Below the pieces are notes generated by a model. The model was not told the origin of the DNA. It searched no databases and saw nothing but the letters and a program-made list of their open reading frames with translations. Both the position numbers and the translations under genes were made by a program. Shown piece by piece: positions 1 through 64,000 of a stretch of 64,000 nucleotides of DNA. This stretch comes from a virus, in IMG/VR virus record IMGVR_UViG_3300020595_000016, positions 1 to 64,000 of that record; one strand, written 5' to 3'. The stretch's first letter is position 1; each line of letters starts with the position of its first letter.

Positions 1-212
1 GGTGCCTGTTTCGGCTCAAAGTACTGATTAATAGTTATAAGGGCGCCCTCATGCATTGCCAGCAACTTTGCTGCTTCAACGATCTTGTCGACGATCAAAT
101 CTGCTTCAACTGACTCCGGGCTGTGAAGCATAACTTCTATGGTCGCTAGGTGTGCTAGGGCCTCCGCTCTTAACTTTGTTCTTGCTGCTTCAAAAATTGT
201 TTTGTATTTCAT
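1..212 (-). CDS. Partial small hypothetical protein (3' end cut by window edge)
   Basis: An open frame starts at ATG 212 and runs without a stop to base 1, so at least 70 codons are present and the C-terminus is outside the window. The start is supported by an AAGGAG about 10 bases upstream, which overlaps the end of the thioredoxin-like gene. The visible protein begins MKYKTIFEAARTKLRAEA and looks all-helical, with alternating charged and hydrophobic residues. It resembles no family I can name. It is the last gene seen of a minus-strand run that begins with the promoter near 1650. Confidence 0.6.
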   Translation of the reverse strand, partial: MKYKTIFEAARTKLRAEALAHLATIEVMLHSPESVEADLIVDKIVEAAKLLAMHEGALITINQYFEPKQA

Positions 213-216
213 TTAT

Positions 217-636
217 TTATATCTCCTTGTTAAAAAAACTTTTGATGTCTCTTGGGTGATACCACATTTCTTTGTGTGGCTCTGTTGGGTCTTGTAGGAC
301 CGTTATCTTTGGCTGATTTCGGCTGGTGCGCACCATAATTATTGTAGGCACGCCTTCGAAGCCTAATATTTTCTCAGCCTCTACGTAATCTGCTATATTA
401 AAAGCGAAAAAGTGTACGTCTTTGCGACCATCTTTTCTTAGTTTATCCTGTACTTCGTAAACTGCATCAACATAGTGCTGTCGCAGCGAATGACACATAT
501 GACACGTGTTTGAATAGAACTTTATGAAGCATGTCGAGTCTTCTTTGACTTGGCCAGACAATATTTTTTGCAATGCTTGCTTGGACAGTCGATCTACTGC
601 TGCTTTATTATTGTTTTGCTTTTCATTGTTTTCCAT
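217..636 (-). CDS. Thioredoxin-like protein with CHMC active site
   Basis: The 139-residue product has a thioredoxin-type redox motif CHMC at residues 45-48, at the end of a predicted strand (CFIKFYSNTCHMCHS). The cis-proline segment GVPTIIMV lies about 50 residues later, as expected for the fold. A polar N-terminus rich in Asn, Glu and Lys precedes the domain. There is no signal peptide, so it is probably cytosolic. The natural partner could be the class II ribonucleotide reductase at 11.9-13.9 kb, which needs an external dithiol reductant; that link is inference. The start has AGGAG six bases upstream and overlaps the preceding gene by 14 bases. A glutaredoxin-like role is possible, but the fold call is firm. 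Confidence 0.8.
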   Translation of the reverse strand: MENNEKQNNNKAAVDRLSKQALQKILSGQVKEDSTCFIKFYSNTCHMCHSLRQHYVDAVYEVQDKLRKDGRKDVHFFAFNIADYVEAEKILGFEGVPTIIMVRTSRNQPKITVLQDPTEPHKEMWYHPRDIKSFFNKEI

Positions 637-904
637 TATTATCTCCTAAACCGTTTTTTTCTATAAAATCGTCAACAACTGCGTTCGCTTTACTAACGCA
701 ATCTGGGCAGAACAGGCGCACGACTTCTTGCTTGACCATAACATTCCAGCTCTTGACCATATCAGCGTTCATTTTATCAAATGGTTCCTGACAGGATGAG
801 CACAAATCGGGTAGTTTGTGGAATAAACTTATTTGATCTCCCAAGTCTTTAGTCGTCTTGGCTCCTATTTTTTTTTCTAGAAGCCTGCGTTGTTGTCTGT
901 TCAT
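623..904 (-). CDS. Small zinc-ribbon protein
   Basis: This 93-residue protein begins MNRQQRRLLEKK and carries two cysteine pairs, CSSC near residue 35 and CPDC near residue 66. The spacing suits a single zinc ribbon. Basic residues dominate the N-terminus, and the C-terminus is acidic and Asn-rich. Similar small zinc proteins occur in many large phages without known function. It overlaps both neighbours by a few bases, so translational coupling in an operon with the methyltransferase and thioredoxin-like genes is likely. Confidence 0.6.
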   Translation of the reverse strand: MNRQQRRLLEKKIGAKTTKDLGDQISLFHKLPDLCSSCQEPFDKMNADMVKSWNVMVKQEVVRLFCPDCVSKANAVVDDFIEKNGLGDNNGKQ

Positions 905-1374
905 CGATTCATGGCTCCAAAAATTTGCTGCCGGTTACTTCCATCGAATACAACTACCGCAGACGGGAAGGGCGCTGAATTATCGCTATCTCCAAACTTT
1001 AGCCGGCCTTTCACAAAATAAACTTCGTCGGCCTTCATAATATATTGGTGCCAATACTTCGTGTCTGTTCTTGCGGGAATAAGCATCACCACTCGGGTGT
1101 TTTCCTTGCGAGATTCTTGGTATCCTTTCTGGATCCACTTATCGATCCCACGACCATAAGGTGGGTTGACAAAGGAAGTAAAGCCTGACCAATCTTTGCT
1201 TAGACCATCCTCGGCCTCCGTAAAAAAGTTGGCGCACTTTGTGTTAGCGGGGCCAGCACACGGGTCTAAATCAAAAGGGCCGAATCTCCAGTCTAGCTTA
1301 TCAAAAAACTCTCTGGGAGTGGCCCACTCTCCCGTCTTAGATGAAAACATTGTTAGCTGTGTATTCTTATTCAT
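901..1374 (-). CDS. Phage DNA N6-adenine methyltransferase (Dam-like)
   Basis: The product matches the short phage family of DNA N6-adenine methyltransferases. It has the N-terminal segment EWATPREFFDKLD, the DPCAGP segment that helps build the SAM pocket, and the catalytic motif IV as NPPYG near residue 73. The length of about 157 residues suits this family, which lacks a separate target-recognition domain. I chose ATG 1374, which overlaps the upstream gene's stop as ATGAATAA and has GAGG just before it. A GTG at 1386 in the same frame has no ribosome-binding site. The likely role is methylating adenines in phage DNA, for example against host restriction. The target sequence cannot be read from the protein. 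Confidence 0.85.
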   Translation of the reverse strand: MNKNTQLTMFSSKTGEWATPREFFDKLDWRFGPFDLDPCAGPANTKCANFFTEAEDGLSKDWSGFTSFVNPPYGRGIDKWIQKGYQESRKENTRVVMLIPARTDTKYWHQYIMKADEVYFVKGRLKFGDSDNSAPFPSAVVVFDGSNRQQIFGAMNR

Positions 1375-1621
1375 TTTCCTCACCACCGCTAATCATTTCA
1401 AAGTTTTCGACTACTTCGTCAATGTTGTACTTTTGCTTGAAAAGGCGGTATGCCTTTACTGCAGCGCGAATCTCATCCGTGTTGAGCCATCCATTCTCTC
1501 GGAACTCAGAGCGCAATTCTCGCTTCTGCTCCTGATAAGGTTCGATGCACTCTTCAATTGCTGCCAATGAACGGATGTATTCTTTGACATATTGCTTCTT
1601 CTCGTCGTTTGTTGTGGCCAT
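1367..1621 (-). CDS. Small charged helical protein, unknown
   Basis: An 84-residue, highly charged, probably all-helical protein starting MATTNDEKKQYVKEY. The middle (LAAIEECIEPYQEQKRELR followed by GWLNTDEIRAAVKAYRLFKQ) faintly resembles the architecture of small GapR/DUF2312-type nucleoid proteins: a coiled coil, then a short helical pair. The resemblance is too weak to name it. It is the first gene after a good sigma70-type promoter at 1648-1676, with an AAGGAGGG-type ribosome-binding site. It overlaps the methyltransferase start by eight bases, so the two are probably co-expressed early. Confidence 0.6.
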   Translation of the reverse strand: MATTNDEKKQYVKEYIRSLAAIEECIEPYQEQKRELRSEFRENGWLNTDEIRAAVKAYRLFKQKYNIDEVVENFEMISGGEENE

Positions 1622-1647
1622 GGGGCCCTCCTTTTTGTTACATTAAT

Positions 1648-1676
1648 AATATAATCTATGTAAGACTATAAGTCAA
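1648..1676 (-). promoter_or_regulatory. Sigma70-type promoter upstream of the 1621 gene
   Basis: On the minus strand the -35 is TTGACT (1671-1676) and the -10 is TATATT (1648-1653), with a 17-base spacer. It lies in the 68-base gap between the J-domain-like gene and the 84-residue gene. It would drive the operon from 1621 down to the window edge. Confidence 0.65.
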
Positions 1677-1689
1677 CTAGTTTTTTCTT

Positions 1690-2400
1690 TTAAATTCCAA
1701 AAAGTCTTCTTAAGAAGTCTCTAATCAGTTCTTCCTTATCTGACTCCAATGAGCATTCGGAAAAAAGATAATTATAAGTATTCTTTTGTCTAGAAATTAC
1801 ATCTTTGACTCTATCTGACTCTCCCTGAAACCACTTATGCTGTAGAGCATAGTTTTTGGGTGGCGGGATACGATATCTTTCAGCTATTTCAACTAAATCG
1901 AAATATCGGCGCTCGTCAAACGCTGTTCTTGCTGATTTGAATGCGTCAATCATCTCTTTCGCTAAGAAGGGGCTGATGTCCATACTGCTAACCTTGTCTG
2001 GGTGTAAGGTGACAGCTATTTTCTTAAATAATTTGCTAAAAATTTCGTGCATTTCCCTGTCTTCGTCAGAATGCTCAGGATCATGAATTTCTGGCTCTCT
2101 TGACGGGCTTAGTACAAGTGAGCCCGGGAGTACTTCTTGTACTTCAAGATCGTCAGGCAATTCGGGGGGTGCTGCAGCCTCCGGCTTTTTTATATTTTTA
2201 TATAGGCTATCAAGCCTTTCTTTATGTTGCCTGTTTAGACCATCTATGTCGACACCGTTTTTGGCACAGTACTTTCGGTAATACACCTCAAATTCAGAGC
2301 CGGATTCTTTGCATATCTGCGTAATTAAATCAAACTCTTCATATAAATATTTTAACTGGTTAATCGCTCTGCGCCATTTTAATTTTGTTGAAGCTGCCAT
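1690..2400 (-). CDS. J-domain-like (DnaJ-type) protein
   Basis: In this 236-residue protein the region around residues 125-175 reads KLFKKIAVTLHPDKV, then AKEMIDAFKSARTAFDERRYFDLVEIA. This is the helix II - HPD - helix III layout of a J-domain, which stimulates Hsp70 ATPase. The N-terminal 90 residues are helical and charged and contain a short Pro-rich acidic linker. No G/F region or zinc domain is visible, so it is not a full DnaJ. It may recruit host DnaK to phage proteins, or use a J-like fold as a scaffold. Together with ClpP (next gene) and the GroES-like gene it gives the phage three proteostasis genes. Confidence 0.65.
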   Translation of the reverse strand: MAASTKLKWRRAINQLKYLYEEFDLITQICKESGSEFEVYYRKYCAKNGVDIDGLNRQHKERLDSLYKNIKKPEAAAPPELPDDLEVQEVLPGSLVLSPSREPEIHDPEHSDEDREMHEIFSKLFKKIAVTLHPDKVSSMDISPFLAKEMIDAFKSARTAFDERRYFDLVEIAERYRIPPPKNYALQHKWFQGESDRVKDVISRQKNTYNYLFSECSLESDKEELIRDFLRRLFGI

Positions 2401-2404
2401 GATT

Positions 2405-3010
2405 CTATTTAAAGTCGAAGGTTACTTTAGTCTCAATTTTTAGTTCCGGGATTTTTAAGTGGTTGGCAAGATTGTGCTTTTTGCATTCGTCAGCCTCCAA
2501 GAACCAGTCGGCATGACTCTTTTCGTGTACAATGTCTAAAAAATAGTCCTTGTGGTGACCGCAGTTCTCTGCCATCATTGAATATATTTTTTGGTTAAGG
2601 CGCTCAGTCTCTTCTGCAGACGCCTTAATCTCCTCTACTTTTCCAAACTCCATAGAACTCACGTCGTGGATCATTACTGTTGCGTCCGGATCCATATACC
2701 TGTGGCCTTCTGCTCCAAAACTAAAAAGTATAGCGCCGCACGACATGGCTTTGCCTTGTACAATTGTGGCAATCGGAATACGACTGTGTTTAATATCTGA
2801 AATCATAGACATCAAGCTATAAACTTGACCGCCATAGCTATCTATAATAACTGGCAAAATTGGCTGGCCGGTATTTTGTGCCTTACATACTAAGGAGGAA
2901 AACTCTTTAGCCGCAACTTCATCAAATTTTCTAATCCGAATGACGACTGGGAGATCATCAATAAGCTTTACCTCTTTCAACAAAGGGCTAAAGTTTTTAA
3001 GTATGTTCAT
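2405..3010 (-). CDS. clpP: ClpP-like serine protease
   Basis: From ATG 3010 the product is 201 residues, the normal ClpP length. The nucleophile context GKAMSCGAILFSFG gives Ser90, and ATVMIHDVSS gives His115. A glycine-rich strand (IDSYGGQVYSLMSMI) forms the oxyanion region, and a DWFLEADECKKHNL segment matches the C-terminal handle/catalytic-Asp region. ATG 3010 overlaps the QueF-like stop and has AGGAGG seven bases upstream. Phage ClpP-like proteins can act as cytosolic proteases with host ClpA/X, or as head-maturation proteases. Here a separate gp21-type prohead protease exists at 49875-50501, so a cytosolic role is more likely (inference). Confidence 0.85.
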   Translation of the reverse strand: MNILKNFSPLLKEVKLIDDLPVVIRIRKFDEVAAKEFSSLVCKAQNTGQPILPVIIDSYGGQVYSLMSMISDIKHSRIPIATIVQGKAMSCGAILFSFGAEGHRYMDPDATVMIHDVSSMEFGKVEEIKASAEETERLNQKIYSMMAENCGHHKDYFLDIVHEKSHADWFLEADECKKHNLANHLKIPELKIETKVTFDFK

Positions 3011-3423
3011 TACCATTCCTCCTGTTGACCAATCCAGTCTCTGTAATCTTCGGATCCGCCGCGGGCTGCCCAGTCCGAGTCGATAGTGAGTTTGGAGCTG
3101 ATTCCCCCACGGGCGTTGCATACCATAACAAGTCGCAACCTCTCGGGTTCATAAACTTTCATCATATCTTCAAAGACTACATTAATTAATCTCTCGTAAG
3201 AATAAATCCTACTTCGGAACTGATAAAAATACTCTTTCATGGATTTTAGTTCGATTACCTTGCTTTTGGGGTAAAAGGTGATATACAGTGACGCAAAATC
3301 AGGCTGGCCGCGGACACCTTCAAAAGTTATCTCGGGAGCTTTAAGCTTAATCTCGTATGCCTCCGCAGACGGGTTTGGTATCGATTTTAATATGTCTTTG
3401 TCTGACCAATCTTTTCTTTTCAT
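3010..3423 (-). CDS. QueF-family protein lacking the catalytic cysteine
   Basis: The 137-residue protein aligns along nearly its whole length with unimodular QueF (NADPH-dependent preQ0 reductase, tunneling fold). Conserved blocks are GQPDFASLYITFYP, ELKSMKEYFYQFRS, an RLINVVFEDM helix and ARGGISS near the end. The segment before GQPDFA reads PEITFEGVR where active QueF has a SLCP-type sequence, so the nucleophilic Cys is missing. The FHE motif is replaced by SYER, so the His is also lost while the Glu may remain. It is therefore unlikely to reduce preQ0 by the usual thioimide chemistry. It might bind deazapurines, modify phage DNA differently, or be structural. No other queuosine genes are in this window. 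It overlaps clpP by one codon and follows dnaE closely. Confidence 0.7.
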   Translation of the reverse strand: MKRKDWSDKDILKSIPNPSAEAYEIKLKAPEITFEGVRGQPDFASLYITFYPKSKVIELKSMKEYFYQFRSRIYSYERLINVVFEDMMKVYEPERLRLVMVCNARGGISSKLTIDSDWAARGGSEDYRDWIGQQEEW

Positions 3424-3425
3424 TT

Positions 3426-6400
3426 TTATCCTAATAGCCTAAACGTCTTTCCAATTGCATAAGTTGAAAAGCCCCAGTTCTTGTCGTAATTGAGCTTTGC
3501 CATATAGGGTCGATTGACATGAATCCTATCCTTTTCCGGTTTTACTCCCCAACACCTGATCCTAGTCGATTGGTTATTTGAATCGATCACTTCAACTATC
3601 CAATATAGCTTTCCGTTCTTAGTTTTACGTTCGGTGATCTTTCGTGGAATAAACCAGCAAACAAGCAGTTCTTCATCAAATTCAGAAATAGGCGGGATAA
3701 ATTTATCCTGCAGTTTTTGAACGGTCTCTGCCGAAATTACTAGGTTAATCGGGAATACGCCAGTTAAGTCAGCTTTAAATTGAATAACCTCTTCCTCCGA
3801 AAAGTCGCCCTCTGGTCGATACAGATCAAGGTTTTCTTTAAACTTTTTCTGACTTTTGGGCCGGTCGACCACGCAAGCGGACCAGAAGTGTTTGCGACCT
3901 GTGAACCTGTCGTCAACGATACTGTCTAGGGCACCGCCGCGACACAGAGCGTCTAGTGATTTTTTATTTAACTTGCTATAAACGATCCCCTCGTTGAAAA
4001 GAAGAGATTCGATATCGGGGAAGGGCCGATTATTTAAGACTTGCTCAATCGCAGCGTTTCCTAAGCCCTTGATAGAAGTCAGCGGCTGGATAAGAGTCTT
4101 TCCATCATCGCTTATCTCCCAAACGGTACCTGACTTGTTAACGTCGAGGGGTGCTATCTTAAAGCCGAAGCGCTTAGCAATGTTGATGGCCTTTTCTTTT
4201 CGACTTTCTGGTTCCTTGTCTAAAAATGCAGCCATCCATTCGGCTGGGTAGTAATTATACAGCCATGCGCATTGGTAAGATATGATCGAATAGCTAACTG
4301 CATGTGACTTGTTGAAGCCGTAGCCTGAGAAGTATTCAAACTTGTCCCACAGACTTTGAGCCTCGTCTTTGTCAATCCCCTTCTCGACGCAGCCACTAAT
4401 GAACTTGTTATGTAACCTTCCCTTAACTGAGCCCTTGCCAGTACCCTTCTTAGTCAGCACCTTGCGAAGCATATTGCCTTCATCAAGTGTTAGACCGCCA
4501 AGCTTGTGAGCAAGTAGTGCGATCTGCTCTTGAAAGATCAAGAAACCAAAGGTCTCCTGAGTAATGTCATGCGCGTCATCGTTAAGATATTTAATATAGT
4601 GCGGGCTTTCCTTGGCCTCTACATAGTCAGCATCGACGCCGGCCGAAAGGGGGCCGGGGCGAAAGATAGATGTAACCGCTGATACATCAATAATGTTGTT
4701 GGGCTTGGCTCTAACACAAAACTGCTGGGCGCCCTGCTCGGTGAACTGGAAGATTCCAGCCCACTTGCCAGAGTGAAAAATATTTTCATATATCTCTGAG
4801 TTGTTCATATCAAGACGATCGGGGTGAAGGTACTTTTCGTAGTAAGCCCTGACTTGCGCAAATGTGGGTGTCTCTACTCCGTGGTGTCTGTGAAGAATAT
4901 GTTCAATACACCCCTCCATCATCTTGAGGGTCGACAGACCAAGAAGATCGAACTTAATGAAGCCCATGGGTTCAAGATGTCGGACGTTCTGGCCTTCCGC
5001 CCATGGAGCCTGTCGCACCCCACCAGAATTAATAAGAGGCATGTTCTTGTCAAGGTTCTCCGCGATTACAACGCCGCCAGCATGACGTGAACAGGATCTC
5101 ACCTGTCCAACCAGACCCTCGACATGAGTTTTTACTTCGGGGTATTTATTCAAGTATGAACGCAACGCCGGAGAATACTCCATGACTTCTTCCCAAGTCG
5201 GCACGTACACTCCGGCCTTGATACCATGCTTTTGTTTTGCTTCAGGGGTGGCCTCACGAATCATGATTGAGGTAACTGTGTTGACCTCTGTAAAGGGAAT
5301 GTTATACAACTTTGAGATGTCTTTTATTAAAGATTTTAACTGTAGTGTGTTCCAGTTTGAGATTGGCGCGACACAATCTTCGCCCCACATTTCAACAAGC
5401 CGCTCTTTCAACGACATGCTATCGGACACATCATAGTCGATGTCTGGGTAATCTTCTGCGTCTGATCTCAAAAATCGAGAGAACAGTAGATCGTACTTAA
5501 TGGGATCAACTTGTGTGATGTTTAACGCATATGCCACCAGCGAGCCGGCAGCAGATCCTCGGCCCGGGCCAGTTAGCATCATATCGGTTGCGACATCAAC
5601 AATAGATTTCATTGTTAAGAAGTATTTTGAAAAGCCGCGATCATCAATCACATTAAGTTCGTGCTTCAAGCGATCTGTGTATTCCTTGTTGGTGTGCAGC
5701 CCCTTATCTTTTAGGCCCTCAAGCGCATAATTCACTAGTGCTTGGGTCGCTGTAAAGCCGGCCGGTACTACAAATTCAGGTAAGCGGACTGTGTTATCTG
5801 GTAAGAACGACTCAATACGATTAAAAGCGATCCGGTGAGATTCTTCGATACTTTGCAACACCAACTCATCGTCATATTCAAAGCCCTGCTCCTTAGAGTA
5901 TTGCTTGTAACTCTCCCACATTTGATCGCCATTCTTCGGATACAGTTCGTAACCGATCTCTTCTACGCCGGCGGGCAGCTGGGACTCTTCTTCGGCCCAA
6001 GAGGGGCGGCCTTTGCCTAGCCAACCTAATCGCTTGTAAAGCTCTCGGTCTTTCCAAGCATCAGGATCGGGATAGTGGCTATCGGCTGTTGTTAGAACAG
6101 AGACACCAAACTCTTCTGCAACCTGAATAACATATTGATTTAATTCGTGTTGTTCTTTGATATTGTTCCACTGAACTTCAGCGTACCAGCGATCACCGAA
6201 GATATCAACCATTTGTTGTGTAGACTCTCTCATCGCATCTAGGACGGCTTCATCACCATCATCTCGGTTCTCCCAGTAGTTGCCTGCGTAAACGCCACCT
6301 AGGCATGCAGAAGAGGCGATAATACCCTCTCCATATTTCTTTAGAAGAGAGTAGTCGATACGTGGATAGCGATAAAAATTTTCAGCTTTATAAGATTCTG

Positions 6401-6857
6401 ACACAAGCTTGAACAAGTTGTTCAATCCCGTCTGATTTTGGGCCAGCAGAACTAGGTGGCGCCGGCGCCTTAAAATGTCCTGAGTCTTTTTGGATGCACC
6501 TTCATCTTCGACAGTGGCGCCGGACGCCGTATCGGCCTTCGCTGAACGGGCGCGCTTCTTGTCTTCCATCGCTCTCGTGTATTCTTCCTTCCAATCTTCG
6601 ATAGACGGGATGAAATAAGCTTCGCAGCCAAAGATTGGTTTAAAATCTTGGCCGGCCTCCTTCATCTTCTTCGCATGTAAAACCTGATAGGCTAACCCGT
6701 TCATGTTCCCGTGATCTGTGAGTGCCAAAGCATCACACCCATTTTTATATGCAAAGTCCATATGAGCTTGGGGGTACCCGATAGCGTCAAAAATAGAGCC
6801 GGCTACACTGTGTGCATGCAGGCCAACAAACTTAATTTTAGAATCATTTCGATCCAT
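3426..6857 (-). CDS. dnaE: DNA polymerase III alpha subunit (DnaE-type, with PHP domain)
   Basis: This 1143-residue protein is a complete C-family replicative polymerase. The N-terminal PHP domain shows GLHAHSVAGS (His14, His16) and ALTDHGNMNGL. The catalytic core has TGPGRGSAAGSLVAYAL, the metal-binding aspartates in YPDIDYD (about residues 470-475) and KFDLLGLSTL (about 634). It also has the finger segment SGYGFNKSHAVSYSIISYQCAWL. An OB-like domain lies near the C-terminus (LLVCWFIPRKITERKTKNGKLYWIVEV). It is close to bacterial DnaE in length. No beta clamp or clamp loader is visible here. AAGGAGG precedes ATG 6857. A second, family-A polymerase lies at 20461-21651, so this phage appears to carry two DNA polymerases. 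Confidence 0.95.
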   Translation of the reverse strand: MDRNDSKIKFVGLHAHSVAGSIFDAIGYPQAHMDFAYKNGCDALALTDHGNMNGLAYQVLHAKKMKEAGQDFKPIFGCEAYFIPSIEDWKEEYTRAMEDKKRARSAKADTASGATVEDEGASKKTQDILRRRRHLVLLAQNQTGLNNLFKLVSESYKAENFYRYPRIDYSLLKKYGEGIIASSACLGGVYAGNYWENRDDGDEAVLDAMRESTQQMVDIFGDRWYAEVQWNNIKEQHELNQYVIQVAEEFGVSVLTTADSHYPDPDAWKDRELYKRLGWLGKGRPSWAEEESQLPAGVEEIGYELYPKNGDQMWESYKQYSKEQGFEYDDELVLQSIEESHRIAFNRIESFLPDNTVRLPEFVVPAGFTATQALVNYALEGLKDKGLHTNKEYTDRLKHELNVIDDRGFSKYFLTMKSIVDVATDMMLTGPGRGSAAGSLVAYALNITQVDPIKYDLLFSRFLRSDAEDYPDIDYDVSDSMSLKERLVEMWGEDCVAPISNWNTLQLKSLIKDISKLYNIPFTEVNTVTSIMIREATPEAKQKHGIKAGVYVPTWEEVMEYSPALRSYLNKYPEVKTHVEGLVGQVRSCSRHAGGVVIAENLDKNMPLINSGGVRQAPWAEGQNVRHLEPMGFIKFDLLGLSTLKMMEGCIEHILHRHHGVETPTFAQVRAYYEKYLHPDRLDMNNSEIYENIFHSGKWAGIFQFTEQGAQQFCVRAKPNNIIDVSAVTSIFRPGPLSAGVDADYVEAKESPHYIKYLNDDAHDITQETFGFLIFQEQIALLAHKLGGLTLDEGNMLRKVLTKKGTGKGSVKGRLHNKFISGCVEKGIDKDEAQSLWDKFEYFSGYGFNKSHAVSYSIISYQCAWLYNYYPAEWMAAFLDKEPESRKEKAINIAKRFGFKIAPLDVNKSGTVWEISDDGKTLIQPLTSIKGLGNAAIEQVLNNRPFPDIESLLFNEGIVYSKLNKKSLDALCRGGALDSIVDDRFTGRKHFWSACVVDRPKSQKKFKENLDLYRPEGDFSEEEVIQFKADLTGVFPINLVISAETVQKLQDKFIPPISEFDEELLVCWFIPRKITERKTKNGKLYWIVEVIDSNNQSTRIRCWGVKPEKDRIHVNRPYMAKLNYDKNWGFSTYAIGKTFRLLG

Positions 6858-7733
6858 TTAATCCTCCTTATAAGGTATCATAACATGCTGGTGTGGGGTC
6901 GTCAAGGCCTTTTGGGGGGTTTCTATGGAATTAGTCGACCCAAGAAAATTGCAATATCCACCCCAAGTAGAAATATCACTATACCAATCGAGGCTAGCGT
7001 TAAAAGCTTCTTCACGATCAACCTCCCCAAATATTTCTTTTAGGCTGAAATGGCGCGCCGACCAGCGCTCTTCTATTGGCAACCTCTCGGAAGGGTATTG
7101 CTCGTTGGGTCCTGGGTGTAAAAATTCCTTTGTGGTTTTTTTGTTTATTTCTCTTCGGCATTTTTTAAAATCTTCTCCTGTCATAGTAAATGGTAGTGGC
7201 AACCCATCCTGCACTGTCTGGTTTTCGTAAGACAGGTAGAAGTTTCTTTCTTTGGATGAAATTGCCGGCCGATGTTCCCTTAATATATGAAAATTGTAAA
7301 CGGACATCGGAAATGATATAAAATATTTCTCGGGTATTAACCAGTGAGAGATATTATATGCCACTCGCCAAGCCGAATGGATACCATACAAAACTGACCA
7401 TCCATAAGAATCGCGACGGGCGCGGTCTTTTGGATGAATCGGAACATAATATATAGGTATTTCTTTTCTTTGTTCTGACTTAAATTTAGACATTCTGTTA
7501 TAATACACCGGATCGTAAGTCCAATCACCTACCACCTGTTTGACTATCGGTGCTAAATCGTCATTAGCTACAATCCAAATAGTATTGCAGCCGGCCAATG
7601 CACACTCAAAAACTGATTTTTGAATGGCTGTAAAATCGCTACTTATTGGCAGCAGTATCTCGGGAGTCTTAAGTTCAAATTCCGACTTTAGATTCGCGAC
7701 CGGTATTATTCCTGCTAAGTGTGTGTTCTTCAT
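6858..7733 (-). CDS. Possible nucleotidyltransferase-like protein
   Basis: A 291-residue protein whose N-terminal third (AGIIPVANLKSEFEL, then PEILLPISSDFTAIQKSV, then NTIWIVANDDLAPIVKQVVG) looks like the Rossmann-type nucleotide-binding half of NTP-transferases: a strand, a conserved Pro-rich turn, a helix, then a strand with an xxND-like end. The canonical GxGTRxxP loop is not present, so activity is uncertain. The rest contains many aromatic residues and no motif I know. Its start lies 59 bases inside the upstream gene; no internal Met gives a convincing shorter version. It is followed immediately by dnaE, so co-expression is likely. Confidence 0.5.
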   Translation of the reverse strand: MKNTHLAGIIPVANLKSEFELKTPEILLPISSDFTAIQKSVFECALAGCNTIWIVANDDLAPIVKQVVGDWTYDPVYYNRMSKFKSEQRKEIPIYYVPIHPKDRARRDSYGWSVLYGIHSAWRVAYNISHWLIPEKYFISFPMSVYNFHILREHRPAISSKERNFYLSYENQTVQDGLPLPFTMTGEDFKKCRREINKKTTKEFLHPGPNEQYPSERLPIEERWSARHFSLKEIFGEVDREEAFNASLDWYSDISTWGGYCNFLGSTNSIETPQKALTTPHQHVMIPYKED

Positions 7734-8607
7734 AATTCATTAAAAATCTATCGTAGGCCACACAAGACGCCGGTAGGCTCTGCAGCAAAACTTGTTCATT
7801 CTTTTCACCAATCTCAATCCGACTGGATTCGGACGTGTATTCATATTCGACGCCACATGTTTGGCGGAAGATGCTAGACGTTCTATGTTTGTAATATCTT
7901 GCTTTTCCTGATTTTCCGTATCCATTAAATTTTCCTTTCATCCCTCTCGACTCCATTTCGTGAACTAGCTTAAAGCGAGCCATTGTTTCTGAAAAATTAA
8001 AATCATTCACGGAGTCGTTATCTATGAAGGATTTTATACATGCATCTTTTATTTTAGTATTTCCGTCTATCCTATCCGATGGATAAAACCAAACTTCGGA
8101 CACAAACTCGTCATCAGTTTTAAAATAGTCAATCTCATGCTTGCCCCCTTTATGGAAAGCTACCCAATCATAACACATATATCTGTTGTCTGCAAGTTTT
8201 CTTTTAATATCAAGGCCGGATATCTCTTGCTCAAAATATATGCACCGATCAAAGCCGATCTCTGCTATTTTAGAATATTCGTTAGAGCAGGTAATCTTTT
8301 CCCCGTCATACCGCATTGAGTGGCACAAATTAGAAAGCGGGACATTACCGTCTAGGGATAATAAAAATAGTAGCCTTTCCCAAAGAATCTCTTTGCGAAC
8401 TCCCTTTTCTTTTTTTTCTTGAAATGTTGTTAAGACATTTAGCTCCCGCGGGATTTTTAGAGAGGATAGGTCTACCCCCTGTTCTAAATAATCAAACCTA
8501 AAAGGGCGCGAGGCTTTCGTAAACAGAAGGGGGTATTGATTATTGAACGCATATAAAACAGCGCTCAAAGAACTGCCTACGACAACATTTTCATATTCAA
8601 GTATCAA
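7675..8607 (-). CDS. Rossmann-like protein, possible FAD/NAD-binding, unknown function
   Basis: A 310-residue protein that begins with a strand and a glycine turn, ENVVVGSSLSAVLYAF. This resembles the dinucleotide-binding start (GxGxxG-like, here GSSLSA) of flavin-dependent amine oxidases and UDP-galactopyranose-mutase-like proteins. A later segment, YFEQEISGLDIKRKLADN, could be part of the substrate domain, but no second diagnostic motif is visible. The start is TTG overlapping the stop of the secreted-protein gene (TTGA). The next gene starts 59 bases before this one ends, an unusually long overlap. I cannot assign a reaction. Confidence 0.5.
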   Translation of the reverse strand: MILEYENVVVGSSLSAVLYAFNNQYPLLFTKASRPFRFDYLEQGVDLSSLKIPRELNVLTTFQEKKEKGVRKEILWERLLFLLSLDGNVPLSNLCHSMRYDGEKITCSNEYSKIAEIGFDRCIYFEQEISGLDIKRKLADNRYMCYDWVAFHKGGKHEIDYFKTDDEFVSEVWFYPSDRIDGNTKIKDACIKSFIDNDSVNDFNFSETMARFKLVHEMESRGMKGKFNGYGKSGKARYYKHRTSSIFRQTCGVEYEYTSESSRIEIGEKNEQVLLQSLPASCVAYDRFLMNYEEHTLSRNNTGRESKVGI

Positions 8608-9794
8608 TCTTCTTTTCGTCTAAAGCCGGCTACCAAAGCAGCCATAAAGATAACGTACAAACTGCCGCGGCTAGTTAACACGCTGTTACACCCTGCAGAA
8701 GATTTGGGACTTGGGCCTCTCGTATTTTCAGCAAACTCAAACGGGCCACCGGTATCTGAATTCTCCTCATGTTCAAACCCAGTATCTTCTTGCTCGGGTG
8801 CATCACCGGTATCTGCGGTGACTGGCTGTTCTTCATCTCCCTCATCAGCAGGAATAAAAAACGGCTGCGAAATTACTAAATCGCTCAATGTTACGCCAAG
8901 CTCATGATGGAAAGGGTCATACCAACCAGTATCGAAGTTACCCACAAAGTTTAACTCGTCTATCATGAAAGGCATGCCTTCTTCAACTTGGATACTCAAA
9001 AAGTATTCGTGATAGGCGGACTGTGTTTCACGGGTGCCTAGGTTTAGATACATGTCCCACGCCATTAGATCGGCGCGCCCATCGACAAACAAATCCCACT
9101 CATAAAGGGTAACTTCATATTGCGTCTGGACCGAGTACTCCGACGAGTGGTAGCCCTTCACCTGGAGATTACCGGCTGCTTGCATTTCGGTGCCTTCTTC
9201 ATCGATCTTATATTCCCCATGCGCCATTACAGCACCTTCTGAATCAGAACCAATTCCGTAAGCGTTCTGGAATGTAACTTGCCCGTAAGCATCGATGCCA
9301 TATGACTCAAATGGGACTGACCAGTCCCAGCGGAAAGCTCCTTGCTCGCGCTCAACGTCAGTCATAGCTTCAACACTTAAAACTGGATGTTCACCCCAAT
9401 CACTCCATTCATCAGCCCAGAGTTTGCATTGTGCTCCTCTTGCCCAGTCCCAAGGTGCGTAGTGGCAGTCATGCCCTGGGGTAACTCGCGTTTTAATGAC
9501 GGCAACATAAAAATCTGTACCCCTATCAATCGACGATTGAAACCAGAAAAATTCCACAATGGCATCAACGGTGTTATCATAAATATCCGAGTTCCCCACG
9601 TAAAGGGTATTCCCCTCAAAAAAGGCGTACGGAAATCGGCCCTCACTGCCAGCGATGTCGGTAGCGGTTTCAAACGATACGTCCCAGTCCCCTTCTAAGA
9701 TAGATGCGCCCGAATAAGACGTCTCGCTGTCGCTCAAAGCTTCAGCGTTTGCGGTGCCCATAAGGCATAGCGATAACAATAAGTTTGTAAACAT
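8604..9794 (-). CDS. Secreted protein with MYXO-CTERM-like C-terminal sorting tail
   Basis: The 396-residue product starts with a Sec signal peptide (MFTNLLLSLCLMGTANA, cut after ANA). A long beta-rich region with many Trp, Tyr and Asp residues (about 20-310) follows. Next is a low-complexity linker of Asp-Thr-Gly units (TADTGDAPEQEDTGFE, then SDTGGP). The end reads SSAGCNSVLTSRGSLYVIF, then a hydrophobic stretch and RRKED: a Cys near the start of a tripartite tail, a transmembrane helix and a basic terminus. This is the layout of MYXO-CTERM surface-sorting tails in Myxococcota. The function of the beta region is unknown. It has its own near-perfect sigma70 promoter (9820-9848). It could be displayed on the host surface, for example as a superinfection-exclusion or masking protein, but that is inference. 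Confidence 0.75.
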   Translation of the reverse strand: MFTNLLLSLCLMGTANAEALSDSETSYSGASILEGDWDVSFETATDIAGSEGRFPYAFFEGNTLYVGNSDIYDNTVDAIVEFFWFQSSIDRGTDFYVAVIKTRVTPGHDCHYAPWDWARGAQCKLWADEWSDWGEHPVLSVEAMTDVEREQGAFRWDWSVPFESYGIDAYGQVTFQNAYGIGSDSEGAVMAHGEYKIDEEGTEMQAAGNLQVKGYHSSEYSVQTQYEVTLYEWDLFVDGRADLMAWDMYLNLGTRETQSAYHEYFLSIQVEEGMPFMIDELNFVGNFDTGWYDPFHHELGVTLSDLVISQPFFIPADEGDEEQPVTADTGDAPEQEDTGFEHEENSDTGGPFEFAENTRGPSPKSSAGCNSVLTSRGSLYVIFMAALVAGFRRKED

Positions 9795-9819
9795 GTTTCT
9801 CCTAGTTTATGTTTAAAAT

Positions 9820-9848
9820 ATTATAACTTAATTGGCGTTGTTTGTCAA
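9820..9848 (-). promoter_or_regulatory. Consensus sigma70 promoter for the secreted-protein gene
   Basis: The minus strand reads TTGACA (9843-9848), a 17-base spacer and TATAAT (9820-9825), a perfect match to the bacterial housekeeping consensus. It lies in the 54-base gap between the metzincin gene and the MYXO-CTERM-like gene, about 26 bases from the start codon. Confidence 0.8.
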
Positions 9849-10385
9849 TTATTTTTGTCGAAGACCGCGGTCGTCATAACCACCTAAAAACCAATTTGAA
9901 TTCATCATATGAAATTTTTGGTTGTAGTGACTCCATCCAAGAGCGTGGCCAATTTCATGCTCCAAAACCCTTTGTTTTTTTGAATTTCGTGGCGTAATAT
10001 ATATTTTAGCTTTTACTATGGTGTTATTTTTCACATGAGTGTATATTTTTGTTGATGCCATGTGAGACGAACGAAAGTCTCCTTCGGGGAGGGCTACTAA
10101 AATTTCCCCAAATCTCGGATTCATGCATGTCGGTGAACTGTCGAGATAAACTCCATCGAATTTATACCCCAATTTCTCCCAATATCTCGACGCATGTGAG
10201 ACCCTGTATACATCGACCTCTGAGCTTTGGCATATTCGTATAGTCGGGGTGACATCCCATGCAGCTTTTTGATGTGGAAGCCCTAGTACAAAAACTTCCA
10301 ACACAGGAGGACTACTAATCCTCAACATAAAAGGCTCAGACGCTAAAGCGCCTAGGCAGCTTAGCCAAAAAAATAAAATCCCCAT
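9849..10385 (-). CDS. Secreted metzincin (matrixin-like) zinc protease
   Basis: The 178-residue protein has a short N-terminal signal peptide (MGILFFWLSCLGALAS). A clear metzincin zinc site HEIGHALGWSH occupies residues 143-153 (HExxHxxGxxH). A Met-Met pair a few residues later suits the Met-turn (FHMMNS). Two Cys residues near 52 and 87 could form a disulphide, consistent with export. The domain is short and resembles the small matrixin-like proteases of deltaproteobacteria rather than a known phage lysin. The start has no good ribosome-binding site. It sits between the endolysin and the MYXO-CTERM-like gene, suggesting a cell-envelope or extracellular cassette. Substrate unknown. Confidence 0.75.
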   Translation of the reverse strand: MGILFFWLSCLGALASEPFMLRISSPPVLEVFVLGLPHQKAAWDVTPTIRICQSSEVDVYRVSHASRYWEKLGYKFDGVYLDSSPTCMNPRFGEILVALPEGDFRSSHMASTKIYTHVKNNTIVKAKIYITPRNSKKQRVLEHEIGHALGWSHYNQKFHMMNSNWFLGGYDDRGLRQK

Positions 10386-10418
10386 GTCTTAAGTAGGGAT
10401 AAAAGTTTATTATATAAC

Positions 10419-11357
10419 TTATTGCGGGAAATCGTCGATTGGGCAACTATCCCTTTCTTCTTCTTCTATTTCTTTTAAAAGCGCGGCTATATCTAAGCCG
10501 GCGCAGTCTATCTTGCTTTTGCTCACGTGGTAGTGGCTAACAAACCCTGTAAAATTCCCGTACGCCACTTCTTGTTCGTACTTGGTCGAAGTCTTTCCGA
10601 ACTGATTTTGAGGTGTTTGGTAAGGTATGTCAGTTGCATTTTTTATAGCCTTCCAAAGCGATTTGAGGGCATTTATTTGTGTCGGGTAAAAACCCAGGAA
10701 CGGCGACAGTTTGGTGCCATGAACCCAGGCATCATCAACAATTGGGCGTTGACCAAGTCCGTTCTGTTTATACCAGTCTTGGTATTTTAGATAATATGCG
10801 TTGGTGATCTCGACACCAATTGATGGCCGATTGGTTCGCGCTGAGCCGGCATGCCACGCTGCATGTTGCATATCCATAGTTTGGTAAATTGTGCCATCGT
10901 TGTCTATTAAAAAATGCACTGAAATGCCTCTCTTGTCTAGCACATTCTGGCAAGAATTTGATGATAAACAGACATCCCAGTGATTTACAAAATATCTTAT
11001 CTTTCGCTTGGGACGACCGGAATAATCGTAATAATGGCCGCGCTTAGCAGTTAGGCCTCCTTTTTCCGACCATAGGATAAATTTGTCCCACTCAATAGGA
11101 AAAAAGTCTCCGTTATAAACAACATAATTTGAGTAATGAAGATTGGATGGTTTAAAGTGGTCTATCTCCGACTGTCTTTCGGTCCACAGCCGGCGGAACG
11201 TCATCGGGCCGCAAAGGCCATCGGGCGTGATCTCTCGGGAACGTTGCCACTTTTTTATAGCTCGTACGAGCTTGTCATCAAAATATTTTTCCCCAAACCA
11301 ACTAGGTTCCCACCCAAGTTTTTTGGCAGAGGCCTCGTTGTAAAAATGTTTATCCAT
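10419..11357 (-). CDS. Endolysin: N-acetylmuramoyl-L-alanine amidase with N-terminal peptidoglycan-binding domain
   Basis: The 312-residue protein has a short peptidoglycan-binding-like repeat at residues 10-60 (DDKLVRAIKKWQRSREITPD followed by GLCGPMTFRRL). An Amidase_2 domain follows. Zinc ligands are visible as FVNHWDV, then AAWHAGSARTNRPSIGVEI and the later SHYHVSKSKIDCAG. This fold cleaves the bond between MurNAc and L-alanine. There is no signal peptide or transmembrane helix, so release would need a holin. Holin-like and spanin-like candidates lie far away at 57.7-58.7 kb. A GGGGGGTGA sequence about 11 bases before ATG 11357 may act as the ribosome-binding site. Confidence 0.9.
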   Translation of the reverse strand: MDKHFYNEASAKKLGWEPSWFGEKYFDDKLVRAIKKWQRSREITPDGLCGPMTFRRLWTERQSEIDHFKPSNLHYSNYVVYNGDFFPIEWDKFILWSEKGGLTAKRGHYYDYSGRPKRKIRYFVNHWDVCLSSNSCQNVLDKRGISVHFLIDNDGTIYQTMDMQHAAWHAGSARTNRPSIGVEITNAYYLKYQDWYKQNGLGQRPIVDDAWVHGTKLSPFLGFYPTQINALKSLWKAIKNATDIPYQTPQNQFGKTSTKYEQEVAYGNFTGFVSHYHVSKSKIDCAGLDIAALLKEIEEEERDSCPIDDFPQ

Positions 11358-11390
11358 ATTATATTATTCACCCCCCGATGCAAAGGTAAA

Positions 11391-11663
11391 TTATTTATTT
11401 TCTAAAATACCCAAAATATAGTTTTCTAATATGACACTGTAAGTAGTGTGGCCAATGTAAATTTCTTCGATCATTGACCTGTCTACCACTATTTGCGTAT
11501 TTTTTGCTAGTTGATGTTTCGCATCATCAGCAATATCCAAAACGGATACTACCGCATGGTTATGATCCCTTGGTTGGTAATTGTCTGGTAAAATTACCAA
11601 TGACTCGGTATCGCTTTCTAGAGGCATCTCTACCAAAAGATGCCTATTGACGGGCTTGAACAC
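11391..11663 (-). CDS. GroES-like co-chaperonin
   Basis: The 90-residue protein follows the GroES (Cpn10) pattern: an N-terminal VNRHLLVEMPLE strand, a mobile-loop region (SLVILPDNYQPRDHNHAVV), a VSVLDIADDAKHQL segment in place of the roof, and a C-terminal strand pair ending ENYILGILE. The length is close to GroES (about 97) and T4 gp31 (111). Phage co-chaperonins replace host GroES so that GroEL can fold the large capsid protein. The start is GTG 11663 with AAGGAG eight bases upstream, inside the end of the preceding gene. No GroEL is present in the window. Confidence 0.75.
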   Translation of the reverse strand: MFKPVNRHLLVEMPLESDTESLVILPDNYQPRDHNHAVVSVLDIADDAKHQLAKNTQIVVDRSMIEEIYIGHTTYSVILENYILGILENK

Positions 11664-11904
11664 GTTTTATCTCCTTGTTGATTTGTTTCGTTAATATTTC
11701 TTCCTGATTTTTGAATTGATCGGATGTCAGGAAAACATCCTCTATTTTACCACAGTTTCTGCAATATAGTGTAACATTCACGTGCCCTCCTATCATTGAG
11801 CGTATATTACCGGTGGGTACCCAATAGCACTCTTCCGAAGACACTGCTTTATTTCTACATGTTAGTCTCCGGCGTTTTTCACTTAAAAGATGGCTAAAAT
11901 TCAT
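11644..11904 (-). CDS. Small putative zinc-binding protein
   Basis: An 86-residue protein with CRNCG near residue 48 and an earlier Cys pair (CRNKAVSSEEC, residues 16-26). This suits a small zinc-stabilised fold, though the first pair has unusual spacing. The C-terminal 30 residues form a charged helix. AAGGAG lies seven bases before ATG 11904. It sits between the ribonucleotide reductase and the GroES-like gene, and its end overlaps the latter by 20 bases. Function unknown. Confidence 0.55.
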   Translation of the reverse strand: MNFSHLLSEKRRRLTCRNKAVSSEECYWVPTGNIRSMIGGHVNVTLYCRNCGKIEDVFLTSDQFKNQEEILTKQINKEIKRVQARQ

Positions 11905-11916
11905 ATCGTCTCCTTT

Positions 11917-13884
11917 CTAGATAGTACATGTATCGTTGGTACAAAATTTAGAACCAGCTCCACCCTCATCGGTTTCAAACTTTGTGATCGGGGTAATGCT
12001 TGACATTTTAGTTTCATACTCCTCTGCTGTTATGGGTTCGTAGGGCGCCTGCACATATCCAGTTTCTTCGTGACGTAGAAATGATACTGCCTTTAATCTT
12101 GTCTCATAAAGCTCTAAGGCCTCTTTAATCTGGTCAGCCTCTTCTGGCTTAAAGGTAACTGTAATAGAAACTGAATTATCTGCCCAATAATGCTGATATT
12201 GAGCTGCCATTTCTAATTGCTCCCACATACTAACATCTCGTTTACCTTTAGTAAAGTATGGCTCATGGACCGGAAACTCTACTACTGTGGTATGAGGGGT
12301 ATACTCATCTGGTTCCATATAGTAGCCCGCAGCCTTCAATGGGCCTAGGAGAGCTGAAGTCTCAGAAAATCTAATTCTACGGATATAGTACTCGTCTTCA
12401 GGAAAGTGAATTCCTGGGGTTGAGCCGTTTAAGAGAGAAACTGTTCCAGATGGCTTAATAGAGGTCATGCGTACCGACTTTGGAATACATAACCAATTTG
12501 AATACTCCTCATCTAGTTGCTTAACGTAGTCATACGCCTGATCACACATTTGATATACCTCTCTCCTACCAAACTTATTAAACGCCTGCACAACCCCAGA
12601 TTGTGATAATCCAATCCTGCGATTTTTGAGCATCTTGGCGTTTGTCTCCGGCCAGTGCGTGTTGGAAAGAGTAATGGTTTTTCCATAAAGATATGCGATC
12701 TTTAAAGTACGCAAGTAGTCTTCAGAGTTTTCATGTTTTGCTGGGTATGTTTCAACTAGGCAACACAATTCTGCATCTTCTAATTGCTGTTCAACGCAGG
12801 GATTAAAACCAGCTACGTTAATATCATCGTATCGAGGCCCATCCTTAAAACGGCCGCGTGTTCGGGCGTTATCTAACCAAATATAACCCGGCTCACCGTT
12901 CTTTTGGCTTTGTTTTGCGTGCCATGTGTAGTCCATCCCAACTTGAGCGTTAAAAGAATTATTTGAGCCCCATCGATGGTGATAGAGTTTTTCTTGATCA
13001 TTCTTCATCTCAAGATATCTGGTGTCGTCATGGCGCCCCATAGCTAAGGCAGCGGAGCGTCGAACATTACCCGATACCACACAACGACCAATTAGGTTTT
13101 CGGTATCTACGATGTCAACGGATGTGATAGTTTCTCCAATCTTATCGGAGTATAACTCTGTTAGGTTTTTATGCAACTCGATCAGCGGGCCCGGGCCGGA
13201 TGATGTACCCCCAAAGCCCCTAATTAACGCACCTTCGGGCCGAATGGCAGAATAATCGAATTTGGGGACCTTACCACCAAAAAAGAAACCATCTAAAAGC
13301 ATATGGACGGAATCAACCCATCCTTCGCGCGAATCATCTATAACTAAAGTGTCGTTTGTATACTCGGGTTCTTTTATGGTAACTGTGCCGGCACCCTCGG
13401 TGTCAAAACCTACGCCAACGCCGACCATTAAAGCATCCATCATCCAAGCGAAAAGATAACCACCTTTGCTGACCAAATCCCTGGTGGAACGAAAAGCGCA
13501 ATTGAAAAGGCCCGCGGCAGTCCTCTCTTCTACGAATTTAGTGCCCATCATCCACAGGCCGCGGCCAGGGGGAGTCCACTTTAGTTCAAAAAGTCGGCCA
13601 TATGCATCTTTTGCAGTTTTTTGAGCTTTATTATCGTTCCACTCTAACCCAAGCTGGAAGACATGTTGCTTCTGCATGTTAAACATTCCTTCGATAACAC
13701 GCCTACATGTTTGCCACCACTCTTCTGAGCCGGCTGATTCAGGATCGAATTCACTTAATCTTCTTGAGTATGTTCTCTTGTATGTAACATAGCCCAATGG
13801 GCCCCATGGCACTTCTTTCTCCTTATACGGATCTATAAAAGTGTCACTTAGACGAAATCTGCGGATATTTTCAATTGTTCTCAT
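11917..13884 (-). CDS. nrdJ: Class II (adenosylcobalamin-dependent) ribonucleoside-triphosphate reductase
   Basis: The 655-residue protein matches the monomeric B12-dependent RTPR family. Visible features are PPGRGLWMMGT, the FNCAFRST segment with the first redox Cys, and MVGVGVGFDTEG. The NPCVEQQLEDAELCCLVETYP region contains the thiyl-radical Cys and a following Cys pair. KPSGTVSLLNGSTPGIH follows, and the C-terminal CTNDTCTI tail carries the reducible Cys pair. It makes dNTPs from NTPs for phage DNA synthesis. It is somewhat shorter than the 739-residue Lactobacillus enzyme. It is oxygen-independent and needs host or environmental cobalamin. It follows the helicase gene by 16 bases. The thioredoxin-like gene at 217-636 could supply reducing power. 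Confidence 0.92.
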   Translation of the reverse strand: MRTIENIRRFRLSDTFIDPYKEKEVPWGPLGYVTYKRTYSRRLSEFDPESAGSEEWWQTCRRVIEGMFNMQKQHVFQLGLEWNDNKAQKTAKDAYGRLFELKWTPPGRGLWMMGTKFVEERTAAGLFNCAFRSTRDLVSKGGYLFAWMMDALMVGVGVGFDTEGAGTVTIKEPEYTNDTLVIDDSREGWVDSVHMLLDGFFFGGKVPKFDYSAIRPEGALIRGFGGTSSGPGPLIELHKNLTELYSDKIGETITSVDIVDTENLIGRCVVSGNVRRSAALAMGRHDDTRYLEMKNDQEKLYHHRWGSNNSFNAQVGMDYTWHAKQSQKNGEPGYIWLDNARTRGRFKDGPRYDDINVAGFNPCVEQQLEDAELCCLVETYPAKHENSEDYLRTLKIAYLYGKTITLSNTHWPETNAKMLKNRRIGLSQSGVVQAFNKFGRREVYQMCDQAYDYVKQLDEEYSNWLCIPKSVRMTSIKPSGTVSLLNGSTPGIHFPEDEYYIRRIRFSETSALLGPLKAAGYYMEPDEYTPHTTVVEFPVHEPYFTKGKRDVSMWEQLEMAAQYQHYWADNSVSITVTFKPEEADQIKEALELYETRLKAVSFLRHEETGYVQAPYEPITAEEYETKMSSITPITKFETDEGGAGSKFCTNDTCTI

Positions 13885-13900
13885 AATAATTTAAGTTCCT

Positions 13901-15283
13901 TTATTTTCTATTTCTAAAATTTTTATATTTGTTGTTTAACAATTCTCGTTGAGTCTTAGTCTCTAATGTAACCGGATTTAACGGAATTGTTAAGCTGTTT
14001 GTCATACTATTGTTTATCTTGGGTAAAATCTTAATACACACATTGGATGTATCCATAAATATATTGTGAACCATTCCATCTGGCCCATTTCTATTTTTGG
14101 CAATAAATATTTTACCTTCGTTCTTTTGTTTGTCTTCAATTGTTCTCGATACTGACATAATAAAGTCAGCCACAAAGCATTTATTAAAAGCTTCGGAAAT
14201 TTGCTCCATCGTGATCACTTCTGCATTCAGGCCAGATCGGTTTGTCTGCGAAGCCGTCCAGATGGGGCATTCAAACTCGGTTGATAAGCCTCGCAACTCT
14301 TCATAGATCGACTCTAACTCGTTACGCTTTTCTTTGCGAACAACAACCGGCTTTAATAGATCTGCGTAATCTACAATTATAAGGCCGGGCTTGATGCCTC
14401 GCTTCAACAGCCTCGACAGATGATTTTTTATTGTGTTCGTGGAAGCAGATTTCGTTGGGTATTCTTTAACTATTAACTTTCCTTCAACTTCTTTAACTTT
14501 TTCGTAAATCTCTTCTTTGAAGCCTATTAGATCTGAAAGTGGGAGGCCGGTAATACAACTATCATAGCGAGTAGCGATCACCGTGTCTTGCAACTCAAGG
14601 GTATAGTGGACTACGGTTTTGCCTTCTTGAATAGCTGCAGCACCTAAGTGGACCAACACCATTGATTTGCCGGCGCCTGTGGGGGCTACCACCACGCCAA
14701 GCTCACTCTTTCCTAAACCGCCACCCATAAGCGCATCAATATCGTTCCAACCGGTGGTGACTGGGCCGCGGAATCTTGGTATAAATCGAGTTTCAAAATC
14801 TGCTAAATAATCATACCCAAAATCGGTATTGGAACCTAGTTTCAGAGCCTCGTTGATGACCGTCGAGATTTCATCAAAACTACAGTTCTGCAGCAGCCCT
14901 ACGGACTTTAACATCGCTTCTTTCAGATTTTGCTTCCTACAAAAGTCCAAAGAGGTCTCTTTGATATATTTGACATCAGTGGGTTCACTGGCATGAATTT
15001 TATCGAAATAATCCCTCACCTGCGTTTGGATTATCTGTTCTTCTGAATCCATCTCGGTATTAATTATCGTGTCGAAAGCAGATACGGACGGGTGTACCTG
15101 ATAACGAGTTCGGTAATCTAAGATCTTTTGAAGCACAACCTGTAAATATTCAAGTTCAAGAAAGCCAACATCTAACACCTCAGTTATCTGATCTGCAAAT
15201 GGTCGGTCTTGGAAAATGAGTTGTACGAGTCCCTCTTGGAAAGCTTTTCCATACTTTCCGAAATTAGCTTTTTCAGCTAGCAT
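13901..15283 (-). CDS. Replicative DNA helicase (DnaB/gp41-like, RecA-fold)
   Basis: In this 460-residue protein the N-terminal 150 residues are helical and resemble the DnaB N-domain. The RecA-type motor follows: TTGWNDIDALMGGGLGKSE, Walker A APTGAGKS (about 200-207), Walker B as PGLIIVDYADLL (about 297-309), and a WTASQTNRSG segment with the sensor Gln and Asn. This is the DnaB-like layout of phage replicative helicases. No zinc-binding primase domain is fused and no separate primase is visible in the window. It starts at ATG 15283, downstream of a promoter at 15308-15335, and leads an operon with the reductase and the chaperonin-like gene. Confidence 0.9.
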   Translation of the reverse strand: MLAEKANFGKYGKAFQEGLVQLIFQDRPFADQITEVLDVGFLELEYLQVVLQKILDYRTRYQVHPSVSAFDTIINTEMDSEEQIIQTQVRDYFDKIHASEPTDVKYIKETSLDFCRKQNLKEAMLKSVGLLQNCSFDEISTVINEALKLGSNTDFGYDYLADFETRFIPRFRGPVTTGWNDIDALMGGGLGKSELGVVVAPTGAGKSMVLVHLGAAAIQEGKTVVHYTLELQDTVIATRYDSCITGLPLSDLIGFKEEIYEKVKEVEGKLIVKEYPTKSASTNTIKNHLSRLLKRGIKPGLIIVDYADLLKPVVVRKEKRNELESIYEELRGLSTEFECPIWTASQTNRSGLNAEVITMEQISEAFNKCFVADFIMSVSRTIEDKQKNEGKIFIAKNRNGPDGMVHNIFMDTSNVCIKILPKINNSMTNSLTIPLNPVTLETKTQRELLNNKYKNFRNRK

Positions 15284-15307
15284 CAGCGCCCTCTTTTAGT
15301 ATTACTA

Positions 15308-15335
15308 AGTATAGCATATTCACGTGTAAAGTCAA
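15308..15335 (-). promoter_or_regulatory. Sigma70-type promoter for the helicase-RNR operon
   Basis: The minus strand reads TTGACT (15330-15335), a 16-base spacer and TATACT (15308-15313). It sits in the 63-base gap between the exonuclease gene and the helicase start. Confidence 0.6.
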
Positions 15336-15346
15336 GTCAAAAAACA

Positions 15347-16339
15347 TTAAGTTTGGTTTGCTCCGTCAACACACTCTCTGTTAATTCTGTTTAAGTTAGC
15401 ACGCAGATCTTCCCAATTTAATTCACCAAAGTTGTCTTCGATCATCATTTTTATAATCGCTGTTTTATTAAATTCACAATCAAAATTGTTTATAGATTCT
15501 CGGATCATGGTTTTGCTCTGAACTGAAATCATTGGACTGTAAAGTTGCATCATTTTATAGTTATGCTCAATAATTGATTTGCCCTCGATTATATTATTAT
15601 AAATCTTTAACTTACTATTTTCTAGGGATTTTTCGCAATGATCGATGATTTCGTCTACCGTGTACGTTTTTTCTTCTGAGAGGAAGGCAAAGCGTTTGGC
15701 TACAGTCCCAAATCCAACTCCCTTGATCCCTGGCAAGTTATCTGAACTATCGCCAATGATTGAGCGGGCTAGAGCCATGTTTGTAGGATGAACTCCGGTT
15801 GTCTCTATCACTCTGTCTTTGTTCATTATCTCATTCTTTACGGGACGCAAAAGTATTGTCTCGTCATCGCAAACTTGCATAAAGTCTTTATCATTAGATA
15901 CTATAATCTTTTGCCACCCATCATATTTCGGAAGCATGGTCAGATAAGCGATCACATCATCAGCTTCAATCTCCGGTATCATAAACTGGATAACCGGCAT
16001 GTTATTCAAGAACTCGATGATCCTACTTTGCTGCCACATCTTATTGATCAGTTCTTGTTCATCAGTAAGATTGTGGAATGCTCGATTAAGCCTAATGGGC
16101 TTGCGGCCTTCTTTGTAGGATTTATCGATTGACTTTCTTTTCCGAGAACCATTTGGACCATCCCAAACTACAACAATTTCGTTAGGGTTGCTTTCTCTTA
16201 CTAATTTCTGCAGGATCTTAATGAACCCTTTGAGGCCGCCAATTGGATCTCCGTTTAATGAAATCGAGGGATCTACGATATACGCCCTCAAGTACGCGTT
16301 TAGCGCATCAACGATTAATACTCTTTTTGTTTTGCTCAT
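15347..16339 (-). CDS. 5'-3' exonuclease / RNase H (FEN-type)
   Basis: The product is a T4 Rnh-like or PolI-5'-exonuclease-like FEN protein of about 330 residues. It shows RVLIVDALNAYLRAY (first metal Asp), the VVWDGPNGSRKRKSIDKSYK arch segment, EADDVIAYLTML and IIVSNDKDFMQVCD with clustered acidic metal ligands, and IIGDSSDNLPGIKGVGFGTV as the helix-3-turn-helix. It probably removes RNA primers and flaps on the lagging strand. I prefer ATG 16339, with AAGGAG about eight bases upstream, over an ATG two codons earlier that lies too close to that site. Its promoter is embedded in the recA terminator. Confidence 0.9.
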   Translation of the reverse strand: MSKTKRVLIVDALNAYLRAYIVDPSISLNGDPIGGLKGFIKILQKLVRESNPNEIVVVWDGPNGSRKRKSIDKSYKEGRKPIRLNRAFHNLTDEQELINKMWQQSRIIEFLNNMPVIQFMIPEIEADDVIAYLTMLPKYDGWQKIIVSNDKDFMQVCDDETILLRPVKNEIMNKDRVIETTGVHPTNMALARSIIGDSSDNLPGIKGVGFGTVAKRFAFLSEEKTYTVDEIIDHCEKSLENSKLKIYNNIIEGKSIIEHNYKMMQLYSPMISVQSKTMIRESINNFDCEFNKTAIIKMMIEDNFGELNWEDLRANLNRINRECVDGANQT

Positions 16340-16386
16340 TTTCATAACTCCTTATATGCGAACAGGCGGTGCAGGTATGCACCAAT

Positions 16387-16424
16387 AAAAAATCCCCATC
16401 CAGCATATAATATAATGGATGGGG
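16387..16424 (-). terminator. Intrinsic terminator after recA
   Basis: On the minus strand CCCCATCC (394-401 side) pairs perfectly with GGATGGGG (417-424 side) around a 15-base AT-rich loop. A run of T (minus strand of 16387-16393) follows. It is 20 bases after the recA stop. Confidence 0.8.
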
Positions 16425-16437
16425 ACTTGCTTGTCAA
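16409..16437 (-). promoter_or_regulatory. Sigma70 promoter embedded in the recA terminator
   Basis: The minus strand has TTGACA (16432-16437), 17 bases, then TATATT (16409-16414). The -10 lies in the terminator loop, and one stem arm forms part of the spacer. It would serve the exonuclease gene starting at 16339. Confidence 0.6.
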
Positions 16438-16444
16438 CTATTTT

Positions 16445-17593
16445 TTAGCCATTAAGTGGGACGGTTAAATCCCCTGGGTCTTCATAAAAATTCTTTGCGT
16501 CACCCTGTCGTTTATCAAACTTGCTAACTATTTCTTCATCCATGATCTGGATCACTCTACTTCTGAATTCTTCGTCCTGAGAGATGATATCGGTCCATTT
16601 CGATGGCTGGAATTTCTTTTCGTAACCATCTTCCGTCTTTAGTGTGTACCAAGCGCCGGCACTCGTAAGCGAGGAGGAGCCTTTAATCGCGTCAAACCAC
16701 GATTCTTCATCTCGGATACCTACCTCGTTGCCCCACAGAATGCGGAAGGCGCAGGATCTGCCTTGTGTGCCAAAACGAGATTTCTCTAGTTTTACCTTCA
16801 CTTCAGAGCCAATACGAAAGCCTTTCTCGTCTTCAATAAAAGCAGATTTTGCTTTTCGTCCAGTCAGCCAGATGCGTAACGAATAAGAATAGTGCATTGC
16901 TTTTCCGCCAGGTGTGATATACGGCGTTGTCATCGCGATCTGTCTTGCCATCGGCCCCTGGGGAATGTTTGTCTTAAGCTGATTTAAAACTATCAGTGTC
17001 GCTTGACTGTCTGCGATTGGTATTACAAGCTTTGACATGCCTTTGGCCAAAATGCGTGCTTTCACTGCCATCGAAGATTGAGGATTAAAGTCCCCCTCAA
17101 CATCGGATATCGAGGGCGTCAAAGCTAGCGAATCCCAAATAAATACCAGCTGTTCATCTGTTGCGCCGAGTAATTCTTCAATAGTCTCCAAAACAAACTC
17201 TACAGAAGATGCCTGAATATACATTAATCGCTCTAGGTCGCACCCTGCCTGCGCTAAGAATACTGGGTCGATAGCTGACTCAGAATCGAAGTAAACGATA
17301 ACCTTGCCCATTTTCTGAGCGTTTGCGGCAACTTGGGCAGCCATATATGATTTGCCTGTGGCCTCAAGACCTGCGATCTCTGAAACTTTACCAACTGGAA
17401 TTCCAGCTAGCTGCCCCTTGCATATGATGGAATCAAGCCAGCGTGAGCCGGTTGGGATCCATTCTTTGACCGCGGTTGGGTTTTCGCCAGTCAAGTCATG
17501 GGCAACGTTGCGGCCGGCCTTCTTGTTAACTAGTTTCATTAAATCTTGCATCGGTACGCGGCCGGCCGTTGATTTTGTTTTTGCTTTTGCCAT
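16445..17593 (-). CDS. recA: RecA/UvsX-type recombinase
   Basis: The 382-residue protein has the bacterial RecA core. Walker A is GLEATGKS (near residue 76), followed by VIYFDSESAIDPVFLAQAGCD and a Walker B-like LVFIWDSLA. The L2-side segment LIVLNQLKTNIPQ is followed by TPGGKAMHYSYSLRIWL. It catalyses strand exchange in recombination-dependent replication. The sequence is RecA-like, including the GGKAMHYSYSLR block. Two adjacent ATG codons follow AAGGAG; I chose the second (17593, six bases away). It ends 20 bases before an intrinsic terminator. It is the last gene of a five-gene run that starts with the single-strand binding protein. Confidence 0.93.
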   Translation of the reverse strand: MAKAKTKSTAGRVPMQDLMKLVNKKAGRNVAHDLTGENPTAVKEWIPTGSRWLDSIICKGQLAGIPVGKVSEIAGLEATGKSYMAAQVAANAQKMGKVIVYFDSESAIDPVFLAQAGCDLERLMYIQASSVEFVLETIEELLGATDEQLVFIWDSLALTPSISDVEGDFNPQSSMAVKARILAKGMSKLVIPIADSQATLIVLNQLKTNIPQGPMARQIAMTTPYITPGGKAMHYSYSLRIWLTGRKAKSAFIEDEKGFRIGSEVKVKLEKSRFGTQGRSCAFRILWGNEVGIRDEESWFDAIKGSSSLTSAGAWYTLKTEDGYEKKFQPSKWTDIISQDEEFRSRVIQIMDEEIVSKFDKRQGDAKNFYEDPGDLTVPLNG

Positions 17594-17616
17594 CATGCTC
17601 TCCTTATAAAAATGGC

Positions 17617-17645
17617 GGCAGACTTTTTACCGGTCTGCCAGCGGC
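17617..17645 (-). repeat. Intergenic hairpin, copy 1 (lipoprotein - recA gap)
   Basis: GGCAGAC (17617-17623) pairs with GTCTGCC (17633-17639). AGCGGC lies on the 3' plus-strand side (17640-17645). The same element recurs in the next three gaps. Confidence 0.75.
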
Positions 17646-17650
17646 TGTTT

Positions 17651-17761
17651 TTACTCTGCTGCTGTGTCAGTAGAGCTAGCGGTGTCTGCCGCTGTGTCTT
17701 CATCCTTTTCCCCGCAAGCCAACAATAGGGTCACGGCAAGGACTGGTAGAACGAGTCTCAT
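17651..17761 (-). CDS. Tiny lipoprotein (36 residues)
   Basis: ATG 17761, with AAGGAG seven to eight bases upstream, opens a 36-codon frame. It encodes MRLVLPVLAVTLLLACGEKD followed by an Asp/Thr/Ala/Ser tail (EDTAADTASSTDTAAE). The first 16 residues are a textbook lipoprotein signal ending in the lipobox LLAC, with Cys16 as the lipidation site. The mature peptide would be only 21 residues. The Asp-Thr-rich tail after the lipidated Cys resembles the spacer of many myxobacterial lipoproteins. It lies between recA and a small membrane-protein gene, with identical hairpins on both sides. Its role is unknown; envelope modification or superinfection exclusion is possible. Confidence rests on the start site, lipobox and spacing. 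Confidence 0.7.
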   Translation of the reverse strand: MRLVLPVLAVTLLLACGEKDEDTAADTASSTDTAAE

Positions 17762-17779
17762 TTTCTCTCCTTAAAATAG

Positions 17780-17808
17780 GGCAGACTTTTTACCGGTCTG
17801 CCAGCGGC
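17780..17808 (-). repeat. Intergenic hairpin, copy 2
   Basis: GGCAGAC (17780-17786) pairs with GTCTGCC (17796-17802), followed by AGCGGC. The core hairpin with its loop is identical to copy 1. It sits directly upstream of the lipoprotein ribosome-binding site on the minus strand. Confidence 0.75.
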
Positions 17809-17816
17809 ATATATTG

Positions 17817-18071
17817 CTACTCAGTTTCAGTTTTGGTTTCTGAATTTGTAGCGTCAACATTGTCGGGTGCTGTTTCCGTCTCAGCTGTTGTCGCTGACAC
17901 TTGTACGGCATCGCCGATTTCGACTGTCTCATTTGTGGTCGATGATGCATCTGAAACAGCTGCTGGGTCAACCGAACAAGTGCCATAAGCAGTTGCGACA
18001 ACCAGAACTCCGCCGGCGACACTAACTTGCACTTTCCATTTAGCCCATGCGGACTTAATCCATTCTAACAT
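17817..18071 (-). CDS. Small membrane-anchored protein, unknown
   Basis: The 84-residue product starts MLEWIKSAWAKWKVQ, an amphipathic aromatic/basic helix. A hydrophobic segment (VSVAGGVLVVATAYG) and a Cys follow, then an Asp/Ser/Thr/Glu-rich tail of about 50 residues with no aromatics. The topology would be a single N-terminal anchor with an acidic, disordered periplasmic or cytosolic tail. The low-complexity tail resembles that of the tiny lipoprotein in the next gene, so the two may work together at the envelope. The competing overlapping frame (17771-18022) looks like a shadow because it is Gln/Arg-rich and lacks a ribosome-binding site. Confidence 0.6.
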   Translation of the reverse strand: MLEWIKSAWAKWKVQVSVAGGVLVVATAYGTCSVDPAAVSDASSTTNETVEIGDAVQVSATTAETETAPDNVDATNSETKTETE

Positions 18072-18099
18072 ATTGATTCTCCTATTTAGTTAAAATAAA

Positions 18100-18127
18100 A
18101 GCAGGCTATTTCCGGCCTGCTAGCGGC
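18100..18127 (-). repeat. Intergenic hairpin, copy 3 (terminator-like)
   Basis: AGCAGGC (18100-18106) pairs with GCCTGCT (18115-18121), with AGCGGC following on the plus strand. On the minus strand the hairpin is followed by TTTATTTT, so this copy also reads as an intrinsic terminator. Confidence 0.7.
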
Positions 18128-18130
18128 ATT

Positions 18131-18679
18131 TTATGATTCTTCTTTCACTAGAGCTATGTGTGGCTGACCTCTGCTGCCATTATATTCTTGAACGGCTTCG
18201 GCATCCACTACCCAGAGCTTTCCAAATTTAACTGCTCTTTCTTTGAAGTAACTGTTTCTAACAAAGCTGTTAGAAGATAACTCTAAAATCTTTTGGGCTG
18301 GGCCAGTGCGAAGTAGCTTCTTAGTTCCATTGCGGAAATCTTCTTCTGTAATTTTAAACTTCTTAATCCAGTCGGTCGACATGTCGATCGTAACCTTTCC
18401 ATCTTTATTGCACTCAATGCCGGGCACATTGTTGCGATGTAAGTGGAGGCCCGAAACGCCACCAATTACGGAGCAGGCATCTTTGAGACGCACAACAATT
18501 ATGTTCTGTTCGTGTTCGTTTGTCTCTGTCTTCTTGGCGCTCAACTTTCCAAAAAATTGATCAACCATCTTGCTGTCTTCAAATTCTACAAAAAATTCAC
18601 CCATCTCGTCGATGTCCATTTGGTGAAATTCTAGCGTCTTTATTAACGTAGACAGTAATATTCTTCTTTTCTTATCCAT
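18131..18679 (-). CDS. Unknown protein in the recombination operon
   Basis: A 182-residue soluble protein starting MDKKRRILLSTLIKTLEFHQ. It alternates helices and strands, ends in a short acidic tail and has no Cys cluster, Walker motif or signal peptide. The middle (VRLKDACSVIGGVSGLHLHR) and the region DWIKKFKITEEDFRNGTKKLL look like a folded alpha/beta domain. It lies between the single-strand binding protein and recA, the position of recombination mediators in some phages, but I see no UvsY-like signature. GAGG precedes ATG 18679 by eight bases. Function not assigned. Confidence 0.6.
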   Translation of the reverse strand: MDKKRRILLSTLIKTLEFHQMDIDEMGEFFVEFEDSKMVDQFFGKLSAKKTETNEHEQNIIVVRLKDACSVIGGVSGLHLHRNNVPGIECNKDGKVTIDMSTDWIKKFKITEEDFRNGTKKLLRTGPAQKILELSSNSFVRNSYFKERAVKFGKLWVVDAEAVQEYNGSRGQPHIALVKEES

Positions 18680-18711
18680 ATTTTATCCTCTTTGGTATAT
18701 TTATAAAAGGT

Positions 18712-18743
18712 AGCAGAGTATTTAAACCCGCTCTGCTATCGGT
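18712..18743 (-). repeat. Intergenic hairpin, copy 4
   Basis: AGCAGAG (18712-18718) pairs with CTCTGCT (18731-18737) across a longer loop, followed by ATCGGT in the position of AGCGGC. T-rich sequence follows on the minus strand. It lies after the single-strand binding protein gene. Confidence 0.65.
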
Positions 18744-18757
18744 GGCCACAAACTTCA

Positions 18758-19534
18758 CTAACCAGCTACTAGTTCATCAAAAGCTCGGTCTACTTCGCTC
18801 TTCTTACCGTCAGCGGGACCAAAGCGCTTAGTTAGTGTGGATGATCGGCTTTCAGCGGTCTTGTCGCTGGAAAGCTGGCCATCCAAGATTTCGTCTACTT
18901 GCGCGGGGCTAAGGCGTTCAAATAGCGAGCCAAATTCTGGCATACGCTCAAGGAGGGCGGGGATTGCTTCCTTATCCTCTAGCAAGTTAGATGTATTACG
19001 ACGCATCTTTAAGTTTGTTTGTGGAAATGCACCACGGTGTGTGGGCCTAGTGTAAGTAAGCGTGATGTCGGTACCCTCTAGCGAATCGGTGATGTCACCG
19101 TACTCAGGGTCAAGAATGTAGCCAAGAAGCAGCTCATAAGCTTGCTTGCCATAACCATAGACCTTGATTCCTTCGTCTTCGCGGCCGCGGACAACGACTG
19201 GTGAGAAATAGCGGGTTCGAACGAACAGTGACTTCGCAAGCTTCTTGCTTTCTTCGTCATTGTTATCTACCCCTTCTCGCCATAGTTGGGAAGCAAATTC
19301 ACATACCGGACACGATTCTCCAAAGTTTCTCTTTGGACACATGATGCCACCCTTGTGATCCCCAACATTATAGTGGAAGAACATTTCCTTCAGCGGATCT
19401 CCGTCCGATGTAGGTACGATGCGGATATCAGTATCACCCTCATCTGGCTTGAACCAGATTGAGTCTCTGTTATCTCCTCCTTCGCCTCGTAGTGTTGCAA
19501 GCTTTCGCCGCATTAGTTCCATATTGATTGACAT
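18758..19534 (-). CDS. Single-stranded DNA-binding protein (T4 gp32-like)
   Basis: In this 258-residue protein a basic N-terminus (MSINMELMRRKLATLRGEGG) is followed by an OB-like region (FKPDEGDTDIRIVPTSDGDP). A zinc-type loop CPKRNFGESCPVC sits near residue 81. Aromatic and basic strands follow, and the C-terminus is acidic and flexible (KSEVDRAFDELVAG). This is the layout of gp32: a cooperativity N-terminus, a zinc-stapled ssDNA-binding core and an acidic protein-interaction tail. It should coat single-stranded DNA in replication and recombination. It has its own strong promoter (19590-19618) and leads the operon that ends with recA. Confidence 0.85.
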   Translation of the reverse strand: MSINMELMRRKLATLRGEGGDNRDSIWFKPDEGDTDIRIVPTSDGDPLKEMFFHYNVGDHKGGIMCPKRNFGESCPVCEFASQLWREGVDNNDEESKKLAKSLFVRTRYFSPVVVRGREDEGIKVYGYGKQAYELLLGYILDPEYGDITDSLEGTDITLTYTRPTHRGAFPQTNLKMRRNTSNLLEDKEAIPALLERMPEFGSLFERLSPAQVDEILDGQLSSDKTAESRSSTLTKRFGPADGKKSEVDRAFDELVAG

Positions 19535-19589
19535 TAGTTTTTCTCCTTGTTTTGTTGTTGTAAAGTATACTGAGCGTTCCTCAGCATCT

Positions 19590-19618
19590 AATGTATCACC
19601 CTTGCTCTAGCTTGTCAA
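19590..19618 (-). promoter_or_regulatory. Sigma70 promoter for the SSB-recA operon
   Basis: The minus strand has TTGACA (19613-19618), a 17-base spacer and TACATT (19590-19595). The -35 overlaps the last codons of the tubulin-like gene. A small inverted repeat (GCTGAGGAACGCTCAG on the minus strand) lies between promoter and gene and would fall in the leader RNA. Confidence 0.75.
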
Positions 19619-20464
19619 GGGTTTTTTTGATTGAATTACGTTAGTGTGGGCAACGCAAAACCCAAAGTCTCTTTTATGTTCAGTTTCATAAATCGCATAC
19701 GACAATTTGCAATATGCATTCGTTGGTTTCTTTTTTAAGAGATCAACGATTTTTCTATGAAGCCCGCCTTCTGTTTCTAATTTTTCTTTATTTATACAAA
19801 GATAATAACATAGTTCACGAGGCGTGTCAAGGTCAAATAACCACTTTTCTTGAAAATTCTCCATGTTCAATAATCCAATGGTTCTGAGCCGATTAATTTT
19901 GTTTGGCTTAGACACATTTCCAATTTCGGGTTCAGCGTGATTAAAGTAATTAAGGTAATGCACGGTAGAGAACACGGAGCTATTAATTACATCAAAGTAA
20001 CTCTTAACGGGCACGTTTACTAACGCATCTTCCATTTTGCAATTTGATATAAGAGTGAGTGAGTTTAGCAACCCGGAGCGCGCATATTCCTGCAATACAC
20101 CAAAACAAGCTTGTTCTACTAATTTTGGAATGCCCGAAATTAACTCTATGTCAGGCTGAATATAGAACACGTCCAGCTTTTTGTGCTTTATTTGCTCTAA
20201 AATGCCAAGAGTGTAATTTGAACTATACGAAGACCCAAGCACGAACACCTGCACATGCTCATCGATCTCTTTAAAGAATTTTTTAACATCAGGAATGTTT
20301 TTTTCATATTCCTCTGGCGTACTGAAGGTCTTTAGTTTGAACTTGTATTTGGTCCTTTTCGCCACTTTGGTGTTCAACGAATACGCATTATAGTTACTTG
20401 AGTTAGAAGCAAATTTTTCTGCGATGGCTGAGGCGCCGTTGCCAATACCCACAATCGATATCAT
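19607..20464 (-). CDS. Divergent tubulin/FtsZ-superfamily-like protein
   Basis: In this 285-residue protein the N-terminus ISIVGIGNGASAIAEKF resembles the first strand-turn-helix of FtsZ/tubulin (xGxGGGGxNxV). Around residue 72-100, VQVFVLGSSYSSNYTLGILE occupies the place of the tubulin signature GGGTGTG, and LDVFYIQPDIELISGIPKLV follows as the next strand. A helix and strand pair (QEYARSGLLNSLTLISN) resembles the FtsZ segment ending in the N-D of the nucleotide pocket. Glycines of the phosphate loop are replaced by Ser, Tyr and Asn, so GTP binding may be altered or lost. It overlaps the family-A polymerase start-to-stop (ATGA). A classical tubulin-like GTPase lies at 60067-61209. The assignment is pattern-based and tentative. 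Confidence 0.5.
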   Translation of the reverse strand: MISIVGIGNGASAIAEKFASNSSNYNAYSLNTKVAKRTKYKFKLKTFSTPEEYEKNIPDVKKFFKEIDEHVQVFVLGSSYSSNYTLGILEQIKHKKLDVFYIQPDIELISGIPKLVEQACFGVLQEYARSGLLNSLTLISNCKMEDALVNVPVKSYFDVINSSVFSTVHYLNYFNHAEPEIGNVSKPNKINRLRTIGLLNMENFQEKWLFDLDTPRELCYYLCINKEKLETEGGLHRKIVDLLKKKPTNAYCKLSYAIYETEHKRDFGFCVAHTNVIQSKKPLTS

Positions 20465-21651
20465 ATATTCATGTCCTTAAGCTCATAATAATTTTGACCA
20501 GCCTTAATGTTGACTACATATTCATCAAGTGTATTGTTGGCAAATAAATTTTTAATATCTTTCAACAAATAACGCTCTTTATCACTAAAATCAATAACGA
20601 TCTCATCATGAATTATGTGTGATATAAATGACTGCTTGCCCTCTAATGCCTTGTCAATCTGAATTGCTCTGTCGATAACTAAATCAGCTGTTGTGCTTTG
20701 AATTAGGTAGTTAAAAGCCTTATTTTTTACCACGCGAATGTCCCTCCCAAGTGGAGTTGATATTATACCATCTTTATAGTAATCTTTCAATAATTTTTCG
20801 CGATCATAGAAATCTATATTAGCTTTTTTAGAAGCAGGGTTGTAGAGCCACGCAAAAAACATAGTTTTGGCTTTTTGGCGTGTGAGTTCGGGCACGTGTT
20901 TGAACACTGTTTCACAGTGCCAGTCATGTATGTCGATTTCCGGCTGTGGTCTTTCGGAGAGCGCTAGGAGAGTTCTAACTTCAGCACTATTATAATCTAG
21001 GGAGATAAACCAATCGTTCTTAGGTTTTACCAATTTTCTAAATTTCTTTTTCATGGTCAATATTGGGAATGAGCCGCGCTTGGTAGATAAACGGCCAGTT
21101 GCGGTACCAAACAAATTATAATCGATAAACCTGCTTCCATTCAATATAGAGCTAACCTTCCTGGAGTCTTGGCTGTTTAAGAAAAGATCGCGACAGCCAG
21201 AAACATCAACATTTAAGTCTTGATATCTTATTTTGTGTATGAGTTTGTATGCATCCTTTAAAAATTCATAATTTGTTGGCTGACTATAATTTTCAAATAC
21301 ATGTTCGGTTATTCTATTCTTAATTTCGCAAAATTCTTTTAAGAAGTCATAAGGCACTAAATCAAAAATACAATTTTGGCGCAGATCGACGTTGGCAGTC
21401 CTAAAAGCTTTCATGAATGCATTAAATTTCTTTTGAGACGAAAGCAGTTGATCTGATAAATCCCGCGGACACACTTCACTTAATTCTTTACCCCCACACA
21501 AGAGCCATGCGTACTCTATATCGTCTTTGTCGATAGAACCAGTATATTTCCATGTCTTAGTCAACCCTGACGGGACTTCATCAAAGTTCAGGTGGCCGTT
21601 GCTATAAACCCCAACACACTCTTTTTTGTCGTCTAATGTTTGAAAATACAA
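20461..21651 (-). CDS. Compact family-A DNA polymerase (polymerase domain only)
   Basis: The 396-residue protein carries the signature blocks of PolI-type polymerases: LFGTATGRLSTK, motif A as FISLDYNSAEVRTLLALS, an O-helix-like RQKAKTMFFAWLYNPAS and motif C as ISHIIHDEIVIDF. The palm aspartates are therefore present. The N-terminal region (about 140 residues) is too short for a 3'-5' exonuclease plus thumb, and I see no exonuclease motifs, so proofreading is probably absent. The O-helix ends NPAS instead of the usual YG. The start is TTG 21651 with AAGGTG upstream. It could act in repair or primer-gap filling next to the DnaE-type replicase. Confidence 0.85.
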   Translation of the reverse strand: MYFQTLDDKKECVGVYSNGHLNFDEVPSGLTKTWKYTGSIDKDDIEYAWLLCGGKELSEVCPRDLSDQLLSSQKKFNAFMKAFRTANVDLRQNCIFDLVPYDFLKEFCEIKNRITEHVFENYSQPTNYEFLKDAYKLIHKIRYQDLNVDVSGCRDLFLNSQDSRKVSSILNGSRFIDYNLFGTATGRLSTKRGSFPILTMKKKFRKLVKPKNDWFISLDYNSAEVRTLLALSERPQPEIDIHDWHCETVFKHVPELTRQKAKTMFFAWLYNPASKKANIDFYDREKLLKDYYKDGIISTPLGRDIRVVKNKAFNYLIQSTTADLVIDRAIQIDKALEGKQSFISHIIHDEIVIDFSDKERYLLKDIKNLFANNTLDEYVVNIKAGQNYYELKDMNI

Positions 21652-21667
21652 AATGCACCTTGGGGCG

Positions 21668-22870
21668 CTACTTGTCTTGAATGCGCCGCTGCATCATAAT
21701 ATAGCTGACTGAGCCACGATAGTCAAATGTTTTGTTTAAGATTCTTTCAAAATCTGCCATTGACTTATCTAAACCGTTGATCAAATAGTTTTCCATACAA
21801 TCATCAATTATGCGGAATTTCTGCCCGTCAGTAAAGTGAGACTCCTCTTCTCGGAACCTCATTTTAAAATATGCATTTAGAAAAAATTCATCCCCGTAAA
21901 TTTCGTCAAACCTTTCTTTTTTGTATTCAACACTCTTTGAGATGGCGGGTATTGACGAATTTCCGCAATCCTTCTCGATTGCTTGTTTTGTGCTTGTTGC
22001 ACGCACGTATGTATTATACAGTATATTTTTAAATTGCGCAAGGTATCCTTGGTGAGCCGGGACATAAGCTTGTTCTAAGATAACCGCGGTTGAATCCAGG
22101 CCATATTTCGCTGCTGACTCTTGCATAATTTCAGAGTCGATGTCGGCTACTATTCGCATAGGGTAACTCATATCGATCATAAATCCGTAAGTATTACAAA
22201 GATTTACATAATATAACCAATTGGGGCTTTTGACGATCATGTTCCATTTTTCTTCGTCGTTTGTATATTCTCCGTCATCAAGTTCTATGGCCAGTCCAGA
22301 ACACGTTATCGGACAGTACTTGCTTTTAATGAAAGCTGGTCGAGTGAAAGGAATTTTTTGAGTATAGGCATTCGTCGATTTCATAAAATATTCAAAAAAT
22401 TGATCAAAATTTTCAAAAACGATCTTTTCTTTAGCTGCAACTGTGATCAGTGTCTGCATTTGCGCATTGACATATTCACGGTATAAAATGTCGGGGCTTT
22501 CAAAAGCTTTATATATCTTAAACTCGCTTATCGGGCTTTTGTCATCAGATAGTTTACCCGTAAGTTGACCTTTTCTGAACTGTACAAACATCTGGTTAAA
22601 CACATCCGCAACAAAATCAATGACTTTGGGGCTCCTTGTCGGAGTATCAGCCAAAGAATTAATTATGCTTAATTTTGAAAACCGTTGACGGTATATAATT
22701 GGCTCAAAATACTGACTAGTTCGACCATAAAAGAACTTTTCGCCGAGATTGAAATCTACTATGTTTGGGTAGGCCTGAGACATTGTGTACATGTTTGATC
22801 TATAGATGGTCCTCTTCTTAAATAAATTTCGGGCGCCATCATTTTCACTTCTAACAAATAGTTTTGACAT
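21668..22870 (-). CDS. Unknown conserved-looking protein, possibly virion-associated
   Basis: A 400-residue protein rich in Phe, Tyr, Met and Asn, with no Walker motif, signal peptide or transmembrane helix. A central segment (SPNWLYYVNLCNTYGFMIDM followed by YPMRIVADIDS) and a Cys pair around YCPITCSG are its most distinctive parts. It sits between the family-A polymerase and the baseplate gene cluster with small gaps on both sides, so it could belong to either module. I do not recognise the family. ATG 22870 overlaps a GGATG with GGAG upstream. Confidence 0.55.
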   Translation of the reverse strand: MSKLFVRSENDGARNLFKKRTIYRSNMYTMSQAYPNIVDFNLGEKFFYGRTSQYFEPIIYRQRFSKLSIINSLADTPTRSPKVIDFVADVFNQMFVQFRKGQLTGKLSDDKSPISEFKIYKAFESPDILYREYVNAQMQTLITVAAKEKIVFENFDQFFEYFMKSTNAYTQKIPFTRPAFIKSKYCPITCSGLAIELDDGEYTNDEEKWNMIVKSPNWLYYVNLCNTYGFMIDMSYPMRIVADIDSEIMQESAAKYGLDSTAVILEQAYVPAHQGYLAQFKNILYNTYVRATSTKQAIEKDCGNSSIPAISKSVEYKKERFDEIYGDEFFLNAYFKMRFREEESHFTDGQKFRIIDDCMENYLINGLDKSMADFERILNKTFDYRGSVSYIMMQRRIQDK

Positions 22871-22913
22871 CCTGTTGTTCTCCTTTATAACGTTGTAGCT
22901 CTATCTAAAGTAA

Positions 22914-25244
22914 CTACTTGGGGCCTGGCTTTTTCGACACATCATCTCCGAAGAAAGGCACACTTTTAAGCAAAGACGTTATAAAGTCGTTGCCGTCGTT
23001 GTCCACAACGCCAAGTTCGGCAGCTTCCAGTCTATCGCGCCGGCCAGACTTGACAGAGGCACATTTACCAGATTGTAAATTTGGTATAGTCGACTGGTCG
23101 CCGGCTTGGTAACCAGCTTCGTGCAGTTCCTGACCGGAGGCTGGCTGGTCTCCTTTGTGATCGATCTGGTGAGTCCATTTTGCAGTTATCGACGTATTGG
23201 CATAGCCCGGACCAAACGAGTGTTCTGAGGAAATTATCATGTAATAACCGCCTAGGCCATAGTCAGTCAAATCTTCGAAGTTAAACCCTTCTTGCTTCAT
23301 GTCATAGCTTAAAGTGGGAGCAAATCCGCGCGGGTCGACGAAAATATAAGTACCGGGCCAAGCTGAAATGTTTGCAAAAGATTCGATTTCAACGTCATAG
23401 ACTTCTCTTAACTGGGCTAGCCCATTATACCCCTCCCCTTCAAATCTTACTTCTTTGTGGCCCGCAGTAGAAGTTCTGGTCAGTGCTATGTTTTTAATTA
23501 TTCCTTTGTCGCGGCCAAGAATATAATGAAATATGCCGCGGCCGTGGTCTTCAGCTCGATCGCCATTCATTTTTTGAACTGGTTGGGTTCGGCCTGCATG
23601 AAAAATTAAATAGTTTCTTTCGGAATTGGGAGGACCGATCGTTCCTTTTTTTGGTCCTGAGATGTTCAACAGTCGCTTATGGCCTTGTTCGCTGTTAGTT
23701 AAGTCTCCTACAACTAACCGATGGCCTCCGCGGAGGGCTCGGTTTGTAAGGGAATCAAGGCCCGTTCCCTCTAATTCATAATCGGTTATCGTGGTATTGA
23801 ACAGCCTTAATTTCTGAAATCCTCTTTTGGCCCAACATGAATCAGTATTTATAAAATCACGCAATAGGTTGTTCATCAATCTCGATAAAAAAGTAGTTAA
23901 CGGATAATTCGAAGTTGCTTTACCAACCACTTCAGAAGAAAGCCATTCAACAAAATATTTTACCGATATTGGGAGATCGCCCATAGAAAGAAATTGGGTA
24001 TGTAGTTCGCTTTTTGGGTCGACTATTTCAATTGGGCCGAGCACTACACGAAATTTCTCAAATTGCTCCGATAACCTTTCAAATCTTTCAATTTCTAACT
24101 TTTCTTCCGCTTTTGTGACAGCAACTTTTGGATTTGGAAAGTTGCTATTGGGATGTTGCATTTTGGTTAGCTCTGTCGAGAAGTCACTGAGTGCCCCCTC
24201 GATCGATTTCAAAATAGTGTCTATGAGATCGCTTAGAAAAAAGAAAGCTATATGTTCTTCGTCCCAGCTATAAGCTGAACTCGAAAACTGCAGATTTCGT
24301 TTGTTTTGAAGGTCCCACTCTTTGAAACTAAGGCCTTCGGAGTCAACACCGGCCGGGTTTCCATCTTTATCTTTTGTTTCAACCCACGCAGCATCAAGCG
24401 GCCTAATCATCTCATTAACCTCCTTTTTCATGCTCTTTCGTAGGCTTTCAGAAGCCGCCACATCTAAAGTGGCGCCGGCGCGCTCGTAAAACGGGCCTTG
24501 CGAAGTAAACAGAGCCAAGTCAGTCCGCGGAATACGCGCATAAAAAATTCTTCCTTTATCTGAAAGAGAGTGGATTATGTTCTGCAGGCTAGAAGCTTTT
24601 TGGCCCTCAATCCACGTTGATAGGGCCCCGTCTTTAGATTGCTTGGCAGTAGCACCTTTTTTTTCATCACACTTAACAAGGGCGTCTTTCTTTTCTACCT
24701 CTGCCAAAAAAGCCGCGGCGTTCAAAGCACCGGTGGAAAATATGTTATAGTTGGGCTGATCAAACAGCTCATCGACATATGCTAAATAATTTATAACAAA
24801 TTCTACGCGGCCGTCGTCGCCTATGTTAAATTCGTGTGTTGTGGGGGTCAAATTTAATGTGATATAGCTGTCGTCTACCGCATCCAGCATCTTTCTTCTT
24901 TTTGTGGCAGTGGCTGTTGAGTTATCCCCATGCGAACTCGGGGTAGACCAGCCTACAACCGCTTTTAATCTAAAATCTAATGAATAGTTTTTTGAATCTT
25001 GAATTCTTTGTATCGCTTTTCCAACATAGTCATCATAAGCCTGCTCTTTCTTTTTTGTAATATTGCCAGTTTTCAGGCATAAATCCAAATATCGATATTT
25101 TGAAGAATTGCTTGATCCTGGATTTGTTGAGGTTCTTGGCTGGATTAACTCGTCAAAGGAGTTTGCGTGGATAGTCAGCTTAGCACTAATACTTTTCTTG
25201 ACCGAAAAAGGGTTAGAGCCCTCATATTTAAATGTAAATCTTTT
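22914..25244 (-). CDS. Large baseplate/virion protein, C-terminal part (frameshifted from the upstream gene)
   Basis: This frame is open from just after a TAG near 25256 down to the stop at 22914. The first usable start is TTG 25088, but coding-like sequence continues upstream of it: RFTFKYEGSNPFSVKKSIS, then AKLTIHANSFDELIQPR. That segment completes the family pattern begun in the next gene (VQKPGDLKEFFKKKEARGFG). So this looks like the C-terminal two-thirds of one protein of about 1240 residues. Later regions are beta-rich with many Gly and aromatic residues (GYYMIISSEHSFGPGYANTS), typical of baseplate or hub proteins. It lies after the LysM and tube-initiator genes. See the frameshift finding. 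Confidence 0.65.
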   Translation of the reverse strand, partial: KRFTFKYEGSNPFSVKKSISAKLTIHANSFDELIQPRTSTNPGSSNSSKYRYLDLCLKTGNITKKKEQAYDDYVGKAIQRIQDSKNYSLDFRLKAVVGWSTPSSHGDNSTATATKRRKMLDAVDDSYITLNLTPTTHEFNIGDDGRVEFVINYLAYVDELFDQPNYNIFSTGALNAAAFLAEVEKKDALVKCDEKKGATAKQSKDGALSTWIEGQKASSLQNIIHSLSDKGRIFYARIPRTDLALFTSQGPFYERAGATLDVAASESLRKSMKKEVNEMIRPLDAAWVETKDKDGNPAGVDSEGLSFKEWDLQNKRNLQFSSSAYSWDEEHIAFFFLSDLIDTILKSIEGALSDFSTELTKMQHPNSNFPNPKVAVTKAEEKLEIERFERLSEQFEKFRVVLGPIEIVDPKSELHTQFLSMGDLPISVKYFVEWLSSEVVGKATSNYPLTTFLSRLMNNLLRDFINTDSCWAKRGFQKLRLFNTTITDYELEGTGLDSLTNRALRGGHRLVVGDLTNSEQGHKRLLNISGPKKGTIGPPNSERNYLIFHAGRTQPVQKMNGDRAEDHGRGIFHYILGRDKGIIKNIALTRTSTAGHKEVRFEGEGYNGLAQLREVYDVEIESFANISAWPGTYIFVDPRGFAPTLSYDMKQEGFNFEDLTDYGLGGYYMIISSEHSFGPGYANTSITAKWTHQIDHKGDQPASGQELHEAGYQAGDQSTIPNLQSGKCASVKSGRRDRLEAAELGVVDNDGNDFITSLLKSVPFFGDDVSKKPGPK

Positions 25245-26647
25245 ATACCAACCCCAAACCCTCTAGCCTCTTTTTTCTTAAAAAATTCCTTAAGGTCGCC
25301 AGGTTTCTGTACTGAGTCAAATTGTATTGGAGTCTCTATGTCCCCCATTGTGCCGTTAAACTTTTTTCGAGTCATCTTGTACAGCCTTATGTATGGTTGC
25401 ATCGATGATAGATCCCTGCCTTCTATATTAAAAAATTCTTCAAAACGACCGGATTGTGTCAGCTTATTGACAAAACCATAAGGGTCGCCCATTGCCTGTA
25501 TGCTACTGTTGCCAGCGCCTTTAACATACGGTAACGTTTTTTTCGCTGGGGAACCCCTGTCCAAACCTTGATCAATTATACTCATTTTGTATTGCGAAAG
25601 CTGTAATATCTTGGCGAGCAAGTAGCATTGCTCCTTATAGTTCATGTCCACACCCATAGCAGTGAGCGCCAATTGGGTAGCTGTTTCGCTTACATCGTTA
25701 TAGGCATCTCGAATCTGTTCGTCGTTTTCGTCACTGAGGCCACCAAGGCCCATCTGGCCGGCGAGTGCAACGGCCTGGGCGTAGAGGCTGGCTCCTTCTT
25801 GCAGCCCAAGCAGTGCTAGCGCACGGTTATCCAGCTTCGAGTCTTTTAGTCTTTGGTCTGCATCCGTTATACTCTTTTCGCATTTTTTCATTTCGTCAAA
25901 AGCTTTCTTGGCGTCTTTGGCGCCGGTCGAGCCGAAGCCGCTAGTATTATTCTTGAGATAATCGGCTCTAACGAAGTCTACGTAGGCTTGCTGGGCCGGG
26001 GTTAGGCTGGGCCCATCACCCTTGGTGAGTCCTTTAGTGTTGTTGCCGATAGTGAACTCTTTAGAGCCATCATAATCTAAAAGATTATTAGTCTTCGCGT
26101 GGTACATCTTGTCGCGGACATGGGATCTCTCTTCCCAATTCAAAACTAGGTTCGATTCAATTTGTTCAAGCAGCTTTTTAACTGAGCCGTTGTTACCGGA
26201 GCCGGCGGCTTTGGCGTTTCGAGAGGTTCCCATGATTGCTGCTGCGAGGGCAGCTTCTGTTTCCTCTTCGGTGGTATTCTCCCTGTTGAGGAGTTTACTA
26301 ATTGTTTCCAATTCGTCGCCAGTCAAGTATCCGGGAGTACTGGAAGAATAATTTCTAGACGAGAGATCTCCAACTGAACTGAGGGGGCCGGCGGTGCTGA
26401 ATCCGGGGTAAAAAAGATCCATCATGAGTTCGTAGTTAGCTTTCTGCTCGGAAGACATGTCATCGTATATTGGCTCGCCGGTAAGCGGGGTGCCGTCCAT
26501 CGTGTTACTTAGTAAAGCCGCTTCAAGTGGGGCCATAACCTGATCGTAAAGAGCCATGTTCTCTTTAATCGTCGGACCACATTCATCGATTGCTTTAAAG
26601 ACCCCTAGGCCTGCTTGCGCCGATTCGCTATCTTTTGATACTGCCAT
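25175..26647 (-). CDS. Large baseplate/virion protein, N-terminal part
   Basis: A 490-codon frame starting MAVSKDSESAQAGLGVFKAI. It is mostly helical, with Ala-, Gly- and Asp-rich stretches and a conserved-looking block near the end (PYIRLYKMTRKKFNGTMGD, then PIQFDSVQKPGDLKEFF). The last 20 or so codons after GVGIK look out of frame (DLHLNMRALTLFRSRKV); the better continuation is in the -1 frame from base 25244. It starts one base after the LysM gene stop, inside the baseplate operon. It is probably the front part of a baseplate structural protein of about 1240 residues, not a separate gene. Confidence 0.65.
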   Translation of the reverse strand: MAVSKDSESAQAGLGVFKAIDECGPTIKENMALYDQVMAPLEAALLSNTMDGTPLTGEPIYDDMSSEQKANYELMMDLFYPGFSTAGPLSSVGDLSSRNYSSSTPGYLTGDELETISKLLNRENTTEEETEAALAAAIMGTSRNAKAAGSGNNGSVKKLLEQIESNLVLNWEERSHVRDKMYHAKTNNLLDYDGSKEFTIGNNTKGLTKGDGPSLTPAQQAYVDFVRADYLKNNTSGFGSTGAKDAKKAFDEMKKCEKSITDADQRLKDSKLDNRALALLGLQEGASLYAQAVALAGQMGLGGLSDENDEQIRDAYNDVSETATQLALTAMGVDMNYKEQCYLLAKILQLSQYKMSIIDQGLDRGSPAKKTLPYVKGAGNSSIQAMGDPYGFVNKLTQSGRFEEFFNIEGRDLSSMQPYIRLYKMTRKKFNGTMGDIETPIQFDSVQKPGDLKEFFKKKEARGFGVGIKDLHLNMRALTLFRSRKVLVLS

Positions 26648-26648
26648 T

Positions 26649-26978
26649 TTATTGTCCCATGGCCCTCAAGGCCATATCAATGTCGAGCGGTATTTCAATT
26701 GGTGTCCCGCGAGTGAGATGCGCTTCGGTAGGTACTCCATTATACCATGCAATAACCCACCAGAATCTAACATCAGCATAGTAAGTGTTTGCTAATTTAT
26801 AAAATCTATCGCCGACAGTCCATATATGCGTTACGCTGTTTATAACTGTGCGAGCACCAACGCCCGGGTTAGCCAGTCGTGGAGTTTCAAAATGTCTGAG
26901 AGTTTTTTTGTTGCGACGAATTGACTCGTAGTATTCGCTACTGTTATTTAGTACCCTATCTTTAGTGTATCTTGCCAT
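26649..26978 (-). CDS. LysM-domain baseplate protein (gp53-like)
   Basis: The 109-residue protein contains a LysM-like motif: THIWTVGDRFYKLANTYYAD, then VRFWWVIAWYN and TRGTPIEIPLD. In contractile tails, short LysM proteins (T4 gp53 type) clamp baseplate wedges or the hub instead of binding peptidoglycan. The N-terminus (MARYTKDRVLNNSSEYYESI) is typical of these small wedge proteins. It sits between the tube-initiator-like gene and the large baseplate gene, which supports the role. Confidence 0.8.
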   Translation of the reverse strand: MARYTKDRVLNNSSEYYESIRRNKKTLRHFETPRLANPGVGARTVINSVTHIWTVGDRFYKLANTYYADVRFWWVIAWYNGVPTEAHLTRGTPIEIPLDIDMALRAMGQ

Positions 26979-26993
26979 AGTTTATTTGAACCT

Positions 26994-28136
26994 TTAATCC
27001 CCTTGCAAAAGTGGGTTGTACCGAGGGTCTACCATACCACCTTCTTCAGAGCCCCCGTAGTATACCGTGGGTGCAGAGTCAATGGTGAACATATCTAGCG
27101 CGTCAGCGTACGGGTCAACGGCGCGGGATTCATCGTGGGCGTTTTTCGCGCGTGCGAGTTTGCGGGGCGCACGGCGCATCATGACATCTCCTTTCTCGCT
27201 GTCACTCAGCCCCCAAATAGCCTTATTCTTTTTAGCTTTGGCATTGTCAATACGTGCTTGGGGCGGAGTTGCTGCATCTATTATAGATTGCACGTCATTC
27301 TTGCCCGCAGCAAAAGTCTTAAACGGATCACTACCTTTGGCATTGTATGGGAAATTTTTGTCTTGGAATTCTGCACCGTTTCTGGTCTTCTTCCATCCCA
27401 GCGGCTGCTCATGAATCACGGCGAATTCTAAGTTGACTTCAAACAATTTAGGCAGTATAGTGTTCTCCGCTTTCATAAATGCGCCATCTTCGGCTTCTAA
27501 GTTGTGGTTAATCGTGACATTTGTTACCGCACCAAGCAGGCCACCAGAGGACTGATAGTTGCTTCGATACTGTTCGTATAATAATTCTGGTGACTGGTTA
27601 GCACCACCGATATCGTTTCTAGTATCAGTTGAGGAAGGGCCTGATTTTTGAGCCAAGTTCATAACCTTTAGCCTTATCAATGGCGATTGAGAGATAGTAG
27701 ATGCATCTCCCACATCTTTATAGTTTGGATACAAGAATTGAGCTAGGTGCTGTAATTTTACAAGATTCTCATATGCTTCGCTTTCTGTGCCGGCTGGTAC
27801 CTTAAAGGCTAAAGTAATCCTTCGAGAAGTATTCTTGAACAACATAATTGGATCTACTCGACCAAAAACCTTTTCGTCGACCCAATCTGAGTTATACGTT
27901 TCGTTAAAAGCTGTTATAAAAGACTTGAAAAATATAGATCGGCCCGATGGAGCATGTTGGAAAGAGATCATCATCTTACGTCTATTCGCAAGATAATCGC
28001 TGCCATCAACATAGTTTCTTACCGGTTTCTGAAGGCGATCGCCTACTCGACTAGTTTTATATCGACTACTATCGAAATTCGCATTAAAAAAATCATGCGC
28101 TACGCTTATGTCTCCGCTGAAATCATCACTAGCCAT
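26994..28136 (-). CDS. Baseplate tail-tube initiator-like protein (gp48/gp54 type)
   Basis: The 380-residue protein has a mostly beta core. MISFQHAPSGRSIFFKSFI opens a tube-like domain, SPLIRLKVMNLAQKS matches the conserved xPLIRxKxxNL strand, and LPKLFEVNLEFAVIHEQPLGW carries the HxxxLGW ending seen in gp48/gp54 and related tube-initiators. Such proteins start tail-tube polymerisation on the baseplate. The C-terminal 100 residues are Lys/Ala- and Asp-rich and probably flexible. Its position between the tape measure and the LysM gene fits. Confidence 0.7.
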   Translation of the reverse strand: MASDDFSGDISVAHDFFNANFDSSRYKTSRVGDRLQKPVRNYVDGSDYLANRRKMMISFQHAPSGRSIFFKSFITAFNETYNSDWVDEKVFGRVDPIMLFKNTSRRITLAFKVPAGTESEAYENLVKLQHLAQFLYPNYKDVGDASTISQSPLIRLKVMNLAQKSGPSSTDTRNDIGGANQSPELLYEQYRSNYQSSGGLLGAVTNVTINHNLEAEDGAFMKAENTILPKLFEVNLEFAVIHEQPLGWKKTRNGAEFQDKNFPYNAKGSDPFKTFAAGKNDVQSIIDAATPPQARIDNAKAKKNKAIWGLSDSEKGDVMMRRAPRKLARAKNAHDESRAVDPYADALDMFTIDSAPTVYYGGSEEGGMVDPRYNPLLQGD

Positions 28137-28191
28137 TTATTCTATGTTCCTTTCTTGTAAGTATGCATTTCCAAAACTTTTTGGTCTAATA

Positions 28192-30795
28192 TTAACCTGC
28201 AGGGGGTGCCTGACCCATGACTGCGGCCGCAATTTGTTCGCCTAAAGATTTATCGCGGATTCTCTTGATTTCTTTCCCGTCAACTTGGAAAACATTCTCA
28301 ACTACTATATTTGCGGCGGGACGATTAGGTGTTGATCTGTAGCCTCCGGTGCTCGCATCTGAGCCTTTCTTCGCTTGATTCACCGCAACAACTGCCGCGG
28401 CTGAAGCTATCTCGGCAATTGCCTCAGTGTCTATGGCAGTTTGTGCCGCAACACGCGAAGTCGCTATGGTCTCGACGCCGGCTGCTGTCTCCATCATTTC
28501 AGGTGAGCCAACCTGCACTGTCTTAATTAGTCTTGTTAGAGCTATAGTTTTACTTGTATTCAAGTCATCCATAGAGTCTGATATATTGTCGATAGCGTTC
28601 GCTATCTTGACCATGTTGCCTATTGTATTGCTAAACTTGTCGAACTCTGTTAAAAGATTTATCATGTTCGTAGTATCTATGTTATTGAGCGCTGTGTTAA
28701 ATGTATCGAAACCGTTTGCTGCCATTTCGATTCCCTTACCGATCATTAGGGCCGCGGCGCCAATAGATAGCAAGACACCAACGGCGGCGGCTGTGACGCC
28801 TGCCTGCGGTCCAGCGGTCAAGCCGACTAACAACGCCATCAAGCCCGCAAATGCCAAAGTAAATCCAACTATGCCCGCTGCAGCAGGCCAAGCAGCGTCA
28901 CCCAGATCTTTGAAGGATACAACTAAGACAGCCAAGCCAACGGCAGCAAGTCCGATGCCGGCGCCAACCATGAGGACTGCGAATCCAAAAGCAAGCATGA
29001 GCGGCGTTAGCTTAGCCAAAGCTACCGCTTGTGCATTCGACAAAAGCAGTGATTCTTTGGTTACTTCGTTTTTTGTTTTTTCGGCGCCGGCAAGGAAAAT
29101 CGAACCAACGGCCTTCAAAGCTTCTACGACGATTAAAGACAGCATTACTGCTTTATAAGCCAAGAAGCCTACGACGAGGGCACCAATTACATAACCTAAG
29201 CCGGATGCAAACCATTTATTTTCGGTCAAAAAGTCGCCGAATCTTTGAAGCAAATCGATGGCCGGCTCTAACACCACAATCATGCTGCGCATAGCGCCGT
29301 TAAACTTTTCTTGAACTGCTGTAGCTTCAGCTGCTCTTTTTTCTAAGTCTACAATTTCAGCTTGACTTAGTTTTGCTGAGTCTGCAAGGCCTTCTAAATT
29401 GCCTGACATCAGCATCGCAAGCTCGTTAGGTCCGTCAAGACCAACTGATTCAGCAATAAATTTTCTTTGGTAGTAGCCCATTGTGTCGAACTCAAGACCA
29501 GCGCTCGATAGAGAGTCCCTGATCATCTCAAAGCGCTCGACCGGATCAGTTGCCATCATAAGATCCATAGCATTAACAAAATTTCCGCCCAAAGCAGCAT
29601 TCAGCTTGCCTGCCTGGGTTGCGGCGCCGTCAAACGTGTCAAAAGCCTCAGATATTTTGATTATCTTGTTGATCTCAAGGCCGGTTTTCTTAAAGGCAAA
29701 GGCAAGTCGAGCAAATGCTATTGGGCCGTCTTTACCTAGTTTAGCTAAAGCCCCGCTAGAGGCTTGAAACTCTTTTGCCATCATTTGGGGTGGTATCTGT
29801 AACTTGGACGCCAAAGCTTCAAGCTGCATGGCCGTCTGAGCGGCTTCTGGGCCCGTTTGACCGAAGGCCTTGTTGGTTTGCTGTATGCCGGCTGCAAAGT
29901 CTTGGAAATCGACACCACGGCGCCCTAACAGTGCTCCAATTTTGCCAATCTCATCTCTGGTGGTTGGACTTAAGGTTGTAAAATCTGTAAATGTAGAATA
30001 AAGCGCAGCATTCGCACCGGTAACTTCGGCTATTTGCACGCCTAGTCCTCGCAGGTCTTCGTACTGGCCGCGAACAGACTTGGCAAATTCCCTAGATGCA
30101 CCAGTAGTTTTAATAAACCCTGCTTCTGCTTTTTCAAGTTCAAAAACGAGCCCGACCACTGAATCAAGATACGATGTTATTGCGCTAGCGGCTAATGCTT
30201 TGGCCATACCTTGTAATGCAACTCTACCGCCGGCGAATGCTTTGGCTAATTTTTTTGCATTGTCGACATTAAAGAATTTGTTCTTTTCATATACGGCAAA
30301 TACTGTTCCAAGAGTTTTTCCAATTTCTTTTGCAACGGCTAATTGTTCTTTATAAGCCTCATTTTGCTTTCTGAGCAGATCAACTTTTTCTTTTTGTTTT
30401 AAAACTTCGTCATCTGTGAGATCTCTAGTTTCAAGTAGAATTTGTAGTTTTTTCTGTTCAACGGCCAATTGTGCATCTAAAACTTCTTGCCTATACCTGC
30501 CGCTTGTATTTATGCTTTGATAAGCTGATAGTTGCTGTTTTAATACTTCCAATTCTTCAAACAACGCAGCTTTTGAATTCCTACGTTGGCGGATCATGTC
30601 TTGGGTTATAGAGCGCTGGTCTGATATTGCATCTTTGATGTTACCATGTTCGCGAGCTGCAGCGGCTAGTAAAGCTTTTTGTTCGTCGTTGAGATCCTTG
30701 TTAGCTCTTTGAAGCCTTTGTATCTCCCTTAAGCCTTCAATGATCTCTTCTTGGATCTGTAAATCTTCTTTGGTGTATTTTACGCCATCAGCCAA
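28192..30795 (-). CDS. Tail tape measure protein
   Basis: An 867-residue protein with an N-terminal coiled coil (about 1-150), a long helical Ala/Gly-rich body and hydrophobic segments. The latter lie near YVIGALVVGFLAYKAVMLSL, LMLAFGFAVLMVGAGIGLAA and AAAVGVLLSIGAAALMIGKG. The end is a Pro-rich short tail (GQAPPAG). Length, hydrophobic patches and place between chaperone-like and baseplate genes identify the tape measure, which sets tail length and enters the cell envelope. A GTG at 30813 lies inside the ribosome-binding site. I prefer TTG 30795, eight bases after AGGAG, giving MADGVKYTKEDLQ. A perfect hairpin abuts that site. Confidence 0.88.
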   Translation of the reverse strand: MADGVKYTKEDLQIQEEIIEGLREIQRLQRANKDLNDEQKALLAAAAREHGNIKDAISDQRSITQDMIRQRRNSKAALFEELEVLKQQLSAYQSINTSGRYRQEVLDAQLAVEQKKLQILLETRDLTDDEVLKQKEKVDLLRKQNEAYKEQLAVAKEIGKTLGTVFAVYEKNKFFNVDNAKKLAKAFAGGRVALQGMAKALAASAITSYLDSVVGLVFELEKAEAGFIKTTGASREFAKSVRGQYEDLRGLGVQIAEVTGANAALYSTFTDFTTLSPTTRDEIGKIGALLGRRGVDFQDFAAGIQQTNKAFGQTGPEAAQTAMQLEALASKLQIPPQMMAKEFQASSGALAKLGKDGPIAFARLAFAFKKTGLEINKIIKISEAFDTFDGAATQAGKLNAALGGNFVNAMDLMMATDPVERFEMIRDSLSSAGLEFDTMGYYQRKFIAESVGLDGPNELAMLMSGNLEGLADSAKLSQAEIVDLEKRAAEATAVQEKFNGAMRSMIVVLEPAIDLLQRFGDFLTENKWFASGLGYVIGALVVGFLAYKAVMLSLIVVEALKAVGSIFLAGAEKTKNEVTKESLLLSNAQAVALAKLTPLMLAFGFAVLMVGAGIGLAAVGLAVLVVSFKDLGDAAWPAAAGIVGFTLAFAGLMALLVGLTAGPQAGVTAAAVGVLLSIGAAALMIGKGIEMAANGFDTFNTALNNIDTTNMINLLTEFDKFSNTIGNMVKIANAIDNISDSMDDLNTSKTIALTRLIKTVQVGSPEMMETAAGVETIATSRVAAQTAIDTEAIAEIASAAAVVAVNQAKKGSDASTGGYRSTPNRPAANIVVENVFQVDGKEIKRIRDKSLGEQIAAAVMGQAPPAG

Positions 30796-30809
30796 GGTGT
30801 ATTTCTCCT

Positions 30810-30824
30810 GCACGATATTCGTGC
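30810..30824 (-). promoter_or_regulatory. Hairpin abutting the tape-measure ribosome-binding site
   Basis: On the minus strand GCACGA-ATA-TCGTGC forms a six-base-pair stem with a three-base loop, and its last bases run straight into AGGAG. It could tune translation of the TTG-started tape measure gene. Confidence 0.45.
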
Positions 30825-30849
30825 TCTAAGATTAATTAGTTACACAAGA

Positions 30850-30870
30850 AAAAAGACGGCTTGGGCCGTC
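30850..30870 (-). terminator. Intrinsic terminator after the tape-measure chaperone-like gene
   Basis: GACGGC (30855-30860) pairs with GCCGTC (30865-30870), extended by AAA/TTT flanks. A T-rich run follows on the minus strand. It overlaps the end of the small gene at 30872 and would separate it from the tape measure gene. Confidence 0.75.
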
Positions 30871-30871
30871 T

Positions 30872-31105
30872 TTAGATATTCTCGAATTGGGAGGGCAACT
30901 GTGGCTGGTTAGCCTCAGATAAGACTTGCGAGCCGCGGCCGCCCCCTTTCTGTGCTTTTTCGATTGCTTCTTTTTCATCTTCCAATTGTTTGATCAGTCT
31001 TTCAACAAACCATTTTCTTAGCCCAACTGGCAAATTATATGCCTCTGAGAAGGACCAACCGCCAGAATATTTTAAAAAGAAGAACTGCTCATACACGTTT
31101 TCCAT
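30872..31105 (-). CDS. Small tape-measure chaperone-like protein
   Basis: From ATG 31105, five bases after the upstream stop, the product is 77 residues starting MENVYEQFFFLKYSGGWSF. The block GGWSFSEAYNLPVGLRKWF followed by VERLIKQLEDEKEAIEKA is characteristic of small proteins encoded just before the tape measure in T4-like and jumbo phages (gp51 or tail-assembly-chaperone position). It probably helps tape-measure or hub assembly. The longer frame to 31186 overlaps the previous gene and lacks a ribosome-binding site. It ends in a Gly/Gln-rich tail and a terminator. Confidence 0.65.
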   Translation of the reverse strand: MENVYEQFFFLKYSGGWSFSEAYNLPVGLRKWFVERLIKQLEDEKEAIEKAQKGGGRGSQVLSEANQPQLPSQFENI

Positions 31106-31109
31106 GTAT

Positions 31110-31967
31110 TCATTGGTCAGGCCAAAAAAAGTCCGCGTTAAGCGGCACCTCCATTTCCTGTTCGTGATCGCACTCTCCACAAACAAAGCTCTGAGTCATA
31201 TCGATATTTGGTGATGCGGCTTTATAGGCTGCTCTTAGGTGCCTGGCATCAATGGCGGGGATGTTTTCAACAAAATATTGAATTGCTTCCGTCGATGAAT
31301 CTCCGTTAACTGCCAATACCATGAAAGCAATCTGTCTCGTGACATTTCTTTCGTGTGATTTGGACTTTTTGTCTTTTTCCATTCCGTTTACCAGAAGTTT
31401 TTCATCGTGACCAGTTAGAAGCCTAAATGTCACGTCAACTTTAGTTTTTGGTAGTGTAACATTAAAAGTCCCGTTTTCGTTATTATTAACGCCCAAAACA
31501 TCACAGTCATCGCCAGTGTATACTTTAGCATTTCTTAGGTCAAACGAGTACTTTTGACTTTCACCACATGCAGGGCAACCCACCGTTGTGTTATAGTCAC
31601 TGCCATAACCTGATATCCTAGTTGCTATAATAATTGCATTTTTATCTGCAACATACAAGGTATCGGTGCTAATGTTCTTATCCATGATCAAGCTAGAGAG
31701 CACTCGCTCAAGCGCGATGCCTTTTCTTAACAGTGTCTGGGAAGTTAACATATCCTCCTCTTTCGCTGTCATCTGTTTGATTTCTATACTACTTTGCTTG
31801 TGGAGCGGATGACCTTCTGGGTAGTAGCGGCCACCGGTAGGCAAATCCACAAACTCGCTCGGCACGACAAATGAAAACCCTGGGGAATCATTTTGCATAA
31901 CTTGTGAAGGTGCCGGGCTAGTATCTTGTTGATGAGCGCCTAAGCGATCATTATTGTTTCTCGACAA
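31110..31967 (-). CDS. Baseplate hub protein, T4 gp26/gp28-like, with zinc ribbon
   Basis: The 285-residue protein has the diagnostic N-terminal block VVPSEFVDLPTGGRYYPEGH (exact spacing of LPxGGxxY-PxGHPL). IEIKQMTAKEEDMLTSQTLL follows, the hallmark of T4-like baseplate hub subunit gp26/gp28. Two Cys pairs, CPAC (near residue 118) and CGEC near the C-terminus, suggest zinc binding. It lies between tube and tape-measure genes, as expected for hub assembly. The first 25 residues are polar and Gln/Ser-rich. Confidence 0.8.
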   Translation of the reverse strand: MSRNNNDRLGAHQQDTSPAPSQVMQNDSPGFSFVVPSEFVDLPTGGRYYPEGHPLHKQSSIEIKQMTAKEEDMLTSQTLLRKGIALERVLSSLIMDKNISTDTLYVADKNAIIIATRISGYGSDYNTTVGCPACGESQKYSFDLRNAKVYTGDDCDVLGVNNNENGTFNVTLPKTKVDVTFRLLTGHDEKLLVNGMEKDKKSKSHERNVTRQIAFMVLAVNGDSSTEAIQYFVENIPAIDARHLRAAYKAASPNIDMTQSFVCGECDHEQEMEVPLNADFFWPDQ

Positions 31968-32000
31968 TTTACACCTCTCGTTTTGTTTTGTCTAGTTTTA

Positions 32001-32588
32001 TTATACTCTAAAGAATTCGTTGCCCTGAGTTCCATTAACTGACGAGGATGGTCTAGCAGTCTCAACGCGAGCCCAATCATATTTGATTGTAACGCCCATT
32101 TCGACCAATTCGTCATCACCGTATGCCAAATCTCCATATTTGATTTCAGTAATAAACGAGTTCCAGAGTGTCCAAGTTTCAAGCGGTGCTCCTTCAGCAT
32201 CAATTTGAGTAATAATAATAGTTCCAAGCGCGCCGGCAGCTTTTGCTTTAGACATTGTGCCTAAAGAGTTTGTGTCGGTTGGCGGGGAATACCCTGATTG
32301 TACTATAATATCAGAGAAAGTTGCAGTCGCATCTGGATCAACTGGGTCAACAAGGGTTAATGATACGTCTTGCCAAGTAACGGAACCTGGATAGTAAAAT
32401 GTATGATTTAAGAATTTATGCTCCGAAGAGGCGATCTGAAATGAGGGCTTCGTAACGGTCTTGGCATACCAAACGGTAGCTCCGCCGATAGGTGAGTCAA
32501 TCCCTTGAAATTCGACTGTAAATCTGAATTTTCTTTTCGGATCTTTTAAAGTTGTGTCTTGACTAAAATCTGTTGACCAGAATGGCAT
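32001..32588 (-). CDS. Tail tube protein (T4 gp19-like)
   Basis: In this 195-residue protein the N-terminal segment KDPKRKFRFTVEFQGIDSP opens a beta-barrel. VWYAKTVTKPSFQIASSEHK and LNHTFYYPGSVTWQDVSLTL follow, the conserved core of contractile-tail tube proteins. VDPVDPDATATFSDI and the C-terminal VEMGVTIKYDWARVE complete the pattern. It forms hexameric rings inside the sheath. An AGGAG lies about ten bases before ATG 32588, and an ACTACTTAA element (minus strand) lies about 35 bases upstream. Confidence 0.9.
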   Translation of the reverse strand: MPFWSTDFSQDTTLKDPKRKFRFTVEFQGIDSPIGGATVWYAKTVTKPSFQIASSEHKFLNHTFYYPGSVTWQDVSLTLVDPVDPDATATFSDIIVQSGYSPPTDTNSLGTMSKAKAAGALGTIIITQIDAEGAPLETWTLWNSFITEIKYGDLAYGDDELVEMGVTIKYDWARVETARPSSSVNGTQGNEFFRV

Positions 32589-32659
32589 GGCTTAGGTACT
32601 CCTGTTAGTATTTCCTATTTTTAAGTAGTTGCGCGGAGGAAAAATCCACCGCGACTTTT

Positions 32660-35600
32660 TTAATCATCGAATGATGCACCAGAGGATGCGATCACGAAGT
32701 CGATAGCTATGAATTCGATTGCGCGGGCTGGCTTGACCATAATCTTCGCATAGAGGATATTTTGGTCAATGAGGTCCGGCGTCGTAGTTGACTCATCGAG
32801 GATCAGACGGTAATCAGTGATACCGAACTGGACCTTGACATTCGCGAGGAATGGCTCAACCAGCGACTTGAATCGATTCCAAGTTGACTGTACATTTTGC
32901 TCAAAAAGTACCTGTGAGGATATAATCGAGATTTGTTTCTTCAAGTAAATTACCAATCTACGGACGTTGATTCTATCAAGTGCGCTTTGGCGCTCTTGGA
33001 GTGTCTTTTGGCCGAACACTACAATTCCAGTTGATGGGAATGAAGCGATTGGATTGATGTTGCTATCATATAACGTGTCACGTTGTTTGCTTGTAAGCTT
33101 CTCGGTTACTCCGATAACTGAAATTCCAGCCGCACCGTCAGTTAAGCCGCCGCGGTTGAAGCCTGCTGGAGCAAACCATACATCTGTTTTGGCTTGCGAG
33201 CTAGCTAGCACACCGAGCATCGCTACGGTAGGCGGAATCCAAACGTTGGCGCCTGTGTTATCATCGCGGGTCTGCACCCATGGGTAGAATGTGGCACCGT
33301 AGCTTGAGTCAATCCTGCGGGTTCTGAGAGCCTCAGCTGCTCTTACTGGCGTAGTTTGAATTGCTGACGATTTATCCGCGTTGTATTCCTCATGATTTGG
33401 TACGTATACGCTTGGAAGATCGATGAGTGCCATTGCATCTCCACGAGCTTCGCAAACATTGATTGCGTGCTCAGTCAATGAGTTATTTGTGAGGCCCGGG
33501 ATTGTCAAGATATTCATATCAGTAACTTCTGGATCAGAAACCGTGTCAATCGCTCTACGGTATGTGTGAAACACGTAGCTCGTATCTTCGGTAGCTGAGG
33601 CCCCCATAGCTTTGTTATAAAGTGGATCTGGTTTGAAGATATCAAATCCATCAAAACCGCCGTACAGTGGTGTTGTGAAATTACCGTATCCTGCGTTCAG
33701 TAATCCATCAATTGAAGCTGAGGTCACGGAGCCTTTGGCTCTATTGGCGTTAGTGCCATCAGTATTGTCACGGGAACCAGACTCGTAGTAGTAGTTGCCG
33801 TTAACGTCGAGAACAACATCATTAAGACTGAATACATATGAATAAGCATCAATGCCCGGGTATGCAGTTGGGTTTAGCTCTGGTGTACCGTTGGCCGATG
33901 TAATATCATCTGGAAAGCCGCCGTATAACAAGTTGTGAGTATCAAGGACACTTGCATCAGCGCGAGTGGACCCACTTGTCCTCGTAGTTGAGAAACCAAA
34001 GTAAGAGTCGGTTGGATCTGATTGTCCGCCAGCACTGGCTGACACCCGCAAGCGATCTTTAGGGAAGAACAGCGAGGCTGTGGCTGCTTGCATAGGAATG
34101 AAGGAAAGGCCGTCAGTGGCGGTACGGCCCAATTTGACCGACCCCCCGCCGACGTTAATCGCATATCTATGGCCTTGGGCCGTGGGCGCCTGGCCAACAG
34201 CGCCAGCGCCACTCATAGCTGTACAGCCGGCGACGTTACCGCTACCGCTCAAGCCTTGTGCGTTGATAATAAATGAGTTTTCAAAATCACTGGCATCTTT
34301 GGCGTTCAGCAAGTTTCTAAACTTGGGAGGTCCGAAGTAGCCGAATGGGAGGAGTGAAGGTTCAGTTCCACCTTGATCAGTTTTATCATTCATGTCAACC
34401 CAGATATATTTCGACTGGTTGGCATAGTTACCGTATTCTTTAAGTCTGCGCTCGTTAGCGTCCCATTCGACATATTTGTCGCCGATTACTCGGGCAATAT
34501 AATTTGGAGATTTGGGATCAAGACTGCAATTGTCGAATCTTTCCATAACAGTAACATTATTATCGGTATCGTTAATATCGCGAAGCAATATTGTAAACGT
34601 TCCGTAGTCTGTAGTGGTTGTATTAGACTTTCTGATATTCGTTATGGATATCTTTATGTTCTTATGCAACCATCCGCCATGGCCACGGCCTTTAAAACGG
34701 AAAAGCTTTTGTTGAGCTTGTGGTTGAAAGTCAGTAGTGACTCCATCAATTTCTTGACCAATAATCCAGCCGGATCTGGCTTCTGTTGACGCTTGGCCTT
34801 CGAGATTATGAGGACCAGTAGCCGCGGTACCGCTCAGAGCGAGACCAAGAACAACTCCGTGAAGAGTAGTTGATGTAGCCAAGCTACGATCACGAAGCTC
34901 TTGCTCAAAAGATTCGCCCAAAACAATATCGTCGGCCGCTGATTGCGGATAGAAAGTTCCAGCTGTTGAGAGTAGCTGCGGGTTTGTGTTCACGCGGCGA
35001 CGAATAAATTTGTCACTGGAGTCATCAAAGTTGAACTTAATCTTTCGGTTGCCCTTGTTTGAGCCACTAACAATTAATGTGAATAAGCCATCAGAGCCCA
35101 TCGATACAACGGCGCCTGCAGCTTGTACAACTTGACCAACGGAAGACGTACCGCCGGCGCCGGCATCATTACCTTGACGCAAAGTACCTTGAAGTTGGAC
35201 CGAGCCAGTGTTCACGTAGAAAACTGCTGCCAAGTGGAGCGCACCGGAGGCCTCTCCGACAAGGTCCATGGAAGATCCTGACTTGGCCACAAAAAGACCA
35301 TATGCACCACCATTTGCGCTAGACTTGGAGGCCACGGCAGTTCCTAAGTTCTGCGTTGTCTTATAACCTGCTGCGGCATCGCCGCCGGCTGCGGAACCAG
35401 CAGAAGTCTGCTGACCTAAAAGCCTAATATAAGTAAGCGGTGCAACGTTTGCGCGCAGGAAAGCTTTCGCAGCATAAGTACCATACATCGGTGATTGATG
35501 GTTGCCGTAACGATAGATATCGCCGCCGCCGTTACCAGGAACGGTATCGCCGAACAATTCAATGAATTGTGAGTAAGACTCAACCTTTGTTGGGGTCATC

Positions 35601-35728
35601 GCTAAGCCGCGTGCAGAGCGACCAATGACAACTGGACCAATAGAGTCCGCGGACTTTGGTATAAAGGAGTTATCAATTTCATTGATAAACACTCCAGGAG
35701 ATACGAATTTGAATTTTTTGACTGACAT
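32660..35728 (-). CDS. Tail sheath protein (T4 gp18-like), enlarged
   Basis: The 1022-residue protein begins VKKFKFVSPGVFINEIDNSF, the canonical sheath N-terminus. The C-terminal core is also typical: WIPPTVAMLGVLASSQAKTD, WFAPAGFNRGGL, then IVVFGQKTLQERQSALDRIN and VRRLVIYLKKQ. T4 gp18 has 659 residues, so about 350 extra residues are inserted between roughly 100 and 600. They are Gly/Ser/Thr-rich and include fibre-like stretches (GNVAGCTAMSGAGAVGQAP). These probably form surface-exposed protrusion domains. It ends in an acidic DDSSGASFDD-like tail. The sheath contracts to drive the tube. Confidence 0.92.
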   Translation of the reverse strand: MSVKKFKFVSPGVFINEIDNSFIPKSADSIGPVVIGRSARGLAMTPTKVESYSQFIELFGDTVPGNGGGDIYRYGNHQSPMYGTYAAKAFLRANVAPLTYIRLLGQQTSAGSAAGGDAAAGYKTTQNLGTAVASKSSANGGAYGLFVAKSGSSMDLVGEASGALHLAAVFYVNTGSVQLQGTLRQGNDAGAGGTSSVGQVVQAAGAVVSMGSDGLFTLIVSGSNKGNRKIKFNFDDSSDKFIRRRVNTNPQLLSTAGTFYPQSAADDIVLGESFEQELRDRSLATSTTLHGVVLGLALSGTAATGPHNLEGQASTEARSGWIIGQEIDGVTTDFQPQAQQKLFRFKGRGHGGWLHKNIKISITNIRKSNTTTTDYGTFTILLRDINDTDNNVTVMERFDNCSLDPKSPNYIARVIGDKYVEWDANERRLKEYGNYANQSKYIWVDMNDKTDQGGTEPSLLPFGYFGPPKFRNLLNAKDASDFENSFIINAQGLSGSGNVAGCTAMSGAGAVGQAPTAQGHRYAINVGGGSVKLGRTATDGLSFIPMQAATASLFFPKDRLRVSASAGGQSDPTDSYFGFSTTRTSGSTRADASVLDTHNLLYGGFPDDITSANGTPELNPTAYPGIDAYSYVFSLNDVVLDVNGNYYYESGSRDNTDGTNANRAKGSVTSASIDGLLNAGYGNFTTPLYGGFDGFDIFKPDPLYNKAMGASATEDTSYVFHTYRRAIDTVSDPEVTDMNILTIPGLTNNSLTEHAINVCEARGDAMALIDLPSVYVPNHEEYNADKSSAIQTTPVRAAEALRTRRIDSSYGATFYPWVQTRDDNTGANVWIPPTVAMLGVLASSQAKTDVWFAPAGFNRGGLTDGAAGISVIGVTEKLTSKQRDTLYDSNINPIASFPSTGIVVFGQKTLQERQSALDRINVRRLVIYLKKQISIISSQVLFEQNVQSTWNRFKSLVEPFLANVKVQFGITDYRLILDESTTTPDLIDQNILYAKIMVKPARAIEFIAIDFVIASSGASFDD

Positions 35729-35777
35729 GTTTTAACTTCCCCTCAATAAATTAGATGTGTGATGCTGCAATCATACA

Positions 35778-35787
35778 TTAAATAGTG
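35778..35787 (-). promoter_or_regulatory. ACTATTTA-type upstream element (sheath gene)
   Basis: The minus strand reads CACTATTTAA, about 50 bases before the sheath start. It is one of at least eight similar elements in structural-gene gaps (see findings). Confidence 0.45.
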
Positions 35788-35831
35788 TTTTTAAACTCAA
35801 AAGGCTGTTCAGGAACTAATAAAAAGTTATA

Positions 35832-35849
35832 GCTTTCCTCTCGGGAAGC
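35832..35849 (-). terminator. Probable terminator after the sheath-terminator gene
   Basis: GCTTTCC (35832-35838) pairs with GGGAAGC (35843-35849) including one G-T pair and a TCTC loop. On the minus strand ACTTTTTATT follows within a few bases. It lies directly after the stop at 35851. Confidence 0.55.
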
Positions 35850-35850
35850 A

Positions 35851-36765
35851 TCATTTTACATTGCCGAAGAAGTTCCAGTCGCCTGGAGGGGCCACCATTT
35901 CTTGCGGAAAGGAGATTTCTACAACATTTTCATCTATCCTTACAATGGGCCTGTCATCATTTTTTCCTTCGCCGATCAAATACCCTAAGACTTTTATATT
36001 TATTTCAGTTTGGAAAAGGCGTGTATCCTCACCTAGATTAGCCACATTATTGCTTTGTGCAAAATTTTGTTCAATGAACGCTTCGTATAGGTGGCCATCG
36101 CGTTTTAACACAAAAGAGTTTATTTGTCCTGTTCTCGCAATGAAGGGTGCCACCAGTTCGTTCATTTGCTGTTGGTATTCTGTTTTCATCACAATCTTGT
36201 AGTCTATATTTATATAAACTGGTATTGGGATTGATAAAGACTGTATTACTATTTTGTTATTCTTTCTCGGGAACCACATTTGTTTTTTCTTGCCCGAAGC
36301 CAAACTTGGTTTCGGGGCTACGGCGCCCGGATCAACTCGGGTATTGCCGGCTACTGCAAAATTTCTAGTTTTGTCCTCAACTATTCTTTTTGCAATCACT
36401 ATCCTGCCGGCGCGCCCATTCTGATCTTTAGAATATAAATGCGCTTGAAATCCACCTTTTCTATTGGGGTCTTTCGTCATTGCGGTCCTTTGAATCGAAA
36501 TGACCGGTAATTTTAAGGCGCCGTCATCGTCTCTCAACTCTTTAGCGTTTTTTATCTGGAAGGAGCGCTCGGGGGTTTGCCACAAAACGGGTACTTTTCG
36601 GTTGCCTTCATTAGTTACGGCCGACAATTTTAAATCTTCTTTCAACCACGACACCATTGCATAGTCGATAGTCTCTATCGTTGAAGAAAGCATTCCAATT
36701 TCTTTTAAGGTTGCTTTAGATGCGTCAACTGGCAGTAACGCAAAGTCAAAATTATCAGGAAGCAT
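35851..36765 (-). CDS. Tail sheath terminator / completion protein (gp15-like)
   Basis: The 304-residue protein fits the gp15-type layout. An N-terminal helix is followed by MVSWLKEDLKLSAVTNEGNR, VPVLWQTPERSF and a strand with the conserved SIQRT. Then come VIQSLSIPIPVYINIDYKIV, EYQQQMNELVAPFIARTGQI and TEINIKVLGYLIGEGKN. The block from 'xPVYINIDYKIV...QMNELVAPFI' matches T4 gp15's YELSIFTRYEDDMFQIVEQILPYF region in arrangement. This protein caps the sheath and tube end that joins the head. It overlaps the gp14-like gene by 11 bases. Confidence 0.7.
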   Translation of the reverse strand: MLPDNFDFALLPVDASKATLKEIGMLSSTIETIDYAMVSWLKEDLKLSAVTNEGNRKVPVLWQTPERSFQIKNAKELRDDDGALKLPVISIQRTAMTKDPNRKGGFQAHLYSKDQNGRAGRIVIAKRIVEDKTRNFAVAGNTRVDPGAVAPKPSLASGKKKQMWFPRKNNKIVIQSLSIPIPVYINIDYKIVMKTEYQQQMNELVAPFIARTGQINSFVLKRDGHLYEAFIEQNFAQSNNVANLGEDTRLFQTEINIKVLGYLIGEGKNDDRPIVRIDENVVEISFPQEMVAPPGDWNFFGNVK

Positions 36766-37243
36766 TAAAAAGTCCTCTTCTCGCTCTTCTGCATCTGGCA
36801 GCTATCTCAAAATCTTGTCCGGCTTGCCCAAAAAGTAATTTAGGCTCGGTAAGCTTGACTATTTCATAGTAACTATCATTATAAAGAACAAAATCACCTT
36901 CTCTAACATACAGATCTTGATCTTCCTCCAACCTTCTTTTGTGAAAATGGACCATAACCTCCCAGCTCTTGTCTATCCCTACATCTTCCATGTAATCGGT
37001 AGAGAAGTCGGTATATTCGACAAGGGCATATACTCTTATAGGCGGCAAAAACGTTTTTTCAACAGCTTCCCCGTATAACTCATGAAAGTTAGTAGTGGCT
37101 AGGTCAATAGAATAGTATAATATCTGTTGTCCAATTACTTTTTCTATTAACTCATCGTTAATTTGTTTTACAAAGTCTCTTTCTTTTTTTCCAAGAAATA
37201 AAGGTGGTGGTGGTGCGCCAGGTTTTTTCCATTCATTCGACAT
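36755..37243 (-). CDS. Neck protein (gp14-like)
   Basis: A 162-residue protein with a Pro-rich start (MSNEWKKPGAPPPPLFLGKK). FHELYGEAVEKTFLPPIRVYALVEY follows, then VHFHKRRLEEDQDLYVREGD, FVLYNDSYYEIVKLTEP and FEIAARCRRAR. The ELYGEAxxKxF-PPI segment is the recognisable neck-protein block of T4-like phages. It should form the connector ring between portal adaptor and sheath terminator. It overlaps both neighbours closely, between the gp13- and gp15-like genes, as in T4. Confidence 0.7.
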   Translation of the reverse strand: MSNEWKKPGAPPPPLFLGKKERDFVKQINDELIEKVIGQQILYYSIDLATTNFHELYGEAVEKTFLPPIRVYALVEYTDFSTDYMEDVGIDKSWEVMVHFHKRRLEEDQDLYVREGDFVLYNDSYYEIVKLTEPKLLFGQAGQDFEIAARCRRARRGLFNAS

Positions 37244-37251
37244 TGTTTAAT

Positions 37252-38544
37252 TTATCCTACAAAAATTGGCAGTGGGGAGTTCTTTAGAGTAGCGGTTGCT
37301 GCGTCTGCCTTTTCTTGGTCCTTCTTCATGAGTTCTGGGTATTCCATTTCCTTAAGCATATCTCTTAATTTATCTTTAAGCTCAGTCTGTTCTTCTTTCG
37401 CTTGAGATAACAATTCGCTGTGGTTTAACGTTACACTTTCTCCTGGGATTGGCACTGTGGTAAACTTACCTCGGATTTGGCCTAGCATTTCTTTACAAAG
37501 CGCCAATGCATATTTGCGAATCCATTGTTTGCCAATCGAATTAATATTGTTATACGGTATGTTACCGAAAGGCAGCGTATTCATGTTATTGATGCCGTTG
37601 ACGCCTGATTCGAACGAATCGGCCTCTTCCCACGCATTTTCTTCTACGTAAAATTTAAAAAAGATCCTGTCGTCAGGACCAAAGGAATAGTCACTAGGTG
37701 ACGGGTACAGTCTTAAGCGGTTTGCTATAATTTCGTATGAATAGTGAGAGGTTCTAGTGAAAAGCGAATCTTCATACATAATCGCTTGCATTTTATTTTG
37801 CCACGTAGGTATTACTTCAAATGTCGAGTCATCAGCAAATTGACCGTATGTGGAACCGTTTCCTACAACTCCGACTCCTCCGTAATATCCGTAGAACCTC
37901 CACATAGCTCTTGGTGATTTATAAAACACTTTTGTTACGATAATTCTTTTGTTCTCAACCTTGCCAGAAAAACCAATATTCCGGCCGGCGTCATCCTTAC
38001 CGCTGTCAGATGCTGTTTTTACAATTGTTTGGAGATCATAGTCTTGTACATCATCCACTGGGGCAAACGAAGCTGAGTACTGCCTCTGGCTACCTCCCAT
38101 TCCACTGATGGATGCCATGCCGTCTCCCACTCTTTTTGCAATTGAAAAATGCATTTTTGGTGTCTTCAACTCAACATGGGTTCCGCCCAAACTAGCGGAA
38201 AGGGAGCCAGATTTGATATTCCCCAGATGATCAAATGTGCCTGTAGCATTACCCAGGTAATCAGATAAAACATTCTTGCTTTGGTGAAGATTTACTATAT
38301 ACGAATATTCAAGCACAGCTTCTTCATATGCTGAGTACACATTTGCTGGTGTAAGCTCAATATCTATTACATCTCCGCCTAACTTTTTATATACGTAATT
38401 TACCTGTAGTGCGGCGCCGGTTAAGAAGTCGGCTGAGCCAGTATACATGCCAAACGGGACGGCAGCAGATACCTTAGTAGCGCTACCTGTTGAAGTTAGG
38501 ACTATGGCGCTTGTTTGTGAATTTGGATTTAAATCGGTTGGCAT
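37252..38544 (-). CDS. Head completion / neck adaptor (gp13-like)
   Basis: The 430-residue protein contains the block VNYVYKKLGGDVIDIELTPA followed by VYSAYEEAVLEYSYIVNL, the start of T4-like gp13 adaptors. Later strands (VFYKSPRAMWRFYGYYGGVG, FEVIPTWQNKMQAIMYEDSL, RLRLYPSP and FFKFYVEE) resemble connector proteins too. The C-terminal region is a coiled coil (ELLSQAKEEQTELKDKLRDM). It should attach to the portal vertex and stabilise packaged DNA. It is preceded by an AACTATTTAA element 29 bases from its start. Confidence 0.7.
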   Translation of the reverse strand: MPTDLNPNSQTSAIVLTSTGSATKVSAAVPFGMYTGSADFLTGAALQVNYVYKKLGGDVIDIELTPANVYSAYEEAVLEYSYIVNLHQSKNVLSDYLGNATGTFDHLGNIKSGSLSASLGGTHVELKTPKMHFSIAKRVGDGMASISGMGGSQRQYSASFAPVDDVQDYDLQTIVKTASDSGKDDAGRNIGFSGKVENKRIIVTKVFYKSPRAMWRFYGYYGGVGVVGNGSTYGQFADDSTFEVIPTWQNKMQAIMYEDSLFTRTSHYSYEIIANRLRLYPSPSDYSFGPDDRIFFKFYVEENAWEEADSFESGVNGINNMNTLPFGNIPYNNINSIGKQWIRKYALALCKEMLGQIRGKFTTVPIPGESVTLNHSELLSQAKEEQTELKDKLRDMLKEMEYPELMKKDQEKADAATATLKNSPLPIFVG

Positions 38545-38572
38545 TAAAGATGGTTCCTTCGGCGTCTATAAG

Positions 38573-38582
38573 TTAAATAGTT
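38573..38582 (-). promoter_or_regulatory. ACTATTTA-type upstream element (neck adaptor gene)
   Basis: The minus strand reads AACTATTTAA, about 29 bases before ATG 38544. Confidence 0.45.
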
Positions 38583-38649
38583 TTTCATAAGACAAAAAAT
38601 GAAAATCTCAAAAATTTACCGGCGAAAAAATTGTAGAGATCAGGTTTTT

Positions 38650-38677
38650 CAAAAAAAACCCCGGCTTTTGGCCGGGG
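38650..38677 (-). terminator. Strong intrinsic terminator after the decoration-like gene
   Basis: CCCCGGC (38659-38665) pairs with GCCGGGG (38671-38677) around a five-base loop, followed on the minus strand by eight T residues. Confidence 0.9.
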
Positions 38678-38701
38678 ATCTTTGTTTATAAGGGTTATGG
38701 T

Positions 38702-39307
38702 TTAATCGCCACCTGCGTAATCAAACTCCACGATGAAAGTAAAGGAACCTCCTGTGAAGTTTCCTCCCGCTGCGATAATACGCATGTGAACCTCTGCGGC
38801 TCCGGAACACCATGCCGCGGCGGTCGCCTGTTGCACCAGTGGGTTATCTGCCTTCAGCGCTGTGGCCAAAGCTGTATCTGTCGAGGTTCCAACTCCGCCA
38901 TTAACACTGGTTCCTGTCTCGAAGGTTACCGCGGCTGCATAATCATTTCCTGAAGCTGTGGTACCGGCTTGAACTGTAACGTTACCGCTGCCTTGGGTTG
39001 ATGCAGTATTGCAAACAACAGTCAGCTTGGTAATTAAAGAATTGCCAGGAACATAAATCGCTCCAGAATCAATGTTTGGTGAGCCGACTGAGAAAGCTAC
39101 TACTTTGGAGACTACGTTTTTGCCGTTGATGTAGGCGCCAGACGCATTGGTGTGGGTTTGGACCCCTGTAACACCTAAAGTTGTGACTGCTGCCGTTGCG
39201 ATCGTCGCTGTTGTGCTGGTAAGCTCGGTGATAGTACCGCCCGGTACTTCGATAACGGTGCCTCCCAAAAGTTTTTTAAGTCTTGCTGCATTAGGGGTAG
39301 TAGCCAT
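38702..39307 (-). CDS. Putative head decoration or head-fibre protein
   Basis: From ATG 39307, with GGAG eight bases upstream, the product is 201 residues starting MATTPNAARLKKLLGG. An earlier in-frame start would add 22 residues with no ribosome-binding site. The rest is strongly beta, with Thr/Ala/Val/Gly repeats (ITELTSTTATIATAAVTTLG, VTVQAGTTASGN). The end is FTFIVEFDYAGGD. Composition and place between capsid and neck genes suggest a capsid decoration or head-fibre protein. It is a single-gene transcription unit bounded by terminators on both sides, which implies high independent expression. Confidence 0.6.
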   Translation of the reverse strand: MATTPNAARLKKLLGGTVIEVPGGTITELTSTTATIATAAVTTLGVTGVQTHTNASGAYINGKNVVSKVVAFSVGSPNIDSGAIYVPGNSLITKLTVVCNTASTQGSGNVTVQAGTTASGNDYAAAVTFETGTSVNGGVGTSTDTALATALKADNPLVQQATAAAWCSGAAEVHMRIIAAGGNFTGGSFTFIVEFDYAGGD

Positions 39308-39402
39308 ACGAAGTTTCTCCTTTATAAAAAAATTAATTAGCGCGTCGTGTTTGCTGTTTATAAGTAGTGGCAATGCCTGCTAAAAACACTTTATCACTAT
39401 AT

Positions 39403-39438
39403 AAAAACCAAAAACCCCCGCCACCGAAGTGACAGGGG
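39403..39438 (-). terminator. Intrinsic terminator with UUCG loop after the major capsid gene
   Basis: A ten-base-pair stem (39415-39424 with 39429-39438, including two G-T pairs) is closed by TTCG on the minus strand. A run of T follows. It is the strongest-looking terminator in the window. Confidence 0.9.
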
Positions 39439-39476
39439 AGTTTGTTTATTAGCGACTATAAGTCTGATCTATTAGA

Positions 39477-41291
39477 TCATCCTCCAGACTCGCCGGTCAA
39501 TCCGCGTACGACAACGATGCCGTACATATCGGGACGTACCATCTTCTTCGCATAACGAGTCATCACGCCCTTGCGAGGCACGAAGTCTTCTGGTCCGAAG
39601 ATTGTAGGTGTGGTCTGCAGTGGCACGTATGGTGCGTACACGTATCCGCTTTCGAGGAAAGAAGAGCCGCGACGGCCAACGAGCAACACGTTGCGCAAGA
39701 AGTATGGATCAACGATAACGTCGAACTTCTTGTTCAATGCTCCCACCTTGACTGCTCCGATATCACCAGTTTCGGCATCAGCTGTGACACTAGCGCGGAA
39801 TCCAGAGGTAAACTCAAGGATATTAGCGACTTCGGGTCCGCAGACAACGAAGTTAGCGCCACCGCGAAGAGTCTTGCGGTGAATAGCAGCAGAAACATCA
39901 TTGATAGTTTCAATGAGGGTTTCATACCACTCGGAGACGGTACCCGTGAAGTCGGGTGCCTTGGAGCTAGCGCCAATCTCATCACCGGTGTCGCGATTAA
40001 CGAACAGACCCGGGGAGCGGGACCAGTATTGAGTTGCTGCGGTAGCACCATTGACCAAGTCAGCTAAGATTTCACGATCAATTTCAAGAGCAATTTGCTC
40101 CGAAAGGATCGATGTAAGCTCAACCTCTGCATCAAGGTTGTGGTAGGCGTTAAGGTCTTGACCTAACTCCGGAGTCCACTTAGCCTTGAGCTTCTTGGTT
40201 TGCGCGGTGATCGCGATAGAATCGACCTTGATGTCGATCTCTGGGATGTCAGCTTCGCCTTCAAGTCCCCATTCGGTTTGACCAACAACAGCACCAAGCG
40301 CAGCAGCGTTAGTGATATCATCAGTTTGCGCCCAAGACACAGTCGTATGGGACGACGTAAGTGTCTTGACAATCTTGTCCGACAAGTTCTTTGGAAGGTG
40401 GGCTCCACTACCATCAGAACCAGTACTTACGAACACCAACTTAAGACGTGGTGTGGTCGAAGCACTGACAAGGGTGGTGTGACGGCGAAGAAGGCGCGCG
40501 GTGACCGCGTTGCCTGCAGCGTCTGAGCCGAGCAGTACTCCATTACCTCCGGAACTCGAAACGTTGAACGATTGGGGACCAACTCCCTTGCCATCAACTT
40601 GATCGAGTCCAGTAACAAGGACTGTAACCTCAGCAACAAGAGTAGAGCCTGACACTAAGTCTGGATCGTATTCGATTGCCTTGTGAAGCACCGATGCCGA
40701 AGCTTCTGCCGAACCCCAGCGACCGTAAGCACCTGCTTCTGGAGTAAGTGTGATCGCGTTACCAAGGGCTGAGCCAGTTGGAGACGAGTAACCGTTATTA
40801 AGGTTATACGCGCCGCCAGCAAGGCCAACACCGTGAGCATCGAGATCGACACCACCAGTAATCCTGGAACCAACGCGGTTACCACCGTAGAGCGAGCTAC
40901 TAATCTTGTAGCCCAAACGGTCAGTGGTAATAGCGTGACCACCAGCTTCTTGGCTGACCGTGAAGTCAAGGAAGAAGATGAGCCCACTTGGGAGACTCAT
41001 TGGTTGAACGGAAACGAGATCGTTTGCGATCAAACCTGCAAAAACACGGCGGACGATTGGGAATGCAACTGCTGCAAAACCCTCAACGTCGCCACCAGCC
41101 ATGCTGGAGCTTTCGCGGAGTAGTTCTTTTGCTTGGTTTTCAAGCAAGCGAGCCATGGACGAACGTTTACGGCTATCATCTAAGCCTTCAAGAAGTCCGG
41201 TCTTTTCCCACTTATTAAGTAGTGCGTGACCTTCGGCGCGCATGTCTCGATTAACCATACCTTCGGTTAATCGTTCTATGATACTAGACAT
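39477..41291 (-). CDS. Major capsid protein (T4 gp23-like, HK97 fold)
   Basis: The 604-residue protein has an N-terminal helical region (1-65) typical of a cleaved pro-sequence. FAAVAFPIVRRVFAGLIAND and LVSVQPMSLPSGLIFFLDF follow, the diagnostic gp23 block. IDIKVDSIAITAQTKKLKAK, WTPELGQDLNAYHNLDAEVE and FVVCGPEVANILEFTSGF then form the P- and A-domain core. A GDVE/GFAA sequence near residue 68-75 could be the protease cut (gp21 prefers hydrophobic-x-Glu before Gly/Ala). It is 83 residues longer than T4 gp23, mostly by a Gly/Ser-rich insertion (about 120-300). A terminator follows the gene. The scaffold gene lies immediately upstream. Confidence 0.92.
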   Translation of the reverse strand: MSSIIERLTEGMVNRDMRAEGHALLNKWEKTGLLEGLDDSRKRSSMARLLENQAKELLRESSSMAGGDVEGFAAVAFPIVRRVFAGLIANDLVSVQPMSLPSGLIFFLDFTVSQEAGGHAITTDRLGYKISSSLYGGNRVGSRITGGVDLDAHGVGLAGGAYNLNNGYSSPTGSALGNAITLTPEAGAYGRWGSAEASASVLHKAIEYDPDLVSGSTLVAEVTVLVTGLDQVDGKGVGPQSFNVSSSGGNGVLLGSDAAGNAVTARLLRRHTTLVSASTTPRLKLVFVSTGSDGSGAHLPKNLSDKIVKTLTSSHTTVSWAQTDDITNAAALGAVVGQTEWGLEGEADIPEIDIKVDSIAITAQTKKLKAKWTPELGQDLNAYHNLDAEVELTSILSEQIALEIDREILADLVNGATAATQYWSRSPGLFVNRDTGDEIGASSKAPDFTGTVSEWYETLIETINDVSAAIHRKTLRGGANFVVCGPEVANILEFTSGFRASVTADAETGDIGAVKVGALNKKFDVIVDPYFLRNVLLVGRRGSSFLESGYVYAPYVPLQTTPTIFGPEDFVPRKGVMTRYAKKMVRPDMYGIVVVRGLTGESGG

Positions 41292-41323
41292 TTTAAAATA
41301 CCTCCTTTAAATTATATGTATTT

Positions 41324-42490
41324 TTAGTTTATACCTGCTAGTTTTTTCATTCTCTGGGAGAATGAGTCGGTTTGCACAGTCTCTTGACGAGATGCGCGAA
41401 TAACAGAGGTAGGACGGGAAATTGCCTCGCTCAGTGATTTAGGTGTCTTGTTTGGTACAGACTCCACTGCGCTTTCAAGGGTTTTAAATATTGTCCTCGC
41501 TTCTGCTACTGAACCAGCGCTAGAAATCGCTTCGACAATTTTATTTTTTTGTCGCTCATTTAGGGAGGTATTTCGTAAAACACGGTTCGTGTATAACAAG
41601 CGCGCATTTGAAAGGTTGACGTCCTCAAGGTTGTCTTTCATTTCATAAAGCGCCTGCTTGTACTTATCAGCGTCTGAGATAACTTGTTTATTTTCGAAAA
41701 CTAAGTCTTCATAAGCTTTTTTAAGATCTTCTAATTCTTCTTCCACATGCGTACTTCGACGATGTGCTAATTCTCTTTCTGTTTCATAAATGGTTTGTTC
41801 AGCGGAGCGGCCGGCCCAACCACCAAGCTCACCACGTACATCAACTGTTAACTTTTCTAAGATTGCATCGATGAGCGCGTTTTCATCGAGGTCTGGGTCG
41901 ACTGACTCTGCGGCAATTGCAGAGATTTGGGCTAAGTCACCCATCCGATCAGCTGCTTCTCCAGCCTTCTCGTCTCCAATTTGGCCGGCGTACGAGACTT
42001 TATCGGTCGTATCGGTAAGAGAGCCTTCCTCAAGCTCATCTTCGTCTTCTTCGAGAGTTTCTTCATCTTCTTCTGTTAGGGAGCCAAGGTCAAGCTCGTC
42101 TAAATCAACCTCTTGTTCCTCAAGCTCAGCAGCAAATGCTTTTACTGCTTCTTCTAAAGCAGGTAAGTCTAAATTAATTTCAACGGATTCTCCATCTGCA
42201 ATTGAGTCTACGATCTCACCTTCTTCCTCGGCCAAATCATCGAGGGCAGCGAAAGGAACGTCGTCAGTTACGTCATCGGAAGCAGCAGAGGCCACCGGGG
42301 ATGCTCCCATATCTTGGGACATTGCATCAAGACCCTGTGGATCCCCAAAATCTTCCTGCTCTAAGATCTTGTCTAGGGTTTTCCTTACATCATCTGAATA
42401 TTTCTCAATAATGGAAGATTCGGCAGTTCTAAGGGCTGTTTCGCGCAATGCTTTTGCATCGATAATCGCTTCTTTTAACAGATTTGACAT
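41324..42490 (-). CDS. Prohead core scaffolding protein (gp22-like)
   Basis: From ATG 42490, with GGAG seven bases upstream, the product is about 388 residues: MSNLLKEAIIDAKALRETAL and onwards. The middle is an extreme acidic stretch (LDELDLGSLTEEDEETLEED), then a long coiled coil (HVEEELEDLKKAYEDLVFEN). The C-terminus is basic (RMKKLAGIN). This pattern (acidic, helical, beside gp23 and not far from gp21) identifies the gp22-type scaffold, degraded by the prohead protease during maturation. Several hydrophobic-x-Glu/Ala sites (LLKE/A, LEE/A) fit such cleavage. The longer frame to 42520 lacks a ribosome-binding site. Confidence 0.85.
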   Translation of the reverse strand: MSNLLKEAIIDAKALRETALRTAESSIIEKYSDDVRKTLDKILEQEDFGDPQGLDAMSQDMGASPVASAASDDVTDDVPFAALDDLAEEEGEIVDSIADGESVEINLDLPALEEAVKAFAAELEEQEVDLDELDLGSLTEEDEETLEEDEDELEEGSLTDTTDKVSYAGQIGDEKAGEAADRMGDLAQISAIAAESVDPDLDENALIDAILEKLTVDVRGELGGWAGRSAEQTIYETERELAHRRSTHVEEELEDLKKAYEDLVFENKQVISDADKYKQALYEMKDNLEDVNLSNARLLYTNRVLRNTSLNERQKNKIVEAISSAGSVAEARTIFKTLESAVESVPNKTPKSLSEAISRPTSVIRASRQETVQTDSFSQRMKKLAGIN

Positions 42491-42521
42491 TAATTTACTC
42501 CTACAAAAATAGTAATTCAAA

Positions 42522-42531
42522 GTAAATAGTA
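42522..42531 (-). promoter_or_regulatory. ACTATTTA-type upstream element (scaffold-capsid genes)
   Basis: The minus strand reads TACTATTTAC, about 32 bases before the scaffold start. It would be the main driver of scaffold and capsid transcripts if the element is a promoter. Confidence 0.5.
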
Positions 42532-42580
42532 CTATTTTGCTTGAAAAACCCGCTTTTTTGGTAACTATACCATTTGTTAG

Positions 42581-44254
42581 CTATGAAGCATCGTATAAGT
42601 GAAGCGTAGCCCAGTCGTAACCGCTACCAATTGGAAACGCCACTACTTGTATACAGTCACCTTGTGCCAAAGCTACGCCGGTAGAAACCCCGTCAATATT
42701 TTGGGCTGGATCATCATCACCAATAATGCGCGCGACTGCAGAACCTATATTCTTCACCGTAAATTTAGAACCTTCCATCCCAGCAACAATTGTTGGGAGG
42801 GTCCCGGTGACAACCGAGCCATGATTGAATATTATTATGCTATCATCAACAGTAAGCGAATAATTAGCCGTTTTAACAGCTACTGGGTATCTTACGGATC
42901 CGCTCAGATGAGTTGTTCCGTTAACCGAGAAAGTATTAGCTGGGGTTGCTGTATTTATTCCAACTTTCTCAGTACCGCCATCAACAAACAACATGTGTGT
43001 GTTGTTATTGCTTTCAACTCTAAAATCGACTAAAGAGTCTGACCCTTGGTTAACTACCACTTCGGGTACAGCCCCATCAATCCGAAGGCCCTCGCGCAAT
43101 GTGCCGGCATCACTCGCTTTAAAGACGATATGTTTGTTTATCGTACTATTTTGAATAAGTATGTTGTCCGAAGAGTTGATCCCAATTTGTCCTAAATTGG
43201 CACCAGCACTTGAACTAAAGTGTATTGTAGGTTCGATACTGTTGAGAGTGAGTGAGCCAGAAAGATATGCTTTTCCACTTCCGCTTACAGCAAAAACGTT
43301 ACCTCTGCTGCTTTTAAGTGACAGAAGCTTGTCTGTATCTGAGCCGGTAACGTTGAGCTTGGCATCAACTAACGCTCCACCAACTGCCACACGACCAGAA
43401 CCGGTTACCGCCAAGATTGAATCGTGAAGCGGAGATTTAAAAATTGCAACAAGGCCATTTGTTGGTGCTCTGACATATAGTGTTGTCGTCGTTGTGTTCT
43501 CAGGACCCAGAGAGAGTGATGTAAGAGAGCCATGGCTACCAGATATAGAGCCAGTAACACCCAATGTTGTGGCGATTTGTACATTGTTTGATGCGTCTAA
43601 GGTGGTAACCTTTGCTAGATTTTGTGTCGAGCCACCAATTACAACGTTGTCCAATGTACCGCCATTAATATCTGCGGTAGTTACACTACCCAGGTTGGCG
43701 ACGGTCCTACCAGCGTTAGTCCAATTGGTATTGAAAGATGAGATTGCAAGCTGGCCGGCATTTGTTAGACCGTAGGCACCCATGCGTAGTGAGCTTCCCG
43801 TTATACCGGACGCTGCAGAAAGATGAATAGCGTTTACCTGGCCGGTTCCGCTGTAGATAACTGCTTTGTTGTTTACAACTGTGCCGGCTGAAGTGCCATC
43901 AACCAAGTTTAGCTCGCCGGCGTTTGAAGTTATAGCGGTACCTCCGAGTGTCAAAGATGAAATAGCAAATTTGCCATCGTTAGTTAATCCATAGGCACCC
44001 ACTCGCAACGAACTGCCTGTTATGCCTGTCGATGCGGAAACACTCGTGCCGCGAAAAGTGTGACCGTAAACGTCGTAAGAACCGGAGAAAACAACAGATG
44101 ATGTAACCGCAGAAGCGGAGACAATGAGCCTTTGCACTCCATTCGTCTTAAGTGCGACTAAATCATTCTCAAAATCAATCTGGGTGTCGTTTGGATCACC
44201 TTCATATTGTATGTCACCGCTGTGCTGATTTCCTTTCTGGGAATTATACGCCAT
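42581..44254 (-). CDS. Fibre-like virion protein A (557 residues)
   Basis: It starts MAYNSQKGNQHSGDIQYEGD. The body consists of beta-helical, fibre-like repeats such as ASTGITGSSLRVGAYGLTND (three copies with variation) and a TSNAGELNLVDGTSAGTVVN segment. The same motif occurs three times in the 45561 gene. The end (NYSLTVDDSIIIFNHG, LPTIVAGMEGSKFTVKN, WATLHLYDAS) resembles the C-terminal head domain of phage fibres. Fibre repeats of this type (TSTAAELNLLD) are widespread in marine phage tail fibres. It is the first of five consecutive paralogues, all starting MAY or MA. AAGGAG lies upstream. Confidence 0.75.
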   Translation of the reverse strand: MAYNSQKGNQHSGDIQYEGDPNDTQIDFENDLVALKTNGVQRLIVSASAVTSSVVFSGSYDVYGHTFRGTSVSASTGITGSSLRVGAYGLTNDGKFAISSLTLGGTAITSNAGELNLVDGTSAGTVVNNKAVIYSGTGQVNAIHLSAASGITGSSLRMGAYGLTNAGQLAISSFNTNWTNAGRTVANLGSVTTADINGGTLDNVVIGGSTQNLAKVTTLDASNNVQIATTLGVTGSISGSHGSLTSLSLGPENTTTTTLYVRAPTNGLVAIFKSPLHDSILAVTGSGRVAVGGALVDAKLNVTGSDTDKLLSLKSSRGNVFAVSGSGKAYLSGSLTLNSIEPTIHFSSSAGANLGQIGINSSDNILIQNSTINKHIVFKASDAGTLREGLRIDGAVPEVVVNQGSDSLVDFRVESNNNTHMLFVDGGTEKVGINTATPANTFSVNGTTHLSGSVRYPVAVKTANYSLTVDDSIIIFNHGSVVTGTLPTIVAGMEGSKFTVKNIGSAVARIIGDDDPAQNIDGVSTGVALAQGDCIQVVAFPIGSGYDWATLHLYDAS

Positions 44255-44283
44255 TTATACTTTCTCCTTGATATATTTGTTAA

Positions 44284-44294
44284 TGTAAATAGTT
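44284..44294 (-). promoter_or_regulatory. ACTATTTA-type upstream element (fibre A)
   Basis: The minus strand reads CAACTATTTAC, about 30 bases before ATG 44254. Confidence 0.45.
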
Positions 44295-44305
44295 GTAGCT
44301 TTCCG

Positions 44306-45436
44306 CTAGCTACCTAATGTTCCGATAATCCACCAGTTTTCTCCATCTGACTGCAGTGTTCTTGACGAATAGTTCATTTTCATGGCGACTGTATCACGCA
44401 AATCTATATCGCCTTCTTCCACTTTTATCGTGACCGCATTTGAGTTTAACTTAAATTTATCTGTATGTGTTTTTTTAATCACCAAAACCCTGCCTTTATT
44501 GTTGCAAGCAGGGGGGAGATTGACTGTAATCGGACTCTTAACTGAGTCGCACAAAATTGTGTAATCGTTGGCTTCAACTTGATATTCTCTTGATACAATA
44601 GTTTTTATATTTTTTATAATGGCGCCGCGGCATGTTAGTGAATTTTCAACTTCTACTTCGGTCGACTGTGTTTTGCCTTGTATTTTTAAAAGATTTTTAT
44701 TGGCATCATAAGTTAAATTTGAAGAAGCTTCAAAACCTTTTCTGCCTTTAACTTGAATTTCATTAGGGGAACCAGCTGAATGTGGTATTTTATTTTTTAT
44801 ATAGCTTTCGTATAGGTTCGACAATGTAGTGTTGTATGTTTGGCCACGGGAAGTGTCAGACACCAAAAGCAAATCAGAATCACTTAAGTTTTGGCCATCA
44901 CTTATGATGTCACTTGTTCTGGTTGGATCAATCACTAGATCATTGTTGGAATTAACTGACAATCCGCTGGTGGAACTTAAAGATACTCCGAGACCCTCGT
45001 TACCTACTCTCAAACCATTTGTCGTCATTAGTTGTAGACTTCCTCTTATATCTCGGAAAGGTGGGCCTAGGGCAATTTGCTCCGCTTTTATCAAGCCGGC
45101 TAGTTGATACGCCTGTAGGTTCGTCAATTTTTCTCCCGAACCCATAAAATATTCAGCACGAACATTTTTGGCAGCTAAACAATTATCAGAAAAAGTTAAA
45201 TTGTGGCTGCTTCGGGCGCCGGTAGGAGCATCGTAAATCAATAAAGCATCTTTACTCCGACCCTTTATATCTCTGATCGCAACGTCTTTCAAAGTTGCAC
45301 AAGGGCTCTGGGCATCTGTATCATAGAACACGCTAGCGCTGATGGTGTTCTTGAATATCTTAATTCCATCGATTTCTTGATCGCCGTATTGGTCAACAGA
45401 CCCTTCGACTGCACCTTTTAAAACATTATAAGCCAT
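44306..45436 (-). CDS. Fibre-like virion protein B (376 residues)
   Basis: It starts MAYNVLKGAVEGSVDQYGDQ. The middle holds SLSSTSGLSVNSNNDLVIDP, a motif common in tail-fibre shafts. LLLVSDTSRGQTYNTTLSNLY precedes a trimer-type C-terminal head, SPITVNLPPACNNKGRVLVI, that ends WWIIGTLGS. The head shares the LPPAxxNxGRVLVIK core with fibre E (LPPPSGSNTGRLLVIKDE). It probably binds the host surface or decorates the virion. An ACTATTTA-like element lies 18 bases upstream of its start. Confidence 0.75.
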   Translation of the reverse strand: MAYNVLKGAVEGSVDQYGDQEIDGIKIFKNTISASVFYDTDAQSPCATLKDVAIRDIKGRSKDALLIYDAPTGARSSHNLTFSDNCLAAKNVRAEYFMGSGEKLTNLQAYQLAGLIKAEQIALGPPFRDIRGSLQLMTTNGLRVGNEGLGVSLSSTSGLSVNSNNDLVIDPTRTSDIISDGQNLSDSDLLLVSDTSRGQTYNTTLSNLYESYIKNKIPHSAGSPNEIQVKGRKGFEASSNLTYDANKNLLKIQGKTQSTEVEVENSLTCRGAIIKNIKTIVSREYQVEANDYTILCDSVKSPITVNLPPACNNKGRVLVIKKTHTDKFKLNSNAVTIKVEEGDIDLRDTVAMKMNYSSRTLQSDGENWWIIGTLGS

Positions 45437-45453
45437 TTTTTACCTCGCCAACA

Positions 45454-45463
45454 ATAAATAGCT
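45454..45463 (-). promoter_or_regulatory. CTATTTAT-type upstream element (fibre B)
   Basis: The minus strand reads AGCTATTTAT, about 18 bases before ATG 45436. It is the closest to a start of the series. Confidence 0.4.
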
Positions 45464-45484
45464 TGGCTTTTATTTAACATCCAC

Positions 45485-45519
45485 AAAAAAGAGGATGCCC
45501 CCCGTAAAGAGAGGCATCC
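45485..45519 (-). terminator. Intrinsic terminator after fibre C
   Basis: GGATGCC (45493-45499) pairs perfectly with GGCATCC (45513-45519), followed on the minus strand by a T run. A second AT-rich inverted repeat (TTGTTTTG/CAAAACAA, 45533-45554) lies between it and the stop codon. Confidence 0.8.
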
Positions 45520-45560
45520 AAGAATAAACAAGTTGTTTTGTCGAAACAAAACAAGATTGA

Positions 45561-47135
45561 TTAGATGATGTACCAGTGCTCGTTATTCATAGCAACCAAG
45601 GTAACAGCAGAACCGGTTGATTCAAGGAAAATTGAACCTGCGGCAACGCCGTCCTCAATGCAGTCGTTTGCAGCAGCTTTAAGGTTAACGTTCGCTTGTG
45701 AGCCCGAAAGCTTGACATGAAGAACTTTACCTTGAGTAGCCGATGGAAGTGTGTAGACCGCACCACCAAGACCGGTTGTAGAGCCAGACTTGATAAGAGC
45801 AAAGTCTGTTGAACTAGAAATGGTAGTTACGTACGGGGACGCACCATAGTGTCCAACATCCAAAGTCGTATCTGCACCAACGATTTCATCAGCGTAGATT
45901 TTTCTCCAACGAAGAGTATCACTACCCAAGTCACTGGTCGAATCTTGTTTTGGAATAAGACTCGAAGCAAAGCGGCCGGTTGCAGTGATATCATCACCAG
46001 TAGCGTTACCAAGAGTAACAGCACCGTTAAAGTTAGCTGCACCATCAACACCAAGATCACCAATACCGATAATGTTTTCACCATCAGCATCTAACTCAAT
46101 TGCGAGTTTAGGGATACTGACGTAGCCAGTGTTTGTTACACCAAAGGCAGCGATCTGAAGAGAACTACCTGTGATACCTGCCGAGCTGGATACTTTTGCG
46201 GTGGGCCCAACTGCCAAGTGTTGGGTACCTAAAAGGACTCCAGTGTTGGTGATTGTAGCACCTGTAGTACCAGCGAGACCGATTACAATTGAACTACCAG
46301 TAATACCAGTAGAAGCAGACAATGATGTTCCGTTAACCTGACCTGCAGCGCCGTAGATTACACCTTTGCTGTTAACAACTGTAGCGGCAGATGAGCCGTC
46401 GAGCAAGTTGAGTTCAGCAGCAGTTGAAGTAACTGCGCCGTCAGCAAGGTTAAGGCCACCAGCTTTAGCGACAGTTAAATCACTGTTCGCTTTCACAGTA
46501 ACGTTAGCCGCACCAAGCACCAGCAAGTCAGCGTTAGTTGCGTTACCAACTTCAGCGTCGTCAGCACCCTTGAAGCCAGTACCTTGAACAATACCGCCAG
46601 CGCTGTAAATAACAGCCTTGCTATTGACAACTGTGCCAGCTACTGCAGTATCGAGCAAGTTAAGCTCTGCAGCAGTTGAAGTAACCGCAGCACCGCCGTA
46701 GTTGAAGCCACCGACTGTAGCAACCGAGAAATCAACACCATCTTTGACAGTGATTTCCGCAGCTGCGAAGTTCAATGCATCTGCATTGGTGGCGTTACCG
46801 ATATCGAATCCATCTGGACCCTTGAAGTCGGTAGCTTGAATAATACCAGCATTGCTGTAGATTACAGCTTTGCTGTTGACAACTGTACCAGCGGCCGCGG
46901 TGTCGAGCAGGTTAAGCTCGGCTGCAGTCGATGTAACTACGTCGCCTCCGAGCATAAGCCCGATAGTGCCGTTGTGTCGTGGGACGTCGACGTTACCGTC
47001 TTCCAAGACAACCAAGTTTTTCAACCTAGTGATTGTTGTGCCATCCGGACCTTTTCCGTTAAGGAATGTGATCTCGCCGGCTTGTTCAAGGGCACCTGAT
47101 AGTGCTGCTTGACCGATTTGAAATTTATAAGCCAT
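45561..47135 (-). CDS. Fibre-like virion protein C with internal repeats (524 residues)
   Basis: It starts MAYKFQIGQAALSGALEQAG. The shaft has a repeat unit of about 83-85 residues carrying VTSTAAELNLLD and then GTVVNSKAVIYS, seen three times (starting near residues 70, 154 and 236). Each repeat ends in a GNATNAD or STGITGSS turn. The C-terminal 100 residues (TISSSTDFALIKSGSTTGLG onwards, ending EHWYII) are closely similar to the end of fibre D. GGAGGG precedes ATG 47135. The architecture suggests a long, thin trimeric fibre with a shared C-terminal tip. Confidence 0.78.
   Translation of the reverse strand: MAYKFQIGQAALSGALEQAGEITFLNGKGPDGTTITRLKNLVVLEDGNVDVPRHNGTIGLMLGGDVVTSTAAELNLLDTAAAGTVVNSKAVIYSNAGIIQATDFKGPDGFDIGNATNADALNFAAAEITVKDGVDFSVATVGGFNYGGAAVTSTAAELNLLDTAVAGTVVNSKAVIYSAGGIVQGTGFKGADDAEVGNATNADLLVLGAANVTVKANSDLTVAKAGGLNLADGAVTSTAAELNLLDGSSAATVVNSKGVIYGAAGQVNGTSLSASTGITGSSIVIGLAGTTGATITNTGVLLGTQHLAVGPTAKVSSSAGITGSSLQIAAFGVTNTGYVSIPKLAIELDADGENIIGIGDLGVDGAANFNGAVTLGNATGDDITATGRFASSLIPKQDSTSDLGSDTLRWRKIYADEIVGADTTLDVGHYGASPYVTTISSSTDFALIKSGSTTGLGGAVYTLPSATQGKVLHVKLSGSQANVNLKAAANDCIEDGVAAGSIFLESTGSAVTLVAMNNEHWYII
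46366..46930 (-). repeat. Imperfect coding tandem repeats in fibre C
   Basis: Three copies of a block encoding LNLLD-x-(7)-VVNSK start near 46366, 46627 and 46870 with about 250-base spacing. The blocks are similar in DNA as well as protein, which suggests fairly recent duplication. A related copy lies in fibre A near 43865. Confidence 0.7.
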
Positions 47136-47183
47136 TTATAAAAACCCTCCATATTTAAGTTTTTTAACTTAGACAAATATTAA

Positions 47184-47211
47184 ACAACACTGACTCACAA
47201 GTCAATGTTGT
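47184..47211 (-). promoter_or_regulatory. Perfect 12-bp stem-loop upstream of fibre C
   Basis: ACAACACTGACT (47184-47195) pairs with AGTCAATGTTGT (47200-47211) with one G-T pair and a four-base loop. The minus strand continues into AT-rich sequence and then the fibre C start. The 210-base gap also holds an ACTATTTA-type element at 47233-47242. The stem may be a terminator for fibre D or a leader structure for fibre C. Confidence 0.5.
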
Positions 47212-47232
47212 AAATTTAACGTTTGCCCACTC

Positions 47233-47242
47233 TTAAATAGTC
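47233..47242 (-). promoter_or_regulatory. ACTATTTA-type upstream element (fibre C)
   Basis: The minus strand reads GACTATTTAA, about 98 bases before ATG 47135, upstream of the stem-loop. If it is a start site, the stem-loop would lie in the leader RNA. Confidence 0.4.
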
Positions 47243-47345
47243 ACTTAGTCGCTGCTTTTGTCGTTTATATTATTGGTGTAAGCTAATACTGGCGTTACTT
47301 GTCATATCAGCACTAAATCTTATTATTTTTGATACAAGTCCAACG

Positions 47346-47990
47346 TCACAAGATCCACCAATCGCTAGTGTTATAAGCGATCAGGGTGACTGCAGAGCCA
47401 GTTGATTCTAGATAAATAGAGTTGGTAAGGGCCCCGCCTTCGATCCGATCTCCCGCTGCAGCTACTACAGAAACATTAGATACTGATGCAGATAATTTAA
47501 CATGTAATACCTTGCCGGCTGAAGAAGCTGGCAGCGTGTATATCGCACCACCTATTCCTGTTGTCGAGCCTGATTTGATGAGTGCAAAATCAGCCGACGA
47601 AGATATAGTCGTGCCAAGAGGGGCTGAGCCATATTGTTCAACATCAAGTGGGCCTCCTCCCCCGCCGCCGGATCCGGTAATACCGGTTAGTCGGCTACCA
47701 TCTCCTTCGAAAAAGCTAGCTTTGATGCCGATACTCGCAGTTAGATCCCCCGTTATACTAAGAGTATCTCCATCAAATAGTAAATTTGATTCACACGTTA
47801 TCGTGTTTGCGTTTCCTCCAACATTGGTTATGAGTGAATTGTTGGTTGCGTTTGACAAACGTGGAACATTTATAATAGAAGCACCATCGGAGGTACTTAA
47901 GTTGCCAGATACAATATTGCCAATTACGTGGCCGCCGGGCTGGTAAACTTGAGCGGCCAAAACTGAGCCGGATAGAATGTTATAAGCCAT
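47346..47990 (-). CDS. Fibre-like virion protein D (214 residues)
   Basis: It starts MAYNILSGSVLAAQVYQPGG, a short version of the family. The shaft region is only about 100 residues (ITCESNLLFDGDTLSITGDL, then GIKASFFEGDGSRLTGI), followed by a Gly linker. The C-terminal tip begins DVEQYGSAPLGTTISSSADF and ends SDWWIL. The tip is about two-thirds identical by eye to that of fibre C, so one may have arisen by partial duplication of the other. AAGGAG lies upstream of ATG 47990. Confidence 0.75.
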   Translation of the reverse strand: MAYNILSGSVLAAQVYQPGGHVIGNIVSGNLSTSDGASIINVPRLSNATNNSLITNVGGNANTITCESNLLFDGDTLSITGDLTASIGIKASFFEGDGSRLTGITGSGGGGGGPLDVEQYGSAPLGTTISSSADFALIKSGSTTGIGGAIYTLPASSAGKVLHVKLSASVSNVSVVAAAGDRIEGGALTNSIYLESTGSAVTLIAYNTSDWWIL

Positions 47991-48014
47991 GCAGTGCTTG
48001 CTCCTTTACTTTAA

Positions 48015-48722
48015 TTAGAAGACAAACCAATTGCTTCCATTAGAATAAAGGTTAATTGCTGGTAGCGAGCCAGTCATCACATATGAAGTACTATTGTCAA
48101 TTTTTGCGGCGCCTGATGACAGTTTAATGTGAATACTACCGGTGCCGCGGCTGGGCATTTCATCTTTGATCACTAATAGGCGGCCGGTGTTTGAACCGGA
48201 GGGCGGAGGTAGTGACATCGTTGGATTGTTTGCTTTTACTATCCCTATAATATAATCCGCCGATTGAATAACGTACGGAGTTGCGTTAACTTGGGTGTAA
48301 TTGCCGCCAAATCCGCGTACGCGAACGGACTCGTCATGAGCCGATGCGCTTAAGATGTAGCTGCCGGTACCAAAACCAACCTTTGAGACTGCCAAGCTAC
48401 CGGTCCGAATATGGACATCGTCGTTTGTGTTACCGAAGAAGGTCGAACCTGTAGTGCCAATCTGGGTGATGTTTGCTATATGATAGCTGCTCGCTGAGAT
48501 GGCGCCAGTAACGATGAGCGTGCCGGTTAAGTATAAGGTGTGACCAGAGCGGCCGGGCGTGCCTCCGGATGTAGAACCGGTATAATATGTCAAATAAGCG
48601 GAGCCAGTGGTGGCGCCACCTGATTCTGTAACGAACTGGATCGAGTGTGCCGGGCCGGCGGAGCCAGAACCCGAGCCTCCCTGATCTGAACAGTTTACAT
48701 ATGCCCAGCCGAACTGTGCCAT
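48015..48722 (-). CDS. Fibre-like virion protein E (235 residues)
   Basis: It starts MAQFGWAYVNCSDQGGSGSG and is Ser/Gly/Thr-rich. LTYYTGSTSGGTPGRSGHTL and the shaft segment TLIVTGAISASSYHIANITQ precede the C-terminal head (TMSLPPPSGSNTGRLLVIKD), which ends NGSNWFVF. The head is of the same type as in fibre B. It overlaps nothing and starts two bases after the stop of the 147-residue protein. It is probably a virion surface protein of the same set. Confidence 0.7.
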   Translation of the reverse strand: MAQFGWAYVNCSDQGGSGSGSAGPAHSIQFVTESGGATTGSAYLTYYTGSTSGGTPGRSGHTLYLTGTLIVTGAISASSYHIANITQIGTTGSTFFGNTNDDVHIRTGSLAVSKVGFGTGSYILSASAHDESVRVRGFGGNYTQVNATPYVIQSADYIIGIVKANNPTMSLPPPSGSNTGRLLVIKDEMPSRGTGSIHIKLSSGAAKIDNSTSYVMTGSLPAINLYSNGSNWFVF

Positions 48723-48723
48723 A

Positions 48724-49167
48724 TTATCCTACCCCTAGCGAACCTGACCAACTGTGACCCAAACTACCGCTAGCGCTGCGAGGAAGAATGTTCGTGAGGC
48801 CGGCTACAACATGCATGTCATCTGAACCAGCAAGATAAAGATGAGACACTTTAACTTGTATGCGTGCAACTCCGGGACCGCTGGAGCCTGACGCTGGGAC
48901 CGAAAAATAATTCTTTCCAGTGTGAGCTATATTATCTGTTGCTGTGTTTTTGTACGGCAAATTACCAACCCCAAGGTGTGAAAATCCAACTTTGCAATCA
49001 TTTTCGTTATCGTAGTTATATACTTCGAGCCACTGAGTGACATAAGGAAACTCCACCACCTGCGTAGCTGAGCTTGCATCGATATTTGCCTCGGCGAATG
49101 GTGCGCCACTGACTTGATACGCACCGACATGGTTGATGCCCGGTATCATGTTCCAACTATTAGCCAT
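48724..49167 (-). CDS. Small putative virion surface protein
   Basis: A 147-residue beta-rich protein: MANSWNMIPGINHVGAYQVS, ATQVVEFPYVTQWLEVYNYD, RIQVKVSHLYLAGSDDMHVV, ending GHSWSGSLGVG. The pattern of short strands and a Ser/Gly tail resembles small capsid- or tail-associated decoration proteins that accompany phage fibres. It lies just upstream of the five fibre-like genes in transcription order and has an ACTATTTA-type element 32 bases before its start. No family name can be given. Confidence 0.6.
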   Translation of the reverse strand: MANSWNMIPGINHVGAYQVSGAPFAEANIDASSATQVVEFPYVTQWLEVYNYDNENDCKVGFSHLGVGNLPYKNTATDNIAHTGKNYFSVPASGSSGPGVARIQVKVSHLYLAGSDDMHVVAGLTNILPRSASGSLGHSWSGSLGVG

Positions 49168-49198
49168 TAAAAATCTCCTAATTTTACGTTAATACAAT

Positions 49199-49208
49199 AT
49201 AAATAGTC
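49199..49208 (-). promoter_or_regulatory. ACTATTTA-type upstream element (48724 gene)
   Basis: The minus strand reads GACTATTTAT, about 32 bases before ATG 49167. The plus strand here reads TATAAATA, the T4 late-promoter core, but pointing away from the gene. Confidence 0.45.
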
Positions 49209-49209
49209 T

Positions 49210-49461
49210 CTATTTTTTTCTATTGCGTCTTTCTTGTGCTCTTATTCTTTTTCGCTCTTCTCTCTTACGAAGTCTTTCTGCCTTAAGGCGCTTTTGTTTC
49301 TTCGCTTCTGAAGGCTTTTTGTATCTTTTGCGGTCTTTAATCTCTTCGACAATCTTTTCTTTTTTTGTTTTCTTGATAAACTTTCTTATCATCTTGTCGT
49401 GATTGCCTCGGCATTCCTTTGACTTGACGATTACGTTAGCTTTTTTTCTACTTTTAGCCAT
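49210..49461 (-). CDS. Ribosomal protein bS21 homologue
   Basis: The 83-residue, extremely basic protein starts MAKSRKKANVIVKSKECRGN. The block DKMIRKFIKKTKKEKIVEEI, then KDRKRYKKPSEAKKQKRLKA, matches the conserved bS21 core (x-Ax-RRFKKxxxKxGIxxExRRRxxYxKPSExRxRKxxxA). The C-terminal Arg/Lys helix extends about ten residues past typical bS21. bS21 sits at the 3' end of 16S rRNA, where the mRNA ribosome-binding site pairs. Phage copies are known from marine and jumbo phages and are thought to redirect ribosomes to phage mRNA. Here it lies in the head-gene cluster, four bases from the 140-residue leader protein. An internal DNA-binding role is the alternative. Confidence 0.78.
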   Translation of the reverse strand: MAKSRKKANVIVKSKECRGNHDKMIRKFIKKTKKEKIVEEIKDRKRYKKPSEAKKQKRLKAERLRKREERKRIRAQERRNRKK

Positions 49462-49465
49462 TTTT

Positions 49466-49888
49466 CTATTTCATCGCTCGCCAGATCTTAGATGCGTCAC
49501 CGACCAAAGAACTTATGTTTACACCCGAATCAGCCGGGTCGCCTAAGTCAACTGAACCTGCTTTGGGAGATGCCGCTTCGTAGCTGTTCATCGGAGCTGT
49601 GCCTTCAAACAAGTCAACGCCGTTATACGCATCCGAACCAATCGAATCCATAAGTTGGCGTCGGTACTCATTTATTTGTTTTTTAGTGTTTTTGGCTGTA
49701 GCCACGCGGGACTCTTTTCTCACAACTGGTGTTGGGGCCGGTGTGCTCTCGGATAACACTGAGGCGGCACTTAAGCCAGCGGCAACTTCACTTACCACAC
49801 TAGAAAGCAGCCCTTCTTCTATCAATATTTCATTGATGCACTCTTTCACTAGTGGCTTTATAATCTTCTTTAAATCATTTTTTTTCAT
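49466..49888 (-). CDS. Leader-bearing internal head protein candidate
   Basis: The 140-residue protein starts MKKNDLKKIIKPLVKECINE, an amphipathic helix of the same type as the repeated MKITKQQLKQIIKEE leaders. It is followed by ILIEEGLLSSVVSEVAAGLS. IEE/G fits a prohead-protease site (hydrophobic-x-Glu before Gly). The rest is low-complexity Ser/Ala/Pro/Asp with a short basic helix (KNTKKQINEYRRQLMD). Its place next to the protease gene matches T4 gp67/gp68-like prohead core proteins. ATG 49888 overlaps the protease stop. See the leader-family finding. Confidence 0.65.
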   Translation of the reverse strand: MKKNDLKKIIKPLVKECINEILIEEGLLSSVVSEVAAGLSAASVLSESTPAPTPVVRKESRVATAKNTKKQINEYRRQLMDSIGSDAYNGVDLFEGTAPMNSYEAASPKAGSVDLGDPADSGVNISSLVGDASKIWRAMK

Positions 49889-50501
49889 CGTTCACCAGTT
49901 CATCAATTAAGATATCATTCATCAGACGGTTAATCTTATCTTCTTTCGTCATTATTTTGTTTTGAAAGTTTTTGGATTCTTGCATCATAAATGCATTAGG
50001 TGTCGATGGTTCAGACACAAAATCAAAACATATGAGTTGAAAGTCATCTTCAACAATGGTGACATCTTTTTCTTCTCTTACTGAACCCATGCCGCGGGAT
50101 GAAATTCCCATTTTACAGCCACCAATAACTAATTCTTGCAAAATTTTGCCAGCTGGGGTATTCATTACTTGAACCTTGCCCATAGCCACATTGCCATCCA
50201 TCCAAATCTCAGTGACTCGGTGGGACACTCTCTCCAAAGAAACAACATTGTTTTCGGGGTGGTCCAGTTCGCCCAGTGCTCGGTGTTCTGAAACTAATTT
50301 CTTATAGCTGTTTACTTCTCGTATGATAACTTCAGGCGGGTACATTCTACGGTTGCCGTTTACGACGCCACCTTCTTGAAGTTTGCCAGTCAAGATCATG
50401 CCACCTTCAGCAACAAACTTCTTCTCGGCTTCCGTTAGCAGATCTTGGCATACTCCGCCTTCACATAGCTCGTAATATTCTCTTAAAAGTTTCTGACCCA
50501 T
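49875..50501 (-). CDS. Prohead maturation protease (T4 gp21-like)
   Basis: The 208-residue protein has the gp21 pattern. GKLQEGGVVNGNRRMYPPEV comes first, followed by EHRALGELDHPENNVVSLER (catalytic His in ELDHP) and VSHRVTEIWMDGNVAMGKVQ. GGCKMGISSRGMGSVREE then carries the nucleophile Ser (ISSRG), and CFDFVSEPSTPNAFM closes the domain. This serine protease cuts scaffold, capsid and internal proteins after hydrophobic-x-Glu. It lies in the T4 order next to core proteins and portal. Confidence 0.92.
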   Translation of the reverse strand: MGQKLLREYYELCEGGVCQDLLTEAEKKFVAEGGMILTGKLQEGGVVNGNRRMYPPEVIIREVNSYKKLVSEHRALGELDHPENNVVSLERVSHRVTEIWMDGNVAMGKVQVMNTPAGKILQELVIGGCKMGISSRGMGSVREEKDVTIVEDDFQLICFDFVSEPSTPNAFMMQESKNFQNKIMTKEDKINRLMNDILIDELVNDEKK

Positions 50502-50568
50502 AGCTAACTTCCCTTACAACAGTGGCGTACTGGTTGCAACATCCATTTGGTGATCCATATATCGATAT

Positions 50569-50916
50569 TCATTTTGTAGGCACCTCAGAGGTTTGAGAGC
50601 CCTGCCGTTGGACATCCTTAGAACGATTGCGGAACCTATTAGCAAAATCAAGATAAGTTCTGATTTTTTCAGACTGTGTAAAATCTTTCTCGTTTGCGTT
50701 CTCGATCATGGTGAGTACTCCCTCAAGAAAAGGAACTAATTCGCTATAGTCATCAAGTTGTTGTATTTGGGTCATAAGCATAGCCTGCATTCTTTCGAGC
50801 GTTACGGTTACAGTTTGTGGTACCTTGTTTTCGGGCGGTGGTTCTGGCGCTTCTTTTAAAGCCGTAGCGATCTCTTCGTTCAATATTTTTCTAAGTTCGG
50901 ATTTTGTTATAATCAT
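50569..50916 (-). CDS. Leader-bearing small protein
   Basis: From ATG 50916, which overlaps the preceding stop as ATGA, the product is 115 residues: MIITKSELRKILNEEIATAL, then KEAPEPPPENKVPQTVTVTL. The first 15 residues are the same leader type as in the 56-63 kb proteins, and LKE/A fits a prohead-protease cut. The rest is a helical domain (LERMQAMLMTQIQQLDDYSE) with a basic tail. The longer frame to 51003 would run into the membrane-protein gene and has no ribosome-binding site. It is likely a prohead core or internal protein. Confidence 0.62.
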   Translation of the reverse strand: MIITKSELRKILNEEIATALKEAPEPPPENKVPQTVTVTLERMQAMLMTQIQQLDDYSELVPFLEGVLTMIENANEKDFTQSEKIRTYLDFANRFRNRSKDVQRQGSQTSEVPTK

Positions 50917-51239
50917 AATTTGTTTACCTCTGTTTTTTGAAAATTTATTCCTTCGTCGCCGAAGATTATGTTTAATACGTACGATGTTCCCGACGACAGC
51001 CACCCAAGAAGGAAGAAATTTAACACGGAAACGTCAAAATTAAATAGTTCTGTAAATGGAGAAAGTAACATCAAAAGCCAGCCAACATGAAAACCCATGC
51101 ACATGGGGCAGTGAAAAACCTTGCCATATCCGCCTGCTGCTTCTTTTGAGGGTCGTAGCCTGTTTAGCATCGGCATGTCGCTATATACTAGTATTTGAGT
51201 GAGCCCGTAAGCGCATAATATAAAAGTTATTAAGTCCAT
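50913..51239 (-). CDS. Small membrane protein with CPMC motif (DUF1360-like)
   Basis: From ATG 51239 the 108-residue product has three hydrophobic segments (MDLITFILCAYGLTQILVYS, FHVGWLLMLLSPFTELF and LNFFLLGWLSSGTSYVLNII). The motif GKVFHCPMCMGFHVGW is a signature of DUF1360-type phage and bacterial membrane proteins. The function of that family is unknown. It sits among head genes and overlaps both neighbours, so it is expressed late. A membrane role in assembly or lysis timing is possible but unproven. Confidence 0.65.
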   Translation of the reverse strand: MDLITFILCAYGLTQILVYSDMPMLNRLRPSKEAAGGYGKVFHCPMCMGFHVGWLLMLLSPFTELFNFDVSVLNFFLLGWLSSGTSYVLNIIFGDEGINFQKTEVNKL

Positions 51240-51246
51240 TTTTTGC

Positions 51247-51786
51247 CTATATCGTATACATGTAGTTAGATGAGTAAGTGTCTCGGATGTACCCGGGCTG
51301 TATCGAACCTTTCTTGGTGCTCTGTGGTACTTCGCCAAGCTCTGTAGAATGTGTGTTGTCGGGGTTAGCTAACGCACTATCATCCATTGCCACAATAGCC
51401 TCAAGAGATTCAAAGTATGGTCGCTCTTCGTCAATAAATTTAGAGATATTTAGGAGAGCCATCTTTGAAGGTAGAGCAGCTTCGTCCGTAGACGTTTCTA
51501 GGGTTGCCTCGAAGGCTCCGAAAAAAGAACCCCCTTGAATACTTTCCGGCACAACGATGCCTTTGTTTTTGAGTCTCTCAAAGAGTCTATTTTGCGCTCC
51601 ATATACCAAGTCATTTAAGGTAATTTTTGGAAAAGCTATAACTTTATTTTTTTCTGGTGAGACAATAATGTCGATGTCCCCATGATCAAAGATCATGAAA
51701 TCCCCACTTAAGCTCTTTCTGATGTCGAGTTCCAACACAACTTCTTGTGGCTTGGATTTTGAACCAATACTAATCTTTATTGACAT
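51247..51786 (-). CDS. Unknown head-cluster protein (179 residues)
   Basis: A soluble protein: MSIKISIGSKSKPQEVVLEL, then DIRKSLSGDFMIFDHGDIDI and IAFPKITLNDLVYGAQNRLF. The C-terminus is tail-like, Ser/Tyr-rich and unstructured. Small proteins of this length with a DHGDIDI-type strand are found between portal and protease genes in T4-like marine phages. I do not know their role. ATG 51786 lies 16 bases inside the next gene's end. Confidence 0.5.
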   Translation of the reverse strand: MSIKISIGSKSKPQEVVLELDIRKSLSGDFMIFDHGDIDIIVSPEKNKVIAFPKITLNDLVYGAQNRLFERLKNKGIVVPESIQGGSFFGAFEATLETSTDEAALPSKMALLNISKFIDEERPYFESLEAIVAMDDSALANPDNTHSTELGEVPQSTKKGSIQPGYIRDTYSSNYMYTI

Positions 51787-52609
51787 CTTCGTTAAGCTCC
51801 TTCACAAGTTTTTGAGTTTTCATTATAGTAATAAGGGTACTGTCCTCTAATTGACAAAGCTTGAATTCTTCTAACTTGTTTAGTATTCTTTCGGCTTTGT
51901 CAGTCATGTTGGCATCGATGGTTGGCGCTTTGTCGGTAATTGCTTTGGATATTTCAGTTTTAAGCCTGGTAATTTCTTCATTTAGAAACACTTTTAGTTC
52001 TAATGCATTATCAGAAAAGGATGAAATATAAAACCCTAACAATTCTTTCTGCTCATTGAGCAGGGTGCTATCATATTTATCATTAAATTTATTCAAAAAG
52101 ATCTTAAAGGTAGATTCGTCTATAGTCTTTTGATCTGGGTTGCCTGCATCAACTTGTTTTGCGCTCATTGAATCAATCAATTGAGCTTCAAGCATTACTT
52201 GTCTTTTCGGACTTAAGTGACCAGAAAAAATTTGATCTATCGTAGCTAAATTTTTATAATTTGGAACAAAATTGTTGAAGACCTCTGTGTCCACTTCCTT
52301 GTTGATATCAGATATCATTTCACTTTGTTTCTTAAAAAGATGATCGGGTGTGATCATCTTTCTTCTGAACTTTGATTCTGTAATAATCCTTGCGCAAGTT
52401 TCTGGGCTAAGGTTTTGGTTTTCGTATAACGACCGATAGCAATCTAAATCTTTTCTTAGAATAGAATCTCCGTTAAAATACTTTTTAATTAAATCTACTA
52501 CTTTTGTATGCTTATCGGTTTCATTTTTTAATATAGCAACAGTAGCTTCTTTAATTAATGCTTCATAAACAAACGCGGTGTTGCGTTTTTTATTGTGTTT
52601 AGTCTTCAT
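51770..52609 (-). CDS. Unknown helical head-cluster protein (279 residues)
   Basis: The protein is almost entirely helical and Lys/Asn/Glu-rich: MKTKHNKKRNTAFVYEALIK, EATVAILKNETDKHTKVVDL, FRRKMITPDHLFKKQSEMIS. No catalytic motif is visible. It lies directly after the portal gene (overlap of 11 bases), the position of prohead core proteins such as gp67 in T4, so a scaffold or core role is possible. Confidence in the gene is high; in the role, low. Confidence 0.55.
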   Translation of the reverse strand: MKTKHNKKRNTAFVYEALIKEATVAILKNETDKHTKVVDLIKKYFNGDSILRKDLDCYRSLYENQNLSPETCARIITESKFRRKMITPDHLFKKQSEMISDINKEVDTEVFNNFVPNYKNLATIDQIFSGHLSPKRQVMLEAQLIDSMSAKQVDAGNPDQKTIDESTFKIFLNKFNDKYDSTLLNEQKELLGFYISSFSDNALELKVFLNEEITRLKTEISKAITDKAPTIDANMTDKAERILNKLEEFKLCQLEDSTLITIMKTQKLVKELNEDVNKD

Positions 52610-54623
52610 TTTTTTGCTCCGTTATTGTGCTTGTCTTGGTTTCCAGTTCCAAAATTAAATCTCTGACTGAGTGGTTGACTTCAAAAAGTTTATCTTCTTC
52701 TGTGCGTTCCCTCAAATTATAAATAGAAGGAACTTCGTTATAATCACTTTCCGTAGTTATACCGTTAGCATAGCCGGTGGTTTTTACTAGCGACATTATG
52801 TCACTAAGACCCGGCACTGTTTTTCTCGGATCATGGGTTCCTGCAGCTCTACTGAGGGATACCTTCCGGCGGCCTTTGTTATTGTAATTAGAACCATCAC
52901 GCTTTGGAAAATATTCTTTCCCTTTATCATTGGGAGTTCTTTGGGCCTTATTCTTACGGCGAAAGTCTCTGTTTCCAGGAGGGACAGCGACCAGTGCGGA
53001 GTCACTGCCCGAATCAGCAGGCGCGCCGGCTGCGTCAGGCGCGGAGGCGCTATTATCGGGAAGCGCTGTGTCTGCCTCACCGGGCGTAATTTCCATTGGA
53101 CCTCCACCGCCGGCGGGAGGCATGTCGGAGCCTAAGCCCATGTCGGCGCCGCCTGGGCCCATCGCGGTAGCTTCTGCAACTGCCTGGAGTGATGCGTCAT
53201 GTTTTCTGTCGTAATACATTTCTCGCTGGTTTCTTGCAAACTCTTCGGTTGACATACCAAAAACATGATCTGCGACCCAACGTCGTGAAAAGTATCCTTC
53301 CGTCGCTGAGCCAGCAATATCAAATTTCTGTTTCCAATGCTCAAGTTCTTGAAGCTCAGCAATCTTGGAAGGGTTATTGAGCGCCAAATTAAAACTCAGT
53401 AAATCATCGCCGCGGAATCCAAGAGTATACAAATGAATGATTCCGATCTTAGTTAACTCAGAAACCAACACTCGCTGCAGTCTTTGGATGGTGCGTGCGA
53501 ACCTAATATCTTTTTGTGCAAGTGTTGTCTTATCTTCTTCCCCACCTTCACCCATTGTTAAATACGACTGGGGAATCTTGAGAGCGGAAAACAATTTATC
53601 TCGAAGATATTTGACATCATCAATTTGGGTAGTGTTAGTGCCGCCGGCAAGGTTTTGGATATCGGTCACAGAGCCCGGGCGTACGGGAATAAAGTAATCT
53701 TCCTCGATGCTCATTGGATTATAGCGTAAGTCAACTCGACCGGTATCTTTGTTAATAACTGAATGTCGCTTAAGTTGGGTTACAATTTTTTCCATATATT
53801 GTTCAACATCTTGGGGTGGTATGGCGCCAACATCGATTTTGAAAACGCGCCTCTCAGAAGACCGCACAACTCGATAAGCCATCATTGCATCTTCAGCCAA
53901 CGTAAGTTGGCGCCAAATGCGGCGGGCAGGCTCTAAAATCGAAGTTCCATATGGCGCATATTTGTCATGCCCTAATATTCTAAAGTGTGCTATCTGCCAA
54001 TTTTCAAAAGTCATGGCAGCAGAATTCCACTGATATTGTACATAATTTGGGTTGGTGGAATCTTGGCCTTCTAAACGCTCAATTTCTGGTGGAGGAAGTG
54101 CTATTACAGATTTGACACCAAACTTTTCGTCAATGTCGAGGTAAAGGAAAAAGTCCCCATACTTGCACATAGTTCGCGCCCAGCCAAATAAGTTATACTG
54201 TAAGTTTAAAATGTTGTCAAACAGTATATCTAGCACGGCTCGTATCTCTTCGTTTGCGCATTTAATCTTCAACATCGGACTAAGGCTTGAGAAGGTTGTC
54301 ATCTCGTCTGCATAGATGTCCATGGCCGAAGCTATTTCCGGCATGTACTCCATTTGATCGAAATCGACATATCTTTCGTTTCTACGTTGACTTTGGATTG
54401 CATTTGTTGCAATTGTGTCTAATGGATTATAAAGGGTCTTTTTAAATTGCTGGCCCGAGGCGGACTTGAATCTAGCAGAAAATTTATCGAGGTGTTGTCT
54501 TCTAATTTTCCGACCGGTCTGCGAGCGGTAATTAATGATGGGGCCAGAGAACAACCTAGTTAATCTTTTGAATAACTCTGATTGTCTGTTGGCTGGGTTG
54601 TTTTTGTTACTGGTAGGTGGCAT
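52599..54623 (-). CDS. Portal protein (T4 gp20-like)
   Basis: The 674-residue protein has the gp20 signature blocks: ERYVDFDQMEYMPEIASAMD, IYADEMTTFSS, then YNLFGWARTMCKYGDFFLYL. WQIAHFRILGHDKYAPYGTS, LEPARRIWRQLTLAEDAMMA and YRVVRSSERRVFKIDVG follow. It forms the dodecameric portal at the packaging vertex. After about residue 490 there is a long Ala/Gly/Pro/Asp-rich linker with an Arg/Lys patch (RDFRRKNKAQRTPNDKGKEY), longer than in T4 gp20 (524 residues). The last 40 residues contain a conserved-looking YNEVPSIYNLRERTEEDKLF. It overlaps the next gene by 11 bases. Confidence 0.93.
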   Translation of the reverse strand: MPPTSNKNNPANRQSELFKRLTRLFSGPIINYRSQTGRKIRRQHLDKFSARFKSASGQQFKKTLYNPLDTIATNAIQSQRRNERYVDFDQMEYMPEIASAMDIYADEMTTFSSLSPMLKIKCANEEIRAVLDILFDNILNLQYNLFGWARTMCKYGDFFLYLDIDEKFGVKSVIALPPPEIERLEGQDSTNPNYVQYQWNSAAMTFENWQIAHFRILGHDKYAPYGTSILEPARRIWRQLTLAEDAMMAYRVVRSSERRVFKIDVGAIPPQDVEQYMEKIVTQLKRHSVINKDTGRVDLRYNPMSIEEDYFIPVRPGSVTDIQNLAGGTNTTQIDDVKYLRDKLFSALKIPQSYLTMGEGGEEDKTTLAQKDIRFARTIQRLQRVLVSELTKIGIIHLYTLGFRGDDLLSFNLALNNPSKIAELQELEHWKQKFDIAGSATEGYFSRRWVADHVFGMSTEEFARNQREMYYDRKHDASLQAVAEATAMGPGGADMGLGSDMPPAGGGGPMEITPGEADTALPDNSASAPDAAGAPADSGSDSALVAVPPGNRDFRRKNKAQRTPNDKGKEYFPKRDGSNYNNKGRRKVSLSRAAGTHDPRKTVPGLSDIMSLVKTTGYANGITTESDYNEVPSIYNLRERTEEDKLFEVNHSVRDLILELETKTSTITEQKNED

Positions 54624-54637
54624 CTTCTTCTCTCTTA

Positions 54638-56221
54638 TTATTTAATAATCCACTTGTATTGGTCATACATATTCTTAGCTTCCGATATTTTATCAAATAT
54701 ATTATCTTTTTTGTAGCCCTCTTGACCTTTAATTTGTGTATTAAAGGAAGTTTTAGAGGTAACAATTGAATTTGCATATGCCATTTTATAATTTAACTCA
54801 CGGGCGCTGTTTTGTATTGCGGTATCTCTCACCCAACAAGCGATTGCTAGCGCCATGATGAGATCATCATGGTAGCCTTTCATAGCCTGTGGTTTTCCGT
54901 TTTTCCAAATAAAGGTCTTCATCTCGTTAGTTAAACGAGAAGAATATATGGTAATTAGTTTATTTCTGATAAACTCTTCCAACTTGGCAACTATTAATGG
55001 GCGCGTCTTCATAGATGTAGTGAATCCTGGAACCGAATTTGAAAGATATTCTGCTTGATGTTGCTCTACAAATTCATGAGAAGTTTTTATGGAGTAATAC
55101 AAATTAGGATATGCCAACTCTATTAGTTTATTTAAGACCGAATACCCAATATTGTTGTTTTCTACGACTAACAACGCGTTGCCAAACTCGTGGCCGGCTT
55201 GATTAAGTATTGTCGCATACATATCCAGGGCTGGCTTGCCCTGATATTCGGCCACCGCTTCTAAGGTTTCTAATTTTATAACATGAAATGTGGAGTAATC
55301 AGCACCATCGCCGCGGGCAACATCGGCAACTAACAAATAATTGCATGTCGGGTCATACTCTTCCCAGATCCAGAAATTTCTATCGAATCCGGTTCGATAC
55401 TTGGGCTCTTTTACACCAGAAAATAACCACTCCAGACACTCGGGATCTACAACAGTCTCACCAGAAGTATTGAAATTGCACTGTAACTCTTGAGCAATTT
55501 GCCGTTTCGACATATTTCTGGTTTCTTTCTTGTACCACTCTTCATCTCTATCTGGGTGCACATCCCAAGGTAACGTAGTTAAATTAAAATTATTCGCGGA
55601 TGCATCGGCGTCGGTGCACGTCTTGTGAAACCAGTTACCTACCCCATTTGGAGTTGAAAGGGCAATGCAGCGGCCACCGGTAGATAGCGTAGGATACAGG
55701 CCGGTCCACAGTTCTTCTAGACCATCAATGTGGGCGGCCTCATCAAGCACCAACAACGACAGAGCCTCAGAACGGCCGGCATCGCCAGAGGTGGAAGTGG
55801 CTTTTATCGAAGATCCATTCGACAGCTCAAAAGAAGTCCGGTTGTCGACACTAATGGTCGCAATCTTAAGCCAGTCAGGAAGGTTTCTCATGATGTTCTT
55901 GACTTTTTTAACTAAGTTTCCTGCTGTTGCAAACTTTGTGGCCATAACTAAGATGGCTTTATCCCGATGGAATAACATCATCCAAACAACATACCCGGCC
56001 GTAATCGTTGAAATCCCTAGCTGCCTTGCCTTAAGGATAACATTGAACCGGTAATCATTGAAGTCTTTCAATAGGTCATCTTGAAACTCATATGTGTCGA
56101 AAAGAATTAACCCGTGCATCGGGTGGGATATACGGGCGTATGTCTTCAAAAAATAAGATGGGTCTTTACCGCATTTTAATATTTCTTTGACCTTTTGTTT
56201 TTTGTCTAGTTGAAAGCTCAT
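54638..56221 (-). CDS. Terminase large subunit (T4 gp17-like)
   Basis: In this 527-residue protein the ATPase domain shows FNVILKARQLGISTITAGYV (Walker A-type, residues 60-79) and EALSLLVLDEAAHIDGLEEL (Walker B and catalytic Glu). CIALSTPNGVGNWFHKT is the coupling motif. The nuclease domain has YLLVADVARGDGADYSTFHV (first Asp), LLVVENNNIGYSVLNKLIEL and GYHDDLIMALAIACWV (last Asp pair). It packages DNA through the portal. It lies next to the portal gene. No small terminase is recognisable upstream; the 182-residue leader protein occupies that place. Confidence 0.95.
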   Translation of the reverse strand: MSFQLDKKQKVKEILKCGKDPSYFLKTYARISHPMHGLILFDTYEFQDDLLKDFNDYRFNVILKARQLGISTITAGYVVWMMLFHRDKAILVMATKFATAGNLVKKVKNIMRNLPDWLKIATISVDNRTSFELSNGSSIKATSTSGDAGRSEALSLLVLDEAAHIDGLEELWTGLYPTLSTGGRCIALSTPNGVGNWFHKTCTDADASANNFNLTTLPWDVHPDRDEEWYKKETRNMSKRQIAQELQCNFNTSGETVVDPECLEWLFSGVKEPKYRTGFDRNFWIWEEYDPTCNYLLVADVARGDGADYSTFHVIKLETLEAVAEYQGKPALDMYATILNQAGHEFGNALLVVENNNIGYSVLNKLIELAYPNLYYSIKTSHEFVEQHQAEYLSNSVPGFTTSMKTRPLIVAKLEEFIRNKLITIYSSRLTNEMKTFIWKNGKPQAMKGYHDDLIMALAIACWVRDTAIQNSARELNYKMAYANSIVTSKTSFNTQIKGQEGYKKDNIFDKISEAKNMYDQYKWIIK

Positions 56222-56766
56222 ACATTTTTAAGGTTATCTTCCTCTTTGATCACTTCGCGAATAAGGGCCATCAGGTCACCAAGTTCAAGTACCTCTCTGA
56301 TACCGGCAATTCTACCTTGTCGTTGACGGAGTTCAAATTCTTCGCCGCCATATTCCGTAGAAGGTTTTGCGTCGGGCTCTTGTTGCTGCATTTCAATCCC
56401 AGGCAACATTTCAAACACATCCTGGAATAACCCCTGGACGTCCTCCGGTGACATACCTTTTATTAGGGAGAATATCTGATCTTCTAGATGTGCGCCCGGG
56501 CGATCTTGGAAGCCGGAATATTCACTTTCTGGGGCATCGTCTGCTGGGATATCCATAGGCATTGTATCTTCGTGGGGGAGACCTTTTCCTTTTGGTCGGG
56601 GTACTTCTGGTGGAGGCGGAATTGGCCTACTACCTTTACGATTACTTTTGATATTCTTCATCATCTGATCAAATTTTTCGGGAGAAAGGGCCTCTGTCTC
56701 GATACCCTCTTCTAACATAAACTCTTCTAAGACAATGCGTCTCAATTCTTGCTTAGAAATTTTCAT
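56218..56766 (-). CDS. Leader-bearing protein next to the terminase
   Basis: The 182-residue protein begins MKISKQELRRIVLEEFMLEE, the shared leader with LEE/G as a possible protease cut. The middle is Pro-rich (SRPIPPPPEVPRPKGKGLPH) and Asp-rich. The C-terminal half contains helices (IFSLIKGMSPEDVQGLFQDV, IREVLELGDLMALIREVIKE). It occupies the small-terminase slot but has no helix-turn-helix or coiled-coil ring signature. A prohead internal protein is more likely, by analogy with the other leader proteins. The ATG overlaps the preceding stop (TAATAATG). Confidence 0.55.
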   Translation of the reverse strand: MKISKQELRRIVLEEFMLEEGIETEALSPEKFDQMMKNIKSNRKGSRPIPPPPEVPRPKGKGLPHEDTMPMDIPADDAPESEYSGFQDRPGAHLEDQIFSLIKGMSPEDVQGLFQDVFEMLPGIEMQQQEPDAKPSTEYGGEEFELRQRQGRIAGIREVLELGDLMALIREVIKEEDNLKNV

Positions 56767-56768
56767 TA

Positions 56769-57314
56769 TTATTGATCGCCGTTCTTAGTTCGCGTATCGT
56801 TGTCGGGGCGCTTACCCTTCCAGTCGCCAAGTTCAAGAAACTTTTTGTATCCATCTTGCAAAGAATCAGAGGAATATTGAGGAACTGTTGTTTCGGTACT
56901 CACATCCTCAATGATATAAGTGCGAACGGCTGTCACCCAAGTTCTTACTCGGCTGGTGGCTTCCACACGAATATCGGTCTCACCTTCCTGCTTCAGTGAG
57001 ACACCATTTTTAGTAATCTTTTTATATTCTTTCTTTAAAAAAGAGGCTACATCGTTTAACGTACTGTCAATATTATCTTCAAAGCCGCCCCTGTAGACTT
57101 CTTTTAATTTGGTCTCCGAATGATATGCCAGAATCATTTTGTTTCCGAAAAACCTGACATTAAATCCATCTATTACCCGGCGATCAATAAGGGGATTTCC
57201 ATCCTCCCGGTTCAAGCCGGCTAACACAGACTCACCTTCTTCGTTTAAAGCTCCGTCATAAGCATTTGCTGCTGCTTGCGAGAGACCTTGAATAATTTCA
57301 TATACTGTAGCCAT
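56769..57314 (-). CDS. Unknown protein upstream of the terminase cluster
   Basis: From ATG 57314, right after the zinc-ribbon gene stop, the product is 181 residues: MATVYEIIQGLSQAAANAYD onwards. A longer frame to 57413 has no ribosome-binding site. A central alpha/beta region (VIDGFNVRFFGNKMILAYHS, FEDNIDSTLNDVASFLKKEY) is followed by a strand-rich part (ATSRVRTWVTAVRTYIIEDV). The C-terminal tail is charged. It looks like a soluble phage structural or assembly protein. The MxTVYEIIQGLSQAAANAYDG start seems conserved in style, but I cannot name it. Confidence 0.55.
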   Translation of the reverse strand: MATVYEIIQGLSQAAANAYDGALNEEGESVLAGLNREDGNPLIDRRVIDGFNVRFFGNKMILAYHSETKLKEVYRGGFEDNIDSTLNDVASFLKKEYKKITKNGVSLKQEGETDIRVEATSRVRTWVTAVRTYIIEDVSTETTVPQYSSDSLQDGYKKFLELGDWKGKRPDNDTRTKNGDQ

Positions 57315-57318
57315 TTTT

Positions 57319-57711
57319 TTATTTATCCTTTTTAATTTCGGGGCGCCAACCGGTTGACCATCTTTTTTCTCTGTCTTCAACATATTTGTAGTAACAATAA
57401 CTGCAACATTCAAATTTTACAAGACACACATCATCCAGTGATTTCTTAGGAAGATTTCCGCAGACAGGACAATTTGCTAAAGATTCTCTACTAAGTAGTT
57501 TTTTTGACACTTTAACGCCATCAATGTCTATTTTTTCTTCCCAAGCATCGGACTTGCGACTTTTACTATAAAACACACCTAGCTGTTCTAAATACATTTT
57601 CTCTTTTTCCTCTGACCAATTTGTGTGAGGATTTTGAATTGCTTCATCTCCATACTTTTCGCTGATGGCTTTTTCTATAGCTGCTATTTTATTTAAATTT
57701 TTGTTGGTCAT
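57319..57711 (-). CDS. Zinc-ribbon protein (130 residues)
   Basis: A small basic/acidic protein with one Cys pair, CPVCGN (about 85-88), followed by CLVKFECCSYCYYKYVE. This gives an additional CxxC-like pair in a Cys/Tyr-rich segment, suiting a treble-clef or zinc ribbon. The N-terminus (MTNKNLNKIAAIEKAISEKY) is helical. Its start ATG overlaps the stop of the small anchored coiled-coil gene (ATGA). Role unknown; zinc ribbons in this place could be transcription- or packaging-linked. Confidence 0.55.
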   Translation of the reverse strand: MTNKNLNKIAAIEKAISEKYGDEAIQNPHTNWSEEKEKMYLEQLGVFYSKSRKSDAWEEKIDIDGVKVSKKLLSRESLANCPVCGNLPKKSLDDVCLVKFECCSYCYYKYVEDREKRWSTGWRPEIKKDK

Positions 57712-58124
57712 TGTAGAGTCTTATAAGCGCCATACGAGGCGGCAGTGCCAATGAGGATTCCACCAGCAAAATACAACCATTTGTGGCGGGGGGAGGTTTT
57801 TTTTAAGGCGCTAGATAAAAGATTAATTTCTTTATCCTTCTGCATTATAAACAAATCATACTCATCTGTTAAGGATTTATGTTCTATTTTTAAGTTTTTC
57901 AACTTAAAGTCATATTCTTCTCTTTGGATCTTTAATTGATAATCAGTTTTTATATCGCATGAATACTTGTATATATCATAATCTGCCAGCATTTTAGCCA
58001 TGGCCTTTTCGTCGAACAAAACTCCTGCGAATGGTGCTGGCGCCTTATATTCCAAGATGGTAAACTTGGCCGGCTCAACTGCATTCGCTGAAAGACTAAG
58101 CACTAAAAGCAGTTTAAGGAGCAT
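57708..58124 (-). CDS. Exported coiled-coil protein with C-terminal membrane anchor (spanin-like?)
   Basis: From ATG 58124 the protein starts MLLKLLLVLSLSANAVEPAK, a Sec signal peptide. A long charged coiled coil follows (YQLKIQREEYDFKLKNLKIE, then HKSLTDEYDLFIMQKDKEIN). The end is a transmembrane helix (WLYFAGGILIGTAASYGAY). This would put a periplasmic coiled coil anchored at its C-terminus in the inner membrane. With the adjacent N-anchored coiled-coil protein it could form a spanin-like bridge, but lipobox and outer-membrane signals are absent. It is part of the 57.7-58.7 kb membrane-protein cluster. Confidence 0.5.
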   Translation of the reverse strand: MLLKLLLVLSLSANAVEPAKFTILEYKAPAPFAGVLFDEKAMAKMLADYDIYKYSCDIKTDYQLKIQREEYDFKLKNLKIEHKSLTDEYDLFIMQKDKEINLLSSALKKTSPRHKWLYFAGGILIGTAASYGAYKTLQ

Positions 58125-58497
58125 ATTGAATACCAAATCGGCTTTCTATGTCTTTAATTAGCTGCTCTCTATCTTGATTGAATTTATTTCTATATTCGCC
58201 CTTTTTATCCTCTCTCAATTGTTGAATCATTTCAAGGGCATTCTCATAATCTTCTTCGATTGCTGCTATTGACTCCATGTGTTCTTCCATTAGTTTTTGT
58301 TTTTCACGAATTTCTTGCTTATGTATTTCTTTCAAGCCTTCAATTTGTGCTTCATGGGATTCTAGTTGGGTCTCATAGGCATCTTGCATCAGCCTATAAT
58401 CGCGTGTATTCTTGAGGGCTATAACAGCCAAAAGCAACACTATTAGTATTGCCTTCCAATTCTTCAGAGTAAATTCTAGTATCTTTTGTTTAATCAT
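58114..58497 (-). CDS. Inner-membrane coiled-coil protein (i-spanin-like)
   Basis: The 127-residue protein has one N-terminal transmembrane helix (WKAILIVLLLAVIALK). A charged coiled coil follows over its whole length (YETQLESHEAQIEGLKEIHK, EIREKQKLMEEHMESIAAIE). This is the topology of Rz-type i-spanins, which join with an outer-membrane partner to fuse membranes at lysis. No partner lipoprotein is visible inside the gene. It lies just downstream (in transcription) of the holin-like gene, so a lysis role is reasonable but unproven. Confidence 0.55.
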   Translation of the reverse strand: MIKQKILEFTLKNWKAILIVLLLAVIALKNTRDYRLMQDAYETQLESHEAQIEGLKEIHKQEIREKQKLMEEHMESIAAIEEDYENALEMIQQLREDKKGEYRNKFNQDREQLIKDIESRFGIQYAP

Positions 58498-58690
58498 TGT
58501 ACCCTTTTAAACGAGCCAACCCATCAATAACAGTTTGGCCCCCAATATATATAGCGGAGATTAACACCCAGTCTTCGCTAGTAACATGCCCCGTAAAGGT
58601 TAGGCCGGTCGCTGTAAGCCACACCATCAGCTTGCGGGAAGTAAGTTTTGCCAACCATGTATCCACGAAAGCTTTTGTTGCAGCTGCCAT
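58490..58690 (-). CDS. Holin-like small membrane protein
   Basis: From ATG 58690 (overlapping the preceding TGA as TGATG) the product is 66 residues: MAAATKAFVDTWLAKLTSRK onwards. A hydrophobic stretch (LMVWLTATGLTFTG) and a second (VLISAIYIGGQTVIDGLARL) make two short membrane helices. The motif AIYIGGQTVIDxLxxLKG is common among small phage membrane proteins annotated as holins. With the neighbouring spanin-like gene it may form the lysis cassette, separate from the endolysin at 10.4-11.4 kb. Confidence 0.55.
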   Translation of the reverse strand: MAAATKAFVDTWLAKLTSRKLMVWLTATGLTFTGHVTSEDWVLISAIYIGGQTVIDGLARLKGYND

Positions 58691-59103
58691 CACTTACCTC
58701 TCTTGGCTTTTGATATCTCCACTGCTGCGAGTTGGGCTTGAGCGCCTTTCTTTGTCTTTGGCTTTTTTGATAATGGTCTACCGCTCTTAGTGGTCGCCTT
58801 ATATCCACCTTCAACTTCCTTGATCTTTTCTTCAAGGGATTCTTCGGAATTTTGATAGTGATCTCTTAATGCTTGGTGGAGCGCCTGGATGACGCCGCCA
58901 TTGAGGTGCGAGTAGCTTGGTGGGTCTTTGGTTGCATCATCGGCAGCCTCTTGTAACATAACAGCTAATTTTCTTTTAACCCCCTCAACAGTCATAATGC
59001 CATAGCCCGGGATCTGAATTTCAGGACTGCGGGCTTCGCCGCGCGTGTAATCCTTTAACTCTTCCTTAATAATCTGCTTAAGTTGTTGTTTTGTAATCTT
59101 CAT
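58690..59103 (-). CDS. Leader-bearing protein, copy next to the holin-like gene
   Basis: From ATG 59103 the product is 137 residues starting MKITKQQLKQIIKEELKDYT. The leader is followed by RGEARSPEIQIPGYGIMTVE, a helical domain (RKLAVMLQEAADDATKDPPS) and a basic C-terminal tail (KKPKTKKGAQAQLAAVEISK). The tail could bind DNA, as in phage internal head proteins. Upstream frame to 59157 runs through the repeat GAATGGATTAACAACATG. The gene lies in a four-gene tandem of leader proteins. Confidence 0.6.
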   Translation of the reverse strand: MKITKQQLKQIIKEELKDYTRGEARSPEIQIPGYGIMTVEGVKRKLAVMLQEAADDATKDPPSYSHLNGGVIQALHQALRDHYQNSEESLEEKIKEVEGGYKATTKSGRPLSKKPKTKKGAQAQLAAVEISKAKRGK

Positions 59104-59107
59104 GTTG

Positions 59108-59341
59108 TTAATCCATTCCTTCCACTGTGTCGGCGATACGTAAGGAGGTATTTTCAACAGCTTTAATAACGGATTGCGGAATCGCCCCCATCTCGAAAAA
59201 CCCCTGATCCTCCATAAGACCGATGATTTCGTCGCGGATGATTTTGGTGATTGTAGATCGGCGCGTAAAGCTGCCGGCTTCCGGTAGTCCTTCTATCTCT
59301 TCCTTAATAATCTGTTTAAGTTGTTGTTTTGTAATCTTCAT
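59108..59341 (-). CDS. Leader-bearing protein, short copy
   Basis: From ATG 59341 the product is 77 residues: MKITKQQLKQIIKEEIEGLP, then EAGSFTRRSTITKIIRDEII. The leader is identical to the previous gene for 15 residues, and the DNA coding it differs at only a few bases. LPE/A right after it fits a prohead-protease site. The rest is a small helical domain (DEIIGLMEDQGFFEMGAIPQ). ATG 59341 is preceded by GAATGGATTAGCAACATG. Confidence 0.6.
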   Translation of the reverse strand: MKITKQQLKQIIKEEIEGLPEAGSFTRRSTITKIIRDEIIGLMEDQGFFEMGAIPQSVIKAVENTSLRIADTVEGMD

Positions 59342-59360
59342 GTTGCTAATCCATTCATAC

Positions 59361-59600
59361 TTATAGTTCGTTCTCAAAGTCAATAACCGCTTCTTCAGCA
59401 GTTTGTAAAAGTTCTAAAAGCTTTTGATCTTCTCTGTACGGTAGTCTGTTGCGTATGTAATCTGCAAGAGCTTCTATTGCGGCGGTGTGTGGATCTGCTA
59501 CGGAACTTGTGGAACCTCCCGGCACCCCTAATCCATATTGACCTACCTCGGCTAATTCTTCTTTGATAATTTGTTTAAGCTGTTGTTTTGTAATTTTCAT
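59361..59600 (-). CDS. Leader-bearing protein, short copy
   Basis: From the second of two ATG codons (59600; AGGAG six bases upstream) the product is 79 residues: MKITKQQLKQIIKEELAEVG, then QYGLGVPGGSTSSVADPHTA and IEALADYIRNRLPYREDQKL. The leader is again the same. The remaining 60 residues are a short helical domain. The 59613-59637 region in front of it also carries the TATGAATGGATTAGCAACAT block, here without a leader ATG. Confidence 0.6.
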   Translation of the reverse strand: MKITKQQLKQIIKEELAEVGQYGLGVPGGSTSSVADPHTAAIEALADYIRNRLPYREDQKLLELLQTAEEAVIDFENEL

Positions 59601-59632
59601 CATAATCTCCTATGTTGCTAATCCATTCATAC

Positions 59633-60070
59633 TTAGTTTTCTGTTGGTATTTTATTTGTTTTGTCCCAGTTCAATTCATCATGCGCTTCTAATACTCTCA
59701 TAAATAAAAATTTCAAACCCTTGTCAAAAGTGGTTCGTCCTTTTTCCATATAACTGTAAAAGTCGTTGATTTCATGATCAATGACTTGAATCAGTTTTCT
59801 ATACGCCTCATCTTTGTGATAATCGCCGGCGGATCGAAGAAAATAATCATCGAAAATTTCTTCCATATAGCCGAATGTTCCTGAAGCTTCAGGTCCATCG
59901 ATTGAATCTTCAAATTCTTGCTTAAGTTCATCGCCGTGTTTTTCAAGGAATGTATTAAATTTTAATTCCGCTACTTCTTCAGGCGAGCGCGCAGGAGACA
60001 TGTCAATCGCTAGCGATTGCTGCTCATCTTCTTTCAAATACCTGTTCCAATTTTCAAATAGTTGTTTCAT
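59633..60070 (-). CDS. Leader-bearing protein, alternative leader (MKQLFENWNRYLKE)
   Basis: From ATG 60070 the product is 145 residues: MKQLFENWNRYLKEDEQQSL onwards. The leader is a second type, also seen at 61859 (MKLLIENWNKFLNE). It resembles T4's capsid-targeting MKTYQEFIAEA in pattern: Lys, hydrophobic, Glu, aromatic, Glu. The rest is helical and acidic (FNTFLEKHGDELKQEFEDSI) and ends NWDKTNKIPTEN. ATG 60070 overlaps the tubulin-like stop as ATGA. Confidence 0.6.
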   Translation of the reverse strand: MKQLFENWNRYLKEDEQQSLAIDMSPARSPEEVAELKFNTFLEKHGDELKQEFEDSIDGPEASGTFGYMEEIFDDYFLRSAGDYHKDEAYRKLIQVIDHEINDFYSYMEKGRTTFDKGLKFLFMRVLEAHDELNWDKTNKIPTEN

Positions 60071-61209
60071 GTCGCTAATCCATTCATACTTAGTATCGCA
60101 ATCAATCCAGGCACATTCTTTCGGACGTAAACGCCAGAGAAAAGTGTCTCGCATCGACCGCCGACATAAGCGATTGCCGACTCAATATTCTTACTGACTT
60201 TAGGGTCAGCCACCATCTCTTCCGAGACTACCAAAACCAATGAACCTGCCGCGGCCTTACCTTTCGGTGGGGGGCACGCTGACCTATTCATACAGTTATG
60301 GAGAATCACCGATCCAAGCTTAGCAGTATTTGGATCCTTTATCATAGTTGAGCCTAAGAAGGCACGACCGTCATTGCCCAAACATGTTTCCAAATCCTTG
60401 CTGTCAAAAGATTGAATCGGTGAATCCTCGGTGGAGAGCTTTAACACTTGGGCAAGTGACTTAGCAAAAGTTGTGTTGGCGACTGGGTACATGCCAAGCA
60501 TGCCAATGCGGCCGCGCAGTAATCGTGTGGCTCGTTCATTGTCTAAAATGATATGCGGATACTTGGTGACGTCATTTGCCAGCGTCAACGCATTACGAGC
60601 GATTGTGGGGTTAAGATTTTCTTGTGCTGTTGGCCAAGAGACTATGTAAACGACCTTGCCACTCGATTGCACAGAGCGCATGTAACGCTCAAAGACAGGA
60701 TGCAGAGCGGTAACACTACTACCGGTACCGCCGCCGCCGCCAGCAAGGACGAATAACCAATCAACTTTACCGAGTTTGATACGCAGGGCATCTTCAACAA
60801 TCGCGCCATTTTGACTTAAAACCTCTTTTCCATATTCAGTGTTCTTGCCGATTCCATCAGAATCGGGGATAAGGACAACGTGGTCCTCTTCGACATTCTT
60901 TGGAATGTCTTTGCCTGTTGTATTGACAAGCAATGTTTTGTTGAAGCCAAGCTCAATAAAAGCATTAGCCATTTTATTGCCTCCACCGCCGACACCGACA
61001 AAACCAACATTGATAGATGAGGGTGCTGTATTCTCGGGGAGTAAATCTTCATCAGAGTATTCCATCTGTAATCCGAAGTCTTCAACCATACCGAAATCTT
61101 CTGCATCTACTTCTTCGTGGTAACTGTCTTTTTCCTGCGCAAACGCGGGAGGTGGTTCTGCGGGAGGCAGAAAATCAAATTCGTTTTTATCTTCTTTTTC
61201 GTCTGACAT
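60067..61209 (-). CDS. Tubulin/FtsZ-superfamily GTPase
   Basis: The 380-residue protein has an acidic Pro-rich N-terminal extension (1-65). Then SINVGFVGVGGGGNKMANAF (phosphate-contact loop) opens the domain, and DWLFVLAGGGGGTGSSVTAL carries the tubulin signature (GGGTGS). VVYIVSWPTAQENLNPTIAR and HIILDNERATRLLRG follow in the FtsZ order (nucleotide Asn-Asp segment). The C-terminal half resembles the FtsZ second domain. Phage tubulins (PhuZ) centre replicating DNA in jumbo phages; this one looks closer to FtsZ. It lies among internal/head-leader genes, not in a replication operon. Confidence 0.85.
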   Translation of the reverse strand: MSDEKEDKNEFDFLPPAEPPPAFAQEKDSYHEEVDAEDFGMVEDFGLQMEYSDEDLLPENTAPSSINVGFVGVGGGGNKMANAFIELGFNKTLLVNTTGKDIPKNVEEDHVVLIPDSDGIGKNTEYGKEVLSQNGAIVEDALRIKLGKVDWLFVLAGGGGGTGSSVTALHPVFERYMRSVQSSGKVVYIVSWPTAQENLNPTIARNALTLANDVTKYPHIILDNERATRLLRGRIGMLGMYPVANTTFAKSLAQVLKLSTEDSPIQSFDSKDLETCLGNDGRAFLGSTMIKDPNTAKLGSVILHNCMNRSACPPPKGKAAAGSLVLVVSEEMVADPKVSKNIESAIAYVGGRCETLFSGVYVRKNVPGLIAILSMNGLAT

Positions 61210-61220
61210 TGTTAGTTTCC

Positions 61221-61859
61221 TTAAATTTTACCGTGCTTTACAAAGCCGTATCCCATATCAACAGCATCTTGTTTACTGCCACGAATGCGATCTTCGGTAG
61301 TGTTGTATCTTTCTTTAACTTCTCGCATTGTTATTTCGGGAAGTTGCGGCGTTGGATCACCGGGGTGAAAAGTCCAAACTTGCAGTTTTTCTTTATCTTC
61401 TCTAGATGGCCCAATGATTAAAGTTGTGTGCCTGACTTCACGGGCCGCAGCAGGAATATCTGCAACAACCTCTGCCAAAACTTCTGGTTCACCAGTTTGC
61501 GGATTTGGCTCTTTAGTCATTGCTTTGCCACCGTGTGCTGGTTGAAACACAACTTCGTCTGGTGCTTCGTCAATATCAGCGATTCCTAACACACCGGGAA
61601 TTGCGGCCTTAAACCCAATGGCTCCAATAGATGTGTTTATTGCCGGATGAGGGTGTGGTTGCCAACCGGCTTGTATTAAATCTTGGATAGAAGTTGGACC
61701 GGAAAAAGTGCTACCAGCGGCGCCGGGGCCGGCTGTGCGGGTCGACAGAGTGTCTTCTAGATATTTCGGATCTGTATTCTGAAAAGCGGAAGCTACCATC
61801 GATGCGGCATTTTGTTTCTCGTTCAAAAACTTGTTCCAATTTTCTATTAACAGTTTCAT
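61221..61859 (-). CDS. Leader-bearing protein with possible enzymatic C-terminal domain
   Basis: The 212-residue protein starts MKLLIENWNKFLNEKQNAAS, a leader of the second type. A Gly/Pro/Ala-rich middle is followed by a compact domain EVRHTTLIIGPSREDKEKLQ, VWTFHPGDPTPQLPEITMRE, ending AVDMGYGFVKHGKI. The strand-turn VWTFHPGDP and the conserved His and Arg residues look like an enzyme or toxin-type fold that phages may inject, but I cannot name it. ATG 61859 overlaps the preceding stop (TAAAATG). Confidence 0.55.
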   Translation of the reverse strand: MKLLIENWNKFLNEKQNAASMVASAFQNTDPKYLEDTLSTRTAGPGAAGSTFSGPTSIQDLIQAGWQPHPHPAINTSIGAIGFKAAIPGVLGIADIDEAPDEVVFQPAHGGKAMTKEPNPQTGEPEVLAEVVADIPAAAREVRHTTLIIGPSREDKEKLQVWTFHPGDPTPQLPEITMREVKERYNTTEDRIRGSKQDAVDMGYGFVKHGKI

Positions 61860-61860
61860 T

Positions 61861-63255
61861 TTAGTAATATGCCTTTCCGGTTTCCTCTGCTTCGAATCCG
61901 TTCATTTCTGCCCACATTTCAATATATGCCGGTGCCTGGCCGTTGACGATCATCTTCCATGGCTCACCATCAAACAAATCGATACTAAATTTAAAGGGTG
62001 GTTCGTCACCAAAGTCTAAGGTTTTGCCTTCTAATTCCTCTATCATTTGCTCAAAAGTTTTATCAATTCCCTCGACTTCTACCTTTGGTCCGCCATCAAA
62101 TTCATCTTCGATAACTTTATATGTGAAACTTTTAGAGCGCTCATGGAGCACACTCGAAAGCTCTTCTTTGGTGATTCGTTCAATCGACTCTCTTGTAAAT
62201 TGTGGCGGCTTATTGGATTTTTTCTTGGCGGTTTTTAAGTGGCCGCGTCGAGAGCCTGTCTTATTAGCCAACGCCAGTGCATCGACGAGAGAGTTAATTT
62301 GGCGGCCCAAGCGATCACCCTTGATAGCGTATTTTACATTATCCATATATTTTTCGAGAGAGCTGGTCCCGAATTCGGGGTCATACAGTCCTGCGTCTTC
62401 AAGAAATTGAGCTATCGCCGGCTTATCGAATACACTAAGATAGCCACCGGCTGCTTTCCATGCAGCTTTTTCTTGAGCGTTAGGTCTTCTTTCTTTACCC
62501 ATCAAGTGCGCGCGTCCGGGGTGGGGTATCTTGGTAAATGTATCTTTAAATTTTCCACGAACCTTTGGTGGCACCATGTCGCGCATTCGGAAGGGTGAGT
62601 CGTCTCCAAACTCCTCTACCATGGCTGATACTTCTTCTTTGATAATATCTTCAAGTTGTGACCTTCTAATCTTCATTTTAGCAATTCCTTCTGTATATAA
62701 ATTTGGCTGTCTTTCTTCAAGCGGCTTGAGTCCAGAATCCGGGTTTAGTCCGATGTATTTGTCTATTGTAAGCTTACATTTGACAAGCAGTGGGCCGTTA
62801 CCGTCCGAGTTCACAATCATTGAACCATAAGACGACCTTGCGCGCGTTGGAGCTAAATATTGAAATGTGGTATTGGGATTGTAGCGACCATCATACTCGT
62901 CATCACCAACCCAGTCGGTAACGAGATTACTGACAGCGAAATAAAAATCTTCAGCCTGTTCCGATACAGGTCCATATTCTGGCCAATCTTTTTCAGCAAG
63001 ATTAAAATCAATATCTCGCTCATTCTCGTGTCCGAACATAGCGCGGAGTATCTTTTGATTTCCACATTCGTTAATTAGGAATTGGCGAGTTGCCCTCATA
63101 GGTGCAGTTGCTTTGTTTGCGGCGCCTTGGGTGCGTTGGGCGGCCTTAGACGTTGTCGTGATCGACTGCATGTAATCATCAAAATCATCTTCAGTGATAA
63201 ATTTATTGATTTCTTCTTTAATAATCTCCGTAAGTTCTAACTTTTTGATTTTCAC
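61861..63255 (-). CDS. Triple fusion of leader-type modules (464 residues)
   Basis: The frame contains three leader-type segments: MKIKKLELTEIIKEEINKFI at residue 1, MKIRRSQLEDIIKEEVSAMV near residue 194 (internal ATG 62676) and FTRESIERITKEELSSVLHE near 353. Each is followed by its own domain. The first domain resembles a small folded domain (AEDFYFAVSNLVTDWVGDDE), the second is basic (RRPNAQEKAAWKAAGGYLSV, KKKSNKPP), and the third is mixed (YKVIEDEFDGGPKVEVEGID). Module two's leader is preceded in-frame by EGIAK, where sibling genes have a stop before the ATG. So it looks like two or three genes fused by loss of stops, or a polyprotein cut by the prohead protease. Confidence 0.6.
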   Translation of the reverse strand: MKIKKLELTEIIKEEINKFITEDDFDDYMQSITTTSKAAQRTQGAANKATAPMRATRQFLINECGNQKILRAMFGHENERDIDFNLAEKDWPEYGPVSEQAEDFYFAVSNLVTDWVGDDEYDGRYNPNTTFQYLAPTRARSSYGSMIVNSDGNGPLLVKCKLTIDKYIGLNPDSGLKPLEERQPNLYTEGIAKMKIRRSQLEDIIKEEVSAMVEEFGDDSPFRMRDMVPPKVRGKFKDTFTKIPHPGRAHLMGKERRPNAQEKAAWKAAGGYLSVFDKPAIAQFLEDAGLYDPEFGTSSLEKYMDNVKYAIKGDRLGRQINSLVDALALANKTGSRRGHLKTAKKKSNKPPQFTRESIERITKEELSSVLHERSKSFTYKVIEDEFDGGPKVEVEGIDKTFEQMIEELEGKTLDFGDEPPFKFSIDLFDGEPWKMIVNGQAPAYIEMWAEMNGFEAEETGKAYY

Positions 63256-63266
63256 AGCAGCTTCTC

Positions 63267-64000
63267 CTATTGATTTACTCTTGCGTATCCGTCTTTCTTT
63301 TCGATTACGATTTGCATATCAACACAATCTTTGAGTGAATCAAGGTGAGAGATCAACAAAACGTTCTTGAAATATACCTTAATTAGTTCCAAAATCTGAA
63401 TAAAACCCGACATATTATCTTCGTCTAGCGCAGTGCCAGGTTCGTCAAGTATGAAAATATCGCTGGTTGGCAGAGATGAGACACCTAAAAGTGCTAGACG
63501 GATAGCAATAGCTGCTAATGATTTTTCTGCACCCGAAGCCATTTCTATTGGCCTCTCATCGTACCGAGGATGCTTAATAAAAATATCAAATTTATTTCCA
63601 GTAGCTTCAAAGAAAACTTCAAAATCTACAACATTAGCCAATACCTTCGCTATTTCTTGATTAATAACCGGTATTTTCTTTTTGATAATATCATAAGCAA
63701 TTCCGTTCGGATGCATAGCTCGCATATATAGATCGTAGGCAGCATATTCTCTCTGGAGATCTCTATATTCTTGCTTTTGTTCATTAACCCCCTCAATTTT
63801 TTGTTCGTATGAACCTACCAACTTAACAAACTCTAGTACCGATTGCTCACATGAATTAATTTTATTCTTGGTTTGTTTAATTTCAACATTAAACTTGTTC
63901 AGCTGAGCTATCAGAGATTCTAAGTTTTCTATTGCTTCTTTGTTTTCTTCATATTCGTTTCGTTTTGCTACCAACTCGGCTAACTCTGTAGTTGTAACGT
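63267..64000 (-). CDS. SbcC/Rad50-like ATPase (T4 gp46-like), C-terminal part
   Basis: The frame is open to the window edge (64000), so the 5' end lies outside. The visible part has a coiled coil (KRNEYEENKEAIENLESLIA and onwards). The C-terminal ABC half follows: MASGAEKSLAAIAIRLALLG (signature motif, usually LSGGE), DIFILDEPGTALDEDNMSGF (Walker B and D-loop) and NVLLISHLDSLKD (H-loop). It is the gp46 or SbcC subunit of a Mre11/Rad50-type nuclease that resects DNA ends for recombination. The signature here is SGAEKS, close to T4 gp46. The partner nuclease gene is not visible. Confidence 0.88.
   Translation of the reverse strand, partial: VTTTELAELVAKRNEYEENKEAIENLESLIAQLNKFNVEIKQTKNKINSCEQSVLEFVKLVGSYEQKIEGVNEQKQEYRDLQREYAAYDLYMRAMHPNGIAYDIIKKKIPVINQEIAKVLANVVDFEVFFEATGNKFDIFIKHPRYDERPIEMASGAEKSLAAIAIRLALLGVSSLPTSDIFILDEPGTALDEDNMSGFIQILELIKVYFKNVLLISHLDSLKDCVDMQIVIEKKDGYARVNQ

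Follow-up and report, generated by a model that had tools for sequence, protein, structure and literature searches.

Why should proteins that are otherwise unrelated begin with the same short peptide? The question is raised by a set of genes in the window, the 64,000-nucleotide stretch analysed here (positions 1 to 64,000 of the virus record IMGVR_UViG_3300020595_000016). An earlier note on this DNA had listed nine such starts and proposed that the shared leader targets its carriers to the capsid and is then removed by a gp21-type protease. All nine starts are present in the sequence and all are on the minus strand, as are all other features of the window described below.

Leaders in the window and in its relatives

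Three leader families can be distinguished, each followed by unrelated bodies: t1 (MKITKQQLKQIIKEE; leader length 22 residues), t2 (MKxLxENWxxFLxE; 14 residues) and t3 (MARRKNTKRIDPRYFLNE; about 18-26 residues), the last of which was first found in the follow-up. The exact t1 sequence occurs at 59103, 59341 and 59600. The first copy (59059..59103) begins a 137-residue putative cargo protein (58690..59103) with a C-terminal basic module (phrog_3684) and a middle domain that shares 78-79% identity with the C-terminal part of the t2 proteins L199:149-736 and L183:263-856. The second (59297..59341) belongs to a 77-residue protein (59108..59341), for which a search found no relatives, and the third (59556..59600) to a 79-residue protein (59361..59600) with a single relative, L118:31-264. 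The t2-type leaders reported at 60070 and 61859 are confirmed: MKQLFENWNRYLKE (60029..60070) begins a gene for 145 residues (59633..60070) and MKLLIENWNKFLNE (61818..61859) a gene for 212 residues (61221..61859). A t1 variant with a GTG start (63211..63255) begins a fused protein of 464 residues (61861..63255), inside which a second t1 leader follows in frame (62632..62676), with an imperfect repeat of the intergenic tag (see below) in front of it; a third motif in this protein is degenerate. All of these leaders match the leader profile.

Two further t1 variants form leader-like starts of proteins whose families are conserved in the terminase/protease operon: MKISKQELRRIVLEE (56722..56766) of a gene upstream of the terminase (56218-56766), and MIITKSELRKILNEE (50872..50916) of a gene upstream of the protease (50569-50916), the latter assigned to its family by eye. 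The start at 49888 belongs to a conserved protein of 140 residues, encoded directly after the protease gene (49466..49888). Its N-terminus, MKKNDLKKIIKPLVKE (family form MKK.DLK..IKPLVKECI.E(V/I)L(L/I)EEG), can be aligned to t1 by eye with a 4-residue gap. It scores below the leader-profile score and characterizes a single conserved family in 69 relatives; it is ruled out as a shuffled leader. The idea of one leader placed on shuffled cargo is supported elsewhere and does not apply at 49888, 50916 and 56766, which are fixed proteins of the head operon. When the entire 106.9-kb record was scanned with the profile, the bulk of the earlier list was recovered, all but 49888, together with the in-frame copy at 62676, which had been overlooked, and nothing else.

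A wider search of the kind suggested in the earlier note found the motif to be commoner than had been stated: in uncultured relatives, mostly marine T4-like phages, t1, t2 and t3 begin hundreds of proteins that are otherwise unrelated. The record and its relatives contribute 4484 distinct genes, in which 473 t1 and 263 t2 matches reach a score of at least 10, the scan patterns themselves having selected residues 1-15 of t1 and 1-14 of t2; shuffled proteins gave no match at this score with the same profile. Long contigs carry 0 to 27 leaders, t1 alone reaching 27 copies in a single contig, and the leader genes of jumbo contigs lie in several tracts far apart. Relatives of the terminase, portal, major capsid protein, protease and SbcC have no leaders. 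A GTDB scan yielded seven stretches in five MAGs. A tblastn search of an annotated phage collection with the 22-residue consensus, a short query of low complexity that possibly missed isolates, gave no match. Actinomycetia phage DSL-LC01 was rejected as an isolate carrier: its genome is metagenome-assembled and no leader was found in it. Flavobacterium phage immuto has only leader-like N-termini within the 40 kb examined. A literature search found neither a paper naming the motif nor one combining 'capsid targeting', 'phage' and 'metagenom'.

The end of the leader and the prohead protease

Conservation drops to background just after residue 22 in t1 and just after residue 14-15 in t2, and in both cases the leader ends at a hydrophobic residue, any residue and Glu (h-x-E). 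The three leaders, unrelated as peptides, end alike in this way. In the 13 residues after the t1 core, counted at positions outside the search selection, h-x-E is found in 76% of the leaders compared with 24% of control segments; 74 of 310 t1 representatives lack it there. In t2 it is at residue 14 in 91%, E14 having been part of the scan pattern. The t1 leader has two candidate sites, at residues 14 and about 22, and the residue after the first is Glu. The sites of T4 gp21 usually have Ala or Gly after the cut Glu. The earlier statement that several leaders end in h-x-E is borne out, with a site at every leader of the window except that at 59103, which fits only by an IKE inside the leader. 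The preference for Ala or Gly after the Glu, also claimed, amounts to a mild enrichment in t1 (Ala 17% vs 9%, Gly 11% vs 7%) and does not extend to t2, where the commonest residue is Glu.

All ten members of one cargo family keep an invariant h-x-E at the junction, despite insertions and deletions of 0-5 residues before it. In the AlphaFold model of this family residues 1-20 are disordered and the body is well folded; a structure search with the model found no solved relative. Two leaderless homologues, L045:11484-12329 and L101:686-1546, begin exactly after the invariant Glu.

The window encodes a gp21-type prohead protease (49875..50501; phrog_207, E 4.8e-53) and a major capsid protein (39477..41291; PF07068, 206 bits over 39516-40331). 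With the portal (phrog_213) and the terminase (phrog_2), these proteins make up a T4-superfamily head set. D-h-h-x-E, mostly as DLLTE, closes the N-terminus of the protease in 86 of 92 relatives and is possibly a site at which the enzyme cuts itself. The major capsid protein has LL(R/K)E near residue 60, at about the position of the cut in T4 gp23. A candidate scaffold is encoded at 41324-42430. A PF03420 protease is encoded in 32 of the 39 long contigs that carry leaders; the other seven are fragments of 67-147 kb. Sequences picked by their protease (974 kb) contain 137 leaders and podovirus loci (713 kb) none; these controls are close relatives of one another, and the protease is not all that separates them from the test set. 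In the window's own genome, a shared strand of leaders and protease was discarded as an argument, because all called genes longer than 300 bp are on one strand.

Putative cargo bodies and the array behind the tubulin gene

The leaders are found on 701 bodies, which form 462 sequence clusters, 373 of them singletons. Both t1 and t2 occur within eight clusters; for example, the bodies of the t2 protein L194:9771-10001 and the t1 protein L076:2754-2978 are 75% identical. A Cys-rich family has 12 members with a leader and two without. The enzymes among the bodies include NUDIX, deoxynucleotidase, CCA/poly(A) polymerase, SAM lyase, L,D-transpeptidase and kinase-like proteins. All eight SAM-lyase-like genes from a domain search start with a t2 or t2-like leader, and PF23780 (SAM lyase) matches leader-bearing proteins of L416-L420 above the cut-off. 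An ART-like assignment of L014:4765-5895 found no support from Pfam or PHROGs.

The densest leader array of the window is located directly behind a tubulin/FtsZ-family gene (60067..61209). The last 23 nucleotides of this gene are a tag, AAGTATGAATGGATTAGC(A/G)ACAT (60069..60091), which overlaps the ATG of the t2 gene at 60070. The tag is repeated before the t1 gene at 59600 (59612..59634), over the ATG of that at 59341 (59340..59362) and, in part, before that at 59103 (59104..59120). Leader-gene arrays downstream of a phage tubulin gene repeat its last 23 nucleotides at their junctions.

Predicted function and comparison with known systems

Capsid targeting followed by gp21-type cleavage, as the earlier note had proposed, is the reading best supported by the sequences, and it is favoured because of the h-x-E end, the T4-like residue spacing described below, the co-occurrence with the protease, the swap and loss of leaders, the invariant junction Glu and the disordered leader. 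The leaders are, we believe, quite probably T4-type N-terminal capsid-targeting propeptides that have become expanded and modular, and the steps of their action would be as follows. Late in infection, the leader would attach its cargo to the prohead core, and closure of the gp23-type shell would trap the cargo inside. Cleavage by the gp21-type protease would follow, after the h-x-E at the end of the leader or, in t1, at both such sites (residues 14 and about 22). The folded cargo, freed in the head, would be ejected with the DNA and may act against the host. Bodies are exchanged beneath constant leaders, and such exchange at one locus has left the array behind the tubulin gene. Cassettes of tag, leader and body recur in it, and in some cases they are joined into multi-leader proteins.

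The leader proteins might instead be core or assembly factors, which would be taken into the prohead and cut inside it without serving as injected effectors. The leader-like genes at 50916 and 56766 and the 49466 family, all fixed in the terminase-protease operon, point this way, as do several proteins of relatives whose genes come immediately after that of the protease and in which an MSSF..D start precedes a t2-like motif. The great diversity of the bodies, the presence among them of the enzymes named above, for which no role in assembly is expected, and the variation in copy number from 0 to 27 per long contig make this unlikely. Docking on some other phage structure, such as the filament of the adjoining tubulin gene or a membrane, would agree with the position of the array, and an amphipathic helix is conceivable for the t1 core. 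It would leave the protease-like end site, the T4 spacing and the co-occurrence with the protease unexplained, and the leader genes of jumbo contigs lie in distant tracts; we consider docking very improbable. Finally, the leader could work as a cassette at the DNA level, in translation initiation or recombination, with its peptide only incidental, since the tag and leader are repeated as DNA between cassettes. In most of the wider set, however, the sequences upstream of the leaders of one locus are not alike; where t1 copies from the same locus differ in a codon, the difference is synonymous in 49% of cases compared with 19% expected for random single changes; and the same h-x-E ends three unrelated peptides. 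The chance that the peptide is incidental is very small.

If the leaders are indeed capsid-targeting propeptides, the contents of phage heads could be read from sequence, and a tag of 14-22 residues would single out, among proteins of unknown function, hundreds that are candidates to be injected at the first moment of infection, when anti-restriction and other counter-defence proteins must work. The T4 signal, characterised mainly in T4, would extend to a large uncultured group that includes contigs of 240-293 kb, new signals for loading proteins into phage capsids would become available, and a route for the capture of new cargo genes is hinted at. A broader proposal, speculative and in our judgement somewhat improbable, is that import into the capsid follows a general code, in which three or more signals can replace one another, and that a dedicated cassette locus lies behind the tubulin gene, where recombination at the 23-nucleotide tag and leader would capture, shuffle and fuse effectors, so that the virion would deliver up to dozens of pre-made anti-host proteins.

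The closest parallel is the capsid-targeting sequence (CTS) of the T4 internal proteins IPI, IPII and IPIII (Mullaney and Black 1996, as reviewed in PMC9026906; PMC3012670), also a short N-terminal peptide beginning with MK on unrelated proteins, with an aromatic/hydrophobic pair, a hydrophobic P3 and Glu at P1. Mutagenesis of the T4 signal assigned targeting to residues 4 and 7 and processing to residues 8 and 10 (PMC9026906). IPII and IPIII start with MKTYQEFIAEA, and W8/F-Y11/L12/E14 of t2 and L8/I11/I12/E14 of t1 have the 4/7/8/10 spacing in a side-by-side alignment, which is not a statistical test of homology. The t2 leader keeps this spacing, and t1 follows it more loosely, with aliphatic residues where T4 has aromatic ones. 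As in T4, the genome encodes a gp21-family protease and a gp23-family capsid protein. T4 has one leader family, whereas there are three here, t1 being without aromatics and having a second h-x-E. The carriers here are also far more numerous and include fused multi-leader proteins and tag-separated cassette arrays. The T4 internal proteins are related basic proteins, and T4 cargo includes the injected anti-restriction protein IPI* (PMC9026906; PMC3012670). The leader bodies, in contrast, lack the basicity of mature T4 internal proteins and are slightly acidic (mean net charge -0.049 per residue vs +0.008 in other proteins).

In the phiKZ-like phages SPN3US and 201phi2-1, propeptides of head proteins are cut after x-x-Glu by a protease related to T4 gp21, and two SPN3US paralogues have an identical 15-residue N-terminus (PMC5694885). 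Those propeptides, however, are mostly long (several exceed 100 residues) and have an A-x-E or S-x-E site (PMC5694885), whereas the phages described here combine a T4-type gp23/gp20/gp21 head with short shuffled leaders. The SAM lyases are comparable with the SAMase (S-adenosylmethionine lyase) of phage T3 in the enzyme activity for which PF23780 is named (PMC8406200). The T3 SAMase is the first viral protein made after infection (PMC8406200), whereas the SAM-lyase-like gene here bears a predicted capsid leader, which suggests that the enzyme is delivered as a protein.

Occurrence of the leaders

Of the 106,855 bases of the IMG/VR virus record, the window covers the initial 64 kb. It encodes a set of head genes resembling that of T4, with a large terminase, a gp20-type portal, a gp21-type protease and a gp23-type capsid protein. 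The earlier note had proposed that a shared N-terminal leader is a capsid-targeting signal cut by the gp21-type protease, and all nine leader starts that it named are present in the sequence. The start at 49888 falls below the leader profile and must be set aside: it belongs to a single conserved family, placed directly after the protease gene, whose 69 relatives have similar bodies. The profile adds a copy at 62676, in frame within the 63255 protein, and finds no matches in the record beyond 50.9-63.3 kb.

Pattern scans of IMG/VR for two leader families, t1 and t2, returned at least 120 stretches each. The record and its relatives together have 4484 distinct genes, and at a score of 10 or more these give 473 t1 and 263 t2 matches; shuffled proteins give none. 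Counted by position, 341 t1 and 198 t2 matches lie within 4 residues of the called start; the others are mostly no further in than residue 100, and for these the gene start is not certain. Of 79 loci picked solely by their protease, 54 have leaders, 137 in all over 974 kb, and podovirus loci totaling 713 kb contain none. Leaders are also absent from terminase, portal, protease, capsid, SbcC and two more conserved families, with 23-122 relatives each. The PF03420 protease is encoded by 32 of 39 long leader contigs, the remaining seven being fragments of 67-147 kb. With up to 3 mismatches, the t1 pattern occurs 0 to 27 times per contig in 21 long contigs, in which the reversed control pattern is never found. 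Leader genes are also present in the MAG contigs L210, L213 and L214 (a 305,838-base contig filed as a Methylococcaceae MAG), which are possibly misbinned jumbo phage.

The window has several other features. Amid the head genes, the protein at 49210-49461 matches phage-borne ribosomal protein S21 (phrog_21469, E 5e-4). Four long proteins with a MAY(N/K) start (42581-47990) are probably fibre-like virion proteins; one has internal DNA repeats with 252-bp spacing (46341-46961). Three small genes between cargo and terminase (57708-58693), with hydrophobic N-terminal or membrane segments, might form a lysis cassette.

Leaders and their bodies

Clustering by sequence sorts the 701 leader bodies into 462 groups, of which 373 have a single member. 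Few are recognised by Pfam and PHROGs: NUDIX, poly(A)/CCA polymerase, deoxynucleotidase, HD, YkuD, cell-wall hydrolase, AAA/zeta-like kinase, pentapeptide repeat and SAM lyase. A SAM lyase domain search across 49 leader-bearing records gave eight matches, which represent about six distinct proteins; in five records the score exceeds the family cut-off. All eight start with a t2 or t2-like leader that ends near a hydrophobic-x-Glu site. A conserved Cys-rich family, CP.(A/P)TQD..LNT.NR..., is a t2 cargo (L263:8586-9053, alignment A3); its DSL-LC01 relative is annotated as a high potential iron-sulfur protein and lies beside capsid maturation protease genes. A basic C-terminal module, K.GG..LSKKPK(T/S)KK.A..QLAA(I/V)EISK, is common to proteins with unlike N-terminal parts (window 58690-59103, L019:4468-4665, L059:8757-9227 and L064:1944-3374, three of them leader-bearing).

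The leader looks like a separable unit. One family has a segment between leader and body that varies by several residues, yet hydrophobic-x-Glu directly precedes the body in 10 of 10 sequences; in the family's AlphaFold model (10 sequences, mean pLDDT 82) residues 1-20 are below 50 and the body is mostly at 80-96. Homologues of L228:2169-3425 that lack the leader start exactly past the leader's Glu, twelve members of the Cys-rich family have the leader and two do not, and in 8 clusters leaders are swapped on homologous bodies (L194/L076, 75% identity).

Per-column information falls to background after residue 22 in t1 (310 representatives) and after residue 14-15 in t2 (160 representatives), the conservation of residues 1-15 and 1-14, respectively, being partly selected by the scan patterns. 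The t1 residues from 16 onward lie outside this selection. In the 13-residue window past the t1 core, 76% of proteins have hydrophobic-x-Glu, mostly at Glu 21 or 22, versus 24% of control windows. Where within-locus t1 pairs differ in a codon, the change is synonymous about half of the time, versus 19% expected; this points to selection acting at the peptide level, although the copies compared are related. A third leader, t3, MA(R/I)RKN..(R/F)(I/F)DPR(Y/W)F(L/M).E, is found on other small proteins; its core motif has 26 matches, one within a t1 protein.

The D-h-h-x-E motif (h, hydrophobic) at the protease N-terminus (86 of 92 relatives, mostly DLLTE) and LL(R/K)E near residue 60 of most capsid relatives are both candidate sites for this protease. 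Large proteins directly after the protease (L161:4567-6285, L187:5977-7452 and others) have a t2-like motif behind MSSF..D; it is possible that they are core proteins and the source of the t2 leader.

The tubulin tag and leader arrays

A tubulin/FtsZ-family gene of T4-like phage (60067-61209; PF00091, E 1.8e-8; FtsZ structures) ends with 23 nucleotides that recur between the leader genes behind it. With up to 3 mismatches, this tag has 60 distinct copies across all loci, and fourteen loci have two or more. Away from the tubulin 3' end, 32 of 34 copies precede a leader gene (15 t1, 9 t2, 8 t3), as do 18 of 26 at that end, where one further copy (L032) was classed as 'other' by script and is t3 by eye. 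Leader genes make up 138 of the 690 genes in tag loci. Sixteen proteins, including the 63255 protein, contain two or more leader motifs more than 60 residues apart, and the L416 protein combines a t1 motif with SAM-lyase and Cys-rich parts. The arrays and multi-leader proteins are read as products of recombination at tag and leader, with direction and mechanism inferred.

Comparison with T4

T4 IPI* is injected and blocks a restriction enzyme (PMC3012670), and the T3 SAMase, the first viral protein made, breaks down host SAM (PMC8406200). Unlike T4 internal proteins, the leader bodies are slightly acidic. A t1-like motif is also present near the C-terminus of leader proteins L108:5037-5963, L126:3077-3727 and L275:1684-2052; T4 Alt undergoes processing at its two ends (PMC9026906). 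T4 IPII and IPIII start with MKTYQEFIAEA, and mutagenesis of the T4 signal assigned targeting mainly to residues 4 and 7 and processing to 8 and 10 (PMC9026906). When aligned on the Glu by inspection, the leaders match the T4 signal in spacing, with W8, F/Y11, L12 and E14 in t2 and L8, I11, I12 and E14 in t1. A start of the T4 type, MKSYKQFMSES, also occurs in cyanophage S-RIM2.
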